A DNA stretch of 31,911 bases from a virus: positions 1 through 31,911 of the IMG/VR virus record IMGVR_UViG_3300034167_000504; one strand, written 5' to 3'. This document shows positions 1 to 31,911 of this stretch, in pieces. Below the pieces are notes generated by a model, which saw nothing but the letters and a program-made list of their open reading frames with translations, ran no database searches and was not told the DNA's origin. Both the position numbers and the translations under genes were made by a program. Numbering within the stretch: position 1 is the first letter of the stretch; every line of letters begins with the position of its first letter.

Positions 1-479
1 CCACCAACCATTCCGCCTAATGAAATATAGGGATAATATTTTATATAATAATCCAAATATTTTTCATCTTCACCAGCATGAAAACATGGTATAGCTTTAA
101 CACCATGCTTCCACATTCTATTAAGGTTATGATAAGTTAATTCCGCATCACCAATACCGTCCATTCCAGCAGCCATTAAGGTATCATCATCCTTAGCTAT
201 AATATCAATATTTCTAAGAATATAATTACAATAATCAGAAATAGGGATGTCAACACCTAAAGTAAAAGCTGAGAATGCACCTGAGTCAAGAAATATTTGT
301 GCATTATCAGCCCTCATTTCATCTACAAATTTTTGTTTATTAACATAATGATAACTTTCAAGAATAGGACCTTTTGCTGCATTACAAACTTTTTCTTGTT
401 CGTGCAATTCTAATTCAGTATGTTTATTTTGACCTTTACAATATTGGTTAGTATAGACCGCAGCGTTATAAATTTTCAT
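1..479 (-). CDS. dpdA: DpdA-like DNA 7-deazaguanine transglycosylase, N-terminal 159 residues (gene runs off the window)
   Basis: The visible part resembles the tRNA-guanine transglycosylase (TGT) fold used by DpdA enzymes, which swap guanine in DNA for a 7-deazaguanine base. The motif LDSGAFSA near residues 64-71 matches the TGT catalytic DSGG(F/Y) region, and ISLGGMVGG near 151-159 matches the TGT (I/L)GGL-VGE substrate loop. Between them lies IPCFHAGED, also common in phage TGT-like proteins. The start ATG overlaps the folE stop as TAATG, the same coupling used elsewhere in this operon. It follows preQ0 synthesis genes directly, which is the expected setting for DpdA. The C-terminal half, including the zinc site expected in this fold, is outside the window. 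A tRNA-acting TGT is less likely in this phage setting but is not excluded. Confidence 0.75.
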   Translation of the reverse strand, partial: MKIYNAAVYTNQYCKGQNKHTELELHEQEKVCNAAKGPILESYHYVNKQKFVDEMRADNAQIFLDSGAFSAFTLGVDIPISDYCNYILRNIDIIAKDDDTLMAAGMDGIGDAELTYHNLNRMWKHGVKAIPCFHAGEDEKYLDYYIKYYPYISLGGMVG

Positions 480-1369
480 TATTTAATTTGATCTAAGAAT
501 TCACGCCTAGCTGAACTTTCATCTAAAATAACACCTTTGAGAGCTGTGGTTACAGTATGATGCCCTTGTTGGCAAGTACCCCTAGATTCCATACATAAAT
601 GCCTAGCCTTTATACTAACACCAACACCTAACGGTTGCAAGTGTTCAAATAAACAATCAGCAATCTGTGAAGTCAAACGCTCTTGTACTTGTAATCGTTT
701 GGCGTACATTGATACAATTCTTGATAACTTTGATAGTCCAACAATTCTACCATTTGGTATGTACGATATAGTACATGTGCCAAAGAAAGGAGCGAGATGA
801 TGTTCACAATGACTATAAAAAGGAATATCTTTGACTGTAACCATCTGGTCATAAGTTTCAGCTCCATCTTCAAATACTTTTAAAATATCGGATGCACTTT
901 GAGTATAACCAGCACACCATTCTTTCCAAGCTTTAGCTACACGTTTAGGAGTTTCAAGTAAACCACCCCTAGCGGGATCTTCACCTATGTATTGCAATAG
1001 CCTAGTAATATTGTTCTCAATACCACCTACAGCATCACCTTCCCATGGAAATACTATCCATTTATCCATTAAATCATAATTTTCTGATTTATCAATTAAA
1101 GCAAAGAAAGGTAAAGTGGGGTTACTATCTAAAAACTCACTCCAAGTAGCACCTGAATCTATAATATCATCTATAATAAAATCAGCTTCTTCAGGGCTAT
1201 CAACTATTTTGTACCATCCTGGATTTGTTGCCATTAAAGCATAAGCAGCAGGTATTCCACCTCTAGGTACTGGGTACATTTTTCTGTATGAATTAGAAAT
1301 TTCATTATTTAAATCATACGCTAATTTAAAAACATCCTTGTTACTTAGGTAAACGCTATTATTCTCCAT
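479..1369 (-). CDS. folE: Phosphoribosyltransferase-like domain fused to GTP cyclohydrolase I
   Basis: GTP cyclohydrolase I makes dihydroneopterin triphosphate from GTP, the first step to preQ0. Residues about 118-296 carry the family hallmarks: SHCEHHLAPF (zinc Cys188 and His191), GLSKLSRIV, RLQVQERLT, and ARHLCMESRG (zinc Cys259). The first 110 residues are not FolE. They contain an RGGIP loop (36-40) and IIDDIIDSGAT (65-75), which matches the PRPP-binding motif of type I phosphoribosyltransferases. The protein (296 residues) is therefore longer than a usual FolE of about 180-220. Start and stop overlap the neighbours (ATG inside the end of queD; TAATG with dpdA). The FolE call is firm. The PRTase activity is inferred from two motifs and its substrate is unknown. 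Confidence 0.9.
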   Translation of the reverse strand: MENNSVYLSNKDVFKLAYDLNNEISNSYRKMYPVPRGGIPAAYALMATNPGWYKIVDSPEEADFIIDDIIDSGATWSEFLDSNPTLPFFALIDKSENYDLMDKWIVFPWEGDAVGGIENNITRLLQYIGEDPARGGLLETPKRVAKAWKEWCAGYTQSASDILKVFEDGAETYDQMVTVKDIPFYSHCEHHLAPFFGTCTISYIPNGRIVGLSKLSRIVSMYAKRLQVQERLTSQIADCLFEHLQPLGVGVSIKARHLCMESRGTCQQGHHTVTTALKGVILDESSARREFLDQIK

Positions 1370-1790
1370 AAGTCACCGAACATTTTCTTGTTTCATCAAT
1401 AGTAACTGAAGTAACTATAATTCCTGTATCTAATAATTGCATTGGTGCAATAACATTAACTAGATATTCAGCCATATTTTCAGCAGTTGGATTAAAAGGA
1501 ACTGCAACTACTCCTTCAGGATCAATATCCTTTAAAAATGGTAAATTACCATCTTCCGCCCAAGCCAAAAACTTATGATCCCAGTTATCTTCTAACCACA
1601 TACAGAGTTTAGATTTAACTACACCGAAATCTATTACACGACCTACTGAATCCAGTGTATTGTTTTCTGCTTCACAAACAAAATGAACACGGTAATTATG
1701 CCCATGTAAGAAACGGCATTTACCTTCATGCCCAACAACTCTATGACCACAACTTATGTCATGGTATCTTTTTACTTGATATTTACTCAT
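1359..1790 (-). CDS. queD: 6-carboxy-5,6,7,8-tetrahydropterin synthase QueD
   Basis: QueD converts dihydroneopterin triphosphate to 6-carboxytetrahydropterin, the second step to preQ0. The 143-residue length is normal. The zinc histidines are visible as CGHR (His16) and LHGHNY (His29, His31), with the catalytic Cys25 in GKCRFLHGH. DHKFL near residue 71 and DETRKC near 132 are the other conserved active-site segments (catalytic His and Glu). The gene starts inside the stop of the QueF-like gene (ATGA overlap) and runs 11 bases into folE. A eukaryotic-type PTPS role is unlikely because the neighbours are queE and queC. Confidence 0.93.
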   Translation of the reverse strand: MSKYQVKRYHDISCGHRVVGHEGKCRFLHGHNYRVHFVCEAENNTLDSVGRVIDFGVVKSKLCMWLEDNWDHKFLAWAEDGNLPFLKDIDPEGVVAVPFNPTAENMAEYLVNVIAPMQLLDTGIIVTSVTIDETRKCSVTYGE

Positions 1791-2053
1791 TTTAATTCCA
1801 CTATATGTCTATTTGTCATTAAAGCTACTTTAATGTAGCTTGCATTTTTAAATTCTGAAGCAAGTGCTAATGCTACATCTTCCATAAACATAAGTTTACC
1901 TGAAATAAGCTTTCTCATACGTTTACGAACTTCATATAATTCTACAAATTCATTTTCAAAACCCAAAGTTATATAAAGAAAATCTGGTAGTTTATTTACT
2001 GGGCAAAAAGTTACAATAGGCAACCAATGTGAAATTAGGACATGTTGATCCAT
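1787..2053 (-). CDS. Minimal QueF-like protein, candidate preQ0 amidinotransferase or reductase
   Basis: This 88-residue protein aligns with the catalytic core of QueF. TFCPVNKLPDF places Cys17 and Asp24 at the exact seven-residue spacing of the QueF nucleophile and general acid (Cys55 and Asp62 in B. subtilis QueF). FMEDV supplies Glu58, matching the substrate-binding Glu97. YIKVALMTNRHI matches the QueF segment yIeV...f..RGGI. The QueF NADPH motif E(S/L)K(S/A)xK is replaced by ELYEVRKR. That pattern resembles archaeal QueF-like enzymes, which add ammonia to preQ0 to give the archaeosine base instead of reducing it to preQ1. The start at 2053 is chosen because ATGGAG precedes it at a good distance; an ATG at 2065 is the alternative. 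It overlaps the membrane gene and queD. Confidence 0.72.
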   Translation of the reverse strand: MDQHVLISHWLPIVTFCPVNKLPDFLYITLGFENEFVELYEVRKRMRKLISGKLMFMEDVALALASEFKNASYIKVALMTNRHIVELK

Positions 2054-2442
2054 AATAAACTCCATAATATTGTTAGTACAAGACCTGTAAACCATGAAGT
2101 GGAATACCACTCCCATTCATTATTGCCTAAACTAAACCTTTTATTTTTAAAAGGGTATAACAAAGGTGGAGCCCAAGTTGTACCATGAGTAGGTATATCC
2201 AAAAGTAAATGGCTTAATAAAGCAAAAAATAGTAAACCATCACCCATATAAAACCAATAGGAATAGCCAAGTACCGTAGTGAAGATAAGGCTATGTGTAA
2301 TATCATACAGTTTAGTAGGGGTAAGCATACGTTTAGCCCCTAGCACTAAATCTGGTATAACTGCTACACAAGCTCCTAATATAGGTTTACCGTAATATGT
2401 ACCTGTAGCTGCTCCAGCTACAGCATGACTAAAAATATCCAT
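2035..2442 (-). CDS. DUF457/YdjM-like membrane protein, putative metal-dependent hydrolase
   Basis: The 135-residue protein starts MDIFSHAVAGAATG and has several hydrophobic segments, so it should sit in the inner membrane. Conserved polar residues follow the DUF457/YdjM pattern: His6, Asp31, DITHSL (His50), SHLLLDIPTH (His78, Asp82, His86), and a PPLLYPF...RFS block near 92-104. Members are described as membrane-bound metal-dependent hydrolases, but their substrates are mostly unknown. The ATG overlaps the queC stop as TAATG, so the gene is translationally coupled into the preQ0 operon. An upstream in-frame extension to 2502 is rejected because it would lie within queC. Its job here is unknown; a link to 7-deazaguanine metabolism is only suggested by position. 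Confidence 0.75.
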   Translation of the reverse strand: MDIFSHAVAGAATGTYYGKPILGACVAVIPDLVLGAKRMLTPTKLYDITHSLIFTTVLGYSYWFYMGDGLLFFALLSHLLLDIPTHGTTWAPPLLYPFKNKRFSLGNNEWEWYSTSWFTGLVLTILWSLLWINMS

Positions 2443-3203
2443 TATTTTTTTAAACAAATATAATTTGAACTTAATGGTAATTCCATCAATCCTTCCTGCC
2501 AAGCACGAACAACTAAAGGATCGGGAAAACCTGATTTTTCAAAACCATCTGCACGAAGTACATTGGCATGATTCATATCAGTGGGCGGATACTTACCATC
2601 ATAACTTGTGTGGCTATAAGCTAGTGCTTCCCAAGCTCCAGGAGTAGTATGAGCAAGTTTTACAGTTTCAGCTTTAGTTAAACACATTAAGGGAGCTACA
2701 ATTCTTAATGCACCTACTTTTAAAGGTTCTAAACCTAATGCAATATTAGCAGTATCTTCAAATAAAGTTCTAAAGTTATCAGTACAATCAGGGTAATTAG
2801 CATTGTCTTCTTGACATATACCTATATAAATATGGCTACAACCTAATGAAACTGCTCTATTAACTGCAATAGTTAGAAACAGCATATTACGCATTGGAAC
2901 AAAAGTATCCTCAATCCTATTACCGATAACTGATTCCATTTGTTCAGCACTTTCGTAACGCTCAAGTCCTATACCACCTTGCGTTAAAGGGGAGGTTGAA
3001 ACTAAAGTATTTCTAATATTGATAATTTCAAAACTATCCACTTCAGCTAGAATGGCAACTTCACCAGCAGCTTTTAATTCAATAATATGATTCTGCCCGT
3101 AGTCAAAACTAATCGCATGGACTTCATCAAATTGTTCTTTTGCAAGAAATAAACAGGTTGTTGAATCCTGCCCACCTGAAAGGACAACTAAACATTTACT
3201 CAT
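2442..3203 (-). CDS. queC: 7-cyano-7-deazaguanine (preQ0) synthase QueC, zinc cysteines missing
   Basis: QueC uses ATP and ammonia to turn 7-carboxy-7-deazaguanine into preQ0. The N-terminal PP-loop SGGQDSTT (9-16) is intact, as are FDYGQNH (33-39), FVPMRNMLFL (101-110), the GICQEDNANYPDC segment and the C-terminal GFxxSGFPDP block. Canonical QueC has a zinc site of four cysteines, roughly CYDP then CGxCxSCxLR. Here the same stretch (198-220) reads HTSYDG then PPTDMNHANVLRADG, with no cysteine. The length (253) is slightly above the usual 220-235. It overlaps queE (TAATG) and the membrane gene. Function is likely kept, perhaps with metal-free folding; a changed reaction is possible. Confidence 0.9.
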   Translation of the reverse strand: MSKCLVVLSGGQDSTTCLFLAKEQFDEVHAISFDYGQNHIIELKAAGEVAILAEVDSFEIINIRNTLVSTSPLTQGGIGLERYESAEQMESVIGNRIEDTFVPMRNMLFLTIAVNRAVSLGCSHIYIGICQEDNANYPDCTDNFRTLFEDTANIALGLEPLKVGALRIVAPLMCLTKAETVKLAHTTPGAWEALAYSHTSYDGKYPPTDMNHANVLRADGFEKSGFPDPLVVRAWQEGLMELPLSSNYICLKK

Positions 3204-3910
3204 TATTCAACTCCAATTATTTTATGGATTTGTAGGTTTAAAATATGCCCAAACTTTAAACAGCTATCTATAACAGCAGTTAGATTTTTACAGTTTTCAG
3301 TTTCATCATACGAATCTTCTGGTTGCAAATAAGTTAAACCAATAAAATCATTTCTGGGTCTAGCAACTTTAAATGAATTAACAGGAAAACCTAATACTGC
3401 ATTTGGCAATCCATCATCTTCATTTACGTCATTGTGGTTAAGAACATATTTATAAGCACATGCTTCTATTTCTATACGTTCATTAATTTTTATGGTCTTT
3501 GGTGAACAAACAATATAACAACCATGTCTAGCAAATATATTAGTAGCCCAAAATCTATCGGTTGGTACTATACTTCCATTTGTTTCAACTTGAACATAAA
3601 AGTCTTCTTCAACTAAAAGTCTTAACAACGTAGCAAGATTTTGTCTAAAAGGTTCACCACCAGTAATAACAACTAAACCTTTCTTTTGCCAATCCTGAAC
3701 AATTTTTACAATTACTTCAGGTTTTAAAGAAGTTCTGTGAGTAGTGTAATCTGTATCACAATTTGGACATTGTAGATTACAACCAGCTAGACGAATAAAC
3801 ACACAAGGCGTACCAGAAAAAGGTCCTTCACCTTGGATTGTTTTAAATATTGAATGTACTTCTAATAGGGAATTATCTGAACGATGTTCAGATTTTTGAT
3901 TATTTTTCAT
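3203..3910 (-). CDS. queE: 7-carboxy-7-deazaguanine synthase QueE (radical SAM)
   Basis: QueE rearranges 6-carboxytetrahydropterin to 7-carboxy-7-deazaguanine using S-adenosylmethionine and a 4Fe-4S cluster. The cluster motif CNLQCPNC (Cys44, Cys48, Cys51) lies in RLAGCNLQCPNCDT. TIQGEGPFSGTP (24-35) is the typical QueE N-terminal signature, VITGGEP follows near residues 81-87, and the C-terminus ends with the LQIHK motif. The length, 235 residues, is normal. It is the first gene of the preQ0 operon after a hairpin at about 3.95-3.98 kb. No convincing promoter was seen in the short gap before it, so readthrough from the unit starting near 4.53 kb is possible. Confidence 0.92.
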   Translation of the reverse strand: MKNNQKSEHRSDNSLLEVHSIFKTIQGEGPFSGTPCVFIRLAGCNLQCPNCDTDYTTHRTSLKPEVIVKIVQDWQKKGLVVITGGEPFRQNLATLLRLLVEEDFYVQVETNGSIVPTDRFWATNIFARHGCYIVCSPKTIKINERIEIEACAYKYVLNHNDVNEDDGLPNAVLGFPVNSFKVARPRNDFIGLTYLQPEDSYDETENCKNLTAVIDSCLKFGHILNLQIHKIIGVE

Positions 3911-3950
3911 TTTAAGCCTTGTGTTTTCTTAAACAGGGAGAACAAAACTT

Positions 3951-3976
3951 TAGGGGACTAAAATATTAATCCCCTA
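3951..3976 (-). terminator. Hairpin after the 3982-4488 gene
   Basis: A 7-base-pair stem TAGGGGA/TCCCCTA with a 12-base loop lies just after the stop of the Lys/Glu-rich gene. On the leftward strand it is followed by AAAGTTTTGTT, a weak T tract. It could end or reduce transcription before queE. Confidence 0.45.
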
Positions 3977-3981
3977 TATGA

Positions 3982-4488
3982 TTATTTTGATTGAGTTAAA
4001 CCATAGAATTTTTTATAAGCCCATAGTTCAGGTGATAAATTTGAAGGATTAATAAAAGCTTCAACTCCATTTTTATCAATATAGGTAGGTGCAGTTACAG
4101 CTTTTAAATCTGAAATTTTACAAACTTCACCTTTCTCATTTGAAATTGAAGTAATTAAAATCCAAATAGCTAATGCTGAAGTATGTTCTGAAGGAAGTTT
4201 TATACCATTTTTAGAAATTCTTTCAGGTTTAGGTGCATTTTTAATAGCTAACTTTTCAGCTTTAGCAGATTCTTTTTCAAAAGCTTTAAGAGCTTTTTCA
4301 TCCAGTTTAGCTTGTTTGGCAGCAATACGTTCTTCATCTTTTTTAACTTTTTCAGCAAATTTAGCAGCTTCTTTAACTGACTTTTCTTTAACTTTTTCTT
4401 CAGCCAATGCAGTTTTTAAATCAACACAACCTTCTAGTTCGTCAATACCTTCTTGCATTAAATCTAAATTTTCTTGATCTTGTGACAT
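3982..4488 (-). CDS. Hypothetical protein with Lys/Glu/Ala-rich coiled-coil N-terminal half
   Basis: I do not recognise the family. Residues about 25-90 are a highly charged Lys/Glu/Ala stretch without proline until near 87, typical of a long helix or coiled coil. Residues 95-168 look globular (KLPSEHTSALAIWILITSIS, then LSPELWAYKKFYG). No enzyme motif is visible. The gene is the first of the unit driven by the promoter at 4537-4571. A structural or DNA/RNA-binding accessory role in early infection is possible but unproven. Confidence 0.75.
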   Translation of the reverse strand: MSQDQENLDLMQEGIDELEGCVDLKTALAEEKVKEKSVKEAAKFAEKVKKDEERIAAKQAKLDEKALKAFEKESAKAEKLAIKNAPKPERISKNGIKLPSEHTSALAIWILITSISNEKGEVCKISDLKAVTAPTYIDKNGVEAFINPSNLSPELWAYKKFYGLTQSK

Positions 4489-4536
4489 TATTATTATCCT
4501 ATTTGGTTTAGTGTGGTTGTTTTTTACAGCACGGTT

Positions 4537-4571
4537 AGTATATTTTACCTAATACTTAATTGCAAGCGTTA
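4537..4571 (-). promoter_or_regulatory. Leftward promoter P1 with TAACGCTTGCAA box
   Basis: Read leftward: TTGCAA at 4565-4560, a 17-base spacer, then TATACT at 4542-4537. The -35 box is part of TAACGCTTGCAA (4571-4560), preceded by A/T-rich AAGTTAAAA that could act as an UP element. The predicted start is near 4530, giving a leader of about 40 bases to the ATG at 4488. The same architecture recurs at four other leftward units. Confidence 0.75.
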
Positions 4572-4584
4572 TTTTAACTTATTT

Positions 4585-6258
4585 TTAAAAGGGGAATTCA
4601 TTTATATCAAAATGTACGGAACCTCCAGTTAAAGGAATAGTGTCATCATATTCTACCCATTTAACTTCTTTTTCAAAAATTACTTCTACTATTTCAGGGT
4701 ACTTCTTATTAGTCCAAACTTTAATATGACTTGGTTTTCTTAATGAATCTATCAAATACATTGCGGATAAAATAGTATCAGGTGATCTAGAATCAGCCCT
4801 TGATTTCCACCATATATTAGCTTTATTCTTTGCATAACCCTCATGCTCTATACAAATATATTCGCTAAAGATTTTTAGGTTACTATAGTAACTAACTTTT
4901 AAACTAGGCTTAGAACCTGCTTTGATATGTTGTGCATAAGTAATATGGTCTACTTTAAATAGTTCTATTAACGGTAAATCACCTTTTATAAGTTCATGCG
5001 TTCCAGCCTCAGTATTAATTTTGACAATCATTGTAAATTCAGCATCACAATAGGTACAATTCCTTGCACTGGCATGGTTATAACAACTACAGCTATTACA
5101 TAGCTTAACTGGTGCAGTACCAGCCTTGTCACCTTTTCTTTTTGGTATCAGAGGGTCATTAATAGGTCCTAAACGTCTAGTATTACCAGCAAAATCTAAA
5201 ACTAAACAATTTTCTTTACCAGTTTCAGGACTAGGTCGAGTTCCCCTACCTAATAATTGTACCCACAAATTAATAGAAGTAGTTGGTCTTAATACTATGA
5301 TTAAATCAATAGCTTTATGATTAAAGCCAGTAGTAAGGACGTTATTATTAACAACGGCTCGGAGTTTCCCAGATTTAAAATCTTCAATATATTCATCACG
5401 TTGTTTAGCCCCTATTTTAGAGTGAATTGCTTTACATTCAATTCCTAGCTCGGTTAATATTTCTGCAATGTGGTCACAATGTTCAATCCCTGAACCAAAA
5501 ATTAGCCAATGCTTTCTATCATGGGCTAACTCCATTGATTCTTTTAAAGCTTCAAAAGTAATCTCATATTTGTCTACTGCTATTTGTAAATCTCCTTTAG
5601 CATAATCACCATCACTTCCTAACTTAACACCAGTAGTATCCAGTATTAAATTAGTTTGTTTTGGTATTAAAGGAGCCATATAGCCTTCTGCAATCAAACG
5701 ATTGAATGAGTGCATATCCGTAATATCATAGCAAAAATCAGTAAAAATACCATCTTCTGTTATTTTGCCATGCCCCATTCTATAAGGGGTGGCTGTAAAG
5801 CCTATAACTTTTAAATAAGGATTGAAAGCCTTTAATGCACCAAGAAATTTCTTGTACATTGTTTCATCATTAGGATTAACTAAATGAGCTTCGTCTATAA
5901 TGATAATATCCACTTTACCAAACTTAGCAAAGTCCTTATGAATGGAAGCAATACCAGCAAAAATAATTCTTTTATCATAATCTCTTTGATTAAGCGCAGC
6001 GGAATTAATACCTGCCGGAGCAGTAGACCACATACCTAATAACTCTTTAAAGTTTTGTACAATCAATTCTTTTACATGGGTAAGAACTAAAACCTTTTGG
6101 TGTGGATAACGGTAAAAGGCTCTCATTAAAAACATTGAAATACATACAGATTTTCCGCAACCCGTTGGTATAGCACAAACAGGATTACCTGTATGATCTT
6201 CAAAGTAATTAAATAAAGCATCATTACATTCTAATTGATAATAACGAGGTTCAATCAT
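4585..6258 (-). CDS. Superfamily II DEAH-box helicase with zinc-finger insert
   Basis: This 557-residue protein is an ATP-dependent DNA or RNA helicase. It shows Walker A PTGCGKS (31-37), motif Ia LTHVKEL, Walker B IDEAH (121-125), motif III FTATPYR (154-160), and motif VI QLLGRGTR (334-341). After the helicase core a CxxC...CxxC cluster (Cys387, 390, 401, 404) forms a probable zinc ribbon. The C-terminal 150 residues are unassigned. The layout resembles phage and XPB/RadD-type helicases used in replication or recombination. It begins at ATGA overlapping the stop of the upstream Fe-S nuclease gene, so the two may work together on DNA ends. Confidence 0.9.
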   Translation of the reverse strand: MIEPRYYQLECNDALFNYFEDHTGNPVCAIPTGCGKSVCISMFLMRAFYRYPHQKVLVLTHVKELIVQNFKELLGMWSTAPAGINSAALNQRDYDKRIIFAGIASIHKDFAKFGKVDIIIIDEAHLVNPNDETMYKKFLGALKAFNPYLKVIGFTATPYRMGHGKITEDGIFTDFCYDITDMHSFNRLIAEGYMAPLIPKQTNLILDTTGVKLGSDGDYAKGDLQIAVDKYEITFEALKESMELAHDRKHWLIFGSGIEHCDHIAEILTELGIECKAIHSKIGAKQRDEYIEDFKSGKLRAVVNNNVLTTGFNHKAIDLIIVLRPTTSINLWVQLLGRGTRPSPETGKENCLVLDFAGNTRRLGPINDPLIPKRKGDKAGTAPVKLCNSCSCYNHASARNCTYCDAEFTMIVKINTEAGTHELIKGDLPLIELFKVDHITYAQHIKAGSKPSLKVSYYSNLKIFSEYICIEHEGYAKNKANIWWKSRADSRSPDTILSAMYLIDSLRKPSHIKVWTNKKYPEIVEVIFEKEVKWVEYDDTIPLTGGSVHFDINEFPF

Positions 6259-7154
6259 GCAATTCTCGAATAGGTATTACATCCTTTAAGTTGTAATTCT
6301 TTAGATATTAATTCACCAGTAAATGTACATAACCATTCTGCATTATCCATAGGTTTTGAAAATGAGCAAGTACGGCAGTTATAATCTGGTTCACTGTTAA
6401 GATGACATACTGGTTTGTGGTCACAAAATCTACATTTATAGTATCCAGGACTACTACTTATTTTGTTAGGTGGTTCTGTTGAAAATACTAATTCAGTTCC
6501 TAAATCTAAATGGCTACTAGCGATTTCTTTATTAGCCACAATAATCTCAGCATACAATTTATCTGTATTTTTATTTACTGCCATATAAAGCCCGACTGGA
6601 ATATTCATTTTTTCCATGTAAATATTCATCTGTACTACATGCTCAGGCTTAGTTTTTTCTACACCATCTTTTTCTAAAGCTATGAAAGATTTTTCACCAT
6701 GCGTTTTAAATTCTGCCAAAACATATTCATTAGGATAGTCAGGAATGTTAAAGACAATACCGTCACTACTGCCCCCGAAATGCCCAGAACTATGGCTAAT
6801 ACGAAACTGTTTTCCGTTAGCATCTTGTTGATATACCTCACATCCGATAGTTAATAAAATTGCTATAAATCTAGCTTCTTCAAGATGTCCACGATTAAAT
6901 AAACGTAAAAGACGCCCATCATAATTAGGACGAGTAAACCATCGAAACCCGTACCAAATAGCCCGTTTACATTCTCCACCAATGAGTGAAGCTCCCATGT
7001 GACTTCTGAATGGTGTGTTATCGGGAGAATAAGCATCCCCGATATGACTAATAACTTTGCCAAGATTTTCACGATACTTTGAACCTTGATCTTCATTGAT
7101 TTTTTGCTCGATAAGAGCAAGTGTTTTGTGTGCAATATGGACATTATTGTTCAT
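6255..7154 (-). CDS. Cas4/RecB-like PD-(D/E)xK exonuclease with Fe-S cysteines
   Basis: The 299-residue protein has the RecB-family nuclease signature in order: GHLEE (89-93), GSSDG (Asp131), AEFKTH (Glu148 and Lys150) and QMNIY (Gln175, Tyr179). Cys62 plus the C-terminal cluster Cys241, Cys244, Cys250 matches the 4Fe-4S pattern of Cas4 and AddB-type nucleases. Extra cysteines at 260 and 263 suggest a second metal site. It is likely a DNA end-processing exonuclease. It sits beside the helicase, an SSB-like protein and a Sak4-like ATPase, so phage recombination is the best role. There is no CRISPR array here, so Cas4-type adaptation is unlikely. No strong ribosome binding site precedes the ATG. 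Confidence 0.83.
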   Translation of the reverse strand: MNNNVHIAHKTLALIEQKINEDQGSKYRENLGKVISHIGDAYSPDNTPFRSHMGASLIGGECKRAIWYGFRWFTRPNYDGRLLRLFNRGHLEEARFIAILLTIGCEVYQQDANGKQFRISHSSGHFGGSSDGIVFNIPDYPNEYVLAEFKTHGEKSFIALEKDGVEKTKPEHVVQMNIYMEKMNIPVGLYMAVNKNTDKLYAEIIVANKEIASSHLDLGTELVFSTEPPNKISSSPGYYKCRFCDHKPVCHLNSEPDYNCRTCSFSKPMDNAEWLCTFTGELISKELQLKGCNTYSRIA

Positions 7155-7159
7155 AATAT

Positions 7160-7182
7160 AAGCCCACGTCTTAGGTGGGCTT
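7160..7182 (-). terminator. Hairpin between the SSB-like and nuclease genes
   Basis: An 8-base-pair perfect stem AAGCCCAC/GTGGGCTT with a 7-base loop lies in the 47-base gap. Leftward it is followed by ATATT just before the nuclease ATG, not a long T run. It may attenuate transcription or occlude the weak ribosome binding region of the next gene. Confidence 0.4.
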
Positions 7183-7201
7183 AAACTCCTATGTTAAAGG
7201 A

Positions 7202-7876
7202 TTATTTTGTCATCCAAGCAGGTGGTTGACTTGGGTCAAATGCTGCTTCCGTAGCTGGTTCAGGAGCAGGTTGAGCAACTTGTGGAACTTCAATAGCAAC
7301 TGGTTGAGCTACAGGAGCAGGTTGCGCCCATGCTTGCGCTGGTGCAGCACCTAAAATAGCTGGTGCAATACCAGTAGCTAATGAAGTTGAAACAGGCGGT
7401 ACAAATGCAGGGATTGGTTGAAGAACAGGTACAACTGGTGGCAATATAGCTACAGGTGCAACTTGTGCAACTCCTACAGTTTCATTGACATTCTTATAAG
7501 CAATAATATCATTGCTTGGTGAATAACCTTCTTGCTCAACAACCTTAACTCTGATTTTTAAAGGTATCCCATGTAATTGCTGACTATCGGATACTTGCAT
7601 AATTCCAACAGCATGTGAGATAGCTGATAATTGTGCAAGTGCAATTCTTTGTGCAATATCATTAGCATTACGAATATTCAATCTACCATAAACTGAACGA
7701 TTGATAAAATTGCCATCCACTACTTTAAATCTAAGTTTTAAAATAGCTCCGTCACCATTTTTAGTAGGTGAGATTTCGCTATTATCAATCATCACATTAT
7801 ACCAACCTTCCGGTAATGGATCCATTACACCCATATCTGGTGCTACTTCTAGAGCGTTAAAATTTAATGCTGCCAT
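7202..7876 (-). CDS. DUF669-type single-stranded DNA-binding-like protein with Pro/Ala-rich tail
   Basis: The first 125 residues follow the DUF669 pattern: PLPEGWYNVMIDNSEI, then KNGDGAILKLRFKVVDG, NRSVYGRLNIRNAN, and IALAQLSAISHAVG. These proteins are SSB-like (OB-fold) partners of phage recombination modules. Residues about 130-224 are a long Ala/Pro/Val-rich, probably disordered tail ending DPSQPPAWMTK, comparable to the flexible C-terminal tails by which SSBs recruit partners. It is preceded by a terminator and lies next to the Sak4-like and Cas4-like genes. Confidence 0.75.
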   Translation of the reverse strand: MAALNFNALEVAPDMGVMDPLPEGWYNVMIDNSEISPTKNGDGAILKLRFKVVDGNFINRSVYGRLNIRNANDIAQRIALAQLSAISHAVGIMQVSDSQQLHGIPLKIRVKVVEQEGYSPSNDIIAYKNVNETVGVAQVAPVAILPPVVPVLQPIPAFVPPVSTSLATGIAPAILGAAPAQAWAQPAPVAQPVAIEVPQVAQPAPEPATEAAFDPSQPPAWMTK

Positions 7877-7900
7877 TCTAATTTCCTTTGTTACAGGTTT

Positions 7901-7939
7901 AAAAAAGAGTGTCTATAACACCTGATAAGCTATAGACAC
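7901..7939 (-). terminator. Rho-independent terminator after the Sak4-like gene
   Basis: A 9-base-pair stem GTGTCTATA/TATAGACAC (7909-7917 with 7931-7939) is followed leftward by TCTTTTTT. It lies 7 bases past the stop of the Sak4-like gene and should stop or lower leftward transcription into the SSB-like gene. Confidence 0.75.
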
Positions 7940-7945
7940 ATTATG

Positions 7946-8785
7946 TTATCGTGTATAAACGTCAATGCCAGATACAGCATGTAACGCTTGTGCAAACGCA
8001 TTCCAACCATTAGTAGGAGGTGCTGGGATAGGTAATTCACCTATTAAACCAAAACGGTTTCCAGCAAGGTAAGCAGGGGTTCTTGAAACTGCTAATACTC
8101 TACCCTTGTTTTGTGAAATACCTCTACTTGAATTAGTTGTGGTATTTTCTATAAGGTAAAGAGGTTCATAAAGAAAACCAATAACGTCTGCCCATTGGGT
8201 AAATATTTCTCGTTTACCATAGGTTTTTTGATTCTTTGGTGAATGTAGTAGTAATTCCCAACTGTCATATTCCCCAACAGTAGGATCACTTATTTTAGCA
8301 CTAAAAACATGTGCAGTAAGGACGATATTAATTCCACCATACACAGCAAGAACATCAAGTTGTTGTAGAAATTCTTCAAATAAAGAATTTGCCATTGTGT
8401 AAGCCTTGCCATATCCACCATGAGCTGATTCCATTGTAACTGACTTATTTTTACCACCTTTACTACTTACATCCAATCTTAAAACATATTCATGTATTAA
8501 TCTTTCTAACGCAGTAACAGAATCAAACACTAATGTTTTATAAGGGAATTGACCAGATTGGGCATAAGTAATAATCTCAGTTACTAATTGTAGTACATCT
8601 TCATACTTATTCAAAATTGGAACTTTAGCTACATTTACACCAGCATAACCTACTTCCATAGGAAGCAGTAATGTATTAGGAGCATTGCAAGCTAATGTAG
8701 TCTTACCCATTTTTTCTTGTCCAGCGATAACCATACGAATACCAGAACTGGATACACCTGTGGTTATACTATTTAACATACTCAT
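7946..8785 (-). CDS. Sak4-like RecA-fold ATPase (single-strand annealing/recombination)
   Basis: Residues 22-30 (GQEKMGKTT) form Walker A and 85-89 (LVFDS) Walker B, spaced as in the phage Sak4/AAA_24 group of RecA-core ATPases. Conserved downstream parts include NIVLTAHV (near 154-161), typical of the motif after Walker B. The 279-residue length fits. Sak4 proteins promote single-strand annealing and often need a phage SSB, and the SSB-like gene lies directly downstream. The start at 8785 has AAGGA upstream. A replicative helicase-like ATPase is a less likely alternative. Confidence 0.8.
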   Translation of the reverse strand: MSMLNSITTGVSSSGIRMVIAGQEKMGKTTLACNAPNTLLLPMEVGYAGVNVAKVPILNKYEDVLQLVTEIITYAQSGQFPYKTLVFDSVTALERLIHEYVLRLDVSSKGGKNKSVTMESAHGGYGKAYTMANSLFEEFLQQLDVLAVYGGINIVLTAHVFSAKISDPTVGEYDSWELLLHSPKNQKTYGKREIFTQWADVIGFLYEPLYLIENTTTNSSRGISQNKGRVLAVSRTPAYLAGNRFGLIGELPIPAPPTNGWNAFAQALHAVSGIDVYTR

Positions 8786-8794
8786 TTTATTTCC

Positions 8795-9082
8795 TTAAAG
8801 TTCAACGTAACTGTTTTCTAACAACGTTTCTATATACTGCCTTGCTTCAATAAAGTCAGCTTTTAATTCTGCTTTACGAAGTAGTTCCATAGCTTCAGCA
8901 ATAAAGTCTTTACAAAACTGCATCTGTTCATAATACCGTTCACAACGACTATCTAATACTTCAATTTCTTTTTCATAAACAACAAGTTTATCTATTGTTT
9001 GTTCAATGAGGTCAGAAGTTTGTTGGTCAAAGTTTCCACAACTCATTCGTTCTTGTAAAGTAAAGTTACTGGGAATGTTCAT
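8795..9082 (-). CDS. Hypothetical helical protein
   Basis: I do not recognise it. The 95 residues are rich in Glu, Leu and Lys with few prolines, suggesting helices or a short coiled coil (for example TIDKLVVYEKEIEVLDSRCE). The ATG overlaps the ligase stop as TAATG, so it is co-translated with the ligase and Sak4-like genes. Confidence 0.7.
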   Translation of the reverse strand: MNIPSNFTLQERMSCGNFDQQTSDLIEQTIDKLVVYEKEIEVLDSRCERYYEQMQFCKDFIAEAMELLRKAELKADFIEARQYIETLLENSYVEL

Positions 9083-10026
9083 TACATATCTTCCTCATTT
9101 CTAATTGATTGGTAAGTTGCAAATCTTGGTTTATCTTTAATACCTTTAGGAAAGAATTTAAACTTAATTGTTTTACCAAGTATTTCTTGTTGATGCCCAA
9201 AGTAATGTAATCTTTCAGTATGTGGCATATTTCCAGGACTTACAGTTATAAAATATCCTTTATTAAAAAGGATAGTACCGTTACTATCAAAAACATCATC
9301 CTTTAATTGGCAAGTTAAACTTCCAACCATGCCATTACCAATTTTATTTTCTTGGTGGCTACTGCGAAATGATCTTCCTAATTCATTAACTTGTTTCTCA
9401 TTTAAATTTTCTTCACCTTCTACAAGTGCAGCCACAATAGCTTCAGCATCCATAAAACGCTTAACTCGAAGCAAACCGCCTTCTTTAGCAGTACTACGCC
9501 CCTGTTTATAATTGCCATGAGGATCACGAATAATCAATCCCTCATAACCTTGCATAAGCCAGTTATCTTCCCATTCATTCAATTTTTCTATACTATCAAC
9601 TATAATAAAAGGTAATACTTCTAAATGAGAACCTAATAAACTATACTTTTCTTTAATAGTAGAAATAACCTTTTCAGCCATTTGCAATCTTTTATAATAA
9701 GGTAAACTGATAGTTTCCTCAGTAATGTAATCAAAGATATGCCAAGTAGTGAAAGGAGTTCCTTCATAACTACCTAAAGCACTACTGGTATTTCTACATA
9801 AATCAGGGTGCATTGGATAATTACCTACAATCATTTCCCCATCAAAGCCCTTAAACATAGGGTCACTAAAGAAATGATTAACAAAACGGTTCTTATGTTG
9901 CTTAAGGCTACGACCAGTAAGTTTATCTTCTAAGTACATTGCACGAACACCATCAATCTTAGGTTGTATCATACAAGGGAATTTAATTTTTTCTAAATTT
10001 GCATCTGATGCTAACATTGGTTTCAT
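9082..10026 (-). CDS. ATP-dependent DNA ligase
   Basis: The enzyme seals DNA nicks through a lysine-AMP intermediate. Motif I is PKIDGVR (Lys23 as the adenylated residue), followed by DGEMIVG (about 59-65), YEGLIIRD (motif IV) and LLRVKRF (motif V). The C-terminal part with VGSLTCQLKDDVF and GYFITVSPG looks like the OB-fold domain. At 314 residues it is a compact phage-type ligase. GAGGAAT precedes the ATG. It would act in replication and recombination with the neighbouring genes. Confidence 0.9.
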   Translation of the reverse strand: MKPMLASDANLEKIKFPCMIQPKIDGVRAMYLEDKLTGRSLKQHKNRFVNHFFSDPMFKGFDGEMIVGNYPMHPDLCRNTSSALGSYEGTPFTTWHIFDYITEETISLPYYKRLQMAEKVISTIKEKYSLLGSHLEVLPFIIVDSIEKLNEWEDNWLMQGYEGLIIRDPHGNYKQGRSTAKEGGLLRVKRFMDAEAIVAALVEGEENLNEKQVNELGRSFRSSHQENKIGNGMVGSLTCQLKDDVFDSNGTILFNKGYFITVSPGNMPHTERLHYFGHQQEILGKTIKFKFFPKGIKDKPRFATYQSIRNEEDM

Positions 10027-10028
10027 TA

Positions 10029-10445
10029 TTATTCCTCAAAACCTTGTCTTTTTGCCGATGCAGGAAGTACCACTTTCATTTGTGGTGAACCTTCCTTAAT
10101 GATTAGAAACTGGTCAACTAAATGTACTTCTTCTTCAGTTAAACAACGATATTGCTTAAGTTCAAGTTCTGGTAAAAACTTAACCATCTTATCAGGGCTA
10201 ATATGAGCTTCTTCAAGTTGTTCTTTCATTGCAAGGAAAGCTGCAATATCAACTTTTCTAGTGATTGGCAAGGTTGCATTAAGAATCCAACCTTCCCCTA
10301 AATCAACTTTATTTGTACCTTCTTTTGGTGATGGGAATGCGTCTTTGAAAATTTCATTTCGTAATGAAGATTCAGCATCACGAAGTATTTTTAAATCGTC
10401 CTGCATTTTATACCATAACTCTAATTTCTTAATATTTACTGACAT
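10029..10445 (-). CDS. Conserved phage hypothetical protein
   Basis: The 138-residue protein starts with a helical segment (LELWYKMQDDLKILRDAESSLRN when read in parts), then KVDLGEGWILNATLP and a region rich in Leu and Glu. Similar small proteins seem common next to phage ligase or recombination genes, but I know no function. It is the first gene after promoter P2, so it leads the ligase/Sak4 unit. Confidence 0.75.
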   Translation of the reverse strand: MSVNIKKLELWYKMQDDLKILRDAESSLRNEIFKDAFPSPKEGTNKVDLGEGWILNATLPITRKVDIAAFLAMKEQLEEAHISPDKMVKFLPELELKQYRCLTEEEVHLVDQFLIIKEGSPQMKVVLPASAKRQGFEE

Positions 10446-10500
10446 TTTCGTACTCCAGTTGGATTGGTGTGGTGGATTATTTTTATTTTTGGTACAGCTA

Positions 10501-10534
10501 ATAATAACACAACTGTTATTAATTGCAAGTGTTA
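10501..10534 (-). promoter_or_regulatory. Leftward promoter P2 with TAACACTTGCAA box
   Basis: Read leftward: TAACACTTGCAA (10534-10523) ends in the TTGCAA -35 box, and TATTAT (10506-10501) is a possible -10 with a 16-base spacer. The box is preceded by CATAAAA. It is placed to drive 10445 down through the ligase and Sak4-like genes. Confidence 0.65.
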
Positions 10535-12895
10535 TTTTATGTTACTTACATCAAGAATACGGTATGCCTTACCGTGGAAATTAAAAGCAGTAGCAGTTTC
10601 AGCAGCAGCCATTTCTACAATATAACCACTATCGCATAAAGATTTTATTGTGCTGTCTAGTGCTTTACCAGAACCATATTGATATTTTTCAAATGGTGGA
10701 CAATTACAAATCTTCATTTGTAGATATTTTCTAGAAACAATACCTAAAGTTCTCATAGACTCTATTACTTTGTAACCAGCGGACGGTTGTTCTTGTAAAT
10801 ACTTTTTCATTATATTAAGTAGTTTACGTTCCCTAGCATTATCAGTAACGCCAATTTCTCCACTAGCCATTTTATTTTCCATTAAACCTATATCTCTACG
10901 AACTGCTTTTAACGCCCAAGCTACATCTGTTTCTTGAATAACAGGGAACATAAAATTATTTCCTACAGCTAGTAAAGCAGCCATCTTTGTAACTTTTAAA
11001 GCAGCACGATTCCACATTTGTCGCCATGATTCATCTTCTGAACTATTAATTTGTGCATCACATTCTAATTCAAATTGTGCAATAATTTTTGCAGCTTCAC
11101 TAGATCGCTGAACACTTGAATTATCACCTTTATTAATTAATATAGAGCAATGAGAACATACTTCAGATAATGAATCCGATAATATTGCATCTGGTTGTCT
11201 TATTTGTTTTGTGTTCAAAGGAGGTCGCTCCCCTGAATATTCAAATAAGTTAAACCTAGATAAAAAACCATCAGACATCATACTAGGCGTTAAACATTCA
11301 TAGAAAGTTCCAGGAGTTGTTTCACCAATCATGGAATATGAGACACCAGAAATTGAAGCCACATTATTATCTTTACTAGAATAGGTTAAGCCACCCACAA
11401 TAGATTGAGGTCCAGACTTTTGGTATAAATCCGTCATAACAGTTCGTAAAGAGTGCATGGCAGTATCACGACCATCATCTTTAGCTAAACGTGTTAATTT
11501 ACGTCCCCATTCTCCAGCCACATTTACAAAACTATTATTATCTATTACAGTTTTTATTAAAGCTGGACCTGAAGCAAATTCTGTAAAATTAACAAATCTC
11601 ATACAAACAGGATCACGACTTGTAACGGCAGTCATTAAAGATGAAATTCCACTATGCAAAGCTTCTTTACCAATACCTGATCTAGCTATAAGTATGATAT
11701 ACATATTAAGCCCAGACTGAGTGATTGAATAAGCCTTGCCACATATACCAGCCATAAGCCCTAACGCAGCTACAATAGCAACTTCCTTTACAGGTCTAGG
11801 TGCTGAACTGTATATGTAACGCGCAATTTTGCCAGTAAGTCCTGGAGGGTAATCCAATACATTAGGGTCATCAGATACTTCATCGTTATCTAAATTAAAC
11901 TTTTCTGCAAATGCAGCACTTGTAGGTTTATCATAGATTTTGTCATTAGTATTCTCAGTACTATGTAAAAACTCACTAGCTTTCTTAAAACCTTGTAACT
12001 CCATTACTAAATCAGCAGCAATAGATATCTGACTTAAATCAGCCTGTACTGTATTTTGTTCCCTTGTTCTTATAACACGCAAAGTGTTATTAAGATAAGT
12101 GTCATTCTTTACAGCTTTTTCTCTTTGACCTAAACCACTAAGTCTAAATAAACGTCTACATTGTTCATTAGAAGGGCTATAAAAAGTAAGCATAGACAAT
12201 AAAGCTAAATCAGCTTCTGATTGTGACGGGTATCCTGTAGTATCACCTTTACACAACAGATTAAATTTATCCTTATTAGAAGCATTAATAGCCATTTCTA
12301 TAATAGCGTTATCGTCCATTTCTTGTGGTAACTCTTCCAAACCTGTCTTAACAACCTGCGGTTTCATCTGAAGCTGCATACTGTCTAAAAATGCTTGTGC
12401 ATCCACAATAGGGTGATTAATTAATGTGTTCCCAGTACAAATCATATAGCGTTCTTGACTATATACTTCAACACCATCCCTACGCATACCAGAACCAATA
12501 TTACCTTTTACCCAAATATGAATACCTTTTCCATATTTAGAATGTTCAGTATATGATTTTAGATTTTGAACTATGCTCCAATAGCGATTCAAATGTTCTT
12601 GTGTAGTCCATTTAGTACGGTCTATTGGTTGTAACTTTCGAGTTTGACTTTCCTGATCCACTACATCTAAATCAATGCAAGTAAATGGGTCATCTTTAGT
12701 TAATACATATCCAAAATTCAAATTAAGAATTTTTGAATAATGTACAGCTTCTTCAAAAGTTAATAAATAACTTGGATCAGTAACGGATATATTAAATACG
12801 TTTGATCCGTTTGTTGATAAGGGAGCTTTATTTTCACCACTTAAAGCCCATTGCCGTCTTTCTTTTAAATCATTTGGAATTTTACTGAACGGCAT
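10532..12895 (-). CDS. Primase-polymerase/helicase fusion (AEP-like N-terminus, DUF3987-like ATPase)
   Basis: This 787-residue protein is probably the replicative primase-helicase. The N-terminal part shows archaeo-eukaryotic primase features: CIDLDV (Asp75, Asp77) for metal binding, SKYGKGIHIWVKG (119-131, with the conserved His), and RYMICTGN (149-156). A linker follows, then a helicase-like ATPase with Walker A ARSGIGKE (403-410) in a DUF3987-like context (RPVKEVAIVAALGLMAG before it). The last 100 residues may be a winged-helix region. It follows the small HTH gene in the unit driven by P3. No DNA polymerase gene is in the window. Confidence 0.82.
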   Translation of the reverse strand: MPFSKIPNDLKERRQWALSGENKAPLSTNGSNVFNISVTDPSYLLTFEEAVHYSKILNLNFGYVLTKDDPFTCIDLDVVDQESQTRKLQPIDRTKWTTQEHLNRYWSIVQNLKSYTEHSKYGKGIHIWVKGNIGSGMRRDGVEVYSQERYMICTGNTLINHPIVDAQAFLDSMQLQMKPQVVKTGLEELPQEMDDNAIIEMAINASNKDKFNLLCKGDTTGYPSQSEADLALLSMLTFYSPSNEQCRRLFRLSGLGQREKAVKNDTYLNNTLRVIRTREQNTVQADLSQISIAADLVMELQGFKKASEFLHSTENTNDKIYDKPTSAAFAEKFNLDNDEVSDDPNVLDYPPGLTGKIARYIYSSAPRPVKEVAIVAALGLMAGICGKAYSITQSGLNMYIILIARSGIGKEALHSGISSLMTAVTSRDPVCMRFVNFTEFASGPALIKTVIDNNSFVNVAGEWGRKLTRLAKDDGRDTAMHSLRTVMTDLYQKSGPQSIVGGLTYSSKDNNVASISGVSYSMIGETTPGTFYECLTPSMMSDGFLSRFNLFEYSGERPPLNTKQIRQPDAILSDSLSEVCSHCSILINKGDNSSVQRSSEAAKIIAQFELECDAQINSSEDESWRQMWNRAALKVTKMAALLAVGNNFMFPVIQETDVAWALKAVRRDIGLMENKMASGEIGVTDNARERKLLNIMKKYLQEQPSAGYKVIESMRTLGIVSRKYLQMKICNCPPFEKYQYGSGKALDSTIKSLCDSGYIVEMAAAETATAFNFHGKAYRILDVSNIK

Positions 12896-12905
12896 ACCGT
12901 TTCCT

Positions 12906-13133
12906 TTATTTTTCTAAACCACGTCTCTTATTGAGGTTTTTTTGTAATTCTTTTAACAATGGTAATAAAGGTTCCCTTTCCCATATTGTTAATTGGATTC
13001 CTGGAACTTCAATAGCATTGGGAAGTTTACCGTTATTTTTCCATGAAACTATAGTAGCTCTCGGGATATTTAACTGTTTGCAAATTTCACCAGACGTTAT
13101 ATACTTAGTATTAAATACTTCTAAATGACTCAT
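12906..13133 (-). CDS. Small helix-turn-helix DNA-binding protein
   Basis: The 75-residue protein has an AlpA/MerR-like HTH: ITSGEICKQLNIPRATIVSW (12-31), then KLPNAIEVPG as a likely wing. It is the first gene after promoter P3 and precedes the primase-helicase. It could help load the replication protein at the origin or regulate early genes. The family is recognised only at the fold level. Confidence 0.75.
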   Translation of the reverse strand: MSHLEVFNTKYITSGEICKQLNIPRATIVSWKNNGKLPNAIEVPGIQLTIWEREPLLPLLKELQKNLNKRRGLEK

Positions 13134-13162
13134 TATAATTTTCCTATTTTGAAAAGCGTTAC

Positions 13163-13197
13163 AGTTTAATAGGATTAAATTGTAATTGCAAGTGTTA
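13163..13197 (-). promoter_or_regulatory. Leftward promoter P3 with TAACACTTGCAA box
   Basis: Read leftward: TAACACTTGCAA (13197-13186) with TTGCAA as -35, a 17-base spacer, and TAAACT (13168-13163) as -10. An A-rich run lies upstream. A further half-site AGCGTTA occurs near 13155. It should drive the HTH and primase-helicase genes. Confidence 0.72.
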
Positions 13198-13201
13198 CTT
13201 T

Positions 13202-13432
13202 TTAATCTATTGTATTCTTTTTTAAGCCATTTTTAAATAAGAAATCATTAATGGTACGTTTACAATCTACAATAGTAAATTCCCTAATCCAATCCCTACC
13301 ATTATCTAAGATTTGATACCATTCAATATCCTCTTTTTTAGGTCTTTTAGGTACAACAGTTCCGTTTTTATCTAACTTCCAATCACCACATATACCGTAT
13401 GAAGGAATTATCTCAAAGCCTTTATATTTCAT
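13202..13432 (-). CDS. Small conserved phage protein, unknown function
   Basis: The 76-residue protein begins MKYKGFEIIPSYG and contains RPKKEDIEWYQILDNG and TIVDCKRTINDFL. This looks like a common small phage protein pattern, but no function is known to me. It ends 5 bases before promoter P3. Confidence 0.65.
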   Translation of the reverse strand: MKYKGFEIIPSYGICGDWKLDKNGTVVPKRPKKEDIEWYQILDNGRDWIREFTIVDCKRTINDFLFKNGLKKNTID

Positions 13433-13433
13433 A

Positions 13434-13769
13434 CTAATTCCCTACAGCTAAAAGTGCTTCAATTCTTAATATTTCAGTTAGTATAGTTTCTTTTTTCCAT
13501 AATCTAGTTGTTAATGGAAAACCTTTTGTACTGGTAGTTTTATTTCCAAAATTAGTATTACTTCTTACTAATCTTTTAAAATCATTTTTAGGAAAATGAC
13601 CTTTTGCTAATCTTAAATTCAACGCACTACTTGTAAATCCAAAAATGTCACAAATATCTTTTACTCTAATAGGAGAATTAGAAGCTACCGTCTTTAACCA
13701 ATCATAGTTAGATGGTTTACGGTAATTAAAATTATTTGCTCCAGCATTATCACCAATTTTAAAAGTCAT
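13434..13769 (-). CDS. Hypothetical protein with possible HTH
   Basis: I do not recognise the family. A start at 13769 (MTFKIGDNAG) is preferred because GGAATTC lies just upstream; an ATG at 13781 lacks any ribosome binding site. The segment RVKDICDIFGFTSSALNLRL resembles a helix-turn-helix, and basic residues follow. The product would be 111 residues. It lies directly upstream of the 76-residue gene. Confidence 0.6.
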   Translation of the reverse strand: MTFKIGDNAGANNFNYRKPSNYDWLKTVASNSPIRVKDICDIFGFTSSALNLRLAKGHFPKNDFKRLVRSNTNFGNKTTSTKGFPLTTRLWKKETILTEILRIEALLAVGN

Positions 13770-13825
13770 ATAGAATTCCATTAGTTAATTAAAAAGTTCT
13801 GACGTATTAATTATCCCGTACATTC

Positions 13826-13961
13826 AAGCCACTGGGGTTCACTCCAAATAATAAGCATGATAAAGCCTGCCGTCCTTATTACTAGAGCATTAATACTATT
13901 TCAAGCTGTCAGAGTAGCCTTAAGCGTCCTTGCAGGCAATATATCCTGAGGAGTAGTGGCT
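13826..13961. ncRNA. Possible structured RNA in a gene-free gap
   Basis: The 208-base gap between coding genes contains nested complementary arms. AGCCACT(G) at 13827-13834 pairs with (T)AGTGGCT at 13954-13961, and inside it GCCTGC at 13865-13870 pairs with GCAGGC at 13932-13937. Further short hairpins (GGGG-TTCA-CTCC at 13834-13845, TCC-TGA-GGA near 13946) fit inside. Two of the extra pairs are G-U only if the + strand is the RNA, a weak hint of that orientation. No tRNA cloverleaf, clear promoter or terminator was seen. A decayed gene or element is also possible. Confidence 0.35.
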
Positions 13962-13977
13962 CCGGCAATCAAATTAG

Positions 13978-14229
13978 TTAATCGTAATCTCGGTCAACAT
14001 CGTTATGACTATTCGAGATTTGTTCTTCAATACTGGCTAAACATTCCTCATTCAACACAAGGATTAAATCTACTTCACCACACATTACTGATAGGATTTC
14101 AATTACTTCACATGAATCAGGGTAACTACCGTCCCAAGGACCTGAATAAATTCCTATTGTGGCAGCTTCAAAATTATACTCGACTTCCATGTCAAATCCT
14201 GCAACAACGCACTCCGTTATGAGGCTCAT
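13978..14229 (-). CDS. Small conserved phage protein, unknown function
   Basis: The 83-residue acidic protein has the pattern VAGFDMEVEYNFEAA, then YPDSCEVIEILSV, and an acidic C-terminus ending DRDYD. Similar short proteins seem frequent in phages, but no function is known to me. It overlaps the stop of the preceding membrane gene by 4 bases. Confidence 0.65.
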   Translation of the reverse strand: MSLITECVVAGFDMEVEYNFEAATIGIYSGPWDGSYPDSCEVIEILSVMCGEVDLILVLNEECLASIEEQISNSHNDVDRDYD

Positions 14230-14453
14230 TTCTCATAACCTATATCTTGGTTTTGGAATGAAGCCTTGTTTGTGGGTAGCTCCAATACTTCAAAAATGTG
14301 GGAACCTTTGTTATCATGGTCGTCTATGATAAAAGTTCCACTACGAGTCTTGTGCAGTTTAAAACTTTTGTCATCTTGCATAAACTTAGCTCCAATAACA
14401 AAACCAATTATAAGACCTATTAATAATACAGCTAAAACATTTTTCTTATCCAT
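14226..14453 (-). CDS. Small membrane-anchored protein
   Basis: The 75-residue protein has one transmembrane segment near residues 5-22 (VLAVLLIGLIIGFVIGA) with a lysine pair before it, then a soluble domain with HKTRSGTFIIDDHD. Orientation would put the soluble part outside or in the periplasm if the N-terminal lysines stay inside. Function is unknown. Confidence 0.65.
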   Translation of the reverse strand: MDKKNVLAVLLIGLIIGFVIGAKFMQDDKSFKLHKTRSGTFIIDDHDNKGSHIFEVLELPTNKASFQNQDIGYEK

Positions 14454-14463
14454 TTTATTCCCC

Positions 14464-14715
14464 TTAGTATGATATTACACGAACAATTTGATCTGTATAA
14501 GCCCAACGACCATCGCCAGACTTATCAATGTAATCAATGACATTTCTACCATTCTTACCTTCTTCAGTAAATCCAGTTAAGGTAACTACTTCTGGTGCAT
14601 CGCCACCGAAACCTGATCTAACCACAACAACTGAACCTTGTCCAAGGCGTTCCTCATCCACATTTATTTTGGTAGCTGACTGATTAGACATTAAAGCATT
14701 TAATAACATATTCAT
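14464..14715 (-). CDS. Small beta-rich phage protein
   Basis: The 83-residue protein contains VVVVRSGFGGDAPEVVTLTG and VIDYIDKSGDGRWAYTDQIV, a pattern suggesting a small beta barrel. AGGAG precedes the ATG at a good distance. I recall similar unknown phage proteins but no function. Confidence 0.65.
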   Translation of the reverse strand: MNMLLNALMSNQSATKINVDEERLGQGSVVVVRSGFGGDAPEVVTLTGFTEEGKNGRNVIDYIDKSGDGRWAYTDQIVRVISY

Positions 14716-14730
14716 CTTAGTTCTCCTAAA

Positions 14731-15030
14731 TCAAAAATAATTTCTACGCCATTCACAAAAGTCATCATCTTCAGGATGAGCGTACATACCACCCTCTTCA
14801 CCTAAGTAACAGAACCCGTTGTAGCAATTCTGGTCGTGAAGCAAGTCTTCTAACATCACGTTAGCACCTTCTGCCATACCAATCCATCGGTCTTCTGATT
14901 GCCTAATCCAACTGGCAACTTGTTCAGGTCTTTCACGCTTATCCTTAAGCCTGTCACTACAGTGACGGATAAAATCACGGTGGCGTTCTAACGCTTTTAC
15001 TACTACTTTAGTTGGATTCTTTCTAGCCAT
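14731..15030 (-). CDS. Hypothetical early protein, first gene after P4
   Basis: The 99-residue protein has a basic N-terminal half (KVVVKALERHRDFIRHCSDR) and an acidic C-terminal half with DQNCYNGFCYLGEEGGMY and DDDFCEWRR. Four cysteines could bind metal, but spacing is not a known motif. The ATG follows GGGGAACAGC. It is the first gene after promoter P4. Confidence 0.65.
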   Translation of the reverse strand: MARKNPTKVVVKALERHRDFIRHCSDRLKDKRERPEQVASWIRQSEDRWIGMAEGANVMLEDLLHDQNCYNGFCYLGEEGGMYAHPEDDDFCEWRRNYF

Positions 15031-15075
15031 GCTGTTCCCCTTTTGTTAAGATAATTTAATTTTTACTACAGCTAT

Positions 15076-15124
15076 AATATACCATGTAAATTTAACGCTT
15101 GCAAGTTTTATTTTACAAGCGTTA
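15076..15124 (-). promoter_or_regulatory. Leftward promoter P4 with three overlapping operator-like boxes
   Basis: Read leftward: TTGCAA (15104-15099), a 17-base spacer, and TATATT (15081-15076). The -35 box is shared by a + strand TAACGCTTGCAA (15093-15104) and a weak leftward box. A second leftward box TAACGCTTGTAA lies at 15124-15113, creating an inverted pair AACGCTTG...CAAGCGTT. The crowding suggests binding by a dimer or two protein units. Confidence 0.72.
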
Positions 15125-15135
15125 TCTTTATAATT

Positions 15136-15330
15136 CTACATATTTTCTATGTATTTGGTAAGAGTAGCAAAAGTTACTGCTCTAGGAGTACCGATTCGCA
15201 ATCCTAACATTCGGCAAGCTGTCTTATTAGCTGAAGTTCTAAACTTCAAACCTTTCATTTCTAAACCTAGCGCACTTCTAATAGCTGAAAGTCTATACTT
15301 TTCAATTTGTTCTGGTGTATTTAAAATCAT
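15136..15330 (-). CDS. Small basic hypothetical protein
   Basis: The 64-residue protein is rich in Arg, Lys, Ala and Leu (RLSAIRSALGLEMKGLKF) and has helical character. It may bind nucleic acid, but no family motif is visible. It lies just before promoter P4. Confidence 0.55.
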   Translation of the reverse strand: MILNTPEQIEKYRLSAIRSALGLEMKGLKFRTSANKTACRMLGLRIGTPRAVTFATLTKYIENM

Positions 15331-15340
15331 TTTATTCCCC

Positions 15341-15628
15341 TCATCCTAAAAACTTAACAGCATCAAAAAAACCTTGTCGGTAACTATCCTCATCAACTGG
15401 ATACCAACCATTGATAATGGCGTTAGATAGGCAAGTATCAATGGCATCATTACTTAAAAATTCTCTTTTTTGTAAAACATATTCTTGAATAATCAACTCG
15501 GCAAATTTTTCTAAATCAACTTTAGATATATCATAATCTCCATCAATATTCCATACTTCACACTTGTCAGCAAGTTCTGCAATTTTCTCTTTTATTTCCA
15601 AAGTCAATAAATCTAAATTAGACATCAT
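15341..15628 (-). CDS. Hypothetical acidic protein
   Basis: The 95-residue protein has an N-terminal helical part (LDLLTLEIKEKIAELADKCE) and a C-terminal segment INGWYPVDEDSYRQGFFDA. No family is recognised. It overlaps the next gene by one base at the stop/start. Confidence 0.6.
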   Translation of the reverse strand: MMSNLDLLTLEIKEKIAELADKCEVWNIDGDYDISKVDLEKFAELIIQEYVLQKREFLSNDAIDTCLSNAIINGWYPVDEDSYRQGFFDAVKFLG

Positions 15629-15888
15629 TACACGTCCATCCCATGATTAACTATTACAATTAATTGATCTTCAGAATTACCTTTGCGAAACATAGTTACA
15701 GAATTACAAAAGTAAAGACCGTTGTTATAACAATGTTCTTCTTCAAAATACTCTTTGTACTCGGCTAATTCTTCATCAAGAATATTTTCATTTAGGTTTG
15801 TGACAAGAAGCCATTCATAAGTATAAAAATCTTCTTGAACATTACCAATCTTGGTATATTTTAAATCGCTATTTTTCTCAAACATCAT
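15628..15888 (-). CDS. Hypothetical acidic protein
   Basis: No family is recognised. An earlier ATG at 15903 lies inside the upstream gene. The start at 15888 (MMFEKNSDL) is preferred because GAGG lies upstream in the end of that gene. The product of about 86 residues has many Glu, Tyr and Asn residues. Confidence 0.55.
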   Translation of the reverse strand: MMFEKNSDLKYTKIGNVQEDFYTYEWLLVTNLNENILDEELAEYKEYFEEEHCYNNGLYFCNSVTMFRKGNSEDQLIVIVNHGMDV

Positions 15889-16219
15889 CTTCATCCTCAT
15901 CAACAGTATCTAAACCAAAGAATATGTAGCAAGGTTCCCACATATCTACTTCATCTTCAGGGCAAACTTCAATAGAATTATCTAACACAACCGTCATGTC
16001 CTCAACACCCTCAAACAAAACTTCTACAGCCAGTTTATAAGCATCATCATCTAAATCTTCAATATGCTCAGTTGACCAAGACACGTCCAACAGCATGTCT
16101 TTTATGTCTTGATAAGTAGTAGCACCTTCAACAATAACTTGGACTACATCATTGTGGTAGCCACGGAAGTAATCACCTGTGCAGGTATCTAAATGATGCA
16201 GGAAGTATTTCTTTTTCAT
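15878..16219 (-). CDS. Hypothetical strongly acidic protein
   Basis: The 113-residue protein has HHLDTCTGDYFRGYHNDVVQ near the start, then many Asp/Glu residues, ending DTVDEDEDDV. AGGAG precedes the start. The acidity could fit a DNA-mimic or inhibitor role, but that is speculation. Confidence 0.62.
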   Translation of the reverse strand: MKKKYFLHHLDTCTGDYFRGYHNDVVQVIVEGATTYQDIKDMLLDVSWSTEHIEDLDDDAYKLAVEVLFEGVEDMTVVLDNSIEVCPEDEVDMWEPCYIFFGLDTVDEDEDDV

Positions 16220-16258
16220 TTGTAACTCCTATTAATTAATGATAACGAATGTCATCCA

Positions 16259-16284
16259 CATAGGCACTGTTTCCAATGCCTATG
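16259..16284 (-). terminator. 8-base-pair hairpin between small genes
   Basis: CATAGGCA and TGCCTATG form a perfect stem with a 10-base loop, just after the stop at 16289. There is no T tract leftward, so it may be a processing or pausing hairpin rather than a full terminator. Confidence 0.35.
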
Positions 16285-16288
16285 AAGA

Positions 16289-16513
16289 TTAATCAGCGTT
16301 AGGAAAAACTACGAAACTTTTTCTTAATTTAGCATACCGGAATATAATGCCACTAAACTTTGGGCATGGTGATCCCTCGCTAAGGTCACGTTTAGAAACA
16401 TAACAACCCTCAGGAACCAGTCTGAAATCTTTACCATCTTCCCAGTCAGCTAAAACACTAGCTTTAGATTTGTAGTCACGACCATAAGCCGGAATTAAAT
16501 GTAAGTCTCTCAT
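16289..16513 (-). CDS. Small hypothetical phage protein
   Basis: The 74-residue basic/aromatic protein contains LIPAYGRDYKSKASVLADW and FRLVPEGCYVSKRDL, a pattern I have seen in unknown phage proteins. Its ATG overlaps the stop of the upstream gene by 4 bases. Confidence 0.65.
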   Translation of the reverse strand: MRDLHLIPAYGRDYKSKASVLADWEDGKDFRLVPEGCYVSKRDLSEGSPCPKFSGIIFRYAKLRKSFVVFPNAD

Positions 16514-16713
16514 TTTGTTTCCTCAAGTGGTGCTAGAATTATCCAACCTTTGTTCAACAGTTCTGATATAGCCTCATACGCATCCCCATTTTTAATTTTA
16601 GGATTAGCATCAATAATTTCTACTACTTTATTGTGGTTAAACGCTTTTTCCCAAGTATTAAAACGTCTACCGTCCGTACCCTCGTACAATCTTACTTCTT
16701 TTATATCACTCAT
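16510..16713 (-). CDS. Small hypothetical phage protein
   Basis: Start at 16713 (MSDIKEVRLYEG) is chosen because AGGAG lies 9 bases upstream; a longer reading from 16755 would run into the previous gene. The 67-residue product contains DGRRFNTWEKAFNHN, like small phage proteins with a marked element for residue changes in host-like peptides, but no function is known. Confidence 0.65.
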   Translation of the reverse strand: MSDIKEVRLYEGTDGRRFNTWEKAFNHNKVVEIIDANPKIKNGDAYEAISELLNKGWIILAPLEETK

Positions 16714-16715
16714 TT

Positions 16716-17042
16716 TTATTCTCCTAATTTTATAAAAAACCAACGATCTGCACATGAATCAAATTGCTCAGGATTAAAATACATATTTAATTCTGTAGCA
16801 TAGGTAGCCACATTATAAGTAGCTACATAAGTATCTGGACAAACATCAAATAACTCAAGAATAGGATAATCATTTACGTCTAGAAACAACATACCTTTAT
16901 TTACTTCATCATGGACAATACTTCGAACTCGATAGAATTCTTTATCATCATATCTTTCAACATAAAGATTCTTAGGTGTCACTTCATAGACATTCGCTAA
17001 GTGTAAAGCTGGGATCATTTTAATATTTCTAAGATCAATCAT
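16716..17042 (-). CDS. Hypothetical phage protein
   Basis: Start at 17042 (MIDLRNIKMIPA) is preferred: GAGGA lies at good distance and the ATG forms TAATG with the upstream stop. The 108-residue product is rich in aromatic residues and Val/Asp. No family is recognised. Confidence 0.6.
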   Translation of the reverse strand: MIDLRNIKMIPALHLANVYEVTPKNLYVERYDDKEFYRVRSIVHDEVNKGMLFLDVNDYPILELFDVCPDTYVATYNVATYATELNMYFNPEQFDSCADRWFFIKLGE

Positions 17043-17272
17043 TACCATTCCTCATTTAAATTAGTTTCAACAATAAATCCATTTTCAACCAGACCACATT
17101 CACAAACGAACTTAGTCCATTCGCCTGGATTCTTAGGGTCAACCCAATCCGCAGTACACCATTTTTTGTGGCAACCTTGGAACGCATCAGTTTGAGCCTT
17201 TGCTTTTTCCATAGTATCAAAGACACCATGATTACTTTGACCTGTAAAGGACATTGCGATAAACATCTTCAT
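17042..17272 (-). CDS. Small hypothetical protein with conserved cysteines
   Basis: The 76-residue protein contains CHKKWCTADW and FVCECGLVENG: four cysteines that may form a small metal site. The N-terminal part FIAMSFTGQSNHGVFDTM suggests a beta strand and turn. Function is unknown. Confidence 0.6.
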   Translation of the reverse strand: MKMFIAMSFTGQSNHGVFDTMEKAKAQTDAFQGCHKKWCTADWVDPKNPGEWTKFVCECGLVENGFIVETNLNEEW

Positions 17273-17277
17273 TTTTG

Positions 17278-17499
17278 TTACTCCTTATTTATTTTAATTA
17301 ACTCATCTTCCCAATATTCAATATCGTTCATCAATTCTAAGATATATAGTGAAGCATCAATATCAAGAGCAATGGAACGATTATTATTATTTATTATTTC
17401 TTGATATATTTCAGTATCAAGATTAAGTGGAAAAATTTCAGCATCGAGAAGGGTACATAAAGTTACTATTTTAGATTTTACTACGTCAATTCTTTTCAT
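17278..17499 (-). CDS. Small hypothetical helical protein
   Basis: The 73-residue protein has Leu/Ile/Asn/Glu-rich helical character and ends EDELIKINKE. The start has a GGAGT region upstream. No family is recognised. Confidence 0.55.
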   Translation of the reverse strand: MKRIDVVKSKIVTLCTLLDAEIFPLNLDTEIYQEIINNNNRSIALDIDASLYILELMNDIEYWEDELIKINKE

Positions 17500-17541
17500 T
17501 TTATTACTCCAAAAAATTAAGCCGTCCTTGGCGATTAGATA

Positions 17542-17703
17542 TTAACCTACTTTACGAGTTATTTCATCAACCCAGAATTTATTTATTAAAGAGTTGATAG
17601 ATAGATACTCAGCACCATTCACTTTTAAAGTAGACAGATGCTGTGTTAAAGACCTAATGTACTTTGTACGAGCTGGGCTTAGATAATTTTTATTCGCTTT
17701 CAT
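17542..17703 (-). CDS. Small basic hypothetical protein, first gene after P5
   Basis: Start at 17703 (MKANKNYLSPAR) is preferred, since GAGG lies 9 bases upstream; an ATG at 17739 would be almost at the predicted transcript start. The 53-residue product is basic (SPARTKYIRSLTQHL) and could bind nucleic acid. Function is unknown. Confidence 0.55.
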   Translation of the reverse strand: MKANKNYLSPARTKYIRSLTQHLSTLKVNGAEYLSINSLINKFWVDEITRKVG

Positions 17704-17750
17704 ATAGATAAACCTCATATTTGGACACATAAGCAACATTGCTTAGGGTT

Positions 17751-17785
17751 ATATTACACTTGTTATATATACATTACAAGCGTTA
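17751..17785 (-). promoter_or_regulatory. Leftward promoter P5 with TAACGCTTGTAA box
   Basis: Read leftward: TAACGCTTGTAA (17785-17774) with TTGTAA as -35, a 17-base spacer, and TAATAT (17756-17751) as -10. An A/T-rich AGTTAAAA precedes it. An opposing partial box TTACACTTGTTA lies at 17754-17765 across the -10, so a protein binding there could repress. Confidence 0.75.
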
Positions 17786-17832
17786 TTTTAACTTATTTTA
17801 TGCTAGAGGTTGAATAATAATTGGGATAGGCA

Positions 17833-17873
17833 AGCTGGTAGTAGGCTAATGGGATAAAAAGCCTACCACAGCT
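17833..17873 (-). terminator. Long imperfect hairpin after the HTH gene
   Basis: GTAGGCT (17841-17847) pairs with AGCCTAC (17860-17866), and AGCTG (17833-17837) with CAGCT (17869-17873) outside it. It lies 10 bases past the stop of the HTH gene. Leftward there is no good T tract, so termination efficiency is uncertain. Confidence 0.45.
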
Positions 17874-17882
17874 AAAAATGGG

Positions 17883-18164
17883 CTAAGAACGGGCGTGTTT
17901 GCGTAAAGGTTTAGGGACAGGGTTAAACTTACGGGATAACAACAGGACTTCTTGTACTTTATTGAAGTTTATCCCGAACTCGGACTTCAGCCATCCGTCA
18001 ATGTCAGACTTAAGATATGAGATACCTCGTCTACCTGATATTGAAGAAGGGACTTGTGTTGGAGCATCGGGGTTAGACAAGTATTTGCGGACATAGTGTT
18101 CCGACCTACCAATGTAAGTCATTATGTCTACTATGGATAAGTATTCGTCAGATGTCGGTGTCAT
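17883..18164 (-). CDS. HTH DNA-binding protein, excisionase/AlpA-like
   Basis: The product from ATG 18164 (MTPTSDEYLSIVDIM) is 93 residues. YLSIVDIMTYIGRSEHYVRK is a probable helix-turn-helix, followed by ISGRRGISYLKSDIDGWLKS, typical of the wing and C-terminal helix of MerR/AlpA-type small regulators. A TTG at 18176 gives a longer reading but has no better support. It is the last gene of the unit 18644-17883 and may be the regulator that binds the repeated motifs; that link is untested. Confidence 0.7.
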   Translation of the reverse strand: MTPTSDEYLSIVDIMTYIGRSEHYVRKYLSNPDAPTQVPSSISGRRGISYLKSDIDGWLKSEFGINFNKVQEVLLLSRKFNPVPKPLRKHARS

Positions 18165-18279
18165 TGTCGTTTTCAAGATGTGTTGATACTAGGTTGCAGA
18201 ATTGAATGACCACAATTACTGAGAAGATTAGTAGAAGTGTGGGTACAAGGAGCAAGGAATAGATTATTGTACGTATCAT
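18148..18279 (-). CDS. 43-residue single-span membrane protein
   Basis: This short gene starts with an ATGA overlap to the stop of the upstream gene and ends inside the HTH gene. Residues 5-27 are strongly hydrophobic (IIYSLLLVPTLLLIFSVIVV in part), followed by a polar acidic tail HLENDNDTDI. A transmembrane anchor with a short tail is likely. The coupling on both sides supports its being real. Function is unknown. Confidence 0.6.
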   Translation of the reverse strand: MIRTIIYSLLLVPTLLLIFSVIVVIQFCNLVSTHLENDNDTDI

Positions 18280-18644
18280 CGGTAACTATCCATTTCTTTA
18301 CGAGCTTGTAGAACTTCATAATCTAATTCAGCTACTATTTGCTTGCGTCTTGTAGTAGCATCACGCCATTTAGATTTAGCTTGTTCAAAAGGATTTTCAA
18401 CTAATGTATATTTAATTGGATTATTTAAATCAGTTAATTCATATCCTTTAGCTCTCATGTTAGCTCGCCATTCAGCGTGTGGATGATTTGCTTCAAGATC
18501 AGTTTCAGTTTCAGGTTCAGGTTCTATTTCAGGTTCAGATTGAAGTGTGGATGTGTATTCAGGGATAACCACATTATCAGGTAACTCGATTGAATTAAGA
18601 TCGTTTATTGCTCCGGGTGTGAAGTCAAGATTTAAGAGTGCCAT
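18276..18644 (-). CDS. Hypothetical protein with Pro/Glu repeat
   Basis: The 122-residue protein has an N-terminal part with PDNVVIPEY, a repetitive acidic stretch of alternating Glu, Pro and Thr (about 36-51), and a charged helical C-terminus (FEQAKSKWRDATTRRKQIV). The tail may bind nucleic acid. Several imperfect CAGGTT/CAGATT-like repeats encode the acidic run. It is the first gene left of the AT-rich region. Confidence 0.65.
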   Translation of the reverse strand: MALLNLDFTPGAINDLNSIELPDNVVIPEYTSTLQSEPEIEPEPETETDLEANHPHAEWRANMRAKGYELTDLNNPIKYTLVENPFEQAKSKWRDATTRRKQIVAELDYEVLQARKEMDSYR

Positions 18645-19025
18645 TTTGATACCTTATTAGAATTTTAGTGAGTTGATACTATACCATAAAAACATTTTAT
18701 AGTAAAGTATAAAGTATAAAAGAAAACTATTTACTATAAAAGAAAAAGAAAACATAGTTATAGAAAGTATAGCGAATAATATAAATACACAAAATAACTT
18801 TTCTTTTAATGTTTAATGTTTTCTTTTACTATAAAATAAAATACTACTTAGGTATATACTTATGGACCTATCAAATGCTGGGCTCCAAAGCCAAACTTGC
18901 TTACCAGCTACTATAGAAAGTAGCCTGAGTTATAGATCTTCAACACTTTACTATAAACATTTTTCTTTTACTATAAAATGTTTTCTTTTAGTTGCGTTAT
19001 AAAAGTTATAGAGTTATATAATTAC
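18645..19025. repeat. AT-rich non-coding region with repeated TTTACTATAAAA and TTTTCTTTTA units
   Basis: No gene is supported here. The 12-base unit TTTACTATAAAA occurs at 18730-18741, 18825-18836 and 18967-18978, with a one-mismatch copy at 18947-18958, and reversed at 18695-18706. TTTTCTTTTA occurs about six times, on both strands. A GC-richer island at 18862-18930 contains the hairpin GCTACT-ATAGAA-AGTAGC. The region separates leftward operons from a small rightward one. Such AT-rich, iteron-like DNA is typical of an origin or a multi-site operator. Confidence 0.6.
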
Positions 19026-19054
19026 TTGTTTTTATGCTTAACAAGTGTTAAAAT
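19026..19054 (+). promoter_or_regulatory. Rightward promoter P6 with internal TAACACTTGTTA dyad
   Basis: TTGTTT (19026-19031), a 17-base spacer and TAAAAT (19049-19054) fit a sigma-70 promoter. The dyad TAACAAGTGTTA (19039-19050) lies between the boxes and overlaps the -10, so its binder may repress. It drives the 19105-19568 operon. Confidence 0.68.
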
Positions 19055-19104
19055 GGTTTTGAGGGTAAAAACTCAATTCTATAACTTTAATTCTGAGGTG
19101 TAAA

Positions 19105-19440
19105 ATGAAAAAATCTGTATCTAAATATGAATTTATGGGCGATTCTGCATTAACTGACAACTTTTCTTACAATGGTTTAGATGCTTTATTCGAGTGGTTT
19201 GAGGAATATGAAGATAGTTGTGGTGAGCAAATCGAATATGATCCTGTGGCTATACGATTAGATTTCACAGAGTTTGCAAGCATAGAGGAAATATCTAATT
19301 ACTATACTGAGATTCCACTTCCACCAGAAGAACTGGATGAAGACGATGAAACTGATTATGATGAAGAAGCATTAGAATGGCTCCGAGATCGTACTTCGGT
19401 GATAGTGTTCGAGGGTGGAATAATATTGCAGGACTTCTAA
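19105..19440 (+). CDS. Highly acidic conserved phage protein
   Basis: The 111-residue protein is very acidic (for example PPEELDEDDETDYDEEALEW). The first half, KYEFMGDSALTDNFSYNGLDALFEWFEEYE, followed by DPVAIRLDFTEFASIEE, matches a small protein pattern that I recall in phages and plasmids but whose function is not established. Strong negative charge would fit a DNA mimic that blocks a host enzyme, which is speculation. TGAGGTG precedes the ATG. It is transcribed opposite to most neighbours. Confidence 0.72.
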   Translation: MKKSVSKYEFMGDSALTDNFSYNGLDALFEWFEEYEDSCGEQIEYDPVAIRLDFTEFASIEEISNYYTEIPLPPEELDEDDETDYDEEALEWLRDRTSVIVFEGGIILQDF

Positions 19441-19568
19441 TGATTGTATTCTTGACATTGATATTCATTCTTGTGGTTATGTACACATTAAGAATAATGG
19501 TAATGGTGTTCTTCGCAATAGTTTTCCCAGAACAGCAGAAACAAGTAACGCCAAGACGCAGAAGGTAA
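19440..19568 (+). CDS. 42-residue membrane protein with basic tail
   Basis: The ATG overlaps the stop of the acidic gene (TAATG). Residues 1-29 form a long hydrophobic segment (MIVFLTLIFILVVMYTL and beyond) and the tail ends TPRRRR. A membrane-anchored peptide with a cytoplasmic basic tail is likely. It shares the operon and terminator with the acidic gene. Confidence 0.62.
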   Translation: MIVFLTLIFILVVMYTLRIMVMVFFAIVFPEQQKQVTPRRRR

Positions 19569-19578
19569 TAGGCACAAA

Positions 19579-19602
19579 AAAGCCCTCGATTAAGAGGGCT
19601 TT
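19579..19602. terminator. Bidirectional terminator
   Basis: AAAGCCCTC-type stem AAAGCCCTC/GAGGGCTTT with loop GATTAA (stem core 19581-19587 with 19594-19600) is flanked by AAAAAA on one side and TTTATTTTT on the other. It can end both the rightward operon and the convergent leftward genes. Confidence 0.85.
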
Positions 19603-19606
19603 ATTT

Positions 19607-19822
19607 TTAAAGGACGTAGTTCTTTTCCTCAGGTGGTTCTGGTAAATCTTCCCCAAACTCAAGATCAGCGGCAACTCGGATTAGTTCCCGAAGCCTCGTT
19701 TTAATCTTGTACAGTTCAATACAAGACGCAGTATCGCCTTTTGCATCTAAGACTTCATTTACAAGCCAGAACTCATCAATGTGGTTAGTCCAAATTCTAA
19801 TATATTTTTCTTTAGCAGTCAT
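19607..19822 (-). CDS. Small hypothetical protein
   Basis: Start at 19822 (MTAKEKYIRIW) has AAGGAG six bases upstream; a longer TTG reading at 19837 lies in the previous gene. The 71-residue product is helical and acidic at its end (EFGEDLPEPPEEKNYVL). Function is unknown. Confidence 0.65.
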   Translation of the reverse strand: MTAKEKYIRIWTNHIDEFWLVNEVLDAKGDTASCIELYKIKTRLRELIRVAADLEFGEDLPEPPEEKNYVL

Positions 19823-19823
19823 T

Positions 19824-20000
19824 CTATTCTCCTTCAACTAAGACTTGGGTTTCACCAAGCCACTCTTCGGTTATCTGCCATTTGGCAGATTGTTTTTTAG
19901 CAAGAGCAATCAATTCATGCAGATCGCCAATGGCGATGTCGAACCAGTCGCCTTCCATATTAAAGTATTCTTCGTTGATCCAGACCCATAATGTACACAT
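19824..20000 (-). CDS. 58-residue hypothetical protein
   Basis: This gene starts at ATG 20000 after AGGAG and ends with TAG just before the ATG of the next gene, whose ribosome binding site lies within its last codons. The product is Trp- and Glu-rich (MCTLWVWINEEYFN, then EWLGETQVLVEGE). Function is unknown. Confidence 0.68.
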   Translation of the reverse strand: MCTLWVWINEEYFNMEGDWFDIAIGDLHELIALAKKQSAKWQITEEWLGETQVLVEGE

Positions 20001-20050
20001 GTTTTACTCCTAGAAATGGTTAGGTTGGACACAATGCCCAACCAAGCTAT

Positions 20051-20079
20051 ATATTAACACACGTTAATGTTCTTGTCAA
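20051..20079 (-). promoter_or_regulatory. Leftward promoter P7 with TAACACACGTTA in the spacer
   Basis: Read leftward: TTGACA (20079-20074), 17 bases, TAATAT (20056-20051): a near-consensus sigma-70 promoter. The dyad TAACACACGTTA (20055-20066) fills the spacer and touches the -10, which suits repression. It should drive the 20000-19607 genes. Confidence 0.8.
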
Positions 20080-20082
20080 TAT

Positions 20083-20268
20083 TTAAATTATCCGCAACGT
20101 CAAAAGCATCGGATACAGTTTGGTTCCAAGAGCATGGAATTCAAGTTCTGCAAGGTTGTTTTGGTCTAAACATTTAGCACTATCCAAAAGACGTAAGGCT
20201 TGCGCCTCAGTCATCTTGTCTTGGACGAACTCGGCAATCTCAATTAATTGTTCTAAATTGAATTTCAT
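20083..20268 (-). CDS. Small hypothetical helical protein
   Basis: Start at 20268 (MKFNLEQLIEIAEF) has AGGAG upstream; the longer in-frame reading would include the neighbouring membrane gene on another frame. The 61-residue product is Leu/Glu/Ala-rich. Function is unknown. Confidence 0.62.
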   Translation of the reverse strand: MKFNLEQLIEIAEFVQDKMTEAQALRLLDSAKCLDQNNLAELEFHALGTKLYPMLLTLRII

Positions 20269-20278
20269 TCTTATTCTC

Positions 20279-20407
20279 CTAAAATTGATAAAGATAAACA
20301 GCAATGGTAGACAGAAATAGTGCAATAGAAAGAGCAGCCATTCCAACCTCAATAAGATTGAATAACTGTCTTTTTTGTGCAGACGGAAGGTTTTTGTAGT
20401 CTTTCAT
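20279..20407 (-). CDS. 42-residue membrane protein
   Basis: The ATG at 20407 follows GGAGT. Residues 1-17 are polar (MKDYKNLPSAQKRQLF), residues 20-41 form one transmembrane segment (VGMAALSIALFLSTIAVYLY). It ends 11 bases before the ATG of the next gene, with the ribosome binding site in its stop region. Function is unknown. Confidence 0.62.
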   Translation of the reverse strand: MKDYKNLPSAQKRQLFNLIEVGMAALSIALFLSTIAVYLYQF

Positions 20408-20435
20408 TTTGTACTCCGATTAGACATAGCGATAT

Positions 20436-20476
20436 TGCTATTTTATACAGTCTAAAATAAACCGTATAAAATAGCA
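20436..20476 (-). repeat. 13-base-pair inverted repeat overlapping a terminator
   Basis: TGCTATTTTATAC (20436-20448) and GTATAAAATAGCA (20464-20476) are perfect inverted arms with a 15-base loop. The second arm shares ATAGCA with the terminator at 20471-20496, so RNA could form either hairpin but not both at full length. Confidence 0.6.
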
Positions 20477-20496
20477 GGGCAATCAAGCCCTGCTAT
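20471..20496 (-). terminator. Terminator after the 20506-20976 gene
   Basis: ATAGCAGGGC/GCCCTGCTAT forms a 10-base-pair stem with a 6-base loop, followed leftward by TTTTATAC. It lies 9 bases past the stop and is well formed. Confidence 0.75.
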
Positions 20497-20505
20497 TATT
20501 AGCCC

Positions 20506-20976
20506 TTATGCAGTGTGGTTTTTTAACCACTTTTTGTAATTATTGATTTCAATACCAATATTGGCAACATTTACTGGCTTACCATTGGCACAATACAAAC
20601 CCATGCTATCAATAGCACCTATATACAGCTTAGTGACTGAAGTTTGAGTAATACCCAACTCAATGCAAGCTTGCCGAATCATATAACCGCTGGTGCCTGC
20701 TTTTAACTCACTATCGCCATAACCCTTGCTATTGCCAAAAGCATTCAGTTTTGATGCTTTTGGCTTATTAGGCGTTACAGTTGGTTTGATGCCATTCATT
20801 TCATTTTGTGCCGCTTGAATGGCAAGTTCACGGTAGCTTGCCATGTCATTTGCAAGCTTAGTTGCCTTTACTGTATGGGCGTAAACAATAGCCCTTGTTT
20901 TAAGTGTTGGTAACTTGCCATTGATAACCAGTGGCAAGTTTACTGATTGAATTTTTTTAGTTGCTAATTTAGCCAT
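20506..20976 (-). CDS. Hypothetical protein, possible DNA-binding regulator
   Basis: Start at 20976 (MAKLATKKIQSVNLP) is preferred over 20985. The 156-residue product has a basic N-terminus, a middle region KASYRELA-type helix and a C-terminal block SGYMIRQACIELGITQTSVT that could be a helix-turn-helix. It stands alone between a terminator and the repeat region at 21.0-21.4 kb, a typical setting for a regulator binding nearby repeats. No family is recognised. Confidence 0.6.
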   Translation of the reverse strand: MAKLATKKIQSVNLPLVINGKLPTLKTRAIVYAHTVKATKLANDMASYRELAIQAAQNEMNGIKPTVTPNKPKASKLNAFGNSKGYGDSELKAGTSGYMIRQACIELGITQTSVTKLYIGAIDSMGLYCANGKPVNVANIGIEINNYKKWLKNHTA

Positions 20977-21006
20977 GATATACACCTATATATAATTGAT
21001 TGACAC

Positions 21007-21018
21007 TAACACGCGTTA
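21007..21018. promoter_or_regulatory. Operator-like dyad TAACACGCGTTA
   Basis: A TAAC-N4-GTTA dyad (within CTAACACGCGTTAG) lies 31 bases upstream of the start at 20976. Its position would put it at the -35 region of a leftward promoter with -10 TATAGG near 20990. It belongs to the recurring motif family. Confidence 0.5.
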
Positions 21019-21122
21019 GCTACCTTAGGTATAGCAATGACCATGCCAACTATACCAAATATATTAATACCTTATTAATCAATTACTTATAATAACATAC
21101 TATCATACTAGGTTATTAGATT

Positions 21123-21221
21123 GCACCACATTAGTGCATATCACGCACCATAATAGTGCTTGTCACTGTAACATATTGATTTATATACATTAATTAATCA
21201 CCTCGTGCACCAAATCAGTGC
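21123..21221. repeat. Three 15-base GCACC...GTGC dyads
   Basis: GCACCACATTAGTGC, GCACCATAATAGTGC and GCACCAAATCAGTGC have centres 22 and 62 bases apart, near whole helical turns. All share GCACC and AGTGC or CAGTGC ends. They look like binding sites for one dimeric protein, as in operators or origin iterons. Confidence 0.65.
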
Positions 21222-21494
21222 AGGTTTTAACAATACCTTATTAATCAATCACTTATCCCCCCATGCCGGATTATTTTGAAAAAAGTGGGCGGTCTACCTC
21301 CCTACCACCAGACTCCCATTTTAGCTACCTAACACTTGTAAGGTACTATTCCAATATCCCTATTCTCAAAAATATGGATGAACCCTATTTAGCCGCCTAA
21401 CACATGTAACCCAACTAATCTCACGCACTCCTTGCATTGTGGTCATTATTGTGCTACTGTACCCAAAATTCCTAATCCCAATACCCTATATCCT

Positions 21495-22052
21495 ATGAGC
21501 GTTATATCTTATTCTGAATTATGTGAACTTGTTGAAGCTGGTGTTATCAATGCTAAACCCAGTCAAATTAATGGAAGTTCAATCGACCTAACATTAGACA
21601 ATATCATTCGCACTGAGTCACCTAACACTCACGGCAAGCCAATTGACTTAGCCATTAAAGAAAACATCATCACCGCAGCGATTGACCTTAACAATAGCCC
21701 CTATCATTGTGGTTACATCATGCAACCAAACGAAATGATTCTAGCCTCATCCTTTGAAGTTTTTAACTTACCACATAATATCAGTGCTGAATATAAACTA
21801 AAATCCAGTATGGCGAGGAATGGCTTAGAACATCTTAATGCTGGCTGGTGTGATGCAGGTTGGACTAATTCTAAATTGACACTTGAACTTAAAAACGTAA
21901 ATCAATTTCATAAACTATTATTAACTGTGGGTATGCCTATAGGTCAGGTTATATTCTACAAACATGAACCTGTACCTGTAGATAAGTCATACTCTATTCG
22001 TGGTCAGTACAACAACCAAACTGAAGTTACTGAATCAAAAGGAATCAGGTAA
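21495..22052 (+). CDS. dcd: dCTP deaminase
   Basis: The 185-residue protein belongs to the dCTP deaminase/dUTPase superfamily and would deaminate dCTP to dUTP for thymidylate synthesis. Family motifs: SSIDLTL (28-34), GYIMQPNEMIL (73-83), KLKSSMARNGL (101-111, with the phosphate-binding Ser and Arg), and AGWCDAGWTNSKLTLELKN (116-134), whose Glu131 matches the catalytic glutamate. The start ATG is chosen because the longer TTG-initiated reading adds an unrelated 21 residues. It is the first gene of the rightward late block. A plain dUTPase is a weaker alternative. Confidence 0.85.
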   Translation: MSVISYSELCELVEAGVINAKPSQINGSSIDLTLDNIIRTESPNTHGKPIDLAIKENIITAAIDLNNSPYHCGYIMQPNEMILASSFEVFNLPHNISAEYKLKSSMARNGLEHLNAGWCDAGWTNSKLTLELKNVNQFHKLLLTVGMPIGQVIFYKHEPVPVDKSYSIRGQYNNQTEVTESKGIR

Positions 22053-22294
22053 TGGTAGATAGCAACGAGCAACGAGAATTAATTAGGCAGACTGTGAAAG
22101 AGACTTTACTTTCATTAGGTATTGAAGTAGACGATCCTATTAAAGTACAAAGGGATTTTCAGCATTTAAGGGAGTGGCGTGAAACTACTGAAGCCTTAAA
22201 GTCCAAAGGGTTAATGACGTTGTTTGGTGTAGTCCTAGCAGGTATTCTAGGGTTTATTTGGTTGGGGTTTAAAGGTTCATTGGGAGTTAAATAA
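22052..22294 (+). CDS. Holin-like membrane protein (DUF6127-like)
   Basis: The 80-residue protein has an N-terminal soluble part (IRQTVKETLLSLGIEVDDP, VQRDFQHLREW) and one transmembrane segment at about 53-75 (GLMTLFGVVLAGILGFIWLG). This pattern is widespread beside phage endolysin genes and is often called holin-like. It overlaps dcd (TAATG) and the endolysin (TAATG). A role in lysis is inferred from position. Confidence 0.65.
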   Translation: MVDSNEQRELIRQTVKETLLSLGIEVDDPIKVQRDFQHLREWRETTEALKSKGLMTLFGVVLAGILGFIWLGFKGSLGVK

Positions 22295-22791
22295 TGAAAG
22301 ATATTTACGATGCTGATATTAAAAGGTTTCACAAAGAATATAATTTGCCGTTTGACTGGACTTTAGTAAAAGCTCAGTTGTTTCAAGAGTCGGGTTTAAA
22401 CCCTGAAGCTTGTAGCCCAGTGGGTGCTAAGGGTTTGGCTCAGTTTATGCCTGCTACTTGGGAAGAATACACTATTAAGTGTGGCTTGCCTGCTAAAACT
22501 AGCCGTACTGATACTGTTGCTTCAATTCAATGCTGTGCTGCTTACATGAGGGCGTTAATTACGCAATGGAAAAGTAAAAGGACAGAGGTTGACCGCTATA
22601 ATTTAGCATTGGCTTCATACAATGCAGGTCTAGGTAACTTGCTGAAAGCACAGAAGATGGTTCATGGTGCTACGGATTATGCTACTATTATTTCAGCATT
22701 GAAATTTGTTACTGGAAATGAAAATGCTTTACAAACTACAGATTATGTGGTTAAAATAAATGAGTTTCATAGATTATTAAATAAGAAGTAA
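22294..22791 (+). CDS. Endolysin, SLT-type lytic transglycosylase
   Basis: This 165-residue enzyme cleaves peptidoglycan. The catalytic glutamate is Glu32 in QESGLNPEA, followed by GAKGLAQFMPATW (44-56), and ALASYNAGLGNLLKAQ (about 106-121), all hallmarks of soluble lytic transglycosylase domains. There is no signal peptide, so it would need the holin-like protein upstream. It ends in a helical tail with no cell-wall binding repeat. A virion-associated lysozyme role is less likely given its context. Confidence 0.88.
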   Translation: MKDIYDADIKRFHKEYNLPFDWTLVKAQLFQESGLNPEACSPVGAKGLAQFMPATWEEYTIKCGLPAKTSRTDTVASIQCCAAYMRALITQWKSKRTEVDRYNLALASYNAGLGNLLKAQKMVHGATDYATIISALKFVTGNENALQTTDYVVKINEFHRLLNKK

Positions 22792-22800
22792 CTTAGAATT

Positions 22801-22855
22801 GTGGTAACTGTAACCTTGGATACAGTCAGGATGAAATTAAATTTCCAGTTACCAC
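22801..22855 (+). repeat. 10-base inverted repeat upstream of the terminase operon
   Basis: GTGGTAACTG (22801-22810) and CAGTTACCAC (22846-22855) are perfect inverted arms around a 35-base loop. It lies in the 144-base gap between endolysin and terS. It may be a terminator-like or regulatory hairpin in the leader, or a packaging-recognition element. Confidence 0.5.
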
Positions 22856-22935
22856 ACTTGTAGGTTGCGTTAAATAATAGACTTTAAAGACGTTAATTTA
22901 GTTAGCGTGACCTCAACTTATTATAGGAAACCAAA

Positions 22936-23424
22936 ATGAATTTATGGGGAAATGAAGGGCAATTACCTCTATCAGAAAGGGAACAAGCTCTTAGAAATGA
23001 ATTTGTGCGACATTACTTGATTGATTTTGATCCAGTACTGGCGTGTATGAGAGTTGGTTTCACTAAAGCTTTTGCTGAAGATTACGCAATACGATTTATG
23101 GCGGAACCATACGTTCAAAAACGGATTACTGAACTTAGTTTGGAGACTCCTGAAGATGAACTTGAACAAGAAGAACTCGATAAGCAACTTACTTTGTCAG
23201 TATTACGACAAGCTGCTACGAACGGACCTTATAGTTCAAGGGTTGCTGCTGCTGCAAAACTTGCTTCTATACTAGGTATGGATAAACCTGTTGCTAATAC
23301 ACTTGATATTACCAGTAAAGGTGGTGTCATGGTTGTTCCTGGAATTAGTAATGTTGATGATTGGGAAGAAACTGCTTTGAAAGCTCAACAAGAGTTAATT
23401 AACGCTGCACAAGAATCAATATGA
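22936..23424 (+). CDS. Terminase small subunit
   Basis: The 162-residue protein has the usual small-terminase layout: an N-terminal HTH-like part (LRNEFVRHYLIDFDPVLACM, then VGFTKAFAEDYAI and the EPYVQKRI segment), a helical oligomerisation part with acidic ELEQEELDKQL, and a C-terminal tail. It recognises the packaging site. It precedes terL and overlaps the small 23421 gene. AGGAAACC precedes the ATG. Confidence 0.83.
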   Translation: MNLWGNEGQLPLSEREQALRNEFVRHYLIDFDPVLACMRVGFTKAFAEDYAIRFMAEPYVQKRITELSLETPEDELEQEELDKQLTLSVLRQAATNGPYSSRVAAAAKLASILGMDKPVANTLDITSKGGVMVVPGISNVDDWEETALKAQQELINAAQESI

Positions 23425-23594
23425 GAAATGTAGAAGCTGATAGAAGGGCAAAAAGTTTACAGTTAAGACCCAGACCGTCTTGTGAAAATAGTAAATGGCG
23501 GATAGTAATTGATCCACCTATGAATGATATGGATTATGTTAGAATGGAACGTATGCAAAGGTTCGCAGACAATAAAGCAAGGACTCTAAAGTAA
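23421..23594 (+). CDS. 57-residue basic protein between the terminase genes
   Basis: The ATG forms ATGA with the terS stop, and the stop TAA overlaps the terL ATG (TAATG). The product is very basic (RRAKSLQLRPRPS) with a Met-rich end (PPMNDMDYVRMERMQRF). Coupled overlaps on both sides argue it is translated. Function is unknown; a packaging accessory role is possible. Confidence 0.7.
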   Translation: MRNVEADRRAKSLQLRPRPSCENSKWRIVIDPPMNDMDYVRMERMQRFADNKARTLK

Positions 23595-25198
23595 TGGTTG
23601 AAAAGGTAGTTTGGGCTCCGCTTCCAGGATCTCAAACTTTAGCAATGTCATGTCCTGCTCAAATTATCGTTTATCACGGTAGTCGAGGTCCTGGAAAGAC
23701 GGATTCTCAGTTAATGCGGTTTCGTGCTAAAGTTGGACAGGGTTATGGTCGGCATTGGCGAGGTATTATCTTTGATAGGGAATATAAGAACTTAGATGAC
23801 TTAGTTTCTAAGTCAATGCGTTGGTTTCCTGAGTTTAAGGATAACTGTCGCTTTATAAATTCTAAATCAGATTATAAATGGGTTTGGAAGACTGGCGAAG
23901 AACTACTTTTTCGTACAGTTAAGAAAGATCAAGACTATTGGGGTTTTCATGGGCAAGAATTTCCATTTATTGGGTGGAATGAGCTTACTAAGTACCCTAA
24001 TGGTAACTTATTTGAGATGATGATGTCCTGTAATCGGTCATCATTCAGACCTGAGGATTTTCCTTTTTATATTAATAAGGATATACTTAATAAAAAAGGT
24101 TTAATTCAGCATGTGCCTAGTAACCACAAGTTTGCTGAACAACGTCTACTGCCAGAAATCAATTTAGAGGTGTTTGCTACCTGCAATCCTCATGGTCCTG
24201 GACATAACTGGGTTAAAAGACGTTTTATTAGTGCTTCTCGCATGGGTGAAATTTTAAAAAACAAAGTTAATGTTTACAATCCTAGAACTCAAAAACGAGA
24301 AGATGTATTTAAAACTCAAACGCATATATTTGGAAGCTATAGGGAGAATAAATACCTAAGTCCTGAGTATGTTGCTACATTGGAGAGTATAGATGAGCCT
24401 AATAAAAAGAGAGCATGGCTTATGGGTGATTGGGATGTTGTTGCAGGGGGTATGTTTGACGACCTTTGGGATTCTAAGTTACATATTATTGAACCTTTTA
24501 CTGTCCCCGATAATTGGCGTATTGACCGTTCATTTGATTGGGGCAGTTCGCACCCTTTTTCAGTAGGTTGGTGGGCTGAAAGTGATGGTACAGATGTAAT
24601 ATTGCCAGATGGTACTAAACGTAGTACTATAAGGGGAGATATATTCCGTATCGGGGAGTGGTACGGTTGGAATGGACGTCCAAATGAAGGATTACGAATG
24701 TTGGCAGGTGATATTGCTCAAGGTATCATCGAAAGGGAACTTTCTATGGGTATCTATAAAAGGGTACATCCTGGACCTGCTGATAATTCAATTTATGATG
24801 TTGAAAATGGAAATAGTATTGGCGCATCAATGGCTAATCCTGTTAGAATAAACGGAAACAACTATCCTGGAGTTACTTGGATACGTTCTGATAAATCTTC
24901 TGGTAGTCGTAAGGCTGGTTGGGAAAAAATGCGGTTGTATATGCGACAAGGTAAACCGCAAATTATTATAGATAAAGATACAAAAGAAAAAACTGTAATT
25001 CCTCGGGAAAAACCAGGAATGTTTATCTTTAATAGTTGTAAATTATTTATAGATTTAGTACCAATTTTACCTAGAGATGAAATTGACCCTGATGATGTAG
25101 ATACTGATGCTGAAGATCATATTGGTGATGAAGCACGTTACAAACTTCTATCCATTGGCGTTGGTGCTAAAGGTGGACGAACTAAAGGTGTTCAATAA
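23594..25198 (+). CDS. Terminase large subunit
   Basis: The 534-residue protein is the packaging motor ATPase and nuclease. It has a Walker A of GSRGPGKT (29-36), a Walker B-like FIGWNE (125-130) with the catalytic Glu, a coupling motif ATCNPHG (195-201), and the nuclease acidic motif RSFDWGSSHPFSVGW (Asp315). A later acidic pair near DPDDVDTDAEDHIGD may be the third nuclease acid. Order and length match Terminase_6-type large subunits. Its stop overlaps the HNH gene ATG. Confidence 0.92.
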   Translation: MVEKVVWAPLPGSQTLAMSCPAQIIVYHGSRGPGKTDSQLMRFRAKVGQGYGRHWRGIIFDREYKNLDDLVSKSMRWFPEFKDNCRFINSKSDYKWVWKTGEELLFRTVKKDQDYWGFHGQEFPFIGWNELTKYPNGNLFEMMMSCNRSSFRPEDFPFYINKDILNKKGLIQHVPSNHKFAEQRLLPEINLEVFATCNPHGPGHNWVKRRFISASRMGEILKNKVNVYNPRTQKREDVFKTQTHIFGSYRENKYLSPEYVATLESIDEPNKKRAWLMGDWDVVAGGMFDDLWDSKLHIIEPFTVPDNWRIDRSFDWGSSHPFSVGWWAESDGTDVILPDGTKRSTIRGDIFRIGEWYGWNGRPNEGLRMLAGDIAQGIIERELSMGIYKRVHPGPADNSIYDVENGNSIGASMANPVRINGNNYPGVTWIRSDKSSGSRKAGWEKMRLYMRQGKPQIIIDKDTKEKTVIPREKPGMFIFNSCKLFIDLVPILPRDEIDPDDVDTDAEDHIGDEARYKLLSIGVGAKGGRTKGVQ

Positions 25199-25518
25199 TG
25201 AGAAAAATAACTATTATTTTATTTATAATCAGTACATTAGTTTTATTAAATGATTCTGAAGCTTCAACTTGCAGAAGTTATACAGTTAAAAAACAATTTG
25301 ATAAAGAACAAGGATACCCACATGGTAGAAAAGGTTATGTTGTCGACCATATTTGTGCTTTGGCTCAGGGTGGTATTGATTCACCTAAAAATATGCAGTA
25401 TCAGACACTCGCAGATAGCAAAGCTAAAGATAAAATAGAGAACACTACTTATGGTAAAGCTTTATATTGTAATTCATCCAATTCAACTTTAAATCGTTTA
25501 GTATTTAACTGTAAATAA
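25198..25518 (+). CDS. Secreted-type HNH nuclease
   Basis: The 106-residue protein has a typical signal peptide (MRKITIILFIISTLVLL, then NDSEAS) with likely cleavage near residue 22-23. The mature part shows HNH features: GYVVDHICALAQGG (Asp50, His51), DSPKNMQYQT (Asn65) and SKAKDK. Four cysteines (25, 53, 91, 105) could form disulfides, fitting the periplasm. Terminase-linked HNH proteins normally act in the cytoplasm, so export is odd. A colinear role in degrading foreign DNA at the envelope is one possibility. Confidence 0.72.
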   Translation: MRKITIILFIISTLVLLNDSEASTCRSYTVKKQFDKEQGYPHGRKGYVVDHICALAQGGIDSPKNMQYQTLADSKAKDKIENTTYGKALYCNSSNSTLNRLVFNCK

Positions 25519-25527
25519 GGAACTTCA

Positions 25528-27015
25528 ATGTCATTAAATTCTCAACATCCTGCTTATGCTAGGTATTACGACCAATGGATTCAATTAAGGGATTTTTATA
25601 AAGGTGAAGAACACGTTAAACTAGCAGAGGATAAATATTTACTTCCAACTGCTGGTATGACTATGGACGGCATGGGTGCTAATGATGTAGGTAGACAAGC
25701 TTATGAATCCTATTTATCAAGAGCAGTATTTCCTGATTATATTAAGGATGCTGTTGAAATTTCTATAGGTTTATTGCATCAAAAGGAAGCAGTTATTGAA
25801 TTGCCTCCTGAACTTGAAGTTTTAAGAGATGATGCTAGTATTAAAGGTGAATCCTTAAATCAATTATTAAGACGTATCAATGTAGAACAATTAATTACAG
25901 GTCGATGCGGTTTATTGCTGGATACACCTATTATTTCTGATCCAACTAACCCTGTGCCGTATATAGCTTTATATATTGCAGAATCAATTATAAATTGGGA
26001 CGAAAGTAATGATTCCATTGATACTGATAAAATTAATATGGTTATCATGGATGAAACGGGCTATCGTAGAGTTAATAAGCTATTTGATTGGCAAATAATG
26101 ATGCAGTACCGCATTTTAATTCTTGATGATAATGGTACTTATAAACAAGGTGTATTTAATAATGATACAGGTACTAATTACGATGAAAGTTTATTAATTA
26201 CACCTGCTATTAGAGGTAAATCATTAAAAGAACTTCCTTTTGTATTTATAAATTCAAAAGACTTATTACCTTTGCCTGAAAATTCACCGTTACTTGGTTT
26301 AGCTAATATTACTGCTGCTATTTATCGTGGTGAAGCTGATTACCGTTATTCTTTGTTTATGCAAGGTCAAGATACCCTTGTTGTTATAGGAAGTGTCCGT
26401 AACCCTAATTTAGCTCCTGGAGGAGATGATGCGATTCGTACTGGTGCTGGTAGTCGTATTGATATTGATGTTACTGGGGACGCTAAGTATATTGGCGTTA
26501 GTTCTAAGGGGTTAGCTGAACAAAGAACTTGTTTAGAAAATGACCGCAAACGTGCAGAAACTCATTCCGGTCGTTTAATTGGTACTAAGTCAAATGTAGA
26601 AAGTGGTGAAGCTTTAAGAGTTCGTATTGGAGCTCAAACTGCTACTTTAAATCAAATAGCTATTACTTCAGCATTAGCTTTGGAGAAGATATTAAAAATA
26701 GCCGCTAGATGGATTGGTGCTGATGACTCAAAAGTAAGAGTTATACCAAATATGGACTTTGCTGATATAGACTTCCAAGGTCAAGAACTTGTTAATATTA
26801 TGACTGCTAGAAATATGGGTGCTCCTATATCTTTAGAAAGTATTCATAATGTGCTTGTAGATAGGGGTATGACAAACTTTGATTTTGAAACTGAAATGGC
26901 AAAAATTCCAGTTGAAAATAAGGATGCTAATATTCCAACACCTGATGCCGGAACAAAGATTCCTGCACAACCCAACCAAACCACAAAACCACCACAACCA
27001 AAAGTAGGAAAATAA
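25528..27015 (+). CDS. Portal protein (DUF4055-like)
   Basis: The 495-residue protein begins HPAYARYYDQWIQLRDFYKGEE, a DUF4055 pattern, followed by a conserved portal-like helical core (for example SLNQLLRRINVEQLITGRCGLLLD) and a C-terminal Pro/Gln/Lys-rich tail. Portals form the ring through which DNA is packaged. It sits between terminase and scaffold, the expected place. AGGAACTTCA precedes the ATG. Confidence 0.85.
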   Translation: MSLNSQHPAYARYYDQWIQLRDFYKGEEHVKLAEDKYLLPTAGMTMDGMGANDVGRQAYESYLSRAVFPDYIKDAVEISIGLLHQKEAVIELPPELEVLRDDASIKGESLNQLLRRINVEQLITGRCGLLLDTPIISDPTNPVPYIALYIAESIINWDESNDSIDTDKINMVIMDETGYRRVNKLFDWQIMMQYRILILDDNGTYKQGVFNNDTGTNYDESLLITPAIRGKSLKELPFVFINSKDLLPLPENSPLLGLANITAAIYRGEADYRYSLFMQGQDTLVVIGSVRNPNLAPGGDDAIRTGAGSRIDIDVTGDAKYIGVSSKGLAEQRTCLENDRKRAETHSGRLIGTKSNVESGEALRVRIGAQTATLNQIAITSALALEKILKIAARWIGADDSKVRVIPNMDFADIDFQGQELVNIMTARNMGAPISLESIHNVLVDRGMTNFDFETEMAKIPVENKDANIPTPDAGTKIPAQPNQTTKPPQPKVGK

Positions 27016-27016
27016 T

Positions 27017-27829
27017 ATGGGCTTAAAAATAGTAGAAGAAAACTTAGACTTAGTTGATGCAGCTTTTCAATCATTATATACAGAACTAGACGGTAAGTTT
27101 ATTCTTACTGGTATTGATGGTATGAAAACTGATGCAGATGTTGCACGTTTAAATGCTAGTATCATAAAAGAACGTGCTGCTACTGCTGAAGCTAAGACTA
27201 AATATGCAATATTAGGTGGTCTTGATGCTAATGAAATCTTAGCTAAACTAGATCGTATTCCTGAACTTGAAGCTTTGGCTTCAGGTAAAGTTGATGAAAC
27301 TAAAATTGAGAGTATTGTTGAAACTAGGCTAAAAGCTAAATTAAATCCGATTGAACGGTTACTTGAAGCTGAAAAAGTGAAAACTGCTAACCTTGAAAAT
27401 GTAAACAGAATGTTTATGGAGAAGGAAAAGACTGTTAGTATTCATTCGGCAGTTCGCAAGGCTGCTACTGCTGCAAATGTAAGAAGTGAAGCTATTGATG
27501 ATGCTATTACATTAGCTGAACGGTACTTTGAATTGTCTGAAGATGGTGCAGTTATAGCTAAGGACGTTCCTGGAGTTACTCAAGGAATAGACCCTGCTAT
27601 GTGGTTATCAGACTTACAAGCTAAAAAACCGCATTGGTGGGGTGAAACTGTTGGTGGTGGTGCAAGTGGGAGTGGTTCAGGTTTTAGTGGTATTAACAAT
27701 CCTTGGTCTGCTGATAATTGGAATATGACTGAACAAGGTAAACTGTATTCCAAAAATCCTGCTAAAGCTGAACAAATGGCTAAAGCTGCTGGAAGTAACG
27801 TAGGTGCTAGTAAACCAACTAAAAAATAA
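27017..27829 (+). CDS. Probable scaffolding protein
   Basis: The 270-residue protein is highly helical and charged with a coiled-coil middle (EKVKTANLENVNRMFMEKEK), then a Gly/Ser-rich linker (GGGASGSGSG near 215-224) and a Lys-rich tail. Composition and position between portal and major capsid fit a scaffold that is lost or cut during maturation. No protease motif is visible. Call by context and composition. Confidence 0.72.
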   Translation: MGLKIVEENLDLVDAAFQSLYTELDGKFILTGIDGMKTDADVARLNASIIKERAATAEAKTKYAILGGLDANEILAKLDRIPELEALASGKVDETKIESIVETRLKAKLNPIERLLEAEKVKTANLENVNRMFMEKEKTVSIHSAVRKAATAANVRSEAIDDAITLAERYFELSEDGAVIAKDVPGVTQGIDPAMWLSDLQAKKPHWWGETVGGGASGSGSGFSGINNPWSADNWNMTEQGKLYSKNPAKAEQMAKAAGSNVGASKPTKK

Positions 27830-27836
27830 AGTTGTT

Positions 27837-27869
27837 TTTAGGCGTATTGTGTGGTACAGTACGCCTAAA
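27837..27869 (+). terminator. Hairpin after the scaffold gene
   Basis: TTTAGGCGTA (27837-27846) pairs with TACGCCTAAA (27860-27869), a perfect 10-base-pair stem. No T run follows on the + strand, so it may attenuate or process the transcript ahead of the capsid gene. Confidence 0.5.
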
Positions 27870-27905
27870 TAGAGCATGGTCTCTATATAGAGCATGGTCT
27901 CTATA
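27870..27905 (+). repeat. Tandem 18-base duplication upstream of the capsid gene
   Basis: TAGAGCATGGTCTCTATA occurs twice back to back (27870-27887, 27888-27905). Each unit has inverted ends TAGAG...CTCTA. It ends 60 bases before the capsid ATG and could bind a dimeric regulator or form twin RNA hairpins. Confidence 0.75.
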
Positions 27906-27922
27906 AAATAATTATACATGGC

Positions 27923-27928
27923 TATAAT
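27923..27928 (+). promoter_or_regulatory. Possible -10 box for the capsid gene
   Basis: A perfect TATAAT lies 37 bases upstream of the capsid ATG. No good -35 box sits at the right distance, so if used it would need an activator, perhaps acting at the tandem 18-base repeats. Confidence 0.35.
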
Positions 27929-27965
27929 TAAAAACTCCCCTTAATTACTTTATGAGATCACTACT

Positions 27966-28985
27966 ATGGCTGCTGGAAATGTCCAGATTGCAGATGTTGT
28001 TGTACCTGCAATCTTTAACCCTTATGTACAAGAATTAACTCAAGAAAAAACTGCTATCATTCGTTCAGGTGCAGTTGTTATTGATTCTCAACTAGCTTCA
28101 AACCTTGCTGGAGAAGGTTCTACTTTCAACGTAAGATCATATAAAGATCTACAAAATGATGCTGAAAACGTATCTTCTGATGTTGCTGGTAATTTATCTA
28201 CCCCTAACAAAATTCTATCCGCTACTGAAATTCAAGTACGTTTAAGCCGTAATAATTCTTGGGCTTCTATGGATTTAGTTACTGACCTTATTTCTAAAGA
28301 CCCTATGCAAGCTATCGCTTCTAGAGTTTCTGATTATTGGGTTCGTAGATTGCAATTAGCTTTTGTTAATACTGTAAAAGGTGTATTGGCTGATAATGCT
28401 TTGGCTCCTAATGGTAATGATACTCATATTCAAAATGATATGACTTTCAACGCTTCAGGTGCTGCTTTTGCTGCTGGTGTTACTAACTTTACGGCTGAAT
28501 CTTTTGTAGATGCTACTACTACAATGGGTGACTCTTTAAACACACTAACAATGATTATGGTTCATTCTGTTGTTTATGGTCGTATGATTAAAAACAACTT
28601 GATTGATTTCGTTCCTGATTCAACTGGTTCTACTAACATTCCTACTTTTATGGGTCGTACTGTAATTGTTGATGACGGTATGCCTTTCACTGGTGGTGTA
28701 TTTGAATCTTGGTTGTTTGGTGCTAATGCTTTCACTATGGGTATGTCACAACCTAAAGTACCTACTGAAATTTATCGTCTCCCTGCTGCTGGTAATGGTG
28801 CTGGTATGGAAACATTGTTCAACCGTGTTGAATGGGCTATCCATCCATCAGGTTATCAATATACTCCTGCTTATACCGTTGGCGGTCCAACAAACGCTAC
28901 ACTTGCATTGGCTGCTTCTTGGTCAAGAGTGTTCCCTGAACGTAAACAAATTCGTATGGCTCGATTGATTACAAGAGAGTTCTAA
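27966..28985 (+). CDS. Major capsid protein, HK97-fold type
   Basis: The 339-residue protein has the length and composition of an HK97-fold capsid protein: an N-terminal arm with INFNPYVQELTQE-like sequence, a mixed alpha/beta core (AIASRVSDYWVRRLQLAFVN), NNLIDFVPDS, and a late GRTVIVDDGMPF segment typical of capsid proteins. It follows the scaffold and precedes a terminator and connector genes. Its codon use and context suggest high expression. Fold assigned by pattern and context. Confidence 0.83.
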   Translation: MAAGNVQIADVVVPAIFNPYVQELTQEKTAIIRSGAVVIDSQLASNLAGEGSTFNVRSYKDLQNDAENVSSDVAGNLSTPNKILSATEIQVRLSRNNSWASMDLVTDLISKDPMQAIASRVSDYWVRRLQLAFVNTVKGVLADNALAPNGNDTHIQNDMTFNASGAAFAAGVTNFTAESFVDATTTMGDSLNTLTMIMVHSVVYGRMIKNNLIDFVPDSTGSTNIPTFMGRTVIVDDGMPFTGGVFESWLFGANAFTMGMSQPKVPTEIYRLPAAGNGAGMETLFNRVEWAIHPSGYQYTPAYTVGGPTNATLALAASWSRVFPERKQIRMARLITREF

Positions 28986-29011
28986 AAACCAGTTTGGTGT
29001 GGTGTGTTTTA

Positions 29012-29039
29012 ACAGGGTGGTTCGCTGCCCTGTCTTTTT
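29012..29039 (+). terminator. Terminator after the capsid gene
   Basis: ACAGGG (29012-29017) pairs with CCCTGT (29028-29033), with wobble pairs extending inward around TTCG, followed by CTTTTT. A classical rho-independent terminator that would limit transcription past the capsid gene. Confidence 0.85.
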
Positions 29040-29053
29040 AGTTAGGAGGCTAT

Positions 29054-29209
29054 ATGCCAAAAGGTTATTCAAGAGCATTAGCAAGAGCCGTTGCTAAACC
29101 AGCTCCAAATGTTACAACTGTACAAACTCAACCAACAGTTGAAGAACCAACTGGTACAATAGCTGTTACTATTCCAGTTATTGAAAAAGTTAAAGAACCA
29201 ACTGTTTAA
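29054..29209 (+). CDS. 51-residue Pro/Thr/Val-rich protein
   Basis: AGGAGG lies 5 bases before the ATG, the best ribosome binding site in the late block. The product starts MPKGYSRALARAVAKPAP and continues with repeated Pro/Thr/Val/Glu. A small head or neck accessory protein is possible. No family is recognised. Confidence 0.7.
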   Translation: MPKGYSRALARAVAKPAPNVTTVQTQPTVEEPTGTIAVTIPVIEKVKEPTV

Positions 29210-29232
29210 CAATATTATATTGGTATAAATTA

Positions 29233-29787
29233 ATGACAGATTCAGCACTTAAAACGGCACTTTTATCTTTAAGTGTTGAAAATGATAATCATTGGACTAA
29301 AGCAGGGTTGCCAAGATTAGAAACTTTAAAATTTCTAACAGGCAATTCTGATTTAACCCAAGAAATAGTATCAGCGGAAATTCCGGGATTTAATAGGGAA
29401 GCCGCCACATTGCCACCACAAATTACTAATGTGGTTAAAATGGAGGAAGTTAAACCTAAACAAGTTAAAGTTGATAGCTTAACTTTAAGTGAACAATTAG
29501 TTGTAGAACAACTTAAACTTGAACAAGTAAGAAAAACTTCTTTTGAAATAGAAAAAGAACTTGTCTTACAATCAGCAATAGTTTCTCAATTAGCTGAAGA
29601 TGTAAGCAATGAATTTGGTATTGAAACTTCAGAAACTGCTATTATAAATTATTTAAAAAGTCAGCAAATTGTTTTAGAAGAACGTGCTGCTAGACAAAAA
29701 ATGATAGCTGAAAGTGGTATTAATCTTAAAGAATTAGCTCAAGGTTTAAAATCACCTTTAGATATTTCTTTAGCTCGTAAAAGATAA
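29233..29787 (+). CDS. Probable head-region structural protein
   Basis: The 184-residue protein starts with a pattern I recall near phage capsid genes (LLSLSVENDNHWTKAGLPRL), then a long charged helical region (SEQLVVEQLKLEQVRKTSFE). It may be a neck or head-associated factor. Assigned by context, not by a defined family. Confidence 0.6.
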   Translation: MTDSALKTALLSLSVENDNHWTKAGLPRLETLKFLTGNSDLTQEIVSAEIPGFNREAATLPPQITNVVKMEEVKPKQVKVDSLTLSEQLVVEQLKLEQVRKTSFEIEKELVLQSAIVSQLAEDVSNEFGIETSETAIINYLKSQQIVLEERAARQKMIAESGINLKELAQGLKSPLDISLARKR

Positions 29788-29796
29788 GGAATTATT

Positions 29797-30156
29797 ATGT
29801 TGCGTCCTGGATATTTTTTTAGTCAAACTAATAACGGAGCTATTGGTGGTGATGTTGGTACAGATCAATTACAACCTATATTTAATGAAGCTACTACTGC
29901 TATAGTTAGGAGTACTGCTTTATTTTGCCCATGTTATAGTTTAATTTGCGTTGATTTTGCTCCAGGAACTACAGGTTCTGTTAAAATTATTAACAATCCT
30001 TTTAATGATACTCCTTCTGCAAAGGATAAGGTGTTAGCTACTTTAACTGCAAGTGGTCAATTTGTTATGGTATCTGCAGGTATTGTACTTTTAGATGTTA
30101 CCGCTGTTGTGGGTACTATTTCAGCCAGAGCTGTATTTGAACAAGAATTAGATTAA
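29797..30156 (+). CDS. Hypothetical virion protein
   Basis: The 119-residue protein is beta-rich and low in charge (TALFCPCYSLICVDFAPG, then VLATLTASGQFVMVSAG). Gly/Ala/Val-rich composition and its position in the tail gene run suggest a virion surface or tail protein. GAATTATT precedes the ATG. No family is recognised. Confidence 0.6.
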   Translation: MLRPGYFFSQTNNGAIGGDVGTDQLQPIFNEATTAIVRSTALFCPCYSLICVDFAPGTTGSVKIINNPFNDTPSAKDKVLATLTASGQFVMVSAGIVLLDVTAVVGTISARAVFEQELD

Positions 30157-30158
30157 TT

Positions 30159-30512
30159 ATGTCAGCTTCTACTTTAAATTTACCAGTTATTGAAAAGGGT
30201 GCTACTTATAGGCATACTTTAACTTGGACAGATTCTACTGGAACTGCTATAAATTTAACGGATTGTACTGCTAAATTACAAGTTAGAGCTTCTGCTGCAT
30301 CATCAACTATTATCTTAGAATTAAGTAGTGCTAACACTAGAATTATTATTACACCTTTACTTGGTAAAATTGAACTCTATGTTTCATCTACCGATACTAT
30401 GGCTTTATCTGGTTTAGGTGGTGTTTATGATCTTGAAATTTATTTTGCTAATGGTGATATAACAAGGTTAGTAGAAGGTAAAGTAACTTTTAAACCAGAG
30501 GTTACTAAATAA
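30159..30512 (+). CDS. Tail/baseplate-type beta protein
   Basis: The 117-residue protein has the pattern IEKGATYRHTLTWTDSTGT, INLTDCTAKLQVR, GKIELYVSSTDT and YDLEIYFANGDITRLVEG, which resembles BppU-N-like or similar small beta-sandwich phage tail proteins. Strong beta pattern throughout. It starts 3 bases after the previous stop and overlaps the next gene. A host-contact or baseplate role is plausible. Confidence 0.65.
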   Translation: MSASTLNLPVIEKGATYRHTLTWTDSTGTAINLTDCTAKLQVRASAASSTIILELSSANTRIIITPLLGKIELYVSSTDTMALSGLGGVYDLEIYFANGDITRLVEGKVTFKPEVTK

Positions 30513-30946
30513 TGGCTGATTCTATAATCATAACAACGGATACCATTACTAATATTATTAGTGATATTAACACATCAAGTGTTATTGTTTCAGCCACTCA
30601 AGGACCTCCAGGTGTACCTTGGGATTTACAGGAAGGTGGGTTTGATTCCGATAGAGTCGTAATAACATCACTTGGTTCTCAAGTATTAGATTCGTTTCCT
30701 TATACACAATATGGAGCTGCAAAATATATCATTTATGCTACTTTAGGTATAGAAAGACAGATTTGCGAAATTCTTTTAATACAAGATGGAACAATAGTTC
30801 AGACTGTTGAATATGCAAATATGGTTACTGCTTCTTTATTGGGAACATTTTCTGCAAGTATAACTGTAGGATTTATCAATATTATTGTTGAACCTGTGGT
30901 AGTAGGAACAAGTTTCAAAATTATTCGCACGTTAATCAAGGATTAA
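30512..30946 (+). CDS. Hypothetical tail-region protein
   Basis: The 144-residue protein begins with Ile/Thr-rich beta sequence and a short GPPGVPW segment (near 52-58), then a C-terminal beta domain. Gly-Pro-rich motifs are common in tail fibres and adjacent proteins. It overlaps the upstream stop (TAATG). No function known. Confidence 0.6.
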   Translation: MADSIIITTDTITNIISDINTSSVIVSATQGPPGVPWDLQEGGFDSDRVVITSLGSQVLDSFPYTQYGAAKYIIYATLGIERQICEILLIQDGTIVQTVEYANMVTASLLGTFSASITVGFINIIVEPVVVGTSFKIIRTLIKD

Positions 30947-30974
30947 TGCTTATCACTTTATTTAGGAAACTATC

Positions 30975-31911
30975 ATGGCTTTAAAAAGATTTATTGGCGC
31001 AAATGGATTAGATGCTAACTCTAAGACCATTATAAATGTTACTGATCCAGTTAATGCACAAGATGCAGCAACCAAAAATTCAGCGAGTAATGCGAGTAAC
31101 TTGAATGCTGGAACTATTCCCGCATCGGTTATGCCAGCGCATACAGGAGATGTTACTGCAAGTGCTGGAAACATAGCTCTGACACTAGCTACCGTAAACT
31201 CAAATGTAGGTAGTTTTGGTTCATCTACCGCAGTACCAATAGTAACAGTTAATGCTAAGGGCTTAGTTACAGGAGTTACTACTGCAAGTATCTCTGGTGC
31301 TATTACTATTGCTGGTGATGCCGCAGGTACTGGTGTAACTGGAGGTACAACAACTGTAACTCTTGCTACTGTAAACGCAACTGTAGGTAGTTTTGGAAGT
31401 GCTTCTTCTGTACCTGCTATTACAGTCAATGCTAAAGGGTTAGTTACGGCTGTAACTGCCACTACAATCACTCCTTCGGCTATTGGTGCGGTTGCTACTA
31501 CTGCTCTAGGTGCGAATTCTGGTGTTGCTACTCTTGATTCAGGTGGTAAACTTACTACAAGTCAAATACCTTCTTCATTAGTTGGTTCTATTGTTTATCA
31601 AGGTGTATGGAATGCTTCAACAAACACTCCTGCTATTCCTGCTGCGGCTGTTGGTAATAAAGGTTACTACTATAAAGTAAGTGTTGCAGGCACAACTGCT
31701 ATTGATGGGTTTTCTGCTTGGACATTAGGCGATTTAATTATATCCGATGGTACAGCTTGGGCAAATGTACAAGGTGGTTCATCAGATGTAGTGTCTGTTG
31801 CTGGTAAAGTTGGTGCAGTTACACTGGCATCTGGTGACATTAGTGGTCTTGTTGCTTCCGCAACTACTGATACAACTAATGCGGCAAACATATCTTCAGG
31901 TACATTACCCG
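30975..31911 (+). CDS. Tail-fibre-like protein, N-terminal part (runs off the window)
   Basis: An open frame from ATG 30975 runs to the end. The 312 visible residues are Ala/Gly/Thr/Val-rich with few charges. It begins MALKRFIGANGLDANSKTI and INVTDPVNAQDAATK, a tail-fibre N-terminal pattern that attaches to the baseplate. Two internal repeats share VGSFGS...TVNAKGLVT (near 74-99 and 137-160), followed by a SVAGKVGAVTLASGDI segment, also seen in fibres. AGGAAACTATC precedes the ATG. The receptor-binding C-terminus is outside the window. Confidence 0.8.
   Translation, partial: MALKRFIGANGLDANSKTIINVTDPVNAQDAATKNSASNASNLNAGTIPASVMPAHTGDVTASAGNIALTLATVNSNVGSFGSSTAVPIVTVNAKGLVTGVTTASISGAITIAGDAAGTGVTGGTTTVTLATVNATVGSFGSASSVPAITVNAKGLVTAVTATTITPSAIGAVATTALGANSGVATLDSGGKLTTSQIPSSLVGSIVYQGVWNASTNTPAIPAAAVGNKGYYYKVSVAGTTAIDGFSAWTLGDLIISDGTAWANVQGGSSDVVSVAGKVGAVTLASGDISGLVASATTDTTNAANISSGTLP

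Follow-up and report, generated by a model that had tools for sequence, protein, structure and literature searches.

A repeated imperfect dyad at early promoters of a deazaguanine phage related to Queuovirinae, and the TTGC/TTGT -35 element of DpdA phages

The 31.9 kb stretch analyzed in this study (31,911 nucleotides, called the window hereafter) is part of a tailed phage with a Queuovirinae-type gene layout, and 11.2% of it is non-coding. The leftward genes include folE, queD, queC, queE, a helicase, a Cas4-like exonuclease, SSB, a Sak4-like protein, ligase and primase, while the genes for dCTP deaminase, endolysin, terminase, portal and capsid run rightward. The rest of the phage, DpdA included, was supplied by the near-identical IMG/VR contig G002 (59.9 kb), which includes the window as its positions 25602-57512 and whose primase is 100% identical. 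DpdA is the enzyme that inserts deazaguanine into DNA. By gene content, formal taxonomy aside, the phage possesses the preQ0 pathway with DpdA and a replication module in the same order as in Queuovirinae, and it is a deazaguanine phage related to this group. No integrase or immunity repressor was found in the scanned parts of the phage, which looks lytic. Genes outside annotated records are ORF calls. The genes considered as regulators and the modification genes are as follows:

1-479, minus strand: N-terminal part of DpdA, the DNA deazaguanine transglycosylase
479-3910: folE, queD, queC and queE, which together with DpdA form the G-modification pathway
3982-4488, minus strand: Queuovirinae family member with a C-terminal NG..P..W..WRKF.G domain, annotated as 'transcriptional activator' in some relatives
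12906-13133, minus strand: small protein, putatively of MerR/BldC/excisionase-like winged-HTH type, the best regulator candidate, whose own promoter carries a putative operator
20506-20976, minus strand: second regulator candidate, the first leftward gene past the control region, with a dyad ahead of it in the window phage and in the relative G003

The first-pass annotation had reported five leftward promoters sharing a box that includes the -35, in closer agreement than chance would give. All five stretches are present as described, with 16-17 bp between the -35 and the -10. The exact box TAACRCTTGYAA occurs seven times in the window, compared with 0.05 copies expected under dinucleotide shuffling; none of 100 shuffles reached seven, and the box pattern read backwards is absent from the window. 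Two exact copies are located on the other strand (15093-15104 and 21330-21341). The box forms one side of an imperfect dyad of 12 bp, TWRCR-NN-YGYWA, for which 15 sites were found in the window versus 2.5 expected in shuffles. Twelve of them are intergenic, within the small non-coding fraction, and start at 4560, 10523, 13186, 15093, 15113, 17754, 17774, 19039, 20055, 21007, 21330 and 21398. The dyads occur in both orientations and also as facing pairs. Seven sites, on both strands, had escaped the original list, whose five members are real.

A scan of the whole phage contig with a symmetric matrix gave 15 sites scoring at least 13.9, the next score being 11.2. Thirteen of the 15 are intergenic. 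Three strong sites lie outside the window (G002 coordinates), the first two of which are the exceptions:

1682: just inside a predicted ORF
12472: inside a long gene
21989: intergenic, paired with a site at 21973

Unsupervised enumeration of dyads in eight phages gave TAACA-N2-TGTTA a high rank in G002 alone; in the others, A/T runs dominated.

Promoters were called by consensus. The intergenic dyads of the window and the promoters they overlie are distributed as follows:

4537-4571, minus strand: promoter TTGCAA-17-TATACT with a putative operator, box at 4560-4571
10501-10534, minus strand: promoter TTGCAA-16-TATTAT with a putative operator, box at 10523-10534
13163-13197, minus strand: promoter TTGCAA-17-TAAACT of the HTH gene and primase with a putative operator, box at 13186-13197
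15076-15124, minus strand: promoter TTGCAA-17-TATATT upstream of 14731-15030, with facing dyads at 15093-15104 and 15113-15124
17751-17785, minus strand: promoter TTGTAA-17-TAATAT, with dyads at 17774-17785 (-35) and 17754-17765 (spacer/-10)
19026-19054, plus strand: promoter TTGTTT-17-TAAAAT of 19105-19440, with a palindromic dyad at 19039-19050 in the spacer
20051-20079, minus strand: near-consensus promoter TTGACA-17-TAATAT, with a dyad at 20055-20066 in the spacer/-10
21007-21018, minus strand: the dyad of highest symmetry, TAACGCGTGTTA, immediately upstream of 20506-20976
21330-21341, plus strand: dyad in the 446-bp divergent control region, an exact box on the plus strand
21398-21409, plus strand: second control-region dyad, in the repeated context TTTAGCYRCCTAACACWTGTAA

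The promoters resemble the sigma70 type in their TATAAT-like -10 elements (TATACT, TATTAT, TAAACT, TATATT and TAATAT at the box promoters) and their spacers of 16-18 bp, but TTGCAA or TTGTAA stands where a TTGACA-like -35 would be expected. The promoter at 4537-4571 serves the unit of 3982-4488 and queE/queC/queD/folE/dpdA, and that at 10501-10534 serves 10029-10445, ligase, the Sak4-like protein, SSB, the Cas4-like exonuclease and the helicase. The proposed coordination of early genes fits this distribution, since the units with sites include those of que, recombination/helicase and HTH-primase as well as several made up of small genes. At 15076-15124 the box is present, but the copy originally named (15113-15124) lies upstream of the best -35, TTGCAA at 15099-15104, which falls within the inverted second copy. 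No convincing -10 was found near the dyads at 21330 and 21398.

Relatives whose proteins are 50-70% identical keep the box at the orthologous promoters. Compared with the window phage, the loci L103 and L102 are 71-73% identical in DpdA, 50-60% in QueE and 33-45% in the homologue of 3982-4488, and their que-gene promoters keep the box as TAACGCTTGCAA and CAACACTTGCAA, respectively, each 16 bp from the -10. The promoter downstream of the DNA polymerase gene also keeps it (TAACGCTTGTAA in G002, TAACATTTGTAA in L102), and the HTH-primase promoter reads TAACACTTGTAA-16-TATAAT at the orthologous place in L010. In L008 (97% identical), three shared sites (10523, 17754 and 17774) display five base changes and all retain the dyad class: the 10523 box differs solely in one central dyad base, and the four other changes fall within 17751-17785. 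The promoter and dyad at 19026-19054 are identical there. G003, whose primase is 63% identical to that of the window, has dyads that fall within either the -35 or the spacer of TTGACT-16-TATAAT (4794 and 9711), TTGTAA-16-TATAAT (3265) and TTGCGT-16-TATAAT (12621); the dyad at 4794 is upstream of the orthologue of gene 14731-15030, and another at 16417 is upstream of the homologue of 20506-20976. Against a reversed control, the dyad counts are 20 versus 3 in G002, 7 versus 2 in G001 and, more weakly, 12 versus 6 in G003. In relatives beyond this clade the count falls to control level; the dyad was rejected as a family-wide operator, and its cognate protein is therefore probably a clade-specific phage protein.

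Intergenic repetition above chance and conservation at orthologous promoters are the features of a dispersed-operator regulon. The excess, the intergenic location, the dyad symmetry and the conservation in diverged relatives all bear out the earlier suggestion of a shared regulatory site, which had left the choice between a phage and a host regulator undecided. Host regulators of the TetR and LacI types typically have dyads with an ACA-NN-TGT core, and one of these regulators might bind here. Since the element is restricted to a single phage clade, with other family members at the control level, a host regulator is very improbable and a phage regulator the likelier of the two, for which we can name candidates.

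On balance we favor a joint reading, in which the dyad is the operator of one phage-coded dimeric regulator of early units and the TTGC/TTGT -35 type is a separate feature. One phage-coded dimeric DNA-binding protein would recognize the dyad at most early transcription units, where it covers either the -35 or the spacer in otherwise host sigma70-like promoters. As this protein accumulated, RNA polymerase would be excluded and all early units would be damped together, probably including the regulator's own gene. The protein of 12906-13133, with the dyad on its own promoter, would be the candidate for this role. Judged from the positions of the sites, the regulator is probably a repressor, because strong promoters with normal spacing have sites between their -35 and -10, namely TTGACA-17-TAATAT (20051-20079) and TTGACT-16-TATAAT (G003 4794 and 9711). 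Note that in the five promoters named at first the site covers a weak -35, which is compatible with an activator too.

As with T4 MotA, the box could be an activator site that takes the place of a good -35, the bound phage protein recruiting host RNA polymerase to weak promoters. The -35s of the five named promoters match TTGACA at four of six positions or fewer, the box sits exactly at the -35 at a fixed distance from the -10, and the -35 box of the HTH-primase promoter is kept family-wide, as such a mechanism would predict. However, an activator would block transcription at the spacer and -10 sites of normally spaced promoters, the two types given above among them, and the occurrence of dyads in both orientations and as facing pairs also argues against it. 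We regard activation as unlikely.

Concerning the identity of the putative repressor, members of the 12906-13133 family stand beside the primase in some 30 related phages and loci. The structural model of 12906-13133 (pLDDT 87) resembles the winged-HTH domains of MerR, BldC and excisionase at Z 5-8, a likeness at family level; the best Z, 8.0, is to MerR-type chains, and the Pfam match is below the cut-off. MerR-type proteins are often activators. Recognition-helix residues are common to the window protein and that of G003 and absent from other members, a pattern that agrees with where the dyad occurs but would also follow from simple kinship. We propose this protein as the regulator of the dyad only tentatively, the chances being somewhat against it. 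The second candidate, 20506-20976, is a distant homologue of 3982-4488 via G003, and a search for its relatives in viral contigs found only the phage itself; a fold search of 3982-4488 gave no usable match. As a regulator, 17883-18176 was discarded, no relative of it having been found in G003 or in phage isolates. The 'TetR' gene of phage 9g matched no window protein.

The promoter upstream of the HTH gene has, in nearly all family members, a -35 of TTGCGA or TTGCAA 17-18 bp from the -10, often with TAAC just before it. The base following TTG at promoter spacing was scored in gene-oriented intergenic DNA, by a hexamer scan that requires TTG. The discovery set consisted of 26 Queuovirinae-like loci, clustered, and this analysis was exploratory. 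A total of 115 promoter clusters gave C 66, T 35, A 8 and G 6, so that TTGC or TTGT accounts for 101 of them. Septimatrevirus-like controls, with the same type of replication module but no que genes, gave A 47, C 25, G 11 and T 10 in 93 clusters, TTGACA being commonest. The difference in TTGA between Queuovirinae and both control groups together has p = 2e-12, for phage loci that are not wholly independent even once clustered. Among intergenic TTGN as a whole this bias is absent (A 23%). TTGC peaked solely at spacers of 16-18 bp, a pattern repeated in the further DpdA contigs described below. Of 18 IMG/VR records, 12 yielded DpdA and the remaining six are mostly fragments; none of 11 near-complete control contigs yielded it. 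The groups overlap in host; the counts were C 19, T 8, A 2 and G 1 for enterobacterial members and C 6, T 3 and G 2 for Pseudomonas members.

The replication set, the only untouched data, comprised 62 DpdA contigs unused in forming the idea and gave C 50, T 16, A 14 and G 9, a difference from the Septimatrevirus controls with p 8e-7. Where the -10 was strong, TTGC outnumbered TTGA by 18 to 1 at spacer 17 and by 7 to 2 at spacer 16, and no TTGC peak appeared at other distances in this set. Once duplicates were removed, promoters with spacer 16-17 gave a -35 consensus of TTGCA for DpdA phages and of TTGACA for controls. The shift is weaker in the window clade (C 17, T 15, G 7 and A 7; in coding DNA A is 62/199), where TTGA exceptions are located at 20055 in the window and at 4794 and 9711 in G003. 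The Queuovirinae phage EC151 yielded two TTGA and one TTGG, three hits in all. MED16, taken as an independent DpdA lineage, gave TTGC 5 and TTGA 2, which are small numbers; no loci were found for a MED16-primase control set.

With TTGC as the dominant -35 in DpdA phages, the box might need no dedicated regulator: TTGCAA would be the sigma70 -35 of the family and the TAAC flank a common promoter feature. Against this, full 12-bp dyads occur off -35 positions (19039, 20055, 21007 and 15113), both dyad halves are conserved, and most family TTGC promoters are without the TAAC half, which is present in 19 of 118 clusters. We consider this explanation improbable. The same count, together with the free variation of -35 positions 5 and 6, speaks against the rival idea that an ancestral operator fixed TTGC.

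The modification itself may account for the shift. The DpdA of CAjan modifies G in GA and GGC, according to the part of PMC8306585 that cites Kot et al. 2020; this rule was measured in CAjan, a phage other than the present one. Under it, TTGACA would carry a modified G, because its G stands in GA, and TTGC and TTGT avoid GA. Since the DNA that enters the cell is modified, early promoters have to function in that state. Recognition of the -35 by sigma region 4 takes place in the major groove, which also holds the 7-substituent. It seems about an even chance that phages with GA/GGC deazaguanine rewrote TTGACA to TTGCA or TTGT and so kept the G contacted by sigma region 4 unmodified. Across 12 putative operator sites all 47 Gs are in GT or GC context, which is partly forced by the pattern definition. 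No link between deazaguanine and the -35 was found in the literature searched.

DNA hypermodification is known as a shield against restriction. If the proposal is true, it also limits the promoter sequences that a phage can use, which would explain the absence of the textbook -35 in deazaguanine phages, provide a simple rule for finding their promoters, and make testable how unmodified host RNA polymerase reads injected modified DNA. No mapped regulator for this phage family was found in the literature searched, and the dyad offers a concrete handle on its early gene control. The dyad, the spacer sites suggesting repression and TTGCAA as the usual family -35 all go beyond the first-pass annotation.

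The stoperators of mycobacteriophage L5 and OL/OR of lambda are dispersed operators of phage repressors. As in those systems, a short site, here a putative operator, is repeated over many phage units, overlapping promoters and often paired; unlike them, the window phage has a 12-bp imperfect dyad and candidate regulators only. T4 middle promoters have a MotA box at -30, likewise a phage element that overlaps the -35 region and is followed by a normal -10. However, the window sites are dyads, occupy the spacer and positions off the -35 as well, and are not restricted to -30/-35 or to one orientation. The equivalent HTH-primase promoter of Septimatrevirus also has its -35 within an inverted repeat (TTGTCAA...TTGACA), but this is the consensus TTGACA, in TTGACA-17-TATGAT or similar in 7 of 7 cases, with an unrelated HTH protein, and no deazaguanine genes were found in these controls. 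The related phage 9g is similar in that its early and late blocks diverge on the two sides of an intergenic control region, one with putative regulators; in the portion of its report available (PMC4276943), a repeated operator is not described and early promoters are not shown to share a box. The 9g control region contains two dyads of the window class, at 28060 and 28133.

TTGCRATC, in which TC immediately follows the -35 hexamer, was found in 19% of the Queuovirinae-family promoters and in 2% of the controls. In the window, TAGCTGTA..AAAAAT.AAA is common to two promoters of the minus strand and lies immediately downstream of their -10 (10480-10500 and 15055-15075). A similar sequence, GTGCTGTAAAAA, is present at the que promoter, and is roughly kept in L103 and L102, two relatives which keep the box at this promoter. 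The shared sequence downstream of the -10 is possibly an initially transcribed element.

A protein family with the C-terminal domain NG..P..W...WRKF.G has members at 3982-4488 and 20506-20976 of the window and in L041, L043, L044, L046, L047 and other phages, with multiple copies per phage, found leading the que operon and close to the control region. A fold search with 3982-4488 gave no usable match. Extended intergenic DNA with repeats of TTTTCTTTTACTATAAAA and ATACCTTATTAATCAATYACTTAT was observed at 18645-19104 and 20986-21431, and these stretches may be origin or control elements. The large terminase of the relative G003 (19290-21923) has 877 aa, compared with 534 in the window, and its additional stretch starts intein-like (GLPLDEPVYTERGPVHIGNLKVGD).

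Dyads of the window class were also found in phage 9g (L044), adjoining its predicted leftward promoter:

28060-28071, dyad, early/late control region
28133-28144, dyad, early/late control region

In Septimatrevirus (L050 and relatives), the equivalent promoter of the HTH-primase genes has TTGACA inside an inverted repeat, TGTCAA...TTGACA. This operator-on-35 design is parallel to that of the window, and its HTH protein is unrelated.
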